This document shows, piece by piece, positions 1 to 64,000 of a stretch of DNA of 64,000 nucleotides. The translations under genes were made by a program, and so were the position numbers. This DNA comes from Mayamaea pseudoterrestris. Taxonomy: Eukaryota > Bacillariophyta > Bacillariophyceae > Sellaphorales > Sellaphoraceae. Every line of letters starts with the position of its first letter. Position 1 is the stretch's first letter. The notes below the pieces were generated by a model, which saw only the letters and a list, made by a program, of their open reading frames with translations, did no database searches and was not told the DNA's origin. The stretch lies in NCBI GenBank assembly GCA_027923505.1, contig BROI01000035.1:184440-248439 (forward strand), in the 5' to 3' direction.

Positions 1-150
1 TGGCCAGTCTCCCGCCGCATGAATGACGTGAATATCCTCCATCTGGGGTCGTCGAGACGGATTCATTGCTTCGGCAACTGTTACATGCATGTCAGCAGAT
101 TCAAAATCGTCATGATAAGGAAATAACGACGTCGAGGCGCTGCTGCTCAT
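1..150 (-). CDS. PP2C-like protein phosphatase, N-terminal fragment (runs off window)
   Basis: An ATG at 150 on the minus strand opens a frame of 50 codons that continues past the left edge. The last part reads NPSRRPQMEDIHVI, which resembles the first conserved PP2C motif (G/N-x-R-x-x-MED), where the Asp of MED helps bind the catalytic metals of these Ser/Thr phosphatases. The first 30 residues are Ser-rich and unremarkable. Only this motif supports the call, so it is tentative; the rest of the gene lies outside the window. Confidence 0.5.
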   Translation of the reverse strand, partial: MSSSASTSLFPYHDDFESADMHVTVAEAMNPSRRPQMEDIHVIHAAGDWP

Positions 151-473
151 GGCTATATCAATTTGGAGCTAATAGATTGCGAAGGGAAGAATGACGGGCG
201 ATCAATGGACGACGGACGACGGACGACGGCTCGATCCGTCATGGTCGAAGCTCGCATCGTCCTTCCAATGCGTCCATAACCTGTGCGACCATCAACATTT
301 AGCTATCGGTAGGGTGCAAGTCCAGAATTTTAGCGTTTGGGCTCACAACGTCTTCCTACTTCCCATTGTAGAAGAAGTTGCTGTACTACAACGATGAGAT
401 GTAATAAATGGCAGCAGCTGGTTTCTAATTTGCGTTTTGCTCTTGCTGTATTTAAAATACTCAACTTTGGGTT
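151..473. other. Intergenic, shared upstream/downstream region
   Basis: This is the gap between the start of the PP2C-like fragment and the stop of the glycosyltransferase-like gene. It contains a short GACGACGG run near 205-228. I see no gene or RNA in it. Confidence 0.5.
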
Positions 474-2154
474 TTACTTCGTCTTGCTCGTGACCAAGTC
501 AACAGCAACCTTGCACCCGTCGTAAATGTGAATCTTGTTATTGTTCATAATAGCCGTATTCATGCTCGTCAACAAGTCCGGTCCTTCCAAGAACAAGTTG
601 ATGTAATGCATGGCGTCGGAAATTTCGCGCGCCTCCTCTGTTCCATCACCCAATTCGCTTGAACGCTTGGCCGAGTCAGCTTCATGGTCACCAACACGAC
701 GAATATGCAACTTGGGCACGCAATAAAAGGCCAATTCACTTGGCTTGCAAGCCAGGACATCCGTCACGCGCGACAAAATGTCAGTCGTGGCCACGGCCGG
801 AAAGTACTCGTCAAACGTAAAGAGGGTTACATCCGACTTGGGCTCCTTCTTGCCATCAAGCAAAGACTTTTGAAAATCATAGACACCCTCCGTCGTCGTG
901 ACGGTTTCAAACGAAACACCAGACTCGTCGAGAATTTGGCAAAAGGCAGTCTTCATGTGAGCATGGTCACCCGCATTGAGCAGCAGCTGGATCTTGCCTT
1001 GACGCAATAGATCCGTGCAAGCCTTGACGAGCGAAATGATAAACTTGCGCTGTGCACCGGCTCCACCTACCGGCACCAAAAGACGGAGAGGACGGCCAGC
1101 CTTGGCGCGATCCATGCGGCGCTGGCAATCAGCGTCAATATTGTCCACCATTTCAGCCGGGCACCAATGTCCAGCCCACTGGAGCTCCTTGGCGGCAATC
1201 CCCATGCGACGAAAGGATTCGTAATTGACCGGTCCTTGGCAAAGGTTAATCGTGTTTGGGACCGTCAAGAACCACTGTGGGTGATTATCAACAACGAGGT
1301 TGACAACATTGGTAAAGCCAGCAGCCGAGGCAGTCAGCGCCACGAGCTGGTGAGTCGTGACAATGGGCGTATCCTTGCCAAAGGTCAAGAGAAGCGGCTG
1401 CAAGTGAGCAGCGGTCAATGCGGCCATGCGTAGTGCATTACTGCATGCAAAAGTGAGGAGAGAGTGATGTGAGCGAATAAAGTGAGAGAGAGAATCGCCA
1501 ACAATGTAAAGGTGATTCTTCCCATTGCCATACGTACGCATCTCCGCCCAACATGGCAGCGCCCCACAACTTTTCAATGGGTCCGCCCATCTCCGAGGCC
1601 CAGCGCGAAAACTTGCTATACATTGCATCGGTACTCTTGACCAAGTCGGCTTCCTTAGACTGGATGGCAATCAAGTCGTGAAAAATGGTCGTGCGACCAG
1701 TCTTGAGTGCCCAGCTGCAGGCACTGTAAGCCAATCGATGATGGCCAAATCCCATGCGAATCGTAGCCACGACAATGGGAGGCGACGTTGAGGACTTCAA
1801 TACTTGCGCAATAGACTGCACATTCTTGGCCTTTGCATCACAAGTTCCAGCCTTGCGCGTTACCAACAAGCCAGGAACGTGAGGAGATTCGAAGCAGTCG
1901 AGTGAAATGGGTTCAGACGAAGCCTTGTGATTTCCATTGGCAAGCTTGTGGCCGAGAACAACCTTGATTGGATTGACAGGATTCTTCTTGGCGTCCACGA
2001 ACGAGTCAATGTCGCAATGCGTTTTTGGAGAAACAAGGAGCTTTTCGTAAGTCACCTTGGCCCACGCCGTCAAAACGACAAGGAGGAACAGGATGCTGGC
2101 TACGATTGCTGCCAAGACAATGAGAAAGACGGCCCATGGTGCAAAGACTGCCAT
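474..2154 (-). CDS. GT-B-fold glycosyltransferase-like membrane protein (MGDG-synthase-like)
   Basis: Two exons, 2154-1538 and 1440-474, flank a 97-nt intron (donor GTACGT, acceptor GCATGCAG) and give about 527 residues. The chosen ATG at 2154 (context AACATGG) is followed at once by a hydrophobic segment of about 27 residues, a signal anchor or targeting helix. The motif GFGHHRLAY resembles the glycine/His nucleotide-sugar loop near the N-terminus of MGDG-synthase-type GT-B enzymes. A later GGAGAQ loop and the segment VDNHPQWFL fit a second Rossmann-like half. The acceptor and sugar are unknown. Galactolipid synthesis would suit an alga, but the resemblance is motif-level only. The frame stays open upstream to 2229 without an ATG. 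FUN14 is divergent about 500 bp away. Confidence 0.6.
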
Positions 2155-2404
2155 GTTGCTCTTGTACTTGCTCTTGTTGATGCAAATTAATGTCTTGCTT
2201 GCTTTCTCCTGGCTATTCTTCACTGGCAAGAGAGAGGAGAGGAATATATGAACGGAGCTGTCGAGAGAGGAACACGCAGCGAGAGCGAAGAAGCGACTTC
2301 TTGCGGTTTCGAAAGATCTTCATGGAACGAGGCGCGCTGTTGGAAGATGCGTCCGTGGCGCTCGTTCAATTCAACTATCGTCGTGAATTGGCACTACTGT
2401 TTGC

Positions 2405-2500
2405 TTCATAGTGCCAAAAACTTTGATTTTCAACGTTCTTGGCAGTACTCTATTTCCTATAGTGCCAAAAATTAAAGTTTTTGGCAGTACATTTTGGTTG
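2405..2500. repeat. Short imperfect palindromic repeat in a divergent promoter
   Basis: GTGCCAAAAACTTTGA is followed by TTGGCAGTACTCTAT and then by AGTGCCAAAAATTAAAG and TTTTTGGCAGTAC. Direct and inverted halves of about 16 bp therefore alternate, and the stretch can fold back. A closely similar arrangement lies at 30,815-30,900 (and 36,984-37,069 in the second duplication unit), also between divergent genes. Confidence 0.7.
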
Positions 2501-2658
2501 ATAGTGATCACAAACGATATGCCTCAGCGGTACTGGATCATATGGCGTCGCAGAATCGAAGAATGGCCTCTTGCACCTTGCCCGAGCTGCATGCAACAAA
2601 ACGAACCAAGCAGCAAGCAGCAAGCTAACAAGCAACCAATCTACCGATAGTATCGCAA

Positions 2659-3060
2659 ATGTCTAAAAGGTTCCCTGCTGCCGGATCCCGTGCCGAGGAC
2701 GATGATGTCATCAACCAAGCCATTGACAAGGCCAAACCACTCATGGCAAAACTAACCTTTGGCTCATTCGTTGGATACTGCAGCGGCATGGCAACGCAGA
2801 GAATTGCCAGAGCTACGGCCCTTTTGATTGGAGTGACATTTATCGGAATTCAGATTGCTGCATCAGCTGGAATTTTGACCATGGACTGGAACAAGCTTCA
2901 ATTGCATTGTACCAAATTGATGGACGTTTCCGGCAATGGCAAGTTTGATGGAGAAGACGTCAAGGTATACTGGAAAAAGGTTCGAACGATATTGACCAAG
3001 AATATTCCATCGGCGGGTGGATTCAGTTTTGGGTTCTTGTACGGAGTGCGGTACGGATAG
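2659..3060 (+). CDS. FUN14-domain protein
   Basis: This single exon encodes 133 residues, a typical length for the FUN14 (FUNDC1-like) family of small membrane proteins, usually in the mitochondrial outer membrane and in animals acting as mitophagy receptors. The family signature is clear: FGSFVGYCSGMATQRIAR near residues 34-51, a hydrophobic span at about 53-72, and the closing GGFSFGFLYGVRYG at the C-terminus. The N-terminus is short and I see no LC3-interacting W/YxxL/I motif like that of animal FUNDC1, so a mitophagy role cannot be assumed. ATG at 2659 is the only reasonable start. The neighbour on the left is divergent and the one on the right convergent. Confidence 0.85.
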   Translation: MSKRFPAAGSRAEDDDVINQAIDKAKPLMAKLTFGSFVGYCSGMATQRIARATALLIGVTFIGIQIAASAGILTMDWNKLQLHCTKLMDVSGNGKFDGEDVKVYWKKVRTILTKNIPSAGGFSFGFLYGVRYG

Positions 3061-3350
3061 ATGCGCAAGCGCGGCGTTTCGGATGGAACGACTTGAGAGT
3101 GACGTTTCACTTGGCAGTAACAATACTTTACTTCATATGCTCCTTCCATAAATGGCAATCAACTCTCTGATTGGCAGCTTCTCGTAAAGATAGACGCCGT
3201 AAAGACTTATTTATGTGTAACGCAATATTCCATGTAGCGTCGAGCTTGCATCCACTGGTTTATTAATACAAATACAATGGCAGCTGGATCGAGCGATTGA
3301 CGAACACCGCTATTTACCATCACACTGCAAAATTCATCATTGATGTACAT

Positions 3351-4598
3351 TTATCTATATTTCTTTACATTCTGGATTACACTATCGCATCGAATGCGAT
3401 AGATTTGAACGTCGCGGCGTGGCTGAACAAACTTGGTCGGAAAGAGCGGCGGCAACCTTTCGCATTCTTGACCAGTGAAAAGAATCTCCAAGGACAAACC
3501 AACGTCAACTAGCTCTCTTCTAAATAAATTCAATGAAGCCTTGTTCCGTAGCGTCGCCGCAAATAAGGCAGTCTTGGGTTGCTTTGTATTCCTACCAGTC
3601 GGCGACTTGAAAAAAGACTGCATCACACGCACCAAACTGGGAATGACGCAAGCATCGTAAATAACATCGGCAGCCAGCAAGACGTTGGCCTCTTTAACAG
3701 CTTTTAAGCCAAGACTCATCATGGGCAGCGAATTGCCAGTTTCATGAAATATACTGTTGCTTGCGACTGGTAACGAGTCTATTTCGCTCCAATCTAGATG
3801 CAAGGCTTCAAATACATAGTCGCTTCTGCTATATCTTGTCGCACCAGATGATGAATGCAGTAGTAGATTGTAGTTGTATCGCATATTTTCCAAGGCACCT
3901 GTAGAGTAGTCTGTGCATGTCACATGTGACGCTCTGCAAGTAGCCGTACAAACCAATCCAGTCAAACCAACGCCAGCGCCAAGCTCGACAACAGTTTGTC
4001 CATGAATCAGCGACGAGTGTTGAATCAAGTATTCGGCAAGGACAGCACCAGCCTCCCAAAGTCGGAGCGAAACGTCGTTGTGGTACGGATAGATGCGAAT
4101 GCGCAGTAGAAGCAACTCCTTGTCGTCGTCGTCGCTTGGAAGAGGAAAGGAAAGATGACAGTATTCGTCAGGGTCTGGGACGGAGCGGGCAGCTCCCTGG
4201 AGCGTCAGCATCTCCGCCAACAGAGCTAATAGATTTTCTGACTGCTGAAGACGGTCTTCGTCGTCTCCAATGTAGCGACGAATGAAGGACTTGACAAGCT
4301 TAATGAGGTAAGACTTTGATGGACCGTATGGATCCTTCCACGCGATGGACAATGCTTCAACGAATGAGTTTTGAGCGTGCATGCTAGTCGATTGTTCATC
4401 GTTTATTGCGTCTTTGTTGCTCATAAAAGCTTGAAGAACATTCTCAGTCGGTGCCATGGCAAAGACAAGCGATGAGACGGAACCAACGCCAAGTGTTCTT
4501 GGTGCTGCTGCGGCATCATTCCCTTCCGAGTCCGGCGCCTGCTTTCTTAATAATATCGTATCGCTTCCTTTCAATTCAAACGTTTCCAATGCAGGCAT
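3351..4598 (-). CDS. Class I SAM-dependent protein-lysine methyltransferase (METTL21/FAM86 family)
   Basis: About 415 residues in one exon. The start is ATG 4598; the frame stays open to 4622 without an ATG, and a CAG acceptor-like site just upstream means a further 5' exon is possible. Motif I is VVELGAGVGLTG near residue 200 (SAM binding), followed by acidic CTDY at the end of strand 2. Post-motif II ADVIYD near residue 313 is the D-x-x-Y hallmark of the MTF16 family that trimethylates single lysines in eEF2, HSP70, VCP or eEF1A. A long N-terminal helical region (FVEALSIAWKDPYGPSKSYL) resembles the FAM86/EEF2KMT extension, making eEF2 a possible substrate, but this is inference. Confidence 0.8.
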   Translation of the reverse strand: MPALETFELKGSDTILLRKQAPDSEGNDAAAAPRTLGVGSVSSLVFAMAPTENVLQAFMSNKDAINDEQSTSMHAQNSFVEALSIAWKDPYGPSKSYLIKLVKSFIRRYIGDDEDRLQQSENLLALLAEMLTLQGAARSVPDPDEYCHLSFPLPSDDDDKELLLLRIRIYPYHNDVSLRLWEAGAVLAEYLIQHSSLIHGQTVVELGAGVGLTGLVCTATCRASHVTCTDYSTGALENMRYNYNLLLHSSSGATRYSRSDYVFEALHLDWSEIDSLPVASNSIFHETGNSLPMMSLGLKAVKEANVLLAADVIYDACVIPSLVRVMQSFFKSPTGRNTKQPKTALFAATLRNKASLNLFRRELVDVGLSLEILFTGQECERLPPLFPTKFVQPRRDVQIYRIRCDSVIQNVKKYR

Positions 4599-4841
4599 GC
4601 TGAGTATTGAGGGAATGGCCAAACAGATCTGCGGAAGTGGTGGATGGTAGATGGTCGTAGCATATAAATGCCATCAAGGAGTGAAACAGCTCATCGACAG
4701 CATAATAACAGCTTCCATAGGCAGAATAATATACAGGAGAGCAAGTCGGTCGAGGCTAAGTCCTATTGCTTGTTTGTTTCATCATATTTTTTGTCGCAGC
4801 TTTAACGTTCTTTCACGTGGGACGAAGGATGCAACGATGCT

Positions 4842-4980
4842 AGGCAATAGTACGAAACAAGTGCCAGTGTCAACTACGTCATAAGGCAATAGTACGAAAC
4901 GAGTGCCAGTGAAAACTGCGTCATAAAGGCAATAATACGAAACGAGTGCCAGTGAAAGCTGCGTCACAAGACAATAGTAA
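4842..4980. repeat. 42-43 bp tandem repeat, 3.3 copies
   Basis: Units begin AGGCAATAGTACGAAAC at 4842, 4884 and 4927, with a degenerate partial unit from 4969 (AGACAATAGTA). Periods are 42, 43 and 42 bp. Each full unit ends in CTACGTCAT, CTGCGTCAT or CTGCGTCAC, so the first carries ACGTCA (reverse TGACGT), a bZIP-type site. A G-box-like CACGTG lies just upstream near 4815. The array sits between divergent genes (methyltransferase left, PPR gene right), so a shared regulatory role is possible. Confidence 0.85.
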
Positions 4981-5075
4981 AGAACAGGCTCGTGAAACGA
5001 TCAGCCGACCACAAAAAAATGCTCGCATTTCCGCGCATGTTGTGGTCCCGTTGCTCCTCTATTCGCTCGTAGATC

Positions 5076-7880
5076 ATGCAGCAGAGTTGCAATGCTTTCA
5101 AGCATTTACAAAATTGTTTGTTAACGCAAAAAAGTCGAAGGACTGGGAGTCACCTTCAATCTCGTCCTATACAACAATCCACGATAGCTGCGGGTTGTAC
5201 AAGGAACGACGGCCTTCGTCGGCTCGTCACCTTTGAGCCATCACTTCCTCCACAGACCGCAACAGATTTTTCAAGACAAAATTTCGCACTACCGGTAGTC
5301 TTTAACCAACGAGCGTCACTATCGACTGGTATGACATCAAGCGACGATGGTGTGATGCTCATGAGACGACGACAGGCGAAAGGCGTTACAGACACTGTGC
5401 AATCGATTCTTGAACACTTGCGCGGGCGCAACGATAGCAGCCATAGAAATGTCACTTTAAAATGGTATAATGAGAAAGAAAAATATAAGCGACAAGAGCA
5501 ATGGAAGCCGCAGCAATTCGCACACCCAACGATTCAAAGTGCGACGCCTAATTCTACTGCAGCACTGAGCAGCGACGACGCAAATCATAATAAACATGAT
5601 CCAAGCAATAATGACTTTCGCTTCCGACATGTTTTAACAGTGAACGCACCACAACAGGATCACTTGCTGACCTGCTTGGATGATGGAATGGAGACGATGC
5701 ATGTAGCAACGACACATAAAACAGATGATGAGTTTCCGCTTGATACTCAATCAATCAGCGACGGTACTGCTTACGATGACAATGCAGACGATCAATCGCA
5801 CGTTCGAGACACGCAAGATGCATTGAAGAATGGCATTTGTTTACTGCGAGCCATGTCAAGTAATGATTTTGACCTGTACGACAGCATTACTGACGACCAT
5901 GACATTTTACTTGACCATATGGACCAGCCAACAGAAAATTACACTTTACGGCAGGTTCAGGACGATAAAACTATGGAGGTTTTGTCTATTAGTCCATCGG
6001 AAAATGTACATAAACGCGTCGCTGAGCACGATACTGCCAATTTCTTGCAGGAGATTAAGTTCAGTCTGCGTTCACCCTCGAACGATACACATTTTTGCAA
6101 CATTCTGCTACTAAGGGTCGCTTTGACCATGGCTTTGTCGCATGATCTAGTCCTTGAGGCTCTTATGAACATTTTTCATCGCATGCAACTTCTTGCTGGC
6201 GCAGGTGCGGAACAAATGCAACCAAACGAGGATACGTACGAAATTGTCATTCACGCCCTACACAAACGCCTACGTTCTTTCACAACCGGCACCGACGTGA
6301 TCCACTCGTCGCTCCGAAACGAAAACTTTGGAGCTATATGGAACCACTATTCCTTGCTGGAAGCTCTGCAGCTCTGCGACGCATCAAGCCATCTCGATCT
6401 GGCGCTCCAACTCGTGGCGCGAATCTCAGATGACAACGACGATCGAGCTACGTCGATTCACGTCCCGCCCGCAGTTTTTCAAATTCTTGTTCGTATGTCC
6501 AAGCGCCTTAACCGGGTAGAAGATGCTGCGACCGTCGTTAAAATTTGCCTCGAGCGACATCAAAGGCGCGGCCGATATTCGTTTTCGCAAGAAGAAATCG
6601 AAAGCGTGCTTGTGAATGTACTCCGATGGCCGGACCATCATAGGTCAGGGCAGCGGGTCGGTAGTGCGCCTGCAATTCACAAAGTACTGGCAGTTTTGAA
6701 GGAATTTCCCGACTTTCGACCTGGCTATCGTTTCTGGAGAGAGGCGATAGTAGTGTCTGCGAGAGGTGCAGATCTCGATGTTAAGCGATGGATAATGGTG
6801 AGGGATGCCTTCCAAAATTTATCAGTGAATGTGGAAGATTACTGGCCCGACCACAAGTTATTGACCATTGGGTTAAAGGCTAGTGAAGCATTGGACGATG
6901 CTTCGTTGGCTGCGGACATTGTCCGCCGCATTGCAGTGCAAGGTGCCCGGTCAATGACATTGAAGTCGTCAACGTCGCAATTTATTGCTGCTGACATGTC
7001 TACTGACTCTTTGCCTAGTCAGCGTACTGGTACGATGGACCTTCTTTCGGTTTTTGATCTCGAAAAAGCCGTCATGATTTGTCGGCATGACGCTGCGGCC
7101 TTGCGGTCCTTGCTTGAAAGTATTTTTGATCTTAGTGGTCGAATACCACTCACATTCCAGCAGTATCTATTCGAGCTAGGTGTTAAGAGCTACGCAGCAA
7201 AACATGAGCCGGAGACAGCGGAAGCCTTACTGGTGACGCTTATCGATCGAGGATTTGAATTGAGCGAGGATACATATGGGGCAGTAATCTACGCGTTTGC
7301 AAAGGCGGGGCAACCGGACCAAGCTCTACTGTTCTTCCAAGACATGGAGTCGGGTGAGCTGCCTTGCAACCCCGGGCCATCCTCTTACAATGGACTTATT
7401 GTAAGTCATCTTTTGTCGCACGCCTGGTCCAAAGTCTTTGAAAAGTATGAGGCAATGCAGCAAAAGGGGATGCTGCCGCTACCTCCGACTCATCATGCTG
7501 CCTTGTTAGCGACCTATCGTTGCGGCGGGAAGGAAACGATGTTGGATTTACTTGACAAAATTGTTGCATCCGAGGCGCCTCTGTCGGCATCTACGTGCAA
7601 ATGGGCGGCCAAGATTGTACTGGAACTTGATGGCAAGACGGCGTCCTTGTCGAGCGACGATTTGCAAAGTTTAATTGTAAATGCCGTGGATGACGATGTG
7701 GCCGAGTCTTTGCGAACTATAATGGGGTCGTGGACAATGGCGGAGCGAAAGGAGGAAAGCGTTGCCACGGGCAGCATTAGTCGAGTTGAACACGAAAGAA
7801 AGAGGCGGCAAGCTTGGGCAGAGTTCTTACTGTCACTCAACCGACACACGCAGCTGCGACTGCAAGCGAGAGATATATAG
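5076..7880 (+). CDS. Pentatricopeptide-repeat (PPR) protein, probably organellar
   Basis: This single exon encodes 934 residues from ATG 5076. PPR proteins bind single-stranded RNA in mitochondria or plastids through 35-residue helical hairpins. The clearest repeats lie around residues 690-815: the stretch DTYGAVIYAFAKAGQPDQAL matches the PPR consensus (TYNxLIxxYxKxGxxxxA), and the next unit contains SSYNGLIVSHLLSHAW. Weaker helical pairs occur earlier (residues 340-640). The first 50 residues are rich in Arg, Gln and Ser with almost no acids, compatible with an organelle-targeting peptide. Several downstream in-frame ATGs exist, so the exact start is uncertain. The RNA target cannot be read from the sequence. 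Confidence 0.75.
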   Translation: MQQSCNAFKHLQNCLLTQKSRRTGSHLQSRPIQQSTIAAGCTRNDGLRRLVTFEPSLPPQTATDFSRQNFALPVVFNQRASLSTGMTSSDDGVMLMRRRQAKGVTDTVQSILEHLRGRNDSSHRNVTLKWYNEKEKYKRQEQWKPQQFAHPTIQSATPNSTAALSSDDANHNKHDPSNNDFRFRHVLTVNAPQQDHLLTCLDDGMETMHVATTHKTDDEFPLDTQSISDGTAYDDNADDQSHVRDTQDALKNGICLLRAMSSNDFDLYDSITDDHDILLDHMDQPTENYTLRQVQDDKTMEVLSISPSENVHKRVAEHDTANFLQEIKFSLRSPSNDTHFCNILLLRVALTMALSHDLVLEALMNIFHRMQLLAGAGAEQMQPNEDTYEIVIHALHKRLRSFTTGTDVIHSSLRNENFGAIWNHYSLLEALQLCDASSHLDLALQLVARISDDNDDRATSIHVPPAVFQILVRMSKRLNRVEDAATVVKICLERHQRRGRYSFSQEEIESVLVNVLRWPDHHRSGQRVGSAPAIHKVLAVLKEFPDFRPGYRFWREAIVVSARGADLDVKRWIMVRDAFQNLSVNVEDYWPDHKLLTIGLKASEALDDASLAADIVRRIAVQGARSMTLKSSTSQFIAADMSTDSLPSQRTGTMDLLSVFDLEKAVMICRHDAAALRSLLESIFDLSGRIPLTFQQYLFELGVKSYAAKHEPETAEALLVTLIDRGFELSEDTYGAVIYAFAKAGQPDQALLFFQDMESGELPCNPGPSSYNGLIVSHLLSHAWSKVFEKYEAMQQKGMLPLPPTHHAALLATYRCGGKETMLDLLDKIVASEAPLSASTCKWAAKIVLELDGKTASLSSDDLQSLIVNAVDDDVAESLRTIMGSWTMAERKEESVATGSISRVEHERKRRQAWAEFLLSLNRHTQLRLQARDI

Positions 7881-8455
7881 AGAATCGCTAATTTAAATGT
7901 AATTACTTTATAACATGTAAAGGACGACTCGTGCGACGTCAGGATCGCAAGGATCTTTCATAAGCAAGCACCATTCGTGCCAAGCTATATCGGCTATACA
8001 ATAGCCATAGGAGTTTGAGCCTTCAATTTCGATTGGTATCAAATCACTGTATATTGCAGCCAACATATCGGCTTATTCAATGCTCTGTGATAAATAATGA
8101 TCTTGCAAACGCCGACCAGTGTAGAAGCGGCAGGCATGGCCTTCGAGCGTCAAGCTTGCATCGCTTACTCAACTATACATCATTAAAATCAATGCAAGCA
8201 ATTAGTGCTCATGTTAGCTGCCTACAAAAGTCAGGATAGATCCATTGATTGCGCGTACTCGTGTAGCGCCATGGTGAGATGTGAGATTCGCCTCACATCT
8301 TTGACGTTAGCAGTAGTTGTTTCGAAAGGCCCAAGAAAGGTCATAATGACTCATGATGACCGACGGAATGTTGGTCGTGGTCAGACGTGTATCGCCAAAC
8401 TTGTTTCGTCGAGCGATCGTCAAGGCGACGATCACAATATTTTCGAACGAGCGAC
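7881..8455 (+). other. Intergenic, 575 bp
   Basis: This lies between the PPR gene stop and the first exon of the next gene. It is A/T-rich just after the stop and contains no open frame I can support. It presumably holds the 3' end of the PPR transcript and the promoter of the gene at 8456. Confidence 0.5.
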
Positions 8456-11400
8456 ATGACGAGCATGTTACAAGCAACTACAGCAATCGACGCCATGCCT
8501 TTTATGGTGTCTACTACTGCGATCATGGCGACGACGGGTACTACTACGAGTGCGAATGGCGAGGCGCAATCGGAGCAAGGTGAGTTTCTGTCGTGCAATG
8601 AGAACGAGCGATGAGCGACGAGTTTTCGAAGGAGTCCCACGGACGACCGTGCACCTGCCACCACTACAATTTCGCCCTATACACTTGCCAATGCTTGCTA
8701 CATACATTACACATACTCACATGATCAATTATCGTTTCATTGTACAGTTTCTACGTCAAGCGTCATTGTCGGATCGAGTCGTTGGAATGCGACGTTTGGA
8801 GTGCCTGGTGCAATGGCAGCCACTCGTCGCGACTTTTCCAGCGAGCTTGATTCGATCTTGGAGGAGGATTCGGCCAAGGACGAACTAGAGGAGGCGCCGG
8901 CGTGCGCGTTTCTCTCGTCCAAGGCCATTGGCAAGGCGCCCTTGAACCAGTCCTGGATCGGGCGGGTGTTGCCACCGAGTGACGAGGACAGGTCATTCAC
9001 CAACGGAAACATGAAGGAGGCGGAAGCAACTTGCGGGCTCGCGCTCAACGATCCAGTCAAGGCGGCGACGTACTGGAACGGGCGCTGGGAGCTCCAGGGT
9101 GACGAGGACAAGTCACCCGCCAAGGAAATTGAATGGGACTGGAATCGCGGACGTCAGCCGCGAATCCAGCCCAGCAAGACGGCAGCGGCGGCTGCATGCG
9201 GAGAAAAGCCTACACGAACGGTCCAGCAAGAGATCGATTCGCTCATGGCTCAGATTCGTTTGCTCAAGGCAAAGGGCAGCACGGGCGACTTGCTCGATTG
9301 GGATTGGAGCCGTGGACGATTGGCGCACTTGGAGCGCGATTTGGCGGCGGTGATGATCCAGCAAGAAATCGACTCACTCAAGAAAGCATGGATCTGGATG
9401 AACGGGCGAGCGGAGTATCTTGAGCGCAACAAAGAGGCGTTGATTGCGGCTGCAACGTCCGAGGCACTTTCCAAACGCCCATCGCAGCAACAGGCTGGAT
9501 CGTTTGGTGGACCAGCGATCGACGACGAATGCAACGACGACTTGCCGGAATGGAGCTGGAACCGCGGGCGAAACGGGTTGCTACAGCGCGAACACGCGGA
9601 GTTGGCCGAGATCCGACATGCGTCCATGGTGCCACCAAAGGTTTCTTTGGCGCCGCAGGAGCAGCAATTGGTGGCCGACGCGAGAGTCAAACCACCACGC
9701 AACGACGCACGCGCATGCGCCAACGTTCCGAGTTGCAGGCCATGCGACGGACAAGTTGAGGTTACTGATTCTTACGTCAAGGAGGCCGGCGAGGCACATG
9801 GGAGTCGCAAGTGGTTGATTCTCCTGGCAATGTGCGTCGGCATTTTTCTAAGCGGATTGGCATTTCTATTGGCGGGCGAGGGGGCGCCAACGCAGCAATC
9901 AACTTCTTTCACTTGGCAATCTACTGATTCCTGGTCAATGACGCGGCAATCTCCTGATTCTTCTCATCAAGGCACAAAGGATGTGACGCAATTGATCAGC
10001 CCCGTTACTTCTCACGACAGCGGCATGTTAGGTCAAGCTCCCTGGGCGTTGCAGTTTGATTACTTTGAGGTCGAGCCGACGGGCGAGGTGCACGTAGGCA
10101 TTATTTGCAGCACCAAGCTTGTTAATTGGACGGCTGCAGAAGGATTGCTCGATAAGGACACGCAAGTCATGCTTAAAAGTCGGACGGTTGGGCATGCAGA
10201 CATCAAGCTTGATCGCGGTTTTGACTGGCACAATGGCAAGCCGCTCCTCTCCGTTGAATTCGGCGATGGACGCTTTGGTGTCACAGTAGTCTGCGAAGAC
10301 TTGTCTACCAAGCAGGAACTCTCCTTGTCAATTGGAACTCCATTGATTGACCTACCGACGGATGTGTTTGAAATTGCACCGCATGTTTCAGTTCCTCCCT
10401 TGCCGCTCCTCAACTGGGAACTGCAAGCTTCACCAGCAGAATCCAGCCTCGAGCACATTCATTCGCTATATCCGCTTGAAATCTTTCGAGATGACGCGAA
10501 ACCACTATCGTTTTGGCAACAGATGGTACATGTCAATGGGCAGCAGCAATGCAGCATGTCAGTGTTGAAATACGACTTGCTCGTATCGGAGTACACTTGT
10601 ATGGAGGCTGCGTGGGTTGAACTAATTACTGCTCCCAAAGCCATTAGAGACGAGTCGAAATCCGTCTCGATCTGGCAGCCGATGATAGATGTGATGGAGC
10701 AGCAAGAACGCAGCATGACAATCGTTCATGACGTCAAATTCGCTCCGACTTGGATCGATGATCTATGGCTCAACCTTACAGTTCATAGTCTGCAGTTTTC
10801 CGGCGACAACTCAAAAGCTCTTTCTGTTTGGAAGTCGGCGAGTATGGCGAAGCATCAAGATGGGAACAAGTTGGCGGGTCTTGACGAGGGTAGCGGCATG
10901 GCGCGTGCGACGTTGATGGATGCAAGCCAAGTTTCCAATATTCAGTCGACAGCTCTTACCGTTCGGCAATCTGTGGGTGTGACTGAGCATCGAGAATGGA
11001 GCAAGTTGGCAGGACTTTATTACGACAGTTGCACCACCCGTGCCACGTTGGCGGATGCTTTGTGGTTCAGACCTGCATCTGGGAGTGGAAATGCCAACAG
11101 CCAATTAAAAACCAAATCTTACTGGCAGCCAAAGGAAATCTTTGAGCAGCAACACGAGCTGAGCACGTTGGCGGTCCACGATAAGAACAAACCCGCTCTC
11201 GGTCAGCAAGGCTGGAGTCAGCTGGTGGTTCATGGCGATGGCCATTCGCTCGGGTCAGCCAATGTCCACTTTGAGTTCTCGGAGGATGAGACAGCTGGCG
11301 TCAAAGTTGAGATTGACTGCAGCTACAACAAGGTGGACGCATCTGGCGGGTTCACAAGCAAGACAGTGCACCTCGCCAATGTCACGCTATTTCGCTCCCA

Positions 11401-12172
11401 CGATCCCTTTGCAGGACGAGAGCTTCTTACGGTGGGTTTTGGTGACGGGCGCTATAGCGTCACAGTTGTTTGCAGCGACACCGACAAGCCCTCGTCTATT
11501 GTCGCGGCTATTCCGCGAGTCGCAGCTTCAACCATGATAATTAAGGCTACCAATGCTTCTTCAAGTGTTTTGATTGAGGCAGACTTCAGTTCAAATTCTG
11601 GGTGGCGATTCTACCATGTCCTTTTGGTAATGGTGGTATTGTACGTCGTTGGAAAGCGTGGTAAGCGTCGTCGTCAATTAAAGAAGGAGCGTCGCGAACG
11701 TCGAGAGCGCCGAGCCCTCCGTCGCCTAGAGAAGGCTGAAAAGAAGCAAGCTGCCATGAAAGCAGCAGTCAAGATCAAAGGAATCTTAAAAAAGCAAAGC
11801 AGCGTGGTTAGCAACGGCCGCCGAGTGCATTTCGCTGACCAAGTGTCCGTCCGCCAATTTGGTCGGACGGTTGGCACAAGGTCGAGACAGATTCTTGCCT
11901 ATGGAAGGCCGCGGGGCGAGCCATCGGGCTTTCCGCTGGGATTGGACTGGCATTTTGCGGATGAGCAGGCGGATTCTGACGCATTCGGTCATGGCGACAC
12001 CAGAGGGAGTAAAATGAAGCGCACATCTTCGCGCTCTCGTCGTCAAGTTCTCTTGGATCACGGTTTGGAACTCGATGCGATTGGGCGTTTGGATACGGCT
12101 GATCGGATGAGCCATCTCGCGGAAATTGAAGCCTTCTTTGCAATGGCAGATGAGGATGTGACCGACGTTTAG
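8456..12172 (+). CDS. Large two-span membrane protein with WxWxRGR repeats and C-terminal PP1-docking motifs
   Basis: Family not recognised. Exon 1 is 8456-8579; a 168-nt intron (GTGAGT...TACAG) is in phase 1; exon 2 is 8748-12172, giving 1,182 residues. Residues about 100-310 carry at least four copies of a W-x-W-[NS]-RGR motif (EWDWNRGR, DWDWSRGR, EWSWNRGR and a diverged WIWMNGR). A first membrane span lies at about 397-418 and a second at about 994-1010, followed by a strongly basic Arg/Lys stretch. The 570-residue loop between them has two related domains (about 475-560 and 880-960) sharing FGDGR[FY][GS]VTVVC, plus sequons such as NWT and NVT, so it is probably lumenal or extracellular. 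The tail holds GILK (1053-1056) and RVHF (1067-1070), a SILK plus RVxF pair that docks protein phosphatase 1. Confidence 0.7.
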
Positions 12173-13387
12173 TCGGTCTCGAAAACTATTCATGTTGCAC
12201 ATTGTGGTTGTTAACTGGGAGAGTGTTACATATTGGGTTGTTTGAGATTGCATATTTCGGAGACACGGGGGAAGAGGCAGGTGAGTGCATTGGGCGAATG
12301 CAATTGTCAGCGAGAAATGCAAACATCACACGGACTCACATATTCATATTGCTTCTCTTTTGCAGACTGTCAATGGCGATTCACTGTCAATTTTTTATTA
12401 TCTTTCGGTGCGGTGGTTCCTTATTTTTTCGTTCGGCTCGAAGTTGAAGGTGTGCACGGAGGAACTCGACTTGGGCCCTATTGACGGGTTTCAAGTGACA
12501 GGTATTCTGCGGCAGCATTGCGCCGTTAGAAAAGCGTCCTACAGACGTCCGCAGATGCTTGTCTTTCGGGTTTAAACCACCAGCATGCACCTTCACTGAC
12601 GGTTGTTCAAACTGACGTCTCGGAGATGTGTCGGGTGGAGGATTTCTATCTTGGGTGTCTCTGGTTGCAGGTGGCGGGTCCATATTGGTTGCACCATGTG
12701 TGGTTATGTGCTGTACGACTTTTAAAGTCTAGCCCCCATTCCATGGCCGATCTGCATGAGACCAGAGACGCGAAGCCCTTGAGAGTCGAGCCTTCATGCC
12801 CCGATCACTGATCCTTGATTGTCCATTTTACTTTTCGACGGAGGCGGACTTTATTTACTATTATATTCATCATGTTACTGTAGGATTTCATATTTGGGTC
12901 ACTCACATCTTCTCTCCACTTATATTAAACCGTAGTTCACGTTGTAGATCGTTTAATGCGAAGCCAGGATGGAATGTGCTCACCAAACGATGCACTGTGA
13001 ATATCATGCGGCATGACGGCAAACTTCATTCACAATGTCCATTCGCGCGACTTCCATTCCAAAAGCTTTGTGTTTCCTTGACGATGATTTCATGCAGGGC
13101 ATAGAGTCAAGCTTTGTATACTTCCAACCATGACACGCGGAACTGCATTGACAAGCTCAATCATCCACGTCGTCGAATCATGACTACAGACTTGTTCGAA
13201 AGCATCAGTCGGAAACGATGTATCTGTCATTGACATGCAAGATAACTCATTGTTTCCTTTGCCGCTCTTGTTGTGCCAATGCTCTGAGAACATCCGACTA
13301 TTCATCCAACTTGGTCGACGAGTGAATCATATTTACGCTCTTTTATCGCAAATCGCCATGCCATTGTAAACGCTTATTCAGCAAGTG
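12173..13387. other. Long intergenic region, possible oxidoreductase relic
   Basis: About 1.2 kb without a convincing gene. On the minus strand near 12,690-12,400 an open stretch contains VKVHAGGLNPKDKHLR, which resembles the N-terminal strand of zinc-type (MDR) alcohol dehydrogenases/quinone reductases, but the similarity fades at once, so at best it is a fragment. The rest (12,800-13,387) shows only short unrelated frames. Confidence 0.35.
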
Positions 13388-13925
13388 CTATTCGGACGGT
13401 GTATTATGAATACTGGCTTCCCGACAGAATCGCGCTTTAAGAACGTGATCATGAATCATGAGACTCAAGAGGACGCTCCACGAAATGTCCTTTCCTGTTG
13501 AATCGTTTTTGTAATACATGGCCAAATGTCCAGAGCTGCATCTCGCTGCAACAGTAGTCATTGTCAATTCGTTGTGATTAGGTGTCCGAAAAGCCGATGA
13601 AATGGGAAGCAGTGAGTTCAGTCCATTTTGTTGCCGAGAGAATATGAACTCGTGCTGATTGACTGCGGCTCCTGAAGATGGACTCATATTGCAATAGAGA
13701 TAATCACTACCAATTGTTTCTGCGATTCTTCTTGACCAGAAGTAGATGGTGAAGTGTATGATGAGAATGGGCACGTGGTGATGATGATGTGTATCATGGT
13801 CGATGGCCGGTCTGGTGCGTACCTCTTGCGACGAGCGACGGAAAATAATCGGACGTTCGTTGTGAGTCCCGGTACGATCTTTTCGGATGTGACGTTTGAA
13901 ACGATAGCCCAAGTCCGTTTCCGAA

Positions 13926-14210
13926 TCAGATAAACGAACTTTGAAGCAGAAAAGAATCGCAAGACTTAACATGACATCTTGAATTGAAATCCTTTATTAG
14001 AGTATGGCCTAATAAAACAGTAATAGCCCTTTTTGATTTCAGATCGACGATCGACGACGTGTCGTCAAGGAAGGAGGCGCGCCACCCAGACGCTGATTCA
14101 GAATTTGACTCAAATAGATGAGGCTCTTTCGATACAGTACTACTATACGAGCGTACTGCAGTCAGAAGCCGTTCCTGCAGCTGCTGCCTCGTGCGAAACG
14201 ACTGCATCAT
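13926..14210 (-). CDS. Possible small or partial gene with mitochondrial-type presequence
   Basis: ATG at 14210 begins MMQSFRTRQQLQERLL and continues TAVRSYSSTVS, an Arg/Ser-rich, acid-poor N-terminus with a typical RxYSS processing-like site. This looks like a mitochondrial targeting sequence. The frame stops at 13926. A second open minus-strand frame (13,972-13,388) could be a following exon, but I cannot find a splice pair that clearly joins them, and neither part matches a family I know. It is divergent from the SDR gene by 134 bp. Low confidence that it is a real gene. Confidence 0.28.
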   Translation of the reverse strand: MMQSFRTRQQLQERLLTAVRSYSSTVSKEPHLFESNSESASGWRASFLDDTSSIVDLKSKRAITVLLGHTLIKDFNSRCHVKSCDSFLLQSSFI

Positions 14211-14344
14211 CACTAAAAGAATACGATAGCATCAGCAGCAGGAACGCTATTGCGCGGAAAGGAAGAGCAAGATGATTTTCAGTCGTCTCAAAAGTTGAAG
14301 AGTGTCTCTCGTATCTCGTCACTCGCCATCATTGTTACTCTATA

Positions 14345-15537
14345 ATGGATGCTACCAGCCTCGAACGATTTCTTAATGCCTCGCGACAAGACTGTAATCA
14401 TGCCATTACTGTCGTCATCACTGGAGCAAACAGGTACGTCGTCGGTCCTCGAATGCTCAACACGTAATATGATCTGAACTCTGCCATAATAACACCACCA
14501 TTTATCATTACTGCAGCGGCATTGGCTTATCGGCTGCCAAAATGCTGTCCAAGCTAAATCCCAAAAATCGAATTGTTTTGGCATGCCGAACATTGGAAAA
14601 GGCTGAGTTTGCACGCGATCAAATTCTTGAAAGCCTACCTGATAAGGACCGGCTGCTTGCGTCGTTGCACTTGATTCCACTAGTCTGCGATCATTGCTCA
14701 CTTGATTCTGTCAAGCAATTTGTTGTCAATCTTCGGCGGAAACTAGACGAGGCAAACGAAGCTGATCGATACCCGCATACTGGAATTGATGCACTCTGTT
14801 TGAATGCTGGCGTAATTTTCGCCGACGGATCGAGTCCAACTTATACAGTCGATGGCTTCGAAACAACCTTCCAAACCAACCACTTGGCGCCTTTTGTCAT
14901 TGCGAAACTGACAAGCAACTTTATCAATCCGGGTGGCCGCGTCATCTTTTCAACAAGTGGACTGCATTTGCGACACCGGCTGGACTTGAAAGGCATTATT
15001 GACCCAGTTAATAAAGTAGTTCAAAAGCACTTTGAAATGATCAATGGCAACGCATTTCATTACAAGGACAGTTACTCCTTGTCAAAGCTTTGCAACGTGG
15101 CTACATGCGCCGAGCTTCATGAGTATTTGCAGCAGCAAGGACACAACGCCCTTTCCCTTTGCTTTTCGCCTGGACTCATGCTTGACTCTGGTTTGTTTCG
15201 GCACCAGACATCATCCATCCATCCAATTCCAGAGGCACATAGAGAAGCGGTCATGCTAAAGGCCAAGACGGTGGCTTGGGGTGGTGGAGCGCTTGCTTAC
15301 ATGGTGTGGGCCGATGAACCTGCTCAGAAAGGAGCAGTCTATTGGAGGGACGAGTCCAACCAAGCTTGCAAAGCTTTGTATGGAAACGAATTTTGTCCAA
15401 CTCCGATCTCGGAAGAAAATGTGAGCGTCACTGGTCGCAAAGAGCTATGGCGGGTGTCGTGCGAGTTGGCAAGAATTGTCGACGATAACAATGCTGGTAA
15501 ATTTAACAGCGAGACGTACAAGTGCACTGTCGCGTGA
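14345..15537 (+). CDS. Short-chain dehydrogenase/reductase, LPOR-like
   Basis: Exon 1 is 14345-14433 and exon 2 is 14517-15537, joined across an 83-nt intron (GTACGT...CTGCAG), giving 369 residues. The join creates TGANSGIG, the TGxxxGxG NADP(H)-binding loop, which no unspliced reading provides. LCLNAGV corresponds to the NNAG motif, and YSLSK (Y216, K220) is the catalytic YxxxK. The region around TNHLAPF, the C-terminal GAVYWRDES and the final ELWRVSCELARI resemble protochlorophyllide reductase, where a YKDSK motif holds the catalytic pair. Here YKDS is followed by YSLSK. A role in chlorophyll synthesis is therefore uncertain; a related retinol- or pigment-type SDR is as likely. Convergent with the next gene, only 46 bp apart. 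Confidence 0.8.
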
Positions 15538-15583
15538 CGTTAAGTTGATATATCATTGTAGTAGAAAGTTTTAGAGTGATATT

Positions 15584-17437
15584 TTATGCACCATCTAAAC
15601 GTTTCAAGGCAGCAGCTGCCATGATTTCGCGCTTGTGCTTCTCAACACAAGCAGTGCTGCAGTAAACGTAGTTGAGCCGCTTGAACATGTCGCTTCTCTT
15701 CATTCCCTTTTTGGAGGTTTGACAAAAGTCGCATACATTGGTGGCAGTGCTCACCCTTGGGTGCAGTCCGTCGCGAATTCGTTTCACTTCCTCCTCGTGT
15801 TTCTGTCGTTCGGCTTCCTCGCGTTGCTGCTGCACCCGAGCGTCCTCAATAGCTTTGTCTTCTGCTTTCTTTTGCTTTTGTCGAGCCTTCTTCTTGCGCC
15901 GCTTCTCCGCTTCAATTTCCTGCTTGCGACGAATCTCGTCGTCTGTCAAGGCCGCCGCCACTTTCGCGCCACTATCCCAATCACAATAATCTTCCCCAAG
16001 TGTTGCGCGCGCTCGTCGAAAGGCTTCTCGAATCTTGTCAGTGGTTGCCAGGAACCATGGGACACGATGCCGACCATCAAGTGCGCATGGATCGGCGTGG
16101 CCAATCACCAAGAGTGCGTGGACGCAGTCCGCGTGCGCTACTGTCGCAGATTCGTTAGCACTGTCACTGTTGCTTGCATCTGCTTGAGCCGCGAAGTGCA
16201 GGGGAGTCATGTAAAACTCGCCTGCACACATGCCAATCCAATCAACAACTTGCTCTGACTGCAACAGAGCCGTCAATCCTTCAAAGTTGCCGTCGCGAGA
16301 GGCAATGTGCAGTGGCGACAGTGGAACATCGGGTTCACTAACGTCTGTCTCGTCCGCTACCACTTGTTCGCTCGTCAACGCTCTTTCAATGGCTGTCTTG
16401 GTATCGTTCAAGCGTTTAACGCCGCATACTTGCTGCTCCGTTTCCAAAGCTTCTCGCAATGTGACAGTCATCAAGACTGCATGAATGATTCCAACCGCTT
16501 CAAAAGTTGGTCGTCCAACGTCTAGTGGCACGCGTCGAATACGCTCATCACTCTTTACTAATGCGTCTCCATCCAAGAGATCCTTTAGCATGGTCTTGGG
16601 GCACGAGATAAGTATCAATGCTGATCTCTCGATGTAGTGTTTCCATTGTGTCAATGTATTTTGAATATCTTGCTTTAGCAACTGCTCGCCCGCTCGCCGC
16701 AGCTGCGCGCCCATGCTCTTCGGCCGGCGATTTCCATCCTGCGTGGATTGCGCCTTGCCTTGTCCCTTGCGTACCGTATAACGTTGCGATGATGTATGTA
16801 CGATACAGGTGTCTCGCTGGTAGACGGCGCCAGCGAATCGGCCGGAACGAACGCAAAGGATGAGTATGAGCTTGTCTTGTTCGCGCAACAAATTGGCAAG
16901 ATTGCTGACTGACTCGGCCAGAACGAGCTGACTGTTTGAGATACGGTGAATTTTGGACAAGAGACTGGATGGTGCATGCAGAGCAGTTGATTGGTTACAT
17001 GGCAGTGCAACACAGGAAACATTTTCAACGTGTCGGGTGATTGTTGCGTTCCGCTGCTTGGCGTCCATGGACGGTTTCTCTTGGCGGTGCTGCCGACGAG
17101 GCATCTGCTGATTAGAGGGTGAAATATTTACCTCTTCTGGTGCCAATGCTGCAGCAATCGATTCGTTTTGTGTTTGGTTGCTTGACAGTGAATTCACGTG
17201 TTCTTCGTCGCTGTCGTCCGATGACGACTCGCTGTCGTCGCGTCCAGTCTGATCTCCCTCTTCATCCGACAAATCTAGAAAACGAGGCAGTATGACCCTG
17301 GTTTGATTGTTGCGAAAAGCCTGGTTGCTTGCTTCCTCCTGCGCGTGAGCGTATTCCAACGCCTGTTGCACGAACACTTGCGCCTCATCTGAGTAAAGCG
17401 TCAATTTCTGCAGGATTCGTTCCTTGCCACTCGACAT
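15584..17437 (-). CDS. Vms1/ANKZF1-type peptidyl-tRNA endonuclease (VLRF1 domain)
   Basis: 617 residues in one exon. This family releases stalled nascent chains from 60S ribosomes in ribosome-associated quality control. A VLRF1 (release-factor-like) domain spans about 175-325 and contains VRKGQGKAQSTQD, the loop with the conserved Gln needed for cleavage of peptidyl-tRNA. Two ankyrin-like repeats follow (about 375-470, e.g. SPLHIASRDGNFEGLTALL and TPLHFAAQ), then a charged coiled coil (about 495-560). A zinc-binding cluster C569-x2-C572...C593-x3-C597-x3-H601 comes next. The last residues fit the VCP-interacting motif R-x5-A-A-x2-R exactly (R603, A609, A610, R613), so binding to Cdc48/VCP is expected. 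The domain order matches fungal and animal homologues, except that their zinc finger is usually N-terminal. Confidence 0.87.
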   Translation of the reverse strand: MSSGKERILQKLTLYSDEAQVFVQQALEYAHAQEEASNQAFRNNQTRVILPRFLDLSDEEGDQTGRDDSESSSDDSDEEHVNSLSSNQTQNESIAAALAPEEVNISPSNQQMPRRQHRQEKPSMDAKQRNATITRHVENVSCVALPCNQSTALHAPSSLLSKIHRISNSQLVLAESVSNLANLLREQDKLILILCVRSGRFAGAVYQRDTCIVHTSSQRYTVRKGQGKAQSTQDGNRRPKSMGAQLRRAGEQLLKQDIQNTLTQWKHYIERSALILISCPKTMLKDLLDGDALVKSDERIRRVPLDVGRPTFEAVGIIHAVLMTVTLREALETEQQVCGVKRLNDTKTAIERALTSEQVVADETDVSEPDVPLSPLHIASRDGNFEGLTALLQSEQVVDWIGMCAGEFYMTPLHFAAQADASNSDSANESATVAHADCVHALLVIGHADPCALDGRHRVPWFLATTDKIREAFRRARATLGEDYCDWDSGAKVAAALTDDEIRRKQEIEAEKRRKKKARQKQKKAEDKAIEDARVQQQREEAERQKHEEEVKRIRDGLHPRVSTATNVCDFCQTSKKGMKRSDMFKRLNYVYCSTACVEKHKREIMAAAALKRLDGA

Positions 17438-18902
17438 GATTGTCAGTTAGCTGTCTTTCTTTGCCGCTGACGTTATCACTGCAAAGTATACGCAGCGCTT
17501 CCAAGAGTACAAATAGCGGCGCCATGGAAAGGAAAATCCCATGGTCGAGACGCGTCGCGCACCTCATTCGTAGTTTCGTCGAGTACCGATAAGACGGCTG
17601 GGATAACCGGTAAGACGCCATTTGACTGACTTTCGACGGCGACCATGCGCGCCGCGCTAGGTGACACAAACTACCGGTAGCCAAGGGATGCGTGATGCGT
17701 TCTACTCATATGTCATGTCGAGAAGGAAGACTACTACTATAGTTATACATTCCTGTACGGATTTGTGGCGCTCCCAAACTCCAGTATGTCGAAGTGAATC
17801 CAAAGGAGCAAGTTGACTCTCGACAAGCCTTTCTCCGTCTTGAATAAATCATGTGGGGCAGTGACTTGTGCACCGTATGACACGATTACGATTTTGTTCG
17901 TAGCGGCAAATCGAGTACGATCGACAGCTTTCTTCGCAGTGAGATTCGAATACGTACTCAATCGCGGTGCGTGTCCCTGTTATGTATCAAGCATCAGGCT
18001 CCACCATTGACCATTGAACGAGCCTGCCGCCTGCATGGCTTAACGATGACGATACTGTTACCATCTCTACCGTACGACTGCAAAGCGGCCGACATTATGC
18101 TACTTTTGATGACACAAAAGCTCCCGATGGCTATCACATTGTCACTGTTGATCGCTGGTACATGCAGCAGCTACATTTCTTTCATCACCGAGTCGCTTTC
18201 GAAGCTGCTCCTCGGCCACAATGCAACAACGGCACTGAGTCTCTTGCAAAGATACAAGTACCTTACCCTAAAGGGATGGCCGCACTTCCCGCTTGATGCG
18301 AAAATGTGACGAAAAGTAGTAAAAGTTGACACTGGAACAGGCCATGCTTTTGCTCGAACTGAGTTTCAAATCATGCGGTGGAAGCGCGAACTTATCTATT
18401 GCGGAGCAGCAATCTCGTTGGGCACGTCCATGTTAGCACGGAGGCTATCCATCGTTTTTAAAAAACGATCATCGACTCCAAAGTATGTGACCATACTGCT
18501 CAAAGATTAGAGTAAGAATGAAACAGCTCAGACGCGTTTCTTCTTGACTGTGAGTACACCGACGCTATAGACAGCATTGCACTTGACGTGGACACAGGCT
18601 TTGGAGCTACAAGTTTTCGCAGAGACTGTGCACTGTTTTTGCAATCCATCGTATGAAAAGTGTATATCGGTGACAAGAAGCGAAAGCACGTGCGATTTGC
18701 ATACGGCTACATGTAGTATTTTTACGACTAATTCTAGCGATTAATCATAGTCGGATTCCAACCAAATAGTATGTATTTTCATCTTATGGAGGAGCTAAGC
18801 TCATACTTGTTGTTTGTTTGTGTGGACGAGCGAAGGAATCAGCAAAGATATACATACTAATACAGTCTTTACTACTCTACGCATACAATGGCCAATTCAC
18901 AC
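17438..18902. other. Intergenic region with a possible decayed coding stretch
   Basis: About 1.46 kb. TACCGGTA occurs at 17,672 near the Vms1 promoter. Between about 18,030 and 18,290 the plus strand reads as protein-like sequence without a start (for example TVSISTVRLQSGRHYATFDD-like phrases), ending in a stop. This could be a pseudogene remnant but matches nothing I recognise. From 18,300 to 18,900 I see nothing coding. Confidence 0.35.
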
Positions 18903-19985
18903 CTAGTGACTCTTGCGATGAGCCTCGACAATGGCATCATCCACCAACAAGCCCCAATGAAACAATGTCTGCCGAATCACTGGAGAAATGCTTGCATCCT
19001 CTGCCTTGGCATTCGCAGCCATGATTTTGTTGCACAATTGACTCTTAAATCGCCCCTTCGGCCCAGCAATCTTGAGCCACCGCGACACTTGTCGAAAGTC
19101 GTCCGAGCAACGACGGCCCTGATAAAATCGACAGTACCACTGAAACCATCCGTATGGATCAATTTCGGAAATCCAGCCGCTTGATTCCCACATTCCGAGC
19201 GAGCCTCCGCACTTAACACCGTACTTGTTGATGGAGACATCGTAAGTGTCTGATGTAAGCATCTTCTTGATGTCGAGACCCTCGATCCATTCCGATGGTA
19301 CTGTGTCATAGAGCGCTTGCTCTCCATTGTAGGTTTCATTGGTGACAGCCGACGTGATGGTTCGAAAGTAGGTTCCTCCAAACGCACCGGCGCGTAATAC
19401 TTGCTCCGGCGTTTGATTGGGATAGAAGTCCTTCAATATTGGTGCAATCGACTTGCTTTCACCTGCCTCAAAAACGAGTCGGCCTTTAGAATCGCGTTTC
19501 GGGAGTGGACTCTGCTTGTCATGCACAGCAATCTTTCCAGGCGGCATGACGGGCGGATTCTTGTATAATTCCTTCTTTTGCTTTTTGAGGCGAGAGGTAT
19601 ATTCGCTTAGGGAGCCAGGCAGTTTCGAGTCGCCATGAGTGTCCGTCGTCTCTTGCTGCTGTTCGTCGTCAACCAAAGATTCATTTCCTTGTTCTTCGTC
19701 AACTGTCTCCGCCGCTTGAATTTCATTGGCCAATGACTTTGCCGTGTCCATCTTTTCGAGCAGAGACTTCCATCTTTGACCATCTGCCTTGCTAGCATGT
19801 CGCTTAAGGGCGCGAATCGATTTTTGAAGGCTTGTCAATGCTGCAAGCATGGCGGCTCGATCGGCCTTGATGGTGTGACGTTTGAGTTCGGATTCCACTT
19901 TTTCCAGCAAGTCTTCGCACTTCTCAAGTTCAGGCCCTTGCTTAGCTTGCTTTTGAATGTCCTTGACAAAGGATAGAGAGGTCAT
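18903..19985 (-). CDS. Conserved eukaryotic hypothetical protein
   Basis: 360 residues in one exon with ATG 19985. The N-terminal third (1-110) is a predicted coiled coil rich in Lys, Glu and Leu; residues 110-150 are acidic and disordered. The C-terminal half is highly constrained, with TPEQVLRAGAFGGTYFR, SINKYGVKCGGSLGMWESSG, DPYGWFQWYCRFYQGRR and GPKGRFKSQLCNKI. I recall closely similar hypothetical proteins in fungi and protists, where this Trp/Tyr/Gly-rich domain has no assigned function. No catalytic motif is evident. It is divergent from the ribosomal protein gene eS17, with a 262-bp shared promoter region. Confidence 0.8.
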   Translation of the reverse strand: MTSLSFVKDIQKQAKQGPELEKCEDLLEKVESELKRHTIKADRAAMLAALTSLQKSIRALKRHASKADGQRWKSLLEKMDTAKSLANEIQAAETVDEEQGNESLVDDEQQQETTDTHGDSKLPGSLSEYTSRLKKQKKELYKNPPVMPPGKIAVHDKQSPLPKRDSKGRLVFEAGESKSIAPILKDFYPNQTPEQVLRAGAFGGTYFRTITSAVTNETYNGEQALYDTVPSEWIEGLDIKKMLTSDTYDVSINKYGVKCGGSLGMWESSGWISEIDPYGWFQWYCRFYQGRRCSDDFRQVSRWLKIAGPKGRFKSQLCNKIMAANAKAEDASISPVIRQTLFHWGLLVDDAIVEAHRKSH

Positions 19986-20247
19986 TGGACGATAGAATAA
20001 GGAGAAGGCTGCCGAGAGCCACGTTCATTTTCGATTGTCGATGGAAAATGGAAATCGGCGGCGAATGAGTCAGTCATTTAGTACCGATGCGAGGCTGCAG
20101 GGACACCGAATTTTACCGCGTACCGCGCTTACTTGGAAAACGTAGCGCGCAAAATGCAGCCAACGACGAAGCCTAGCTCCGCGACATCGCTTGCTTGCCG
20201 TGCATCCTCACTCAGCAGATTTCTTGTTGTATTAGTAACTCTTCAAA

Positions 20248-20786
20248 ATGGTACGCTATTTGCCAAGGATGCTTGAAATACGAGAGCGAGCCAATAGAAT
20301 ACGAATGAACAACAACTCTCGTTGGCTGAGCAATTTCTTAAGGCTGTTCCCTCGAGCCAAAGCATTATTTTGAATTACAACCAATCCTTTATCTCACACT
20401 GCACTTCTTTCTTGTTTCGACAGGGCGTTCGCACGAAAACTGTCAAAAAGTCTGCTCGGACTGTAGTCGAAAAGTACTACACTCGCCTGACGCTTGACTT
20501 TCACACTAACAAGCGCATTGTCGATGCCGTCACGATTACTCCGTCCAAGCGCATGCGCAACAAGATTGCTGGATACACGACCCACTTGATGCGACGCATT
20601 GCCAAGGGACCTGTCAGAGGTATCTCATTAAAGCTACAGGAGGAGGAGCGAGAACGACGATTGGATTTTGTTCCAGAGGTTTCAGCCCTTGATCAAGAGA
20701 CGATTCAAATTGATCCGGATACGCGTGACATGCTCGAGTCGCTCGGATTCGGAAGCTTGAATGGAATTGCTGTCAATCAAAACTAG
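20248..20786 (+). CDS. RPS17: 40S ribosomal protein eS17
   Basis: Exon 1 is the ATG alone (20248-20250). A 173-nt intron (GTACGC...TCGACAG) separates it from exon 2 at 20424-20786, giving 121 residues. The spliced start [20 protein letters not shown] is the canonical eS17 N-terminus, and IPSKR-type and [11 protein letters not shown] segments follow as in all eukaryotic homologues. eS17 is a small-subunit protein located at the beak side of the 40S head. Length is slightly below the usual 130-140 because the C-terminal tail is short. An intron directly after the initiation codon is common in ribosomal protein genes. Confidence 0.95.
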
Positions 20787-22106
20787 ATTATAAATTCAAC
20801 GTAGTGTGCAGCAAAGGTTGTACTTCTTTCTTTTATTTCCCGCGCCATGTTAGGGCAACTGATTGCACGAGTGGCAAACATTATTAGCGAGAATGAACAT
20901 TGAGCTCGCTTCCAACATATATACGCTGGTGCATTCACTTTCACATTATACAAATATACAGGAGCCAGCTGAAATGCTAACCGACGTTAACGCATCATAC
21001 GTCTCGCTTTGATGTTCATTATGTTCGTACTCGTACCTCGTACATGGCAAGGTCGTTTGAATGTTCGTGATGCACAATGTAGTAATGTAGTATAAAATGG
21101 ACCGGGAATTTCATATCAAGGCCACTTGCACTTGAACTACAAAATGTGATGTTACCATCCTACTAGCTTAAGTTTGTCATTTGGATACGTGACAGACGGA
21201 GCTTCCAGTTTGCATGGTTGTTGGTACAACTGTAATGTTTGAATGATCCCTAATCTTAGTCGACAGTGCAACCGTCAACCATACTTTGCGTGTAGGCTGG
21301 TTGGTGTACAGCAGCAAGCGTCACGGGCATGAAATTTCCATCCTTTGTTGTTGTTGTCTTTGTAGTTCGCCGTCGACGATTTGACGAGTCAATCGTCATT
21401 TGCACTCGGTAGCTAACTGCAACGGAATACCGTAAGTAATCATCACGCATAGTCATGCTGCAATTAACGATACGTTTTAAATGTAGTTGCTTTGGCTGAA
21501 TGCAATCTTTGACCAAGCATATTATCGGTGGTTGCATGACAGGGCTACAAGGACGGTGTACGAGTCATCGCCAAAGAAATTGTGAGCGCGCCTATGATAC
21601 CAAGAATGTGAACGTAAATCTGGGACTGAAAAGTAGTCAATTCCGAACACATTCACCGCAAAATGAGTCATTTGGACTTTACTTCAAGCAGCGGCTTTGA
21701 AAAAAGAGTACACTTTGCGTCAGAGGAATTGCTGAAACGTCACAATGGTCGTCGTCGGCAAACACTAACGGCGGCCATGGGAGGATTTGAGTCGAAGACC
21801 CCTTTGTTTGAAAGTTCCTCTTGGCAACAATGAATGGAATTGATTTTTTATAGTTTCAATAGTTGTGTCACAAAGCCACGCCAAGTTTCAATGCAAAGGC
21901 GCTGGTAGATCGCGAGTATTTTGGTCTCAAAGTCCGAGTATCTTCATATTGAGAGGTACCTTGCGTCTCGCACCTCCTTCCTAAATAACTTGACACCACC
22001 ATGACGCGACAGGGTGTCGTTTCGTTTTGGCGATCAAGCTCCAGACGCGTGCCAAAACGTCGTTGGACTCTATCTCATAATCTCTGAGTCGAGGCGTCGA
22101 TTCACC
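20787..22106. other. Intergenic region, 1.3 kb
   Basis: No recognisable gene. A minus-strand frame ending near 21,256 (coding-like, Thr/Arg-rich, with an acceptor-like AATTGCAG before an ATG near 21,460) could be a small exon, but there is no family support. The last 100 bp form the likely promoter and 5' leader of the gene at 22107. Confidence 0.4.
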
Positions 22107-25100
22107 ATGTCGTCTATGACAGTCGCTCCGATGCTGGCGGAGACTTCTACTGTTAGCCGCGACATGGCCAGCATGCGCAATCACCAAGACGTCGTCGAGA
22201 CGGGAAATTCCATTGGAATCATGGAGGAAGGTTTGGACGCCGAAGGTAAGCTTGCCATCGCAACATTCGAGTCGGATGGAGTTTGCTGTTTGCTGCAATC
22301 ACTTATTCACTCACCCTCTCCTCGTCTATGACGACAGGCCTCATCAATGGAAGTCCCGTCCCGAGCAACGTCAACGCTGCTTCTTTTGGCACCATGGAAC
22401 CTGGATGGAATGGACAAGGTAAACTCAACGATGGGAACGGCTGCTCGGAGGGAGTCTTTTCTCCTCTTGTACTTGGTACTCATTATGTCGTTTCCTCCGT
22501 CACTGCTTGCAGACGCGAATCATGGAGTTCCAAGCGCATCATTTACAATGCTGCAGAATGATTTGAGTTTGGAAGGTACGTTCATCCCTACAGCACGAGG
22601 CGTCGCGAATGTGGCGTGTGTGTGATTGGGTGCAGTAGCATTACACTTGACACTTACACTTGCGTCTTTAATTCACACTCTGCAGATTCGAATCGCGGAG
22701 CTTCAATCCAGTTGCAGATCGATCGTCAAAACGCCGACGTCGCCGACGAGGCTGAAGCGATGCAACAGGAACCTTCGATTCAATTTGCTCCAAGTCAAGC
22801 CAACATTGCCATTGCAGGACCCACATCCGACGCTGTCGCTGATGGACCGACTGCCAACGATTCCTGCTCTGTGGGTATGGGTGCGCGCGCCACTGCTTCT
22901 CCTTGCGCTGACGATCATTCAGCTGCAGACCAGACGTTTGGCGGTCGAAGTCCGGAGGAGATTGTCACCTTCATGATGATGCATGCCAATGCCTTTCAAG
23001 ATGCTCTCACTGCGGTGGCCATTGAGTCTCCTGCAAGTGAAGCCGCCCCGGCGGTTCTGGCAAATGGCGGTCCAAGTCCCGAGGAGATTGTCACCTTCAT
23101 GATGATGCATGCCAATGCCTTTCAAGATGCTCTCGCGGCGGTTGCCATTGAGTCTCCTGCAAGCGAAGTGGCCCCTGCCGTCCTAGCAAATGGCGGTCCA
23201 AGTCCCGAGGAGATTGTCACCTTCATGATGATGCATGCCAATGCCTTTCAACCCCATGCCACATCCCTTCCCGAGGAGATTGTCACCTTCATGATGATGC
23301 ATGCCAATGCCTTTCAAGATGCTCTCGCGGCGGTTGCCATTGAGTCTCCTGCAAGCGAAGTAACCCCTGCGGTCCAGGCAAATGCTGCAAGCGAAGTGGC
23401 CCCTGCCGTCCTGGCAAATGGCGGTCCAAGTCCCGAGGAGATTGTCACCTTCATGATGATGCATGCCAATGCCTTTCAAGATGCTCTCGCGGCGGTTGCC
23501 ATTGAGTCTCCTGCACGCGAAGTAACCCCTGCGGTCCAGGCAAATGGCGGTCCAAGTCCCGAGGAGATTGTCACCTTCATGATGATGCATGTCAATGCCT
23601 TTCAAGATGCTCTCACTGCGGTGGCCATTGAGTCTCCTGCCGTCGAGGCTCACAGTCTCATGACCAATTCTACTCATGGTCCGACCAATGCTGAGCTTGG
23701 AGTTGTTATAAACACTTGCACGACGGACAATGAGTTCAACGACGGCGTCCAAGGTCATTCCAGTGCTATTGTCAATCGCTGCTTGCCGCGTTGTCGCGTT
23801 AAGACTCCTCCCGTTGTCGAAACAGTCTTCAGTGACGACGAAGAGGACGACGAACCTACGACTCGCTTCACGGGCCCCAAAGTCGTTGCCATTCCGATTG
23901 AGTCATTCAGGACTGGTGCTACAGGTCCCTCCATGCTCAGTGGACGCGTCGGCGCCCGCGCGGAATCCATTCATGCTAGTAATGAGGAATTAGAAGGAGA
24001 CGAGAATGGTCAACCTGGCATTAACCGTCCATTGCCTGTCTTGCTTCTCCTAGTGGATGCTTGGGCGCGCCATCGGCCTGCTATTGTTCGAGTGTTTCGA
24101 CAAGGTCCCGGGGACCCGCTGGTTGCCTTGCGCTACATGTGGAAATTCTTTGTTTTGTTTATGGTCTTTTTGAACTGGAAAACAGCAAATCCTCGGATGT
24201 ATCTTCGCCGCGCCCCAACTACAAAGCCAAACTTTCAATACACGTCGACCGCAGCTCAAAGTTTCAAAGAGGGCTTGTGCAAGGAAGTCGCCATGTATGC
24301 CCCATTAAAGAACGCAGCGTATGACGGCGGCACAAATGCTCTTGATATCCATCTTTCTTGGCATGCGCGATTTAGCACTGGAGCTGCGATGTCCGGACAT
24401 ACTTCGGAACAAACGAGCGGCAAAGAGCTCGTTGTCTATCGCCCTGAGTTGCAGGGCGGTTTGAGCGATGATTCGATGACCAAACCTCCTAGCTCCGTGA
24501 AAGGCAGCTACCTTGAACATTTCAATCCTCTTGAGTATTTTCACACCTGGCTTCGTCGCTTGTTTGGCGGAAACAAGGACACAGCTACAAGCTCGGGGCA
24601 TGGCACCGGCAAGGAGCTTGTCACCTATTGTTCCAAGTCACAGGGCGCAGTGAACAATGAATTGACGACCATTCCTCTTCGCATCACGCAAGGCAGCTTT
24701 GTTGAACAAACCAACTTGTTTAAGAATGTGCGCTCTTGGATTCGTCGCTTGTTTGGCGGGGCTAAGAACACAGCTCTAAGCTTGGAGGAAGGCAGTGGCG
24801 AGGAGTTTGGCATATATCCTCCCAATGTAAAAAGCGCATTACACGATGAGCTGGCAACCACTCGTCCTAATTTGGAGCAAGGCAGTGCCAACCAAGTCGC
24901 CATCTACCGTCCTGATTCACTGAGCGATTTGATGCACCAAGATTACCTCGAGGCTGGCCATATCTTGGCTGGACGCACGCTTTTGTCCAGTAGCCGACCT
25001 CTTTTGAAAAGTGCTACCTGCAAGGAACTCGTAACCTTTTACCCGTCGCCTTGGCGCGTGGTAAAGGATACTCATTTAGCTTCCAATAATGGGGATGACG

Positions 25101-25735
25101 TAGCAGTCCTCTCAGTTGGTCCAAGCAGTGATGTTGTGCGAAGCTTTGCAGAATTCATCAAGCCTCTTTCATCACAGTCGTCGCCCGCCAGTAATGAGCC
25201 AAGCAAAAGTGAAACTTTCTTGAAAAGTCATGCTAATCAGCAGCTGTTGACCGAAACGCTTGCTTCGCCTCCCGGTAGCTTGGTCGCACCCACAATTGAA
25301 GACACGTCGGCCATTCACACGAGCCCGTTAATGGCGGTCGGCCTGTTGCTTGCCGTCGGCTGCCTCGTCGCGACCAAGTTTCGCCGCGACCTGAATGGTG
25401 CGTTCGCAACCCAGCCAGTCATGTTGCACACTCGCATGGCCCTCTGGCAAACGACCTTGCAGCGCAATGGACATCGTACGGGCCTTAATCAAGAGGGCTA
25501 CGAGCGATTAACCGTGACGGATTTGAAGATGATCCTCAAGGATGGATTTCACTGCAACACTCGCTCGAACATTAGCAAGGCCGCCTTGGTTGCCAAGCTC
25601 CTTGAAGAATATGAACGCACACTTTCGGATATGAGCGATGCCTCAATTCGCAAGCTTTTGATAATTCGAGGCGTGGATTTCATGGGTACAACCAAGGAGG
25701 ATCTCATTGCAGAAGCCCTCGCTTCGGGTTTTTAA
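22107..25735 (+). CDS. Repeat-rich two-span membrane protein with C-terminal SAP-like modules
   Basis: Four exons: 22107-22245, 22338-22418, 22513-22575 and 22686-25735 (introns of 92, 94 and 110 nt, all phase 1), giving 1,110 residues. No known family. Residues about 180-413 hold six copies of a unit with PEEIVTFMMMHANAFQ; full units are 42 residues. Around 577-595 lies a hydrophobic span (FFVLFMVFL), then a loop with three related segments containing GKELV-type and WLRRLFGG/WIRRLFGG motifs. A second span lies at about 977-995 (LMAVGLLLAVGCLVA). The last 100 residues have two helix-extended-helix modules (LTVTDLKMILKDGF... and MSDASIRKLLIIRGVDF...KEDLIAEAL) that look like SAP or LEM-related folds. 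An in-frame ATG at 22014 is an alternative start, but CACCATGT at 22107 is better. Confidence 0.72.
22940..23640 (+). repeat. In-frame 126-bp tandem coding repeat, six copies
   Basis: Units encode GG[RP]SPEEIVTFMMMHANAFQ plus a 24-residue spacer (DAL[AT]AVAIESPA...). Copies 1, 2, 5 and 6 are near full length; copy 3 stops after the core, and its fusion to copy 4 and an extra 12-residue fragment (ASEVAPAVLAN) before copy 5 show internal unequal exchange. The nucleotide sequences of the core are almost identical, so the expansion is recent or homogenised. Confidence 0.9.
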
Positions 25736-26103
25736 CAAGTCGTGATGAAGTACATTGATTTGCGTGGAGTCGAGATTTGATTGATTAGAGGGAGCTGCGC
25801 GCAAGTAAATTCATTTTGCATATGACGTCTTGAGTGAGAGGTTGACTTACTACAGTCAGTCTGAAGACTTGCTTTTCGTGCGCTCAAGTCACACAGACCG
25901 GTAGCGCGGAAGAGTTATTCTTATAGACCTAGTACCGTACGTTAAATTGTCACTTATTTACTTGATTAAATTGATTTGCTTCAAAATCATCGTTAGTAGC
26001 AAATCTGAGCGAGTCAGATCCCGCTCAGGCGACACCGCGCAAGTTTAGCTTACATAGTTGACACCTTGTGCCTAACAAATTCTTGATTATTGGCGTTAAA
26101 AAT
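25736..26103. other. Convergent intergenic gap, 368 bp
   Basis: This lies between two convergent genes and holds their 3' ends. It is A/T-rich near 25,960-26,100; no gene seen. Confidence 0.5.
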
Positions 26104-27864
26104 TTAAAATCGGCTGTATCGCTGAATCAATAGAGCAGCCTTACTGTTGAAGATGCGTCGTCGGCGTTCCAGAGCACGAGCGGCGAGAATTGAGTAGCTC
26201 AGTACCAAGAAGTCAAAGACAAGGACAGAGTGGAATATCGTCATCCCGCGTCGAGAAATATTTTCCAAATAACCAATATCAGGATCCGTGCTGTAGTAGA
26301 CATTGGACCACGCATAAAACGTCATGAGCAAAAGATACCACGGATCATGTCTTTCCCAAACATCAATGCACTTTGAAGAGTAAACAAGCTTGTCCATCGC
26401 TGACGATGCACTAATCGTCCAAAAAAGCCAATACGTGAAATCAGTAGCCGGAACATCCATGCGCACGAACCCCTCGAGGTTTAAATGGCTCTCCCAATCC
26501 CTGCTTGCCATGCTGATTCCAATAAAAAAGACTGCAATAGCAATGAGCTGCGTAATGATCAAAAAATATGTGCGGCTTTCGTTTTTTGGACGCTTCAATG
26601 AGTACCAAAGTCTGTCGTGGGCAAAGACATGGGCGTACACCGACAATATAACGACGAAAAGATGTGTCGGAGTGACCATCTCGATTTTGCTTTCAATGAG
26701 TGGCTTGACACGTTGACCGAGGAAGAACTGGTACTGTTGACTGGCTTCCACAGCCAATTCAATGACTGATCGAATCTTGTTAAAGGCTTGTGTAACCTTG
26801 GACTCGACCCATTCTTCGGCAATATCCAAGAAGTCTGCCTCTCGCGTTACAGAGTGTGAAACTGGTGCGTCAATCTCGCCACCCCGTACTAGCGATTCAA
26901 GTTCGATCGCGACAAGAGCGTCATTGTCGTCCCACATTCCAGCATTTGCTGCTTGTTCGTCGACAGTCTCGCGGGGCTTGCGCGAATCAGGCAAAATGAG
27001 CGAGACTGGGGCATCCGTCTCATGCATCAAAGCCGACTCAAACGCAGTCACACGAAACAAAGAACTCTTTTCATCATTTGCAGCAAGAGCAGTTTCTTCT
27101 TTGGCGGCAAGGAAACAAGGCTTGGTAAGTGAGCTTGACGTTGGCGCAAGCGTCACGTTTGCCTTGCTTGCATCAACAAAAGTATTCTTGGCCGAAATGC
27201 CAATGGCTTCGAAAGTCATAATAGACTCGGGCAAGCGCGTCGTAACGGTCCATTCGAATTCGTACGTATTTGTTGTGTCCACGTCAACAGCATTGTATAT
27301 ACAATCGGTAGTCGTTTCGCATTCAATGGTCATGTTTGGCCGCATTACAGTGGGGACAGTCGGCGTCATGTGAATCGTGATTGATCCGGGCGCAGGAGCC
27401 AACGTGGACGAGACTGTAGCGTCAGTCTCAATCGCAATCGTCGTCTCAACCGCAGCCGAAACTTTCGTCTTCAGAGTTTTGAAGGTTTGAAGGACAAATG
27501 ATCGTGCAATAATGTTGCAGCGATTCATCCTCTTGCTCATGCCGATCAGTGCAGTCGTGACTGCGACGTCCGCAGAGTGAAGCGCCATCATGATGGATTC
27601 TTGGAGCGAGAGTGAAGTCACTGCAGTTGTCGTGAAAGGTATTTGATTGCTGCCGTCGACCTGCTGACGAGATAGCTGCTCGTTCATGTAGATTGCTTCC
27701 GCTTCTCCGTCCTGTATTTCAGTCGTAACGGCAGCGTATTGCTGGGAGCTCAAGCCAAAGGCAACGCGCGGTCTTCCAACGACTCCAAATTCGGCTGACG
27801 CCGTCGGCATGAGAGTAAATAGCAAGGCAGTGGCAAGGGCCATGGCCGACGTCCATTTCATCAT
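26104..27864 (-). CDS. Secretory-pathway multi-span membrane protein of unknown family
   Basis: About 586 residues from the ATG at 27864 (a second ATG follows directly). The frame remains open upstream to 28122, but the N-terminus MMKWTSAMALATALLFTLMP with TASA-EFG is a clear signal peptide, which fixes the start. The central part (about 130-400) is Thr/Ala/Val-rich with scattered NMT/NVT sequons and looks extracytosolic. The last 210 residues hold five hydrophobic segments (for example THLFVVILSVYAHVF, YFLIITQLIAIAVFFIGI, YWLFWTISASS, WYLLLMTFYAW, SVLVFDFLVLSYSIL). The C-terminal end ALLIQRYSRF resembles a partial IQ motif. I recognise no family. It could be a receptor or channel-like scaffold; no pore or enzyme motif is visible. 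Confidence 0.6.
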   Translation of the reverse strand: MMKWTSAMALATALLFTLMPTASAEFGVVGRPRVAFGLSSQQYAAVTTEIQDGEAEAIYMNEQLSRQQVDGSNQIPFTTTAVTSLSLQESIMMALHSADVAVTTALIGMSKRMNRCNIIARSFVLQTFKTLKTKVSAAVETTIAIETDATVSSTLAPAPGSITIHMTPTVPTVMRPNMTIECETTTDCIYNAVDVDTTNTYEFEWTVTTRLPESIMTFEAIGISAKNTFVDASKANVTLAPTSSSLTKPCFLAAKEETALAANDEKSSLFRVTAFESALMHETDAPVSLILPDSRKPRETVDEQAANAGMWDDNDALVAIELESLVRGGEIDAPVSHSVTREADFLDIAEEWVESKVTQAFNKIRSVIELAVEASQQYQFFLGQRVKPLIESKIEMVTPTHLFVVILSVYAHVFAHDRLWYSLKRPKNESRTYFLIITQLIAIAVFFIGISMASRDWESHLNLEGFVRMDVPATDFTYWLFWTISASSAMDKLVYSSKCIDVWERHDPWYLLLMTFYAWSNVYYSTDPDIGYLENISRRGMTIFHSVLVFDFLVLSYSILAARALERRRRIFNSKAALLIQRYSRF

Positions 27865-29004
27865 AGTGATTAGTTTGAGATGACTTGATATAGCTGTAGT
27901 ATATGCGTATCGATGGAGAGGCCTCGGATGGAAACATTGTGAGCCGTATTCCTGGCGCTGCGAGGGAGCAGTCGTATTCGCCGACCGGTCTGAAACGTGC
28001 AGGCGTTGATTGTCCGTTTCTGATCGTGCCGCACCTTTGCTGTCGACCTTTCTAGCCGCGACGGATCGCCAAGCAATCATCCACGACTTGATCATGAAGA
28101 GGTGCAGGTGATAATCGTACAAGTATTAAGACCGGTTATGGTTCGCTCCTTTGGCAATCGTCGCAGCAATCGAATCTTCATGGTCAAGTGACGGTCAGTG
28201 ACGGTGAAACCCGAAAGGCTCAACGGAAATGTCAATGGCATGAATGGAAGAAACCGCTGTCACAATGACTAGAATGACTCGCTTTCAGCCAATCAGCGTG
28301 CCCCCTCGATTCTGCCACTCGTGTATGCCTGCAACCATGTTTTCGTCAACGTAGAGCGATTTTCCACGGCGACGACATGATGTAATTAGTCAACGAGGCG
28401 ACAACAGGGTTCTGCTGTGCTGAATAGGATCAATTAACCACCACAGTATCTTTTACAGGGTGACAAAGTATCATCCTTGGCGCACCGCGTGTGTCGACTG
28501 TGTCGTCGGTCAACCATGGCCATGGCAGAAGGCAGAGCATAAAGAGTAAAGAAGACTCGTATGCATTGAATGCGATTTCGGTACCAGATCCACAATCCAA
28601 ATATAAAGTACATGATGGTTCAAAATTTGCCGATGTTAAAAAATAAAGGAGCGACAACGGCTGCCGAAACATTCGATCGCGTTTGGCTTTTCAGATTTCC
28701 GCTACCCACCTTCAGTTTGATGTATTCATGGCAATGGACCCGAGTGCAATAAAGGCGAATTTATAGAGATGCTCGACAGCTATTGTATTCAAAACAAGCC
28801 TACGATGGTTCAAAACCCACTAGCAACCTTCGTGAACGCATTCACGCATTCATCGAACACTCGGCAACATGCTACGAACGCGTCAGTTACAAGATTATTC
28901 ATTTTTTGATCATCACAGGATCCTTGGACAGCAAGATTAGCTGAGTTCGCCCGGCAATTCGAGCAATAGCGCATACAATATAAGGAGCGACACCAGCAGA
29001 GCAC
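27865..29004. other. Intergenic region left of the duplication, 1.1 kb
   Basis: No supported gene. Short frames occur on both strands, but none has coding-like motifs. It ends exactly where the duplicated segment begins. The last 200 bp may belong to the same decayed retroelement seen from 29,067, but I cannot show this. Confidence 0.4.
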
Positions 29005-29066
29005 ATCTTTGGTCCTTCAACGCTATTTCAGCGAGCTGCAGACTTGTAATACTAAATCAAGCCCTG

Positions 29067-29930
29067 TTGACCGCCCGGAGATCGAATTCATTTCGTGATG
29101 ACCAAGACATGCGGCGCCTTCGTTCCCATCTCATTGCGCCATTAATTAATTTCACCTATTTCGATAAACCTTTCGACGTCTGTGGGGAGTCAAGTGACGC
29201 TCTACTAGGAGCCGACAATTCGCAAGGAGCGGAAGACCAATCGCATTCTTTAGTCGCATGCTTTTTTTGGCGCAAAAGAAGTATATACAATAAGAGAACG
29301 AGAGATGCTATGTATTGTGTTGCTTGGACAAGAGGTATGGACGGATATATACAGTCCACTTCAACAAACATCAATCCAACGACAAGACAGCCAAATCGAA
29401 CTGTATTTAACAGTGGAGATGGTTACTCTGAAGAATATGGATAAACGTAGTATTACATCAGAGGAGGAGACAACAAGATGCAGACGCATTGCGGCGGTAA
29501 ATAGAAGGCTATAAAAGACACCACAAACGAAACATCTTTTACAATCGAGGACTCAACAAGCTCCCACACACGAGCTTTACAAACGGCAAAAGCACTTGCT
29601 TCGTTATCGCGCAAATCAATCAGGTCTATACAGACGCAAGCCTTCCATTCGTCGAGGACTACCCGCAAAGCAAAGGAGTGGCGAGTAAGAATCGACCGAC
29701 GGCCTCGGCCAGGGACGAGAAAGAAAAACGCCTCCATCTACCACTGAAGGTGCAATCAATCGCAAAAGCTCAAACGCGAGATGAAGAGCTACAACAAGAA
29801 TTTGCGCGACGACCAGAATACTTTTGGCATGGTCACAAGTAGGCGATGGATGATAAATTCACGAGTGAAGGGTTGGCACGAACACAACGCGACATGCGCA
29901 GCTCGCACAAGCATTATGTGGACTAGGATA
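29067..29930 (+). pseudogene. Ty3/gypsy retrotransposon relic (RT/RNase H to integrase region)
   Basis: A plus-strand frame reads LRSHLIAPLINFTYFDKPFD, then SSDALLGADNSQ and VACFFWRKRSIYN, which matches the start of the gypsy RNase H region (the usual pattern is aPLL-x-PDF-x-KPF-x-x-x-TDASD-x-x-GA-x-L-x-Q ... FFSRKL-x-x-x-E-x-x-Y). The catalytic TDAS Asp is lost (ESSD). Further on, LPLKVQSIAKAQTRDEELQQ resembles the linker before the integrase H2C2 finger. Stops and frame changes separate these pieces and no LTR is visible, so it is an old fragment. Confidence 0.6.
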
Positions 29931-29975
29931 CTGTATATCCTTCAAAAGTTGTTATTTAATGATTGCAGAATTAAA

Positions 29976-30629
29976 TCAGTTGATTAGTCGTCTTTCATTG
30001 TCCTCGACACACGCCACACCAAAGAATACGTCAACATTGCCAGAGCCAAAGTCAAAAGACTCCGTCGAAACCAGATCCATTCCTGCTGTATGATACATTA
30101 ATGTAGCCTTTTCGAGTGTCATTCCATTGGGGTGTTCGTCTTTGGATTGTAGCCAATCTGAGTGGCAGAAACGACCAGTCGATGGTTTTAACAGCTGCGC
30201 CAGTAGTTGAAGTGTTCGTGGTCGATCCGATTCAGGAATGAAATTCAGTACATTGCTGGCAACAATCAAATCAATGCGACCAGTATATTGTGCATTAAGC
30301 GATTCTATCACAAGGTTTGTAGGACCGCCAAAGACACCTTGGATTGCAAGGACGTTATTCCAATCTCGCGACTGAATCTTTTCTTGGAGCAACTCGATCA
30401 TGCTTGGACTCGCGTCAATTGCTAGAATCGTTTGGCACTTGGTTCGCAGAGTTTCCGTCAATAATCCTGTCCCGCATCCAAAATCTAGAATAATAGAATT
30501 TCCTTCGTCGACTGGTAAAAGGCTCGCTTGTTGAAGTGTCGCATAAAACGATTGCGCGTATGGGCGGGCCATGTCGTCCCAATCACCAGCCATGGCATTC
30601 CATTCTCGCGTCACTTGGTCTTGGTTCAT
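29976..30629 (-). CDS. Class I SAM-dependent methyltransferase (copy 1)
   Basis: 217 residues in one exon from ATG 30629. Motif I is ILDFGCGTGLLTETL (residues about 47-61), followed by AIDASPSMIELLQEKI with the acidic residue that binds the SAM ribose. IDLIVASNVLNFIP is motif post-II, and WLQSKDEHPNGMTLE lies near the region where substrates bind in small-molecule methyltransferases. The family (methyltransf_11/25 type) is broad and the substrate is not predictable. It is divergent from Rab1 with a 531-bp shared upstream region. An identical copy lies at 36,145-36,798. Confidence 0.85.
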   Translation of the reverse strand: MNQDQVTREWNAMAGDWDDMARPYAQSFYATLQQASLLPVDEGNSIILDFGCGTGLLTETLRTKCQTILAIDASPSMIELLQEKIQSRDWNNVLAIQGVFGGPTNLVIESLNAQYTGRIDLIVASNVLNFIPESDRPRTLQLLAQLLKPSTGRFCHSDWLQSKDEHPNGMTLEKATLMYHTAGMDLVSTESFDFGSGNVDVFFGVACVEDNERRLIN

Positions 30630-31160
30630 TGCTATATAAAGATGTATGTAGCTCGAGGCTGGGTTGTATTGGCCGCTGTTAAAAGATGCACGAATGTCGA
30701 TTTACTGTTATCCTCCCATTATGGAATGGTCGGGACGCGGTGACAAGTCACGACGAGGTCATGGATGACGTACAATTCATCCAATCAGACCAATGCATCG
30801 CATTGGACCTTTTTTCAAAGTTTCTGGCGTACTCTTCAATCGACTGTGCCAAAAACTCTATTTTTCAAAGTTTTTGACACTACTCTCTAATGCACTGTAA
30901 AACAGACAATAAAATATCAAAGTCATTTGAGGCACTCTTTTCTTGACAGTGAAAATTCGCACGACCGCAACGATCGCCAACAACTCGGCGCGGGGCGAAC
31001 CAGCGGCGCGATGAGTCATGAAATATGCTACTATAACATTTTGTGTAAATATTCAAGATCGGATAATGAATACATGACTTGACTTGGGGATAAAGATAAG
31101 AGCCGTTACTTCGGCCACGCCGGCGCATGGTTTCCCAACGACACAACGAATCGATCGACC
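30630..31160. promoter_or_regulatory. Divergent intergenic promoter region with palindromic repeat
   Basis: This lies between the methyltransferase and Rab1. At 30,815-30,900 the pattern TTTTTTCAAAGTTTCTGGCG, GTGCCAAAAACTCTA and TTTTTCAAAGTTTTTGACAC repeats with a period near 48 bp and matches the element at 2,405-2,500 in the other divergent promoter. A TATATAA-like stretch (GCTATATAAAG) lies at 30,631-30,641 immediately before the methyltransferase ATG. The second copy is at 36,799-37,329. Confidence 0.5.
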
Positions 31161-32040
31161 ATGGCGCCTGGTTCCTCCACCAAGCAAAGAGACTACGACC
31201 ATCTCTTCAAGCTGGTTCTCATTGGAGACAGCGGAGTTGGTAAATCATGCCTGCTTCTTCGATTTGCGGTAAGAAATGCTGTAGAGGAAGTTGGACGAGG
31301 CAGATCCGCATCGTTGCTGCTACCGATAGTCGATGAATGAAGACTGAATTGGACGTTTGTCGTCCTCGTTTCAATCAAAGAGGACTAGTATTCTGAAAAC
31401 TTCTACTTTGCGTTTTGGGACAGGATGACGCCTTTACCGAGTCTTATATTAGCACCATTGGAGTCGACTTTCGCTTCCGAACCGTCAAGATTGAGAAAAA
31501 GACGGTCAAGCTGCAAATTTGGGACACTGCTGGACAGGAGCGCTTTCGAACAATTACTTCGGCGTACTATCGTGGAGCAGGTATTTATTTGTTTGCTTTG
31601 CGAGTGCGACGAGAGCATGACGACCAGCTGCCCTGCTCAATGCTCATTTTATACAATCATATCATTCTTCAATTGCTACTTACGCAGACGGAATCATCAT
31701 GGTATTTGATGTAACATCAACGGAATCGTTTGATCACGTGAATGACTGGCTCAAGGAGGTGAATCGGTACGCAGCGGAAGGAACGGTCAAGCTTCTGGTG
31801 GGCAACAAGTGCGACCGGTCGGCTGACCGAGTAGTTTCGGAGGAGCAAGCCAAGGATTTCGCGCAAGAATTGGGTATTCCGTATATTGAAACGTCTGCCA
31901 AGTCGGCCAAGAATGTCGAGGAAGCATTCTTGACCATGGCTGGTGAGTTGATTCGTCAGCGAGCGGCGCGAGGCGAGACTGAGACTGCCAAGAAGGGAAT
32001 CGATTTACAGGAGAAGGCTGCCAAGTCGAATTGCTGTTAG
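31161..32040 (+). CDS. RAB1: Rab1/Ypt1-type small GTPase (copy 1)
   Basis: Three exons, 31161-31268, 31424-31580 and 31688-32040 (introns 155 and 107 nt), give 205 residues, the standard Rab1 length. All GTPase motifs are present: P-loop GDSGVGKS, effector region [35 protein letters not shown] and ETSAK. The C-terminal SNCC is a double-cysteine geranylgeranylation site. Rab1 controls ER-to-Golgi and intra-Golgi transport by recruiting tethers. The intron after RGA is in phase 1 and restores [13 protein letters not shown]2, a Golgi tether subunit, follows head-to-tail after 514 bp. An identical copy lies at 37,330-38,209. Confidence 0.95.
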
Positions 32041-32418
32041 TTCATTAATTGATTGAGCGAGAACGAGCTTGCAATATACTCGTGCTTGGAAATCTTTGTT
32101 TGTTGCTTGCATTCTTGCTATATTGGTGGAAGGGGCGAGACGACACGACGACATTGTCAAAAGAATACCGTAGACCAACATAATAGCAGTGTCTTCTACT
32201 GGTTTTCCGTTGCTATTCCGCTTGTAATGTATTGCAATGGATGACAATACGAGTACTTGTACCAGTAGGTATACCCACATCTTTGGATCGAACAGCAACA
32301 TGGCGTTTCTGACAACAGCACATGCGCCGACTCGCGTACGAAGCAAGGAGGTCATGCGTCTGGAAAACGAGAGGCAGGTCATCCGTTCACTTTTGCGCAA
32401 ACGGATCCAACTATGCAT
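32005..32418 (-). CDS. Possible small membrane protein (copy 1), uncertain
   Basis: A 137-residue minus-strand frame occupies most of the gap between Rab1 and COG2 and overlaps the last 36 bp of Rab1. From the internal ATG near 32,301 it would encode FDPKMWVYLLVQVLVLSSIA followed by a polar loop and AIMLVYGILLTMSS, one or two membrane helices. No family is recognised and the overlap with Rab1 argues against the full length; it may be a chance frame. The same frame exists at 38,174-38,587. Confidence 0.25.
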   Translation of the reverse strand: MHSWIRLRKSERMTCLSFSRRMTSLLRTRVGACAVVRNAMLLFDPKMWVYLLVQVLVLSSIAIHYKRNSNGKPVEDTAIMLVYGILLTMSSCRLAPSTNIARMQATNKDFQARVYCKLVLAQSINELTAIRLGSLLL

Positions 32419-32554
32419 GACCGACTGCCCTTTCAGGTTCTATAGCGTATATATGTACAAAGACTGTAACAATCGACTGGAATATAGAGGCGCTTAGAGA
32501 GTCTTTCTGTTCATCGTGCTGCATCTACCATTTGGACTCGATCCGACGCCAAGC

Positions 32555-35218
32555 ATGTCGTCGTCGCATTCGCACCAGACATCCGACGACTACAGCAGCA
32601 GCAATATTCCCAAGAACATGTCTACCATGTCTCTGGAAAGGCGACTCCAGCAATTAAAGGAAGAGTCTCAGAAGTTGGATCAAACATTGACGCAGAAACT
32701 TGCATCGAGTCCATCGGGTCAAAACCTTTTGCACATGAGCACCTCGCTGAATACACTGCCGCCGGATTTGCATTTGCTACTGCAGCAACTTCATCCAATT
32801 TACTCGCAAGCTGAGCAAGCCGAAAGTAGTCAATGGGAGATTCTGGACGATCTGACGCAGGCTGCAAGAGCGATTCAACTGGCGGACCGAAGAGTCATTC
32901 ACGCCAACGATTGCATTGACTTGTACGAGGATTTGATGGCTGCAGAGGCTTGCGTCATTCGCCGAAACAAGTACAAAGTAAACGATAAGGAGAATGAAAA
33001 TCGAAAAATTCAGGAGGAGGAACATGACTGGGATGCCAATGACGATCTACAAGGTATGCGTCTATGCATGATGCATTCTGCATTCTACTAGCAGCCGTCA
33101 CTCGTTTCTCGTCTCGTCACACTTGTCACTCACATGTTGCGCCTAATTCTTCGCAAAGACGACTTGAACTATGCGTCATCACTAGAGCGAGCCTCACATG
33201 TGACACTTTGTCTCATTCACGACTTGCATATTGCTACAGATGCGGTTTCGGCTTTGACAACGTCAGGCAAGCGAGGACTTTTGCCGTCGACGAGTAGCAA
33301 CGACACTATCAATGACTCCATGACAACGACAAACAAACAGGTACCTTCGCTCGCGACGCCACTGCCAGATGACTGTGAAAGAGCGCAGTTCGTCATGAAG
33401 CTTGCCCCAAGAATTAGACGATTAGAGGCGGAAACTATAAAATGCTTGGCGGAGCAATTTGAGTTTTTGCTAAAGGAGTTCCATGCGCTGCAAACTCTGG
33501 AGCAGCAAAAGAATGCCAACAACGACGTTGAAGAACCAGTGATGGTCAACGATAGTAGCAATTTACATGACATGCAGCAGCAATCGCTACTGTTGGTGAT
33601 GCTTGGACATGTCATGCGCGGACTAGCTCTACTCGGTCGAGGTAAGGAGGTGGAATCCATCTTTGGACGCGTCGCTATTATGCCACTAGTGCGGCCGCAA
33701 ATTACAATGGGACGCATGGATGAGGGTGGGAATCGGGGTGAATGTGCCGGTTTGGAGAGGTTGCTGCAGGATGTTTTGCAGAGTGTTATCGTGACCTATG
33801 GACCAGTGGTTCGAATGAGTGAAACCATGTTTGTAAGTTACGATGGACCTACCGGTAACGATGAAGAATTGTCGGCTATGCTGGACGTTGACTTGCTCAC
33901 GGCCGGTGTATGGGTTCCGTTGGCAACGGCACTCATGGCCGACTCAGGTATTCAAATGGCAATCTTCTCGCCCGGAATAGCGAGCATACTGCAGGCAAAT
34001 TACACGACGCTTGATCGGTTCCTCGCGCAATTAGCGGATCGAGTGTTGTTGGAAGAAGAAAATGCAAAAATTACTGTTGTTAAAGACGAGAGCAAAAGGC
34101 AAACCTTTGACCCCCTACAACAAAATTTGACGGAGGGGTGGTGTCGAAAAGCGCAGGAACGGATTTACGCGCACCCCAAGACAGCTGAATTTACTAAGCG
34201 ATGGAACTTGCCAATCTACTATCAGCTTCGATTCGGTGAGTGTTGCACTCGACTTAACAAAGCAATTGATGCTACGAGACGTAACGGTTGGATAGCACAA
34301 GTGTTTAGTGGCAGTGAAGATAAAGAGGCAGTCATTAAGTCGCAATCTGGACTTGAAATTTCGTTTTTTGTTGAACTATATGACGTTATATTTGGATTGT
34401 GGCGGCCCGACGTTATTCTCACTCCATTGGCGAACCGGTTCCTGCGAGGTGCGATTCAAGTAATAGGCCGAACTGTGACGTTCGTCGAGGAAGGCATGCG
34501 ATGTCGAGTCAGATTTGGCGACGAGCCGAAACCGCGGGAGGCAAGGAATGGCGCGACCGAAAATGGCAACGGTCAGGCGCTAGTAGTCGAAGCGACGGAT
34601 GCTAGCGACGGCGGAGCAGTGTCGCATGCGCCGTACCCATCTCGAGCACCATACTATTGGGGAGAGAGCGAAGTGGATGTTGCCGGCGTGGCGTGGGAGC
34701 TCAACATACTAGAATCCATCTTGAGTCATGAGTATGGCACAGTTGTATGCGAAGCACTCAAGCTGTCAAACTTCGGTCCGGAGCGTGCTGAGATTCGGGA
34801 GATTGTGGACGAAATGCTCAAGGAAGCAAGCAACCTTATACATCCATTAATTGATATGGCATGGAACGAGATCATTGTCGAACTGATAACGAAAAAGTGT
34901 GCGCAACCACTCGCTGCTGTTAAAGGAGTTGCTGCTACATATCGCATGACGAATCGACCTCCTCCAACGCAAGCTTCTCCATTTGTCGGCACCGTGTTAC
35001 GGCCACTGAAAGAATTCATCGACGAGTTTGGCCACCGAATTCCGGATCGAGTAGGATCAAAATGGAAGCACCAAATTGTCGCGACTATTGCTGAACAATA
35101 TGCACTCGCTGTAGAGGAGCTCATCAGTACGGTTCAGAGAACGGAAGTGGCGCTGAATAGTCGAAGGACACGGATCTTTGGTCCTTCAACGCTATTTCAG
35201 CGAGCTGCAGACTTGTAA
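32555..35218 (+). pseudogene. COG2: COG2, left copy truncated by the duplication junction
   Basis: Exon 1 is 32555-33053, the intron 105 nt, and exon 2 33159-35218. The sequence is identical to the complete gene at 38,724 up to residue 838 (RRTR). At 35,174 the reading frame crosses the duplication junction and picks up 14 unrelated residues (IFGPSTLFQRAADL) before a stop. It therefore lacks the last 65 residues of COG2. The deleted part is only the extreme C-terminus, so a partly functional or dominant product is conceivable, but loss of the normal 3' end probably destabilises the transcript. Confidence 0.85.
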
Positions 35219-35235
35219 TACTAAATCAAGCCCTG

Positions 35236-36099
35236 TTGACCGCCCGGAGATCGAATTCATTTCGTGATGACCAAGACATGCGGCGCCTTCGTTCCCATCT
35301 CATTGCGCCATTAATTAATTTCACCTATTTCGATAAACCTTTCGACGTCTGTGGGGAGTCAAGTGACGCTCTACTAGGAGCCGACAATTCGCAAGGAGCG
35401 GAAGACCAATCGCATTCTTTAGTCGCATGCTTTTTTTGGCGCAAAAGAAGTATATACAATAAGAGAACGAGAGATGCTATGTATTGTGTTGCTTGGACAA
35501 GAGGTATGGACGGATATATACAGTCCACTTCAACAAACATCAATCCAACGACAAGACAGCCAAATCGAACTGTATTTAACAGTGGAGATGGTTACTCTGA
35601 AGAATATGGATAAACGTAGTATTACATCAGAGGAGGAGACAACAAGATGCAGACGCATTGCGGCGGTAAATAGAAGGCTATAAAAGACACCACAAACGAA
35701 ACATCTTTTACAATCGAGGACTCAACAAGCTCCCACACACGAGCTTTACAAACGGCAAAAGCACTTGCTTCGTTATCGCGCAAATCAATCAGGTCTATAC
35801 AGACGCAAGCCTTCCATTCGTCGAGGACTACCCGCAAAGCAAAGGAGTGGCGAGTAAGAATCGACCGACGGCCTCGGCCAGGGACGAGAAAGAAAAACGC
35901 CTCCATCTACCACTGAAGGTGCAATCAATCGCAAAAGCTCAAACGCGAGATGAAGAGCTACAACAAGAATTTGCGCGACGACCAGAATACTTTTGGCATG
36001 GTCACAAGTAGGCGATGGATGATAAATTCACGAGTGAAGGGTTGGCACGAACACAACGCGACATGCGCAGCTCGCACAAGCATTATGTGGACTAGGATA
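35236..36099 (+). pseudogene. Ty3/gypsy relic, second copy
   Basis: Identical to 29,067-29,930. The degraded RNase H and pre-integrase segments have the same stops in both units, so the relic was already decayed before the duplication. Confidence 0.6.
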
Positions 36100-36144
36100 C
36101 TGTATATCCTTCAAAAGTTGTTATTTAATGATTGCAGAATTAAA

Positions 36145-36798
36145 TCAGTTGATTAGTCGTCTTTCATTGTCCTCGACACACGCCACACCAAAGAATACGT
36201 CAACATTGCCAGAGCCAAAGTCAAAAGACTCCGTCGAAACCAGATCCATTCCTGCTGTATGATACATTAATGTAGCCTTTTCGAGTGTCATTCCATTGGG
36301 GTGTTCGTCTTTGGATTGTAGCCAATCTGAGTGGCAGAAACGACCAGTCGATGGTTTTAACAGCTGCGCCAGTAGTTGAAGTGTTCGTGGTCGATCCGAT
36401 TCAGGAATGAAATTCAGTACATTGCTGGCAACAATCAAATCAATGCGACCAGTATATTGTGCATTAAGCGATTCTATCACAAGGTTTGTAGGACCGCCAA
36501 AGACACCTTGGATTGCAAGGACGTTATTCCAATCTCGCGACTGAATCTTTTCTTGGAGCAACTCGATCATGCTTGGACTCGCGTCAATTGCTAGAATCGT
36601 TTGGCACTTGGTTCGCAGAGTTTCCGTCAATAATCCTGTCCCGCATCCAAAATCTAGAATAATAGAATTTCCTTCGTCGACTGGTAAAAGGCTCGCTTGT
36701 TGAAGTGTCGCATAAAACGATTGCGCGTATGGGCGGGCCATGTCGTCCCAATCACCAGCCATGGCATTCCATTCTCGCGTCACTTGGTCTTGGTTCAT
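36145..36798 (-). CDS. Class I SAM-dependent methyltransferase (copy 2)
   Basis: Identical 217-residue copy of the gene at 29,976-30,629, with the same upstream region. Both copies appear intact (motif I DFGCGTG), so dosage should be doubled if both are expressed. Confidence 0.85.
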   Translation of the reverse strand: MNQDQVTREWNAMAGDWDDMARPYAQSFYATLQQASLLPVDEGNSIILDFGCGTGLLTETLRTKCQTILAIDASPSMIELLQEKIQSRDWNNVLAIQGVFGGPTNLVIESLNAQYTGRIDLIVASNVLNFIPESDRPRTLQLLAQLLKPSTGRFCHSDWLQSKDEHPNGMTLEKATLMYHTAGMDLVSTESFDFGSGNVDVFFGVACVEDNERRLIN

Positions 36799-37329
36799 TG
36801 CTATATAAAGATGTATGTAGCTCGAGGCTGGGTTGTATTGGCCGCTGTTAAAAGATGCACGAATGTCGATTTACTGTTATCCTCCCATTATGGAATGGTC
36901 GGGACGCGGTGACAAGTCACGACGAGGTCATGGATGACGTACAATTCATCCAATCAGACCAATGCATCGCATTGGACCTTTTTTCAAAGTTTCTGGCGTA
37001 CTCTTCAATCGACTGTGCCAAAAACTCTATTTTTCAAAGTTTTTGACACTACTCTCTAATGCACTGTAAAACAGACAATAAAATATCAAAGTCATTTGAG
37101 GCACTCTTTTCTTGACAGTGAAAATTCGCACGACCGCAACGATCGCCAACAACTCGGCGCGGGGCGAACCAGCGGCGCGATGAGTCATGAAATATGCTAC
37201 TATAACATTTTGTGTAAATATTCAAGATCGGATAATGAATACATGACTTGACTTGGGGATAAAGATAAGAGCCGTTACTTCGGCCACGCCGGCGCATGGT
37301 TTCCCAACGACACAACGAATCGATCGACC

Positions 37330-38209
37330 ATGGCGCCTGGTTCCTCCACCAAGCAAAGAGACTACGACCATCTCTTCAAGCTGGTTCTCATTGGAGACAG
37401 CGGAGTTGGTAAATCATGCCTGCTTCTTCGATTTGCGGTAAGAAATGCTGTAGAGGAAGTTGGACGAGGCAGATCCGCATCGTTGCTGCTACCGATAGTC
37501 GATGAATGAAGACTGAATTGGACGTTTGTCGTCCTCGTTTCAATCAAAGAGGACTAGTATTCTGAAAACTTCTACTTTGCGTTTTGGGACAGGATGACGC
37601 CTTTACCGAGTCTTATATTAGCACCATTGGAGTCGACTTTCGCTTCCGAACCGTCAAGATTGAGAAAAAGACGGTCAAGCTGCAAATTTGGGACACTGCT
37701 GGACAGGAGCGCTTTCGAACAATTACTTCGGCGTACTATCGTGGAGCAGGTATTTATTTGTTTGCTTTGCGAGTGCGACGAGAGCATGACGACCAGCTGC
37801 CCTGCTCAATGCTCATTTTATACAATCATATCATTCTTCAATTGCTACTTACGCAGACGGAATCATCATGGTATTTGATGTAACATCAACGGAATCGTTT
37901 GATCACGTGAATGACTGGCTCAAGGAGGTGAATCGGTACGCAGCGGAAGGAACGGTCAAGCTTCTGGTGGGCAACAAGTGCGACCGGTCGGCTGACCGAG
38001 TAGTTTCGGAGGAGCAAGCCAAGGATTTCGCGCAAGAATTGGGTATTCCGTATATTGAAACGTCTGCCAAGTCGGCCAAGAATGTCGAGGAAGCATTCTT
38101 GACCATGGCTGGTGAGTTGATTCGTCAGCGAGCGGCGCGAGGCGAGACTGAGACTGCCAAGAAGGGAATCGATTTACAGGAGAAGGCTGCCAAGTCGAAT
38201 TGCTGTTAG
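37330..38209 (+). CDS. RAB1: Rab1/Ypt1-type small GTPase (copy 2)
   Basis: Exons 37330-37437, 37593-37749 and 37857-38209; 205 residues, identical to copy 1 including introns and the SNCC prenylation tail. This copy is followed by the complete COG2. Confidence 0.95.
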
Positions 38210-38723
38210 TTCATTAATTGATTGAGCGAGAACGAGCTTGCAATATACTCGTGCTTGGAAATCTTTGTTTGTTGCTTGCATTCTTGCTATATTGGTGGAA
38301 GGGGCGAGACGACACGACGACATTGTCAAAAGAATACCGTAGACCAACATAATAGCAGTGTCTTCTACTGGTTTTCCGTTGCTATTCCGCTTGTAATGTA
38401 TTGCAATGGATGACAATACGAGTACTTGTACCAGTAGGTATACCCACATCTTTGGATCGAACAGCAACATGGCGTTTCTGACAACAGCACATGCGCCGAC
38501 TCGCGTACGAAGCAAGGAGGTCATGCGTCTGGAAAACGAGAGGCAGGTCATCCGTTCACTTTTGCGCAAACGGATCCAACTATGCATGACCGACTGCCCT
38601 TTCAGGTTCTATAGCGTATATATGTACAAAGACTGTAACAATCGACTGGAATATAGAGGCGCTTAGAGAGTCTTTCTGTTCATCGTGCTGCATCTACCAT
38701 TTGGACTCGATCCGACGCCAAGC

Positions 38724-41540
38724 ATGTCGTCGTCGCATTCGCACCAGACATCCGACGACTACAGCAGCAGCAATATTCCCAAGAACATGTCTACCATGTC
38801 TCTGGAAAGGCGACTCCAGCAATTAAAGGAAGAGTCTCAGAAGTTGGATCAAACATTGACGCAGAAACTTGCATCGAGTCCATCGGGTCAAAACCTTTTG
38901 CACATGAGCACCTCGCTGAATACACTGCCGCCGGATTTGCATTTGCTACTGCAGCAACTTCATCCAATTTACTCGCAAGCTGAGCAAGCCGAAAGTAGTC
39001 AATGGGAGATTCTGGACGATCTGACGCAGGCTGCAAGAGCGATTCAACTGGCGGACCGAAGAGTCATTCACGCCAACGATTGCATTGACTTGTACGAGGA
39101 TTTGATGGCTGCAGAGGCTTGCGTCATTCGCCGAAACAAGTACAAAGTAAACGATAAGGAGAATGAAAATCGAAAAATTCAGGAGGAGGAACATGACTGG
39201 GATGCCAATGACGATCTACAAGGTATGCGTCTATGCATGATGCATTCTGCATTCTACTAGCAGCCGTCACTCGTTTCTCGTCTCGTCACACTTGTCACTC
39301 ACATGTTGCGCCTAATTCTTCGCAAAGACGACTTGAACTATGCGTCATCACTAGAGCGAGCCTCACATGTGACACTTTGTCTCATTCACGACTTGCATAT
39401 TGCTACAGATGCGGTTTCGGCTTTGACAACGTCAGGCAAGCGAGGACTTTTGCCGTCGACGAGTAGCAACGACACTATCAATGACTCCATGACAACGACA
39501 AACAAACAGGTACCTTCGCTCGCGACGCCACTGCCAGATGACTGTGAAAGAGCGCAGTTCGTCATGAAGCTTGCCCCAAGAATTAGACGATTAGAGGCGG
39601 AAACTATAAAATGCTTGGCGGAGCAATTTGAGTTTTTGCTAAAGGAGTTCCATGCGCTGCAAACTCTGGAGCAGCAAAAGAATGCCAACAACGACGTTGA
39701 AGAACCAGTGATGGTCAACGATAGTAGCAATTTACATGACATGCAGCAGCAATCGCTACTGTTGGTGATGCTTGGACATGTCATGCGCGGACTAGCTCTA
39801 CTCGGTCGAGGTAAGGAGGTGGAATCCATCTTTGGACGCGTCGCTATTATGCCACTAGTGCGGCCGCAAATTACAATGGGACGCATGGATGAGGGTGGGA
39901 ATCGGGGTGAATGTGCCGGTTTGGAGAGGTTGCTGCAGGATGTTTTGCAGAGTGTTATCGTGACCTATGGACCAGTGGTTCGAATGAGTGAAACCATGTT
40001 TGTAAGTTACGATGGACCTACCGGTAACGATGAAGAATTGTCGGCTATGCTGGACGTTGACTTGCTCACGGCCGGTGTATGGGTTCCGTTGGCAACGGCA
40101 CTCATGGCCGACTCAGGTATTCAAATGGCAATCTTCTCGCCCGGAATAGCGAGCATACTGCAGGCAAATTACACGACGCTTGATCGGTTCCTCGCGCAAT
40201 TAGCGGATCGAGTGTTGTTGGAAGAAGAAAATGCAAAAATTACTGTTGTTAAAGACGAGAGCAAAAGGCAAACCTTTGACCCCCTACAACAAAATTTGAC
40301 GGAGGGGTGGTGTCGAAAAGCGCAGGAACGGATTTACGCGCACCCCAAGACAGCTGAATTTACTAAGCGATGGAACTTGCCAATCTACTATCAGCTTCGA
40401 TTCGGTGAGTGTTGCACTCGACTTAACAAAGCAATTGATGCTACGAGACGTAACGGTTGGATAGCACAAGTGTTTAGTGGCAGTGAAGATAAAGAGGCAG
40501 TCATTAAGTCGCAATCTGGACTTGAAATTTCGTTTTTTGTTGAACTATATGACGTTATATTTGGATTGTGGCGGCCCGACGTTATTCTCACTCCATTGGC
40601 GAACCGGTTCCTGCGAGGTGCGATTCAAGTAATAGGCCGAACTGTGACGTTCGTCGAGGAAGGCATGCGATGTCGAGTCAGATTTGGCGACGAGCCGAAA
40701 CCGCGGGAGGCAAGGAATGGCGCGACCGAAAATGGCAACGGTCAGGCGCTAGTAGTCGAAGCGACGGATGCTAGCGACGGCGGAGCAGTGTCGCATGCGC
40801 CGTACCCATCTCGAGCACCATACTATTGGGGAGAGAGCGAAGTGGATGTTGCCGGCGTGGCGTGGGAGCTCAACATACTAGAATCCATCTTGAGTCATGA
40901 GTATGGCACAGTTGTATGCGAAGCACTCAAGCTGTCAAACTTCGGTCCGGAGCGTGCTGAGATTCGGGAGATTGTGGACGAAATGCTCAAGGAAGCAAGC
41001 AACCTTATACATCCATTAATTGATATGGCATGGAACGAGATCATTGTCGAACTGATAACGAAAAAGTGTGCGCAACCACTCGCTGCTGTTAAAGGAGTTG
41101 CTGCTACATATCGCATGACGAATCGACCTCCTCCAACGCAAGCTTCTCCATTTGTCGGCACCGTGTTACGGCCACTGAAAGAATTCATCGACGAGTTTGG
41201 CCACCGAATTCCGGATCGAGTAGGATCAAAATGGAAGCACCAAATTGTCGCGACTATTGCTGAACAATATGCACTCGCTGTAGAGGAGCTCATCAGTACG
41301 GTTCAGAGAACGGAAGTGGCGCTGAATAGTCGAAGGACACGGAAATCAGCGACTGGTGGTATGCGTGACGGCGAGAAGGTCAAACTCCAAGTATTTCTGG
41401 ATTATGAACAGTTTACGAAGAGCTTAGAGGATGTCGGTGTCGATCCAGCCACGGTAATTGGTGTTTCGAAGCTTAAGCAACTGACGGCCGAGGGCGAGGA
41501 GTTGCTCAAGCGCAACGAAAATGGTAGTGGCAATATATAG
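38724..41540 (+). CDS. COG2: Conserved oligomeric Golgi complex subunit 2 (complete copy)
   Basis: Exon 1 is 38724-39222, a 105-nt intron (GTATGC...CGCAAAG, phase 1), and exon 2 39328-41540, giving 903 residues. COG2 belongs to lobe A of the COG complex, which tethers recycling vesicles at the Golgi. The N-terminus (to about 165) is helical and coiled-coil-like, as in other COG subunits. The best family match is in the middle: HPKTAEFTKRWNLPIYYQLRFGE, a hallmark of COG2 (HPxxxxFxKRWNLPVYFQLRF). IFGLWRPDVILTPLANRFLRGAIQVIGR resembles the usual LPPLTHRFWKLTLQLLSRY segment. An Ala/Gly/Glu-rich insert separates the C-terminal helical region. The ATG at 38724 is preceded by CAAGC; an in-frame non-ATG extension exists upstream. 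It ends 78 bp before the convergent next gene. Confidence 0.85.
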
Positions 41541-41565
41541 CAATGTTTTGAGATAGAATACGTAG

Positions 41566-41652
41566 TTTTAAAAGCCCATAGTACACCCATTGGCTCGACC
41601 ATTTTCCGATAAGAATTTTAAAAGCCCATGGCACACCCATCGGCTCGTCCAT
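41566..41652. repeat. Near-direct 37-bp repeat at a gene 3' end
   Basis: TTTTAAAAGCCCAT starts units at 41,566-41,602 and 41,616-41,652 (period 50 bp, four mismatches). The right unit encodes the last codons of the transpeptidase (DGRADGCAMGF, stop); the left unit is a copy of that tail just beyond the stop. A small duplication therefore affected the 3' end of the gene. Confidence 0.8.
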
Positions 41653-43417
41653 CAGAGCCTGCCCACAGTACACCGTTTCTGCGGTCCCTTTTGATAATCT
41701 GTGCTCGTCCAAAGACACTACGATCATGGCCAGTAATTTTCGCCTGAACAAGGTGACCCCGCACTTGAAGATCACGAATCATCGCTTCCTCGAAGCCCTC
41801 TTCCATGAGAGCCACTCCATTATGCGTTCCATCGCTAATGCAGAATCGAGGAGCGTCGATGGCCGCCTGCGGATCCAACCCACCAGCCAGCATGCCAACA
41901 GTCAACTGCAAATGACCTTGCGGCTGCATGTTGCCGCCCATGTTGGACAATGTCGCGTAAAGTTCGTTTGTGTCGGAATGTGTCAACATGCCTGGAATGA
42001 TAGTGTGAAAGGGTCGCTTGCCTGGCCCAGGCGCGTTGGGGTGGTTCGCTTGTAGCGTAAAACCAAACCCTCTGTTTTGCAACGTAAACCCACAGCCATT
42101 CGGAACAATGCCCGTGCCGAATCCCATGTAGTTGCTATTTACAAATGAAACGGCGTTGGCATTTGCGTCCACCACTTGGAAGCTGACAGTGCAGCTCGAA
42201 GCATCAGGTACTCCGTGTATCTTGGCATGAGCTGGATCAAACAATCGTTCAGCTCGCTCGCCAATTCGTTCCTCGTGCAATAACCACTTTGAGTCTACTT
42301 TCATGGTTTCCATGTCACCAACGTGAGCTGTCGAGTCGGCAAATCCAAGTCGCATCATTTCCAAGAGTGCGTGAACTGTGTCGGCATTCGAAAAATTGTC
42401 TGGAGCAATTGGCGGTATCAACTTCTTTTCTTCCAAGTGCCGCAGTCCCGACAATGCAACCAGTCCAGCAACTCCTTGGCCGTTTGGAGGCACTTGCCAG
42501 AGTTTGCAGCCTCGATATTCGGCGTGTATCGGATCCGGAAAGGTACTCGAATGTAACACCAAGTCTTCCTGGGTCAGGCAGCCGCCATGCTTCTGCACAA
42601 CGTCAACAATCGCACGACCGGTCATTCCTCTATAAAAGCCGTCCGCTGCTCCATGCTCACCAAAGTCTCGCAAGACTCTAGCCATGTCTGGGTTGTGAAT
42701 GATTTCGCCAGGCTCCGGTCCGCGGCCATCAATGGCCAAAGGAACGGCCTCATTTATTTCCAGCCACTTTGTAATTTGACTCATGCCACTCTTCCAATGA
42801 TATGATGTAATGGGCGCTACTGGAAAGCCTTCCTCAGCCAATCGAATGGCCGGTTCGAGTAATGCCAGCATGGTGAAATTGCCACTCCCATGCTTGTCAA
42901 GTAAGTCTTGCCATCCCATGGCTGCACCTGGCACTGTTACAGAGTCTGGCGAGTCTCTATATATAATCTTGTCGACTCCCGGTAGTTCGTCATGCTGGTT
43001 GGTTGGATACTTTGTCTGTAGTAGCTCCATGTTTAGCTTACGAGGACTCTTGCCGGATCCGTTAATTGTGTGAACCGTTCGTGTTTGACTCTGGTAGTAC
43101 AAGCAGAACATGTCACCACCAAGGCCCGTACTGCAAGGCTCTACGACAGCCAGAGCAGCAGCGACTCCAATGGCTGCTTCCGCTGCATTAGCGCCTGCCT
43201 TTAACAAGTCGTAGCCGATGGCCGATGCGAGAGGTTGACTGGAAGCGACGCACGCATGACGACAAAGAAGCGGACTGCGTCGAGAATCGAATGCAAGATG
43301 ATGTTCATTGTTTTGAAGGCTTGTCGCTTTGCTTTCTTCGCTTTCGCTTGCTAATACCGGTATGCCTTCTTGAGCATTTGACAATGGAGGTAGTGAAGAT
43401 TTGTACCAGTCGGCCAT
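41618..43417 (-). CDS. Gamma-glutamyltranspeptidase-family protein
   Basis: 599 residues in one exon, ATG 43417. The N-terminal part has ASSQPLASAIGYDLLKAGANAAEAAIGVAAALAVVEPCSTGLGGD, the GGT signature including GLGGD. The autoprocessing site lies at CTVSFQVVD: Thr410 aligns with the catalytic N-terminal Thr of the small subunit (usual TTH-x-S-x-x-D), but the second Thr and the His are replaced by V and S. Downstream, NYMGFGTGIV, CGFTLQNRG and NMGGNMQPQGHLQ match the glycine-rich oxyanion and substrate loops (usual GSGGG-type replaced by MGGN). It has no signal peptide, unlike secreted GGT, so it may be a cytosolic acylase or GGT-like hydrolase rather than a glutathione GGT. Confidence 0.82.
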   Translation of the reverse strand: MADWYKSSLPPLSNAQEGIPVLASESEESKATSLQNNEHHLAFDSRRSPLLCRHACVASSQPLASAIGYDLLKAGANAAEAAIGVAAALAVVEPCSTGLGGDMFCLYYQSQTRTVHTINGSGKSPRKLNMELLQTKYPTNQHDELPGVDKIIYRDSPDSVTVPGAAMGWQDLLDKHGSGNFTMLALLEPAIRLAEEGFPVAPITSYHWKSGMSQITKWLEINEAVPLAIDGRGPEPGEIIHNPDMARVLRDFGEHGAADGFYRGMTGRAIVDVVQKHGGCLTQEDLVLHSSTFPDPIHAEYRGCKLWQVPPNGQGVAGLVALSGLRHLEEKKLIPPIAPDNFSNADTVHALLEMMRLGFADSTAHVGDMETMKVDSKWLLHEERIGERAERLFDPAHAKIHGVPDASSCTVSFQVVDANANAVSFVNSNYMGFGTGIVPNGCGFTLQNRGFGFTLQANHPNAPGPGKRPFHTIIPGMLTHSDTNELYATLSNMGGNMQPQGHLQLTVGMLAGGLDPQAAIDAPRFCISDGTHNGVALMEEGFEEAMIRDLQVRGHLVQAKITGHDRSVFGRAQIIKRDRRNGVLWAGSDGRADGCAMGF

Positions 43418-43769
43418 GCTGACTTCCTGTTGGCCTGTTGGCTGCTGAATGGAAGCAACAAGGCTACCTACGTTTGCACTCTCGTCAGACGCCGGTCATA
43501 AAAAATGATGCACTTGCTTGATGCTTCATTTTACCAGCCCTTTTTGGACAACAATACAAGTCAGAAGCGTCGCGTCATTTTGGATTTTGATGGGTTGCAA
43601 TCGTTGAATGTCAGTGCGACATTTTGGATCATTCAGCAACGAAGTTAGCTATGCATGATTTGCCGGTATAAATAGCCATTGACTTCTACGAGAAATAATT
43701 TCCATTTGCACCATGTACAATACAAAGGACGTACAGGAGTACAAGTGGTAAGAAGTGCAAGGCCATGGC
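43418..43769. promoter_or_regulatory. Divergent promoter region
   Basis: 352 bp between the transpeptidase and the TPX2-like/PIG-B gene. It contains GCCGGTATAAATAGCC (TATAAATA at 43,667), a TATA-box-like sequence about 40 bp before a possible leader. CACCATGTACAAT at 43,713 begins a 12-codon frame closed by TAA at 43,749, which could be a short upstream ORF. Confidence 0.4.
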
Positions 43770-46700
43770 ATGATTCCAAGTCTCATTCAAGATACCGGTA
43801 CGACACACTGGGAATCTTCAACCTTGATGCAGAAGCGAAACGTTTTTGACCCAACGCCGATCTATCATCACCATGACAAGAATCGCCAGGCGCGCGACGC
43901 ATGGCAAAACAGCGTCAAACCTAATATGAATAATCAGATAGTAAATGAACAAGACGATATTGATTTGGATGACTTTCTAGATGATCTTTTGGATACAGCG
44001 GCGGCGACAGCAGCAGACGCCGAGGCGTCACTCCTTCGAGAATGTGACAGCACCAATACCGCACTTCCGTTGACAAGTATGTATTCTCCAGCGGAGGATA
44101 ATATAAAAGACAAGAAATTCGAATCAAGATGTATCCAGCAGGATCAGCTACCATCCAGTGCCTTGCTTTCGTCCAAGCGCGAGTCAAAGATCCCGACGCC
44201 GACAAACATTCGCAAGAAAGACGCGATCAACCGTAAACATGAAACGACGTTCGTCTCCGCAAATTCCGATGAAATTATTCAGCGCCAGCCAGTCTCTGTT
44301 GAAAAATCTGATTGCAGCGTAACGGGAGCTTCAATAAACATGAACGGTACTACGCGATTGCCAGCAGAAAGTCGAATTCCAGCACCCAGAATGAACTTTA
44401 GCAAAACCAAACCATCCAAGTCACCAACGATTCCACAAGCACCTCGACTGCATGCGTCGCGATTCAATAAACGGGAAATGAGTCAGGAGGATCCTTACGC
44501 CATGGCCCAAGCTGATCACGTGCTCAAAAAGAACTTGCGCAGCAGCCCAGAAACAGCATCCAGTGAAACGAGCAAGCGATCGCCAACCCATACTACCATT
44601 TCGCAAGCACCTCGCCTACATCAGTCGCGAGTCAATAGGCAAGAGATTAGTATGGAGGATCCATATTCCATGGCGCAGGCTGACCATGTACTGAGAATGG
44701 CTCTGCGAAATACCGGTAGTCCACAGACTTGTTCAAGAAAAAGCAAACGATCGCCGACTGGCATTACTGTCCCAAAAGCACCAGCATTTCATCACTCAAA
44801 TCGAAAGCAGCAAGCAAAACAGCAGCCAATGCAGGCGCAAGTGTTCATGGCACAGAGTCTTGATTTGCTGAAAAAGAATTTAAGAAGCTCTCCCATCGCA
44901 TCACCGAATTCTCCTGCATCGCCCTCGAAAACTATTCCGCAAGCGCCAACTTTTCATTCAGTTCACGAACGAAAACTACCAAAGAGTCGTGATGAAATGG
45001 AATTGGAAAGCATACAACAATCTACGACCTTTAAAGCGACTCCCATGCCAGACTTTTCCTCGTTGGCGACGATACCAGCGATCGATTCGCCGAACCGAAC
45101 GAAAGCAACACCGACTATTACCGAGCCGTTTCATTTCCAATCCGAGGATCGAGCAGCTCATCACAAGAAGCCAGAGGCTAGTGTTGACAAGGAAGCTTTG
45201 GATTTGGAAGAATGCAAGAACAAATTCAAGGCTAGGCCCATGCCAGGCGAGTTCAAACAGCAGCGCCATCGAATAGACGAGGAGGCGAGTGATTCACCGA
45301 CAAAATCGACTACATCGACTCGGCTAACCATAGACGAACCTGCTTTTACTCCATTTAAAGCTCGACCTATTCCGCAATCTACATACATGTCGCCCGAAAA
45401 CTATCACTCCGTCTCGTCCGTGAGTAGTCACAATCTACCGCAAATGATTGACTCGGTCGACTTGGAGGCAACCCTTCATGAGCAAAATGGTCAATATAAC
45501 GACAGTAGCAATAAAGTGGACCATCTCGACGGGTCGTTGTCTACCTCGTCAGCGGAAAAGAGATTACGGCTCGAGGAATACAGGCGCAAAAAGGACGAGA
45601 AGCGAAAGTTTGAGCAGGAAGAGGAGCTACGGCGACGCGAGTTTCATGCTCGTCCACTCCCAAAGTCGATCCAGCAGCAGCTAAATCATAGGGGTGAACA
45701 TGAAATGATAAAAAAGAACACTATAGGACATGCCGATGATAGAACAGCATTTACATTCCATGCGCGACCGCTGCCAAAGTCCATCGCACTGGAGTTGCAG
45801 CAACGCACTAGCAACAATAAGAGGAAGCCACTTATTGGAGAAGAAACAACAACGTTTAAGTTTCTCGCCCGCCCGTTGCCAAACTCGACTGTTCCAAAAA
45901 TACTCAAGCGCAACGAAGTGAAATCAGCTGCGCACGATGATACCATGGGTGTGAACATTGCCGACGGAAAGAAAAGTTGTGTAAATCAGTCGACGACTAC
46001 TTTGTCGCTTAGCACCAACAAGATATACGCAATAAAGTCGCCGAATGCCAACAAAGATACGACGGACCCGCAAATACATGTTCAAAGTCACAAAGGTTCG
46101 GCATCAGAAGTGCAGAATGCAAGCGAGTATCAGGCAGGTTCGATGCCTGCATTGACAGAGCGATTCAATGCAATGGTTAAGATGAACGCAAAAACTGCAA
46201 GAGAGTTTCGAGCGGGCGCTCGTTTTGATACGGAGTCGAATGAAGACAGCAAGGCTGCTGCATTATCTCCTTTGAATGCGTCGACAGGACGAACAACAGT
46301 CTCTTGCGAATCTTCTAAACCTACCTCCTATAGCCAGCATCCACACTCAGTCAAAATGTTCATCTTGATATGCATCGTTCGTCTCGTCAATACTCATTTC
46401 ATCCAGTCCTACTTTGAAGCCGATGAATACTGGCAAACTCTTGAGCCGGCCTACTGCGCTGCATATTTTCCTGACCATAACGATTGTTCAGGGCTGACCT
46501 GGGAATGGAAACGCCGATCAGGTCTCGACGTCGTGTCGATCAGTGATATGTTGATGGCAAGTATGCTGGGACCTGTGCGGACATACTTGTCCGTGCTGCC
46601 AACTTTCTTCCTTTACAAGATTGCTCAATTCTTTGGTTTGGACTCTAGTGGGATGATAGCTCGCGGCCCGATGATTCTCAACTCTATAATTGTAGCAGCG

Positions 46701-48227
46701 TCAACAGACTGGTGCGTCTGGTATTCTGCTCGGTGGTTGCAAAGAGACGGCGCAGGCAATTACAATATTTCTATCCCACGATGGTGCCTCTTCGCTAGCT
46801 TGGCGTCTTGGTTTAACGCATATTCTTTGGTTCGGACACTTTCCAACTCGCAGGAGACGTGTTTTCTTGCGATGGGAGTTGCCCTGCTCAGTCCAGAGCT
46901 ACTTGGAAACAAGAACGGCAAATGGTCGGTTGTAAGAGCCGCGTTTGCGTTCTTCATTGGTGGTATGAGTACCGCTATCCGCTTCACATCGGTCACGTCG
47001 TTTCTAATGGCTGGTGTTTTACTGGCTAATCGACAAACAACGTTGCTGCGCCAGCTTGGCTATATCATCTTTCCTTGCGGCTTGTTTGGCGCATTGGGTA
47101 TTGGCATCGCAATGCTTGTGGATCGGTTGTTTTACGAGTTCTGGACAGTGCCATTTATAGGAAACATCCACTTTAATGTACTTTTGGGCAACTCGTCTCT
47201 GTACGGAACTCATCCTTGGCATTGGTATTTAAAATGCGGTTTGCCAGCAGTAACAGGATTGCTCTTGCCGTTTCTCCTTGCTGATTTTTGTGGTCGGGGT
47301 TCATCAAGCTACGGCCGGCGAAATCTTTGGGTAATAGTGATGAGCTACGTGGCGACGTTGTCGTTAAGCGCACACAAAGAGTTTCGGTTCCTGCACCCCA
47401 TTCTTCCATTAGTGTGTCTGTTGGCTGGTCCTCGAGTCTCTTCTGTTATGTCCGATTCAAGGGGGCTTTCTTCTAGGTTCTGTCGATGCTCCTTTGTTTT
47501 CATCTTTGCCGTGGCGAACTTTGCGGCCACTCTATATCTAGGGATGCTGCACCAAACTGCGCCAATCTCAGTCAATCGCAAGATTATTGACTTGACTCGA
47601 TCAGGGCCTGGCGTTTCGAACACTATCTACTCAATCTACTTCTGGACTGGCGATTGTCACTCGACTCCTTTGCATAGTCATCTTCACTCGCCCACATATC
47701 AATTTGAAACTTGGTCTTTGGATTGTTCGCCCATTTGCCTTACAGATCCAGCTATCATGTGCGAATCAGAACGTTTCGCTGCCGACCCATTGTCATTTGT
47801 CAATGATGCCTTGTGCACTACTGATGAAACAATGACACGTGTTTGTGACGCTGACGGGCACAGTGCGCAAGTTTGTCGAAACATCGCTTCCCCATGCTCG
47901 CATACTCGAATGGTTCCTGATTTCGTTGTCACGCGCTCACGTTATGAAAATATTATCCGCCGTCCACTTGAACAATCGGGTCTGCGAGAAGTGGCAAGAT
48001 TCATTAACTCTATTCAAGGGCTGCGAGTGATGGACCGAGTCTTTGGCAGCGAAAGTTTTGACGACGGTGCTTTCCGGCATCTAGATCCGATGGGCATGCT
48101 TGATTTGCTTTTAAGCGGCCGCTTCAGAACACTTACCACTGTCGAGCATCACGACCAGAGTTTTCAAGCGGTCCACAATGTATTAGAGTTTAGTATCGAC
48201 GAAATGATCCTATTCTCTAGAGTGTAA
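43770..48227 (+). CDS. TPX2-like protein fused to GPI mannosyltransferase III (PIG-B/GPI10)
   Basis: One uninterrupted frame encodes 1,485 residues from ATG 43770. Residues 1-860 are disordered and basic, with repeated motifs: P-x-AP-x-FH/LH-x-SR (IPQAPRLHASRF, ISQAPRLHQSRV, IPQAPTFHSV), EDPY-x-MAQADHVL twice, and at least five [KH]ARP-[MLI]-P motifs (FKARPMPGEF, FHARPLPKSI). These are typical of TPX2-family microtubule-binding proteins. Residues 863-1485 (starting MFILICIVRLVNTHF) form a complete GT22 enzyme that adds the third mannose to GPI anchors in the ER: FEADEYWQTLEPA, LTWEWKRRSG, TLSNSQETCFLAMG, a multi-span membrane domain, and HKEFRFLHPILPL (conserved HKE-x-RF). Its 623 residues equal a normal PIG-B. 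Either a true fusion or two genes whose junction lacks a stop. Confidence 0.75.
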   Translation: MIPSLIQDTGTTHWESSTLMQKRNVFDPTPIYHHHDKNRQARDAWQNSVKPNMNNQIVNEQDDIDLDDFLDDLLDTAAATAADAEASLLRECDSTNTALPLTSMYSPAEDNIKDKKFESRCIQQDQLPSSALLSSKRESKIPTPTNIRKKDAINRKHETTFVSANSDEIIQRQPVSVEKSDCSVTGASINMNGTTRLPAESRIPAPRMNFSKTKPSKSPTIPQAPRLHASRFNKREMSQEDPYAMAQADHVLKKNLRSSPETASSETSKRSPTHTTISQAPRLHQSRVNRQEISMEDPYSMAQADHVLRMALRNTGSPQTCSRKSKRSPTGITVPKAPAFHHSNRKQQAKQQPMQAQVFMAQSLDLLKKNLRSSPIASPNSPASPSKTIPQAPTFHSVHERKLPKSRDEMELESIQQSTTFKATPMPDFSSLATIPAIDSPNRTKATPTITEPFHFQSEDRAAHHKKPEASVDKEALDLEECKNKFKARPMPGEFKQQRHRIDEEASDSPTKSTTSTRLTIDEPAFTPFKARPIPQSTYMSPENYHSVSSVSSHNLPQMIDSVDLEATLHEQNGQYNDSSNKVDHLDGSLSTSSAEKRLRLEEYRRKKDEKRKFEQEEELRRREFHARPLPKSIQQQLNHRGEHEMIKKNTIGHADDRTAFTFHARPLPKSIALELQQRTSNNKRKPLIGEETTTFKFLARPLPNSTVPKILKRNEVKSAAHDDTMGVNIADGKKSCVNQSTTTLSLSTNKIYAIKSPNANKDTTDPQIHVQSHKGSASEVQNASEYQAGSMPALTERFNAMVKMNAKTAREFRAGARFDTESNEDSKAAALSPLNASTGRTTVSCESSKPTSYSQHPHSVKMFILICIVRLVNTHFIQSYFEADEYWQTLEPAYCAAYFPDHNDCSGLTWEWKRRSGLDVVSISDMLMASMLGPVRTYLSVLPTFFLYKIAQFFGLDSSGMIARGPMILNSIIVAASTDWCVWYSARWLQRDGAGNYNISIPRWCLFASLASWFNAYSLVRTLSNSQETCFLAMGVALLSPELLGNKNGKWSVVRAAFAFFIGGMSTAIRFTSVTSFLMAGVLLANRQTTLLRQLGYIIFPCGLFGALGIGIAMLVDRLFYEFWTVPFIGNIHFNVLLGNSSLYGTHPWHWYLKCGLPAVTGLLLPFLLADFCGRGSSSYGRRNLWVIVMSYVATLSLSAHKEFRFLHPILPLVCLLAGPRVSSVMSDSRGLSSRFCRCSFVFIFAVANFAATLYLGMLHQTAPISVNRKIIDLTRSGPGVSNTIYSIYFWTGDCHSTPLHSHLHSPTYQFETWSLDCSPICLTDPAIMCESERFAADPLSFVNDALCTTDETMTRVCDADGHSAQVCRNIASPCSHTRMVPDFVVTRSRYENIIRRPLEQSGLREVARFINSIQGLRVMDRVFGSESFDDGAFRHLDPMGMLDLLLSGRFRTLTTVEHHDQSFQAVHNVLEFSIDEMILFSRV

Positions 48228-48290
48228 TGTTTGTATACTACATACTTTTTGGACTTTTGACTACGCGGTACTCATTATCCGTAAGCAATA

Positions 48291-49046
48291 TCATACGTTG
48301 GCGGATGGCGTCGACTCCAATGACTTTAATGGACACTGGAAGGATTGTATAATAGTCAATGGCTCAAGCAGCTCCACAAGTACCTGCAGCAAATCCTCAT
48401 TGGAATCTCGCTTCAATTCTAGCTCAACTTCCTTAAAACAAGCAGCGTACGCACACTGCGTAAATCCCAAACTCCGGAAGAGCTGTAGCGACGCCGAGTT
48501 GTTTTCCTTTATTTTGCAAAACACGCGACGTACTTGCAAGTGGCGAGAGACGAGGTAGTGCATCGTCAAACAAATCGCCTCTCGACCAAGTCCCTGACGC
48601 TGGTAGCTTGGCGCAGCAATCATAATATCAATTTCGGCCTGCGTCGGCTCGAGCGACTCCTGCGACAAAGTCGCATGCGATACTTGATAGTGTTCATCGT
48701 CTGATTTAATTTCTTCTTCGATTTGTGATAGAAACATGTTCACATCCCCTGCCATTGCGGAAAGCGTTTCTTGTATAAAATCGCTGGATTCGCCTTTTGC
48801 TAGTGACTGCAAAACGTTTTCGTCGACGGCTTGTTTCGCCAATACGATATATGTACATTTATTGGGATCGTCACGCCAAGTCTCCTGCATCTCATACTCT
48901 TCGTCACGCGTCAATGGATCGGATGCAGTCGCCTCCAGCATCAAGGGGTCTTGCATCCACACGTGATAAACTGCTACATGCTCTTTTCGATAGGGAACGA
49001 GAATGCATTTCCCCCCAACTATCACTTCCTCGTAGTTGAGTAACAT
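48291..49046 (-). CDS. NAT9: NAT9-type GNAT acetyltransferase
   Basis: 251 residues in one exon, ATG 49046. It matches N-acetyltransferase 9: VGGKCILVPYRKEHVAVYHVWMQDP at the N-terminus with ATASDPLTRDEEYEMQ next. EIDIMIAAPSYQRQGLGREA is the acetyl-CoA-binding R/Q-x-x-G-x-G/A loop (motif A), and FCKIKENNSASLQLFRSLGF is motif B. An acidic insert (about 85-140) separates the halves. In animals NAT9 has been linked to microtubule/tubulin stability; the substrate here is unknown. Convergent with the previous gene, 63 bp apart, and divergent from the TLC pseudogene. Confidence 0.85.
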   Translation of the reverse strand: MLLNYEEVIVGGKCILVPYRKEHVAVYHVWMQDPLMLEATASDPLTRDEEYEMQETWRDDPNKCTYIVLAKQAVDENVLQSLAKGESSDFIQETLSAMAGDVNMFLSQIEEEIKSDDEHYQVSHATLSQESLEPTQAEIDIMIAAPSYQRQGLGREAICLTMHYLVSRHLQVRRVFCKIKENNSASLQLFRSLGFTQCAYAACFKEVELELKRDSNEDLLQVLVELLEPLTIIQSFQCPLKSLESTPSANV

Positions 49047-49414
49047 GGCTTCCGGAATGGTACTTGTTTATGTGAAGACTTGGAACAAGCTGCGTTTGAC
49101 GAGCTGAAAATCATGGTGACGAACGTAGCGAGCCTCAGCGGAAAAGGGAACGATGACACGATCATGATTATTATTTGGCACGATTAAATTGTGCCTCCCG
49201 GTATGTCATTGATATTTAATTTACTATTGCCTTGACGCTAGGCGCGCACCGCGACCTCACAGTCAACAAGATAACAATGTCGTATCGGTTGTCGCTTGAA
49301 ACCGGAACGACATTCTTCGTGTCCTCCAATGATGATGATGAGTCGAATCGCTTGGTTGACCATGGCTTCCACATCTTCCTCATCAGATTCGCATACATTT
49401 ACTAGAAATAGACA
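49047..49414. other. Divergent intergenic region, 368 bp
   Basis: This lies between the NAT9 start and the TLC-domain pseudogene start. No repeat or gene was found in it. Confidence 0.5.
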
Positions 49415-50030
49415 ATGAAGGAAGACTTGATGGAAATGTCTCGCCGCGAGCGCGTCATGCAGCTGCATGAGAGTCCCTTGTTCATGTCGAATGAATGGGC
49501 TATTCAAACAGTCCTTGCAGGAGTCGCCATCACCATCATTGGTTTGCTCATCCTCTACTCGACCTTTTCGGCTCTGGTAGAACGCACGACTGTATCAAGC
49601 ACTCCAGTATTGACCAAGCGTCGATTGGCTTATCAAGCGACGAATCTACTGGTGAATTGCTTCCTCGGCTTGTCGGGAATATACTGCGAGTTCTTTGTCA
49701 AGCCAAGCGACACGCAGCTCCAAGTCGAGCAAGTCATTACAAACTACAATCACTTTCAATTCTTTGGAAACTTTCAACTCGGATATCAACTTTGGGCCAT
49801 TCCAGTCGGAATTTGGTGGGTCTCAGAGTCTACTCCCATGCTCATTCATCATTGTGCTACCATTCTAGTGGCCACCATGAGCTCCTTCTGCACCAACTCG
49901 TTGTTCTACGGACTCTCTCATTGAGATTACAGCGTTCCACTTTCAGTCATGAACACTTTCAACCATCCGAGAAACATCCGCTGGTATACTTGGCTGTGCG
50001 ATTGGTATTTGTGTTGGAGAACTGACCGAA
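49415..50030 (+). pseudogene. TLC-domain (TRAM/LAG1/CLN8) gene, frameshifted and truncated
   Basis: The frame from ATG 49415 has a TM segment (VLAGVAITIIGLLILYS), then YQATNLLVNCFLGLSGIYCEFF, and the TLC hallmark STPMLIHHCATILVATMSS with paired His. It hits TGA at 49,922. Beyond the stop the same frame continues the family pattern (DYSVPLSVMNTF), and after another one-base shift near 49,965 a second frame gives EKHPLVYLAVRLVFVL. The gene therefore has at least two lesions. What remains stops at the copia element (50,040); no continuation is recognisable on the far side. TLC proteins are multi-span ER membrane lipid-related proteins. Confidence 0.65.
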
Positions 50031-50039
50031 CTAAGTAGA

Positions 50040-50197
50040 CAGAACAGAGTCAATAAAACCACTTTACTTATTTTCTCCAAGAAGTGATCGTCCTCGATCC
50101 ACTCCTTCGGTTGCCGCTTACCGCGCTTACTTAAATGTGACCGTCTTCGTGACGTCACCGCTGCCGCTTCGGTTTGGGTTCTCATCCATGCTCAACA
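50040..50197 (-). repeat. 3' LTR of copia element
   Basis: 158 bp, identical to 55,056-55,213 in my comparison. In element orientation it begins TGTTGAGCATGG and ends CTCTGTTCTG, so the 5' end has the usual TG but the 3' end is not CA. The polyprotein frame runs into it (stop at 50,127). A purine-rich stretch (CAAAGGAGTG) directly precedes it. Confidence 0.9.
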
Positions 50198-51954
50198 CAC
50201 TCCTTTGGGCCGAGTAGTACTTACTGCTCGAGGCCAGATTCATAACCAGGTTGCGGAGCTTGCCAAACTGGGCTCCCTGCAATGGTTTCGTGAAGAAATC
50301 CGCGACCATGTCTCCGGTCGGACAATGCTCAATGTTGACTTCACCAGCTGCCACGCGATCTTTCACAAAGAAGTACCGAACATTCATGTGTCGCGTGCGC
50401 TTTGTACTTGAGCTTCTGCCATTCTTTTCCAACAGCATTGAACTCATATTGTCTTGATACAATTTCGTGTCTTTGACCCCGAAACCTTGCGCCTTCAGAA
50501 AATATCCTGTCCACAGCAACTGCGGTAGCACATCATGAACTCCCACAACTTCGCTCTCCGTCGAGCTTCTTGTTACCAACTTCTGTTTAGCCGACGTACT
50601 GTACACTGATCCTTGGCCAAGTGTCATTGTTCCACCAGTGTGACCCTTCATGTCTGGGTGCACCGCGTACGACGCATCCACCCACCACTGGACTATCCCG
50701 GACTGGTCCGCCTTCAGCGTCAACACCATGTCCACGCTTCCGCGTAAATATTTAATCACTCTTGCAGCCTTCTTATAGTCGTCTTCGTCAGGCTGCTGCA
50801 GCCTCGTGCTCAAGAAAGAAATCGCTGTGCGAATATCCGGTCGCGCTCGCTGACTCAGATACAGACACTGCATCACAATCGTCACAAAAATCTGCTTCTT
50901 CGCTTCGCTCAACATGACAGGATTTTCCGATATCTGAAACAAGTGACTGGCTGCCGGAGTAGCTGCCGTTCCATCCATGTCGTCTGGCGCATGATGCAGG
51001 ATGTTCTTCACATAGTCAACCATGTTGATTGCTACTTCTCCAGGCTTAGTATAGTCCAATACCATGCCGAGGTAGTCGTGCACTTTTCCGCGTGACTTAT
51101 TCATTGGAGTCTCCTTGCCAAACTCCTCATCCATCTGCGCGATGAACTCATCCACTACGCTCACGTCGACGTGCGAAATCTTCAAATCGTCCACGTGCCA
51201 TCCCACGGTGATTTGCTTCCCATTGACAATCTTGTTGCACACACACGGATCGTACGGGTTCTTCTCGAAGCCCCACTCAAGCAATTTTGCGGACAACTTC
51301 TCCCAGAATAGTCGCGCTGCTCGAAGCGTACCATAAAGCGCCATGAGTAATTCAACATACATGACTTTCTCGCCATTCTCCATTGTGACGCAAGGCTCGT
51401 ACATCTCGCGATCAATTTCCAACAGTAGCTCCACCATCTTCCCAGTGAAACGAACGTGCACCAACTCATCCATTTCCGCTTGCATGAAAGCACCCGGTAC
51501 ATCAACCACAGCAACCTCGCGCCCTTCCATAGCGTCAATGATAGCTGTCAGAAAGATGGCCTCTGTCGCTATCGTTGGAGATGCTGCGTCTTCCTTTGCA
51601 GTGTATGCTCGTTGCTTGCGTCCATCCGCGCATCCGCGTCCCTTCACAGTCCCGCATCTCTTGCGCTTGAGAAACATCAAATACGCCAGAGCGTCCTTGC
51701 GCTGCTGCGGAGTCAGAGTGCATTGGGGGACTGCCTTCATGACGTGCCTGTCGTGTAGCTGCTGCATTTCCTTGCGCACTGCCTCCACTCCAGCATCGCC
51801 AAAAGCCTTTAAACCTTGTCGCATATTCATCTGTGCCGTGACGAGTGGCTCCGACACTTCCTCTGCAGCGTCGAGCGTGAACAAATGAGCGAACGAGCGA
51901 GGTTTGCGCGCACGCAGGCCATACCGACCAGTGCGTGGGCCGCCAGCGCGCATC
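50127..51954 (-). CDS. Copia reverse transcriptase and RNase H region
   Basis: This frame is open from 52,148 and becomes copia-like from RTGRYGLRARKPRSFAHLF onward. RVT_2 motifs follow: VAVVDVPGAFMQAEMDELVHV (palm, first Asp), LLMALYGTLRAARLFWEKL and the active-site box GWHVDDLKISH (HVDD replaces the usual YVDD). RNase H motifs WWVDASYAVHPDMKGHTGG, STESEVVGVHD and QDNMSSMLLEKNG follow. The upstream part is in the +1 frame relative to gag-int, so translation needs a frame change in the acidic linker near 51,950. The end overlaps the 3' LTR. Confidence 0.88.
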
Positions 51955-54900
51955 GAAATCCTCTTCGTCTGCAGCAGCTGGCACTCCTTCAATTTCGCCT
52001 TCATCGGGCACTCCTTCAATTTCGCCATCATCCACGGCTGGCGCGTCGTCAAGTTCGCCGTCAATGGCCTCACCATCCTCGTCGTTCGGCACTCCTTCGA
52101 TTGCGCCGTCAGCACCATCGTCGTCGTCGTCGTCGTCATCGGTCGCATTCACTCCTTCGCTTCCGCCGGCAGAGTCGTCGTCACCGCGAGAAGCGTCGTC
52201 ATCATAATCAGAGTCATCATCATCCTCGGCGTCATCTTCGTGCCACATGACTGGCTCAGCAGCCTCCGCAACACGGTGGCGGTCCATGAACACGATGCCC
52301 GGATTGGCCTTCTGTTGACGAGCGAGACGATGCACGCGCTCAATGACATCATCAGGCATGGGCAAAGGCGTAGCGTGCCCACGATTCAGAACTTTGCCCG
52401 AAGACAAACTGAGGAAATAAAACCCACCCTGCACATTACCAGTCGGGCGCAGAGCCAGCGCACCGATCGTGCGCGCCTGCATGTCATTGCTGTGCGACTC
52501 ATGCGTTTGCACATACTGACCAAATTCATACTTGCAATGCCGATTAAAGTCAACTGTCTGACCAGTCACAATAGTGCGTGGACTGAGATCCTTCGAAATG
52601 CCACGCTCGTTCGGAAACGCATTCAACCAAAACACGGCAGACTTCGTCATTTCGATAACCAAGCGTGCCGGCACGTGCTTAAATGGCAACGTGTTGTATG
52701 TCGCGCGCACCCGTTCTTTCACGACACGGATAAAACGTTCAATTTCGCCAACGTGTTCATCCTCAGATGTCGCATTGAGCGCCACTCCGAGATCAGCCAA
52801 CGCGCCAAGCATTGGAGCGAACTCCCCATCCATCAGAGCCGCGACGACACGGAACCCACCGCGTGCGTAAATCTTCAACACAGACTCGATTGCCTTCAAC
52901 ATAACCGGAAGCGTACGGTTTTGAATCACCTCAACCGTAGCAAAACGAATGCTGCGGGAGAACGTCACCAACATAGGGACTTTGTTGATATACATGATGT
53001 CAGCACAAAGAGTAACGTCTCGATAGCGACTCATGATAGCCGGTGGAAGCTGCTCAACAATCGCAGGCTTCACCAGATGCGACGCGCGACGCGTCGTCTT
53101 TCCTTTTAACGAGCCAACATCTGGTCCAAAGATGTGCTCAGCAGCCAGGATGTCGGCCTTCGTCACAGGACAGTTCGGCAACTGATTGCTAGTAACGATG
53201 CGCAGGTAATCCTTGAGGCTTGGCCGTCCAATTTTGATTTGCAGTTCCCTAGCTCTAACAGCGCGTAAATAGTCATCATTGGTGTAGTTAGTACGGTTAT
53301 CGTCTACCGTAGTCAACATCGCCACTCCATCCTTGACATCGCTGCGCTTGCCCTTCGAAAAGCTCTCGCAAACATACAGCCCAGAGTCAGTCTCGACAAA
53401 CTCTCGCTGCTTACCATCCGGCTTCTCCACAACGAACATTGGACGATCCACGCCGTGCATGAGATACTCCACGGTAAACTTCTTGCGGACTTGCGCCAAA
53501 CTCAAAATGTTCGCCAGTCCCTGCGGATACCACCACACCGGACCATAGCCCTCCAGGTCGCCCATCATGTTCGTCCTTACTGTACCAGCGTTGCACTTGA
53601 TCACCATCCACGTTGGCACCGGGCGAATGTTCGTCAGCATCTTGGCGTTGCAGAACAGATCCACTGTCGACTGATTGTCCAAGAGCACAGCCTTCTTCGA
53701 GATGTTCACCTTCGGCGGCTGCGCGAACATGTATCCGACCTCATCGTCGTCATCGCTTTCTTCCTCGCTACCCAGCGTGAAGTGCTGCGCCCCACTAGCC
53801 TCTGCAGCCGGCGCACTCTCCGTAGACTCCGTTCTCGTAGGACAGTCTCGCTGCACATGACCAACCTGTTGACAGGTCCAGCATCTGGGAGGGTCACGCG
53901 CTGTACCAGTCGTGTGAAACGCCACGCCCTCGTTCGTTGGCAACGTGGCTTCTCCATCCGCATGCTCACGACGCTGCATGATGTTGTATGCATCGTGGAT
54001 CGTCAACGGGAAGTTGTCGTGCCCGTCGAGGTAGCAGTTGCGCAAGTGCTTGCAATACCCAGCGTATTCGCCCGTTGCGCCACGCACGAAAAGCATCGCA
54101 AGCTCGAGCTCTTCGGCGGCCTTGATATCCTCCTTGTTCGCCTTGTTACGATTGTCATCCTTGGCAATGTTCAACGCCACAATCTCGTTGTGCATCGTGA
54201 CGCCAACCGCCTTCGCCACGTCTGCCAGCGTGACCATGCTTTCGTAATATTTCTGCAGGCTTTCGCGCGCTCCTTGAGTACGTCCGAACAACTCAGCTTG
54301 AATGTCCACGACTTGATCCACAAGTTTGCAGCGCCCTTCGTACGTATGCGAGATCTCCTTGATAATCGCCAGCAACTTAATTCCGTCCGTGTCCTCCTCG
54401 GCGTCTCGGAACTTGGCGTGCGACTTGACACGATCCTTCATACGCTCCGTGCATTGTCCATGCAACACGGCGTAGAGACCAGCGAGGAAGTCGGAGTATA
54501 CACGCACGCGCTCGACATGCTCTTTCTTGTCGGCCTTGTATTCCTCGAGCATTATGGACCAGTCCGAGTCCGTCGTGTCGGCATCCTTCGTTGGACGTGC
54601 AGGCTCGTCAGGAATCTCCAGTTCCACGTTGCGCATGCCCTTGAGCAGCTCCTTGGTATATTTCTTGTAGGAGCGCCCGACGAAAGTGATGATCTCGTTC
54701 GTCGTACGGATGAATCCATCGGGATCGCGCGAACCGTTATAGTCGTAGATGAATCCAGCGAGCGTCGGCTCGCTTCCTTGGAAATTTCCACTCGGCGCAC
54801 GACTCGGTCCGTTGAGTCTGTTACCATTGCCTTGATTCCCGGAACGATTCCCAGCACGATTCCCACGACGATAATGACGGTTGCGTCGGTTTCCTTCGCT

Positions 54901-54975
54901 TGCTGGCGGAGCGGGAGGTGCACCTCCACCGCTCGACGCCGCTCCTGTCGTCGGAGTATTGCTCGTCGAAGACAT
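51535..54975 (-). CDS. Copia gag-protease-integrase polyprotein
   Basis: From ATG 54975. A Ser/Gly-rich N-terminus precedes a copia gag domain (about 100-330) and the zinc knuckle CWTCQQVGHVQRDC near residue 365. The protease motif is LLDNQSTVDLF near 428 (D-N-Q-S, typical of CoDi-type copia). A GAG-pre-integrase region precedes the integrase core with DIMYI (about 657), MDGEF (about 714) and the EIERF Glu (about 744). A long acidic linker with poly-Asp and three EGVP repeats follows. True homology ends near 51,955; the remaining frame to 51,535 is out-of-phase readthrough of the RT region. Confidence 0.85.
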   Translation of the reverse strand: MSSTSNTPTTGAASSGGGAPPAPPASEGNRRNRHYRRGNRAGNRSGNQGNGNRLNGPSRAPSGNFQGSEPTLAGFIYDYNGSRDPDGFIRTTNEIITFVGRSYKKYTKELLKGMRNVELEIPDEPARPTKDADTTDSDWSIMLEEYKADKKEHVERVRVYSDFLAGLYAVLHGQCTERMKDRVKSHAKFRDAEEDTDGIKLLAIIKEISHTYEGRCKLVDQVVDIQAELFGRTQGARESLQKYYESMVTLADVAKAVGVTMHNEIVALNIAKDDNRNKANKEDIKAAEELELAMLFVRGATGEYAGYCKHLRNCYLDGHDNFPLTIHDAYNIMQRREHADGEATLPTNEGVAFHTTGTARDPPRCWTCQQVGHVQRDCPTRTESTESAPAAEASGAQHFTLGSEEESDDDDEVGYMFAQPPKVNISKKAVLLDNQSTVDLFCNAKMLTNIRPVPTWMVIKCNAGTVRTNMMGDLEGYGPVWWYPQGLANILSLAQVRKKFTVEYLMHGVDRPMFVVEKPDGKQREFVETDSGLYVCESFSKGKRSDVKDGVAMLTTVDDNRTNYTNDDYLRAVRARELQIKIGRPSLKDYLRIVTSNQLPNCPVTKADILAAEHIFGPDVGSLKGKTTRRASHLVKPAIVEQLPPAIMSRYRDVTLCADIMYINKVPMLVTFSRSIRFATVEVIQNRTLPVMLKAIESVLKIYARGGFRVVAALMDGEFAPMLGALADLGVALNATSEDEHVGEIERFIRVVKERVRATYNTLPFKHVPARLVIEMTKSAVFWLNAFPNERGISKDLSPRTIVTGQTVDFNRHCKYEFGQYVQTHESHSNDMQARTIGALALRPTGNVQGGFYFLSLSSGKVLNRGHATPLPMPDDVIERVHRLARQQKANPGIVFMDRHRVAEAAEPVMWHEDDAEDDDDSDYDDDASRGDDDSAGGSEGVNATDDDDDDDDGADGAIEGVPNDEDGEAIDGELDDAPAVDDGEIEGVPDEGEIEGVPAAADEEDFDARWRPTHWSVWPACAQTSLVRSFVHARRCRGSVGATRHGTDEYATRFKGFWRCWSGGSAQGNAAATRQARHEGSPPMHSDSAAAQGRSGVFDVSQAQEMRDCEGTRMRGWTQATSIHCKGRRSISNDSDRGHLSDSYH

Positions 54976-55055
54976 GTCTTTTCACTCGCTTCTTGGAGAA
55001 AATGTTGGATCTAGAATATATCTTGCGCGCCCTTGAAGCGACACTAATGATTAAG

Positions 55056-55213
55056 CAGAACAGAGTCAATAAAACCACTTTACTTATTTTCTCCAAGAAG
55101 TGATCGTCCTCGATCCACTCCTTCGGTTGCCGCTTACCGCGCTTACTTAAATGTGACCGTCTTCGTGACGTCACCGCTGCCGCTTCGGTTTGGGTTCTCA
55201 TCCATGCTCAACA
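55056..55213 (-). repeat. 5' LTR of copia element
   Basis: 158 bp, identical to the 3' LTR, indicating a recent insertion or gene conversion. It lies 80 bp upstream of the gag ATG. I could not assign a tRNA primer-binding site in the sequence that follows (CTTAATCATTAG). Confidence 0.9.
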
Positions 55214-55661
55214 GAGTCATCGATGGGTGCTCGCGGCGGCAACATCCGAATTCTTCGATGCTTCCACATCAATTCGGTAGTGCCTACAGCACCCATATAA
55301 GAATTTACAGCCTGTCATTTACTTCCTGGAGCATTTCACTCGTCAAATCATTTGGAAGATCACATTAACGTCCAGCAAGAATGGCATGGTCATGGTGTCA
55401 TTTCGACATGGTTTAAAACCGCTGCGTTGACGATGTTAAGTGGTGGTACGACGCCACCACGTCATGTCAGAATTCCATGGAACGCTTTCGCGATCCAGAA
55501 AGTGCCACACCATCATCAAGCAACTCCGAAGGTCGTCGAAGAAGAGAGGATCATAACCACCATTGAACGCTGGTGAAAGCGAAATTGAAAGTAGAGCGCG
55601 GAAGGAGAGACGTGCAGAGCCTTTATACACCGCCACTATAATCAATACAGTGCAGTTAAGC
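55214..55661. other. Flank between copia element and lipase pseudogene
   Basis: 448 bp. It begins with GAGTCA, which also occurs inside the LTR start (AACAGAGTCA). I see no coding continuation of the TLC pseudogene. The right part is the probable promoter of the lipase gene. Confidence 0.4.
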
Positions 55662-58220
55662 ATGGCGGCCATTGCAGCAGTCAAAGCAGCATCTATTTCC
55701 AATTCTACAGGCTCCATCCTTCAAAGTTCCTACCATTACACCAAATCTATCATTTCTTCCGTCTGCAACTTTGTCTTGCCCAAATGGACGACGCATTACT
55801 ACAATGACATGCCAACCCTCGGAGACCTTTGGCATCAGTATATGGAAGGTGAAAACAAGACGTCAATTGCTGAAGTCTGGTTGAAGCATTTAGACACCAA
55901 TGGCGATGGAACCGTCAGTCGGAATGAGCTTATTACCAATATGAATGACATGCTGCAGCAATACACGAATTCGAGTCGAGCGAAGGAGTCATGGGCCAAG
56001 TGGTTTAGCCGCGAATGGCCGCTGATGGATTGGAAGGTCGGAGTTTTCTTATGGAAGAGTTTTGGAGGAATTCTCGTTGTCTTGGCTATTTGCTCCGTCA
56101 CGCCGGGGCGATTGCATGGCATTAGCGCTAAAGTTTTTGCGGTGGCCGCTGCTGGGGCTCGTTTACTTTTTAATTTGGGTCGAATTGTTGGTGTAACGTC
56201 GTTATTCGAATTGGAATCATGTGCGCCGAATATCTCATTGCACGTCCCAAGCATCGCAAACTACGCAAACTCATGAAAGCTGCCAGCTATGACGAGTGGC
56301 AAATAAACGCCAAGAAGCTCGACGCATCGCAGCATCGTCAAAAGTGGCTGGATCGCGTTGACGATGAAACTTCCCACGAGTACAATTGGGGATTTATATT
56401 GGAGTTGGTTAAGGATTTGAGGCTGGCGCGAGAGAATAACGATTCCATTCTCGCCTTGGCCGTTTTGCAGCAATGCACACGCAAAAATGTTGGCGGCATC
56501 ATGTCGGAAGACTTGTTTAGCTATTCGAATACTGGGGAACCAAAGACGATTGTCAGAAAGTTTGTCAGCGAAGTAGTGGAGACCCTGCACTGGATCACCG
56601 ATGGCGCAAGAAGTGTCGAGCAAACCACGAGAGATAATGCAGACATGTCCAGTCGCGAGTTACTGGACTATGAGCAGCTTCTCCAAAGCAAAGTGCGCGA
56701 CGAAAAACCAAGCTTTTTGGTTCGTTGATTGATGCGACGATTCACGACCCGCGTGACATCAACGGCGAATACAACGAAAATGGTGACCATTACGATGCGA
56801 ATGGGCATGGCAGCAGCAGCGGTCATTTAGGGAGGACTTGGCGCCCAATTCAAATGGCGATTCTAAACTATGACAGTAATTTCAATAGTAAACCCTTGCC
56901 AGTTTTTCATCGAGGACAAGTTCTCATGTTTCTTAAGCGAGCGAGGGGCAGCCTATGGAAGAACCGCATTTTGCATGTCGGGTGGGGCCATGCTCGTACG
57001 TTGTTCAAGAAGAGAATTAAATTGATTGTATTGTATCGATTTCTCAACTGCTCTTTGTCCTCGTCCGCTTTCGCAGGGTTTATACCACTTCGGAGTCATT
57101 TCGGCGCTCCTCGAGGCAGTGTGCTTGCCTCGAATTATCAGCGGCACGTCGGCAGGCAGCGTCATTGGGGCTATTATATGCACGCGAACCGACGAGGAGC
57201 TGAAACGAGACCTGCAGCCAGGCATACTGTCGCAAAAGCTTTGCTGCTTTCGTCGTCCGTGGAAGGATCGAATCAAGAGCGTATTGCGTAATGGCTGCAT
57301 GTTTGACGTTGATGAGTGGATGGAACTTATACAATGGTTTTCGCAAGGATCAACAACATTTTTACGAAGCCATCAGAAGACGGGACGTATTTTTTGCATC
57401 ACGCTGTCGTCCACGTCCAAAAAGAGTCCACCGGTGCTACTTAATTACCTTACGGCGCCAACCGTGACGATTGCCTCGGCAGTGATTGCATCGTCTGCTG
57501 TTCCGTGTTTCGTTCCGCCAGTGCGCTTGCAAGTAAACCTTGAAGATGGGTCCGTGCGCGCAATCAAGGTGGCGAGAAGGAGCAGGCGTTTTGGGATGGT
57601 TCGATTCAGCAGGATATTCCGACCCAAGGACTCAGTGGAATGTTAAACTGTCAGTTTTCATTGCGTCACAATGTAATCCGCATATCATTCCGTTCTTTTC
57701 TAATAGCAAAGGCGGCGTTGGTAGGCCAAGTCGTTGGTCGTCGGGAAAGCAAGAGACGTCTTACCGGGGAGGTTTTCTTACTGAGCGCACTGGGGATGTA
57801 TCTGAAGACGGACATGAAGGCGAAAATGTCGTTTCTTAATCAAATGGACGCTGCGGTAGGACCGGTGAAAACAATGTTTGTTCAACGCCTAGGCACCTAC
57901 AATTGTGCCTTCGGTAAAGGCCGATGGATTATACAAAGGTTATTCACGGACCCTAAGGAGGCCGACTTGGATCACTGCTTTCAAGCTGAGCTGTAGCAGC
58001 ATATGGGCACATCCCAATGATTAAACTTCACTACATGATTGCGGATGCAATAGAGATGCGTCGCTCAACTGGAAAATAGGAAGACGGCAAGTCGACGGCC
58101 GGAGCCTCGTGCACACCGCTGCGAAAGATCGGATTCTGGTTCCGCGAGCGACTGGGCGGACACTGCTTTCACGGCATTGCAAGCAGTTGCCGATGACGAG
58201 GAAGATATTTGATACGCACA
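55662..58220 (+). pseudogene. EF-hand/patatin triacylglycerol lipase (SDP1/TGL-like), multiply frameshifted
   Basis: From ATG 55662 the frame encodes an EF-hand (HLDTNGDGTVSRNELI) and a membrane span (GVFLWKSFGGILVVLAIC). A frame change near 56,190 leads to RIGIMCAEYLIARPKHRKLR and SYDEWQINAKKLD, the DUF3336 domain found before the patatin domain in SUGAR-DEPENDENT1 and yeast Tgl3-5. After more shifts (one at a GGGG run near 56,946), AYGRTAFCMSGGAML joins across a canonical intron (about 57,001-57,077) to GLYHFGVISALLE. The nucleophile elbow SGTSAGSVIGA (GxSxG) is intact. Further frame changes separate NYLTAPTVTIASAV, FWDGSIQQDIPTQGL, SQCNPHIIPFF and later helices. The order is complete but no single frame spans it. 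The end is approximate. Confidence 0.75.
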
Positions 58221-58327
58221 CGCTGCTTTCTTTCTTAAGCTTCAGTCCTACCTACATCCTACAGTAGCGTCATAGTCACTCAATGTAACCTACTTTATTC
58301 TGAAATATGCATATATCGTTTGATCGT

Positions 58328-61300
58328 CTACATGTTGTCCCAATCAATTTTCTTGATCTTCGAATACAGCTTTCCGTCGGCACTCTCCTCGCGAACCACT
58401 TGGAAGTACGATTCCGGCATGAAAGCCGGTAAGGGACGCAAGCTCAGTCTTCATCATCACTCACAAATTCTTCGTCATGCGTAATGAGTATCAACTGGAA
58501 ATTACGCTGTTGCGATCGCGAAGCAACAATTTGAGCCAACGCAATTGCAAGACCTTTCTTATTTTCGTACTGTTGAGATGAAGACGAAAGTGGGAGTGAA
58601 AGTGGTCAATCGACATTGCGTGCTGCATCGAGACGTACATCCAAGTTCACCGTTGGCTCGTCGAGCGCAATGCAGCCGCAATCAATTCCAAAGCTTTCAG
58701 CCAGGCCAGGCGGATGACAATGCACTGGTGGTGATGAGAAGCACATATCGTTAGATCAGAATTCAACCAATAACACCGCTGACAAGCCAGCGTACAGCAA
58801 GAACGCGTTGTCCTGCTGAGCAGCGACCACGCATGTCGGAGTTCTGTAGAGCCTTTCGTCATGACGACTCGATAATTATACGACTTCTGGGCGCGTGCAC
58901 CTGGCTCTTGTCCGCTCTGGATCACGATATTAGTAATGTCTTCGCCCTTGTACGTCATCAGCCACAGCTCGCGAATGCTTTTGTTGATCTCCGCCAGCTT
59001 TTTTTGCGTGAAATTGTAGAAGTGCCGAATCAAGTGCCTGCTGATATTTTTCAGCTCTGCGGCCGCAATATGCGTCGTCTCATACTTAATAGTTGCCTTG
59101 CGGTGTTTCTTGTCAATGTCTCGGTACTCAGGTTGATTGAGCCGTACCGTGAGACTACGAATGCGATCGCGAATCTCGAGTATCGACCCTGGGAAAGGTT
59201 TCTTCGTCTCGAGAAGTTTAGCTCGTTCGCGTGCTTGAAGGAGTTCATCTCGCGCCGTTGCATAATGTTCGATCAGACTTCATTGCTCGTTTCTTGTCTC
59301 GCTTGCTCGTAGCGCGGCTAGCTTGTTCTTTTCTTCAATAATTTGAACGTTGTCTGAAGTTGCCGCTTCCGGCGCTCCTTGTTGTTATAAATATTGCGAA
59401 GGTTGTCAAGTATGAGCTGCGACGCGGATACTTTCTCCTTCAAATCTTTAATATGGTCAGCGTAATTGTCTAGGGTCGAGAGGATGCGTTGGTGCTCCTC
59501 GGCCTTGTTAGAGTTTGAGTAAGTTCTCGATCTGATGCGTGATGGTCCCCAAGTGTTGAAGGCTAGTGTCAAACTCTTGAATGGCGCGATAAGCTTCGAC
59601 TCTTCTGAGGATCCTTCTTGACGCAAACGCTGCTTCTCGGATTCTCTTTCTTTGACGCGCATGCTCAAGGAAGGGATGTCGATCGACCTGAGAAAGGGTG
59701 TACTGATAGGTTAGTCGAACGATATTTATAGATGTCGCAATGTCCGACGCAACCATGCTCACCTGCTTTTCGCGTTCCGCAAGATTTTTTTGAGTTCAAA
59801 TCTCATTCTTGCGGTTTCATAGCTCGTTCGGAGTCAGCAAACTTCGTTGCCTTCTCCTTCGCTCGAGATTCGGCACTCGCCGCCTAGCAAAATAGAGGAT
59901 TGGAATGTTGGTGTTGTGCACATACAGACACGAAATCCACGCGCTTGAGTACTTGCCTGTTGTGCCGTTTGCGAAATGAGCTGGTTTAGCTTCGTTGCTT
60001 CGTGATTTAAACCAGTCTTTTTGCTACTGAGACGATCGATTTCTTCAGTGACGGCCGTATACTCGCGGTCGACCGTGCGTCGATCACGGACACTTGCCGA
60101 TGACTGATTGAGAATAGCCAGATCCTTGCGCTTGCTATGAATTGTCATCGCTTTTTGACCAATACGCAGCGACGTATCCTTCCACCGATCTGAAGCTTTT
60201 GCAAGTTCCTCCAAGTCGACAGCTTCTGCCCTTATCCTCCATCTCATCTTTGGCTCGAGCAAGAATGTGCGAAAGCAAATTGACCTCACCGTCCAACGAT
60301 TGGTTGTCGCTCTCGCGAGCTTTTAGTTCGGATTGCAAGTCGACATAATTTTGGATAGCAGAGCTATGTTTATCAATGGTCAATCGCCAGGATTGATACT
60401 CCGACTTCGCTGCTACGCGCTCCTCGGCCAAATCGGAAAGCAATGGAGAATTGTCGGACCACAAGAGCTTTCCCCGGTCTGAATATGTTCGAAGTTTTTC
60501 CGGCGTATCGAGCTTCTGTTCACAGCATGGACAAACTGGATTGTTCGAATTGGCCAACTTGAAAAGCCTTTTCCTGTAAGGTAATCAAAACTTGACATGA
60601 GAGGATGACTGGAACAACAACTGGGCGCATGCGCGTGCGACTTACATCACAGACTTGATAACGCTTGTCCGGTTGATGCAAGCAGCTGTCATTTATATCT
60701 TCAATCTTCTCATCAATGAGCTTGCGAAGTGCAGTGAGTTCATTTTCCATTTAAAAGTACGCCAGGGTTGTCCTCTCGCAATTTTTCGACAACAGCTCGA
60801 ACTTTTACAACTCGCTCCTTCGCTAACATTCTTCTGCTGCTCAAGAACTTGAAGGTTTTGACGAATCGTGCGAAGCGCCCAGCTCTTCTCGGCGAACGCG
60901 CTCTCTTGTTTGTTGTAGGCACTGGTGGCCATCCCAAGCCGGTCTTGCGCATCGTTAAACTTGTCACGAATCTCGATTCCCATTTGTTCAACAGCATCGA
61001 CAACAGCCTGACCGTCACCGCTCATCTTTGGCAGCTTTTCTAAGTCCTGTAAGTTAAAACGACAGAGAAGACTTGAGGTAGTCCTTGACTGACTCTTCCT
61101 AACGTCTCATATTCGCGGCAAGCTCCTCATCCAGCGTCGCAATGGCCGTGTGCATGCTTCCGCGGATTCTTGTAGAGCGTCAAGCTCAACCTTGATGTCG
61201 TTTGTTTGCGCTAAGCTCTTCCACCTTGTCCTCGATCTGACGGATTTCAATTTCAATATTCTGCAATCGAGGGTCGCTGTTCGCTTCATCGCGCTCATTG

Positions 61301-63357
61301 GCTTAAAACAAGGAGGCACACGCGTGGTGAGGAACTAGAAATATTCATAATGGAACAAACCCTACAAGAAGCAACGTACCTAAACGCTCCGCGTTTTCTT
61401 TGCCTCCTCGATACCGCAAAAACAAGCATTGTCTTTGCCGGGGTCCATTGCACGGCTGAAAAATGGGGCATGAACTTGCTGCCTCGCCTCGACGCAATCG
61501 CGAGCTGCTGCTAATGTCCTTGTTTAATTGATTCATTTCCTCTCTACCTTCTCGTTTCTGTTTTAAAGCTCTTCTTTGTCTATTGAATGTAAGTTAAAGA
61601 TTGCTTGAGCGACACTAATCTTCACACTCTCCCAATCATAATTTACCCTTTTCAAGAGCGCCGAGTTTGCCGCCAAGATCGAAGATCCTTTTGCCGAACA
61701 TCTTCGTCGCGCTGGACCCGATGCTTGTGCTTCTTCAGGTCAGACTCATTCGTTTAAATCCTCCCTTGCGAAAAGAAGTTTTGCATATCTTCTTGCGAAA
61801 TTTCAGCCAGCTGCTCGGTGTCGACCGACTGACTCCCTGCCGTGAGCGACTGACGGAACGACGTGTTGATTTGCTGCGACTGCGTGTATTGTAAGCTGGA
61901 AATTGTCGGGGGCTTGCCCTCCTTGGACGAGGCGCTGTCGCAGATGCTGCTCGTCGTCTCCTTTTTCGAACTCAGTTTGCCACGTCGACTTCCGTCGCTT
62001 TTGTGGGGCTGTCAATTTGTCTTGAGCTCTTGAATTTCGCTTTCTAAGCTCTTGCTTTGCAGTTTTCCTTCCAACGCTGTTGTCAGTCTGCCAGCATTAT
62101 GGAAAGGTCGTCGAGCGTGTGCGTTCCCCGACGTGTCAGTGTCGACCATCTTCTGTTGGCGATCCGGTGCAGCCTTATCTGGTCGACCATGCCTTGCGCA
62201 TCTTTGAAACTCCGTTTGAATTCGTCGATCTTATCGACAATGCCTTCGTGGTAGTCAATATCTTTTCCGTCGTTTCAATTTCCTTGCCAACGTTAATTCT
62301 GGCGTTGGCCAGTCTTCCTCCGCCTCTTTTCTCGCGAAGTTCCGGCGGTATTACGGCCGTCTTGGGTACTATCGGGGCCAGCAAGAGTGATTTTAATATG
62401 CCCTTTTGCTCCAACCAAGTCCTTTTCCTTTTTGCGAAAGGCGTCGAAAGCCGGTGTACCGAGTGCTGCGCGTCAGCATCAATGGATGGCATAGGTAAGG
62501 AAAGAGATGCGAAATTACCGGTGGCATGAGTAGGCGTTAACCGATCAAAAATGTCGTCGAATTTCTTTTTGAGAACAGCACCCTCCTGCAACGGCCAGGA
62601 CCTTCCTCCTGGTGACAAAACAAAACATTGTCTAGAATGGCCTTTGAAATACCGAGCAGGGCTGGCAGCGTCGAATCAAGCTCAGAACATTTGTGGGAGA
62701 CAGATTGCTGCGTGTACCAGTGACTGCATCCGACGTACGGATGACTCCATCCGGCTGCTTGGATGAGGTGTCGTTTTGTTCGCGTGAGTTTCCATCGAGC
62801 GAATGACAACCGTTGGTTTGGCCCGTCCGCGTATGTTGAAACGCAGCTTGACAGTCGCCTTGGATTGTTTGCTTCCGCTGGCGAGGATCTGTATGGGTAT
62901 TGTATAAATGTAATGATTGTCGGTACCGCAGGTGAGAGAGTGAGATGGTACAAGCTATAAAGCAAGGAAATGTCACCACCACTGACTCACTATGAACAAG
63001 GGAGCTTGACCAGCCTTGCTGCCAGCGGGCTCAATGTTGTACGCCGCGGCCATTCAATAGTGGTGGTCTTGCCGCAACCGTTTCTAAAATGAAAGGAAGT
63101 GCCGTCATGTTGAGTTGAAACTGAATCGAGGAGAAGGAGACACTCACCACCCATTCACCCTTCTCGTAGTATGAAAAACTTACTGCCCGACAATATCGTG
63201 AAGCGGAGTAAATTCGACAATCTGAAGAGTAGAGCACAGGAAACCTGAGTCTGCCGGTAGTAGCTTCATGTACCGATATCAATTCTCAGGCGCACCTGCT
63301 CTCGTCCTCGGGCGAACGCTCCGGACGCCTCGAATGCTGAGTTTGGCGGAGAGACGA
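58328..63357 (-). pseudogene. RAD50: RAD50 homologue, full length but multiply frameshifted
   Basis: RAD50 is the SMC-like ATPase of the Mre11 complex in double-strand-break repair. Homologous pieces run in order along the minus strand: AKLSIRGVRS (63,357 onward), VEFTPLHDIVG, the Walker A QNGCGKTTTIE across an intron, EPAGSKAGQAP, VKLRFNIRGRAKPTVVIRSM, LLGISKAILDNVLFCHQEE and LKKKFDDIF. Coiled-coil segments flank the zinc hook CPCCEQKL near 60,530. Signature and Walker B follow as GCIALDEPTVNLD near 58,660, then [12 protein letters not shown], and a closing PESYFQVV...KIKKIDWDNM with TAG at 58,328. Canonical short introns are still visible (e.g. 63,185-63,220 flanks with GTAAGT and TTTTAG). 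The pieces lie in changing frames within single exons, so the gene as written cannot encode RAD50. Confidence 0.8.
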
Positions 63358-64000
63358 CATTTTGTCTCTTCCTTTTCGTGAGTATTTTATGTAGTGTAGT
63401 AGCGGTCAATGGCTTTGCTTGTATATGATTTACGGTAGATTAGTCAAGGGCAAAGGTTTCGCGACGGATATCATTCGGTGGTTGATTTTGTGTTGCGATG
63501 CGATCACGCCGGATCTTCGCGCCAAAACGGATCTTTCCGACTTGCGACTACCGGTACCGTCTGATTGCGAAGAACGTCTCGGCGAGTCGACTGCTGATTG
63601 GGGGGCCACTTTTCTCAAGCTATAGCTGTCGTATGAAAGATATAATTAGCGCAAACGGAGCGTAATAACATAAACCTTCGATTAGTGGTAGTAGTATCTT
63701 GTTTGGTTTTGTAGTTCCCGCGTAAAGTGGCGCTCAGAACTCGTTGCTGCGGCGTTGGCGAATGTGCACGCCGGCCCGCCCTGTACAAATCCTACCAGGC
63801 CCTTGCCCTGGTAAACTCTACGGGACCCTCCGCCACCGTTTTTGGTCACACACCATTACTACGCGAATATTACACGGCCTCATGAGCGCATTGTTTACCT
63901 TTAAAAATGTCCTACCGGCTCTGTTACGTTCATCTCAATCAGACGGTATGTACCGGTATACAATGCAGCTCCTTGCGCGCCACAGTATATGCCGCTAGTG
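63358..64000. other. Right-edge region without a recognised gene
   Basis: 643 bp upstream of RAD50. It contains TACCGGTA at 63,549 and 63,951. Short plus-strand frames exist (e.g. 63,419-63,625) but have no family support. Confidence 0.4.

Follow-up and report, generated by a model that had tools for sequence, protein, structure and literature searches.

Is the gene-bearing DNA segment that stands twice in direct succession near the end of one contig a duplication that the cell carries, or was its second copy made by the assembler? The window, that is, the whole 64-kb stretch of DNA that was analysed, forms the right end of contig C35 (248,439 bp), whose left end begins within a 286-bp repeat present in many copies. 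Two adjacent copies of a 6,169-bp unit lie in the window in direct orientation, as in a tandem segmental duplication:

29,005–35,173, plus strand: first copy of the unit, an exact match to the second copy
35,174–41,342, plus strand: second copy of the unit, an exact match to the first copy
35,173–35,174: novel junction between the two copies; the surrounding 30-mer is unique within the window

Base-for-base comparison of both copies gave 0 differences in 6,169 positions, and the identical bases comprise 3,786 bp of coding and 2,383 bp of other sequence according to our own gene models. Within the window, the exact self-match at an offset of 6,169 extends over 6,170 bases, one more than the unit, and one base (A) is therefore common to both breakpoints. 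The initial annotation had claimed a perfect 6,169-bp direct tandem duplication with a boundary sharing 1 bp; both claims are correct, the former with non-coding DNA included, yet the shared base is uninformative as it is at chance level. The next-longest exact direct repeat in C35 measures 158 bp (seeds of 40; the control is C35 only, 248 kb of 30.6 Mb), and the 6,169-bp repeat is far beyond chance.

A DNA search of the assembly (30,627,229 bases in 41 contigs), with the unit queried as two halves, returned 46 matches for one half (two full length, the others short or diverged) and three for the other (two full length and one of 35 bp). The two full-length places of each half are both in C35. 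Neither a third full-length copy nor a contig of an alternative haplotype with a single copy was among the assembly matches of the two halves. No published account of this duplication was found in the excerpts of the literature that were searched.

The unit and its immediate flanks contain the following genes and open reading frames:

29,976–30,629, minus strand: first copy of a class I SAM methyltransferase gene, ORF of 217 aa (Pfam Methyltransf_25, E 1.9e-14)
36,145–36,798, minus strand: second copy of the methyltransferase gene, an ORF identical to the first copy
31,161–32,040, plus strand: first copy of a Rab1/Ypt1-type GTPase gene, 205 aa, with modelled exons 31,161–31,268, 31,424–31,580, and 31,688–32,040
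37,330–38,209, plus strand: second copy of the GTPase gene, identical to the first and matched in the genome search
32,555–35,218, plus strand: first copy of the COG2 gene, cut at the junction; its product of 852 aa matches the COG2_C profile as far as position 269 of 300
38,724–41,540, plus strand: second copy of the COG2 gene, intact, 903 aa, COG2_C profile matched over 1–299 of 300
26,104–28,122, minus strand: left-flank ORF of 672 aa with no Pfam match
41,618–43,417, minus strand: right-flank gamma-glutamyltranspeptidase ORF of 599 aa with no other match in the assembly
43,755–48,227, plus strand: right-flank ORF of 1,490 aa with an Alg9-like mannosyltransferase domain and no other match in the assembly

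ORF tables were computed with the bacterial code, and the introns of the Rab1 and COG2 genes were set by a scripted GT-AG search without transcripts; for COG2, which offers a choice of two donor sites separated by 6 bp, the model uses a 105-nt intron. The GTPase ends in CC, the C-terminal double cysteine of Rab1/Ypt1 proteins, and every one of the 21 PDB sequences that this query lists with E no higher than 1e-70 is named Rab1, an assignment made by closest match. The COG2 proteins carry the COG2_C domain (Pfam E 1.8e-56 for copy 2 and 1.6e-50 for copy 1), which was found at two places in the genome, both in this tandem array, while their N-terminal exon (ORF 32,516–33,091) had no Pfam match. 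COG2 copy 2 extends beyond the right edge of the unit. As the right breakpoint lies within the last COG2 exon, copy 2 is whole and copy 1 is cut: it consists of 838 shared aa, breaking off 65 residues short of the protein's end, followed by 14 foreign aa from the start of the second unit copy and a stop, and its COG2_C match shrinks from profile positions 1–299 to 1–269. The left breakpoint falls in sequence with no recognised gene and is spanned by a 167-aa frame that has no Pfam match. Inverted repeats sought within the unit yielded nothing informative, and a search for tRNAs found none in the 64-kb window.

We consider a young tandem duplication, arising from sister DNA through end joining or a switch of template, to be the best reading of this locus, and give it slightly better than an even chance. 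The copies abut at a base-precise, gapless junction, and beyond the second one the contig continues for 7.7 kb in unique sequence that contains long ORFs; such a gapless junction, together with this unique right flank, whose ORFs are long and intact, and a long ORF on the left, favours a real duplication. So do the exact two-copy structure with its single junction and the finding of just two full-length places for each half of the unit among the assembly matches. When an assembly falsely duplicates a segment within one scaffold, a gap between the copies is a main, though not obligatory, sign of it (PMC9516828), and there is not a single N in the window or in the whole of C35, which likewise counts for a real duplication. 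The strongest alternative, to which we assign somewhat less than an even chance, is a homotype false duplication made by the assembler, with one copy in the cell. Two overlapping pieces of the same locus would have been placed one after the other, or a loop in the path traversed twice, and the result polished to identity. Against this, the junction is gapless and both copies are clean with long ORFs, and an N-free new junction would presumably need reads to support it, even if these were chimeric.

The breakpoints themselves are without the signature of any biological mechanism, which counts against a real duplication. At least 1 bp is shared by 43.4% of 20,000 random breakpoint pairs placed 6,169 bp apart, and the 1-bp microhomology is at chance level. 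The two 60-bp breakpoint neighbourhoods are of average similarity to each other (P = 0.59 versus 3,000 random pairs). With such chance-level likeness nothing favours recombination between repeats, and NAHR between flanking repeats was rejected, as the breakpoints share 1 bp and not a long homology. Exact identity combined with chance-level microhomology is, on the other hand, what an unmerged overlap would be expected to leave behind.

More weight on the side of false assembly comes from the end of the contig, beyond the unique sequence:

49,041–64,000: suspect tail of C35, composed of 1 kb resembling contig C31, a copia element and a stretch resembling contig C10 (55,300–63,577)
~50,040–55,215: copia-type element with RVT_2 and zinc-knuckle ORFs

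Positions 49,041–50,018 match C31 at 96% (978 versus 1,008 nt), 55,300–62,800 match C10 at 96% (7,501 versus 7,584 nt), and 62,801–63,577 match C10 at 91% (777 versus 788 nt), the C35 version being the shorter one in all three of these matches; 63,553–63,948 match another place in C10 at 85% and, partly, C2. The copia element has at least 15 other near-full-length copies, with 26 of 64 candidates scored (12 copies at 100%, one at 99%, and two at 97%). Copies were placed inside contigs by contig extents or by farther matches along the contig. At least 10 of the 15 lie inside contigs, from which it follows that the assembly often crossed identical repeats that, at 5.2 kb, are nearly as long as the unit, a point in favour of a real tandem duplication; one copy (C13) begins a contig. 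C10 carries none of the copia copies listed, and the C31 copy is separated from the matching 1 kb by about 20 kb; the three components of the tail are thus not adjacent to one another in the other contigs.

Differences between the tail and C10 were counted over 2,197 aligned bases, and substitutions were taken as isolated if three matching columns stood on both sides. C35 lacks 91 nt in 40 gap events, compared with 18 nt in 12 events that C10 lacks, and the 27 isolated substitutions (170 mismatches overall) read, from C10 to C35, as 21 A>G, three A>T, and three C>T, with no other kind. All twelve kinds occur among the 58 substitutions of the C7/C9 control pair, 10 of which are A>G, and the gaps of that pair amount to 14 and 10 events; tail and control differ in the share of A>G (Fisher P 1.1e-7), and the deletion excess has a P of 1.3e-4. 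The longest open frame, 326 aa in C10, is broken to 167 aa in the tail. One-sided deletions together with A>G changes are unusual between alleles and look like uncorrected nanopore reads, in which deletions are the commonest error and A/G confusion has been described (PMC8486125). We infer that the tail is probably a noisy read or a low-coverage stretch joined via the copia element, and thus a false duplicate; it may alternatively be a genuine copy, diverged by an unusual pattern of mutation, or another haplotype. An apparent false duplicate of C31 and C10 sequence in the same contig makes the false-assembly reading of the tandem array likelier, and some contigs do break in repeats (C13 starts in the copia element, C35 in its 286-bp repeat), but 7.7 kb of unique DNA, long ORFs included, lies between the array and the noisy tail.

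The identity of the copies suits both readings. Zero heterozygous differences (0/6,169) are characteristic of homotype false duplications, and polishing could produce the exact identity. As reads from one locus may be laid on both copies during polishing, identity alone neither dates nor proves a duplication. Taken as a divergence estimate, 0/6,169 sets a 95% upper limit of 4.9e-4, which, at the summed substitution and indel rates of Phaeodactylum tricornutum (PMC6604790), probably not the host's species, amounts to less than roughly 4.9e5 generations; this bound is valid only if the copies are real, were not equalised by polishing and are unconverted. The initial annotation had offered the choice between a very recent event and an assembly error: both readings stand, while its use of identity as a clock is unsafe, as polishing could have equalised the copies, and its artefact option gains indirect support from the contig tail, which it had missed.

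Two further explanations carry little weight. An older duplication held identical by gene conversion is very improbable: identical tandem copies can be homogenised, but there is no difference even near the junction or in non-coding DNA, and a recent origin is simpler. Least credible is a heterotype false duplication, in which two alleles of a diploid were set in tandem. In its favour, the diatom P. tricornutum is diploid and an assembler kept its alleles separate; these, however, were divergent enough for Canu to split (PMC8147415), whereas the complete lack of copy-to-copy differences here (0/6,169) speaks against two alleles and would admit them only in a homozygous region, where this case is indistinguishable from the homotype one.

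If the preferred reading of a young, real duplication holds, the array would stem from one event in the nuclear genome of a diatom, which duplicated 6,169 bp directly and in tandem. Started by a break or by template switching at a replication fork, it would have connected the last part of COG2 with a position on the sister chromatid that lies 6.2 kb upstream, probably by homology-independent end joining or template switching. A template from the same haplotype or sister chromatid would account for the zero differences. The outcome, as read from the sequence, is that the methyltransferase and Rab1 genes are each present twice in complete form, alongside one intact (copy 2) and one cut COG2 gene. 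The second copy would then be present in the cell, recent in origin and joined by one of the routes named, and any dosage effect is equally putative.

That Rab1 and COG2 are neighbours within a single duplicated unit could be chance. COG is a Golgi tether, and yeast COG mutants are partly suppressed by extra Ypt1; Rab1a binds COG4 and COG6, and residues 613–669 of mammalian COG2 bind p115 (PMC6771879). Were the duplication real and fixed in the strain, one event could have doubled Rab1, changing the dosage of this Golgi Rab, and at the same time made a possibly dominant, C-terminally cut COG2, a subunit of the tether that works with Rab1, a proposal that we regard as improbable. A real array would represent a young duplication in which three gene fates (two whole pairs, and one whole plus one cut gene) are traceable from the start. 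A false one would burden the annotation with two spurious gene gains and a spurious truncated COG2. The tail is perhaps the more useful observation, as it suggests that unpolished false duplicates could be spotted from the sequence alone by their one-sided deletions and A>G changes.

Regarding the host, 53 matches to the chlorophyll-binding family PF00504 were obtained in the assembly. Of three frames searched against PDB, two are closest to fucoxanthin-chlorophyll proteins, and the third has a weaker light-harvesting match, with fucoxanthin proteins lower in its list. The fucoxanthin-chlorophyll proteins matched are diatom proteins. A fragment of PDB 6a2w, Lhcf4 of P. tricornutum, finds its best match on C12, where it is split into two pieces at 90% identity, and a full-length match of 80% on C19. 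These matches point to a diatom that is probably not P. tricornutum itself.

As a duplication, the array is of an ordinary, well-known kind. It shares with the tandem segmental duplications and copy number variants (CNVs) of microbial eukaryotes a gene-sized unit whose copies are direct and adjacent. In P. tricornutum, 284 genes with CNV are reported among 17 accessions (PMC10833087); that study, in the portion consulted, works with per-gene read depth and gives no junctions, whereas the present array comes from a single assembly and is resolved to its junction base. With homotype false duplications, a term of the VGP, it has in common the location on one scaffold and copies free of allelic differences, but a main mark of these, as described in PMC9516828, is a gap between the copies, and the array described here is gapless.

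The right end of the window's contig, C35, resembles sequence elsewhere in the same assembly. The features considered here are as follows.

15584-17437, 617-aa ORF that carries a VLRF1 release-factor domain together with a Vms1-associating treble clef
22616-25735, 1,039-aa ORF without Pfam match
29203-29825 and 30746-30968, two repeat families in the 6,169-bp tandemly repeated unit, present in copy 2 too
49041-64000, suspect contig tail resembling parts of contigs C31 and C10
50040-55215, copia-type LTR element

Sequence comparison of the tail with its C31 and C10 counterparts showed that deletions are one-sided and that substitutions are biased towards A>G; the tail has the look of a false duplicate of these parts that was never polished. 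The substitution spectrum is balanced in the pair of loci serving as control, which consists of two chlorophyll-binding genes and their flanks on contigs C7 and C9 with 93% identity across 3.5 kb; these may be alleles that the assembly kept apart or may stem from a genuine segmental duplication. Two Rab-like frames on C1 (2226304-2226819) and C15 (280454-280969) had equal score, identity, and length in the genome search and are possibly another recent dispersed duplication.

The two repeat families within the unit have many short, diverged relatives genome-wide (72-90% identity) and are apparently non-coding. Tandem repeats of 126 bp (42 residues) are included in the 1,039-aa ORF.

The LTRs of the copia-type element in the tail are identical over 158 bp, and at least 15 further near-full-length copies, 12 of them at 100%, are among the matches listed; this family has either multiplied very recently or owes its sameness to polishing. 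The left end of C35 falls within a 286-bp repeat (positions 1-286 at that end) with at least 23 other matches among those listed. Several of these are paired with approximately 6.5-7 kb between the members, a spacing as would be expected of the LTRs of a second element family.
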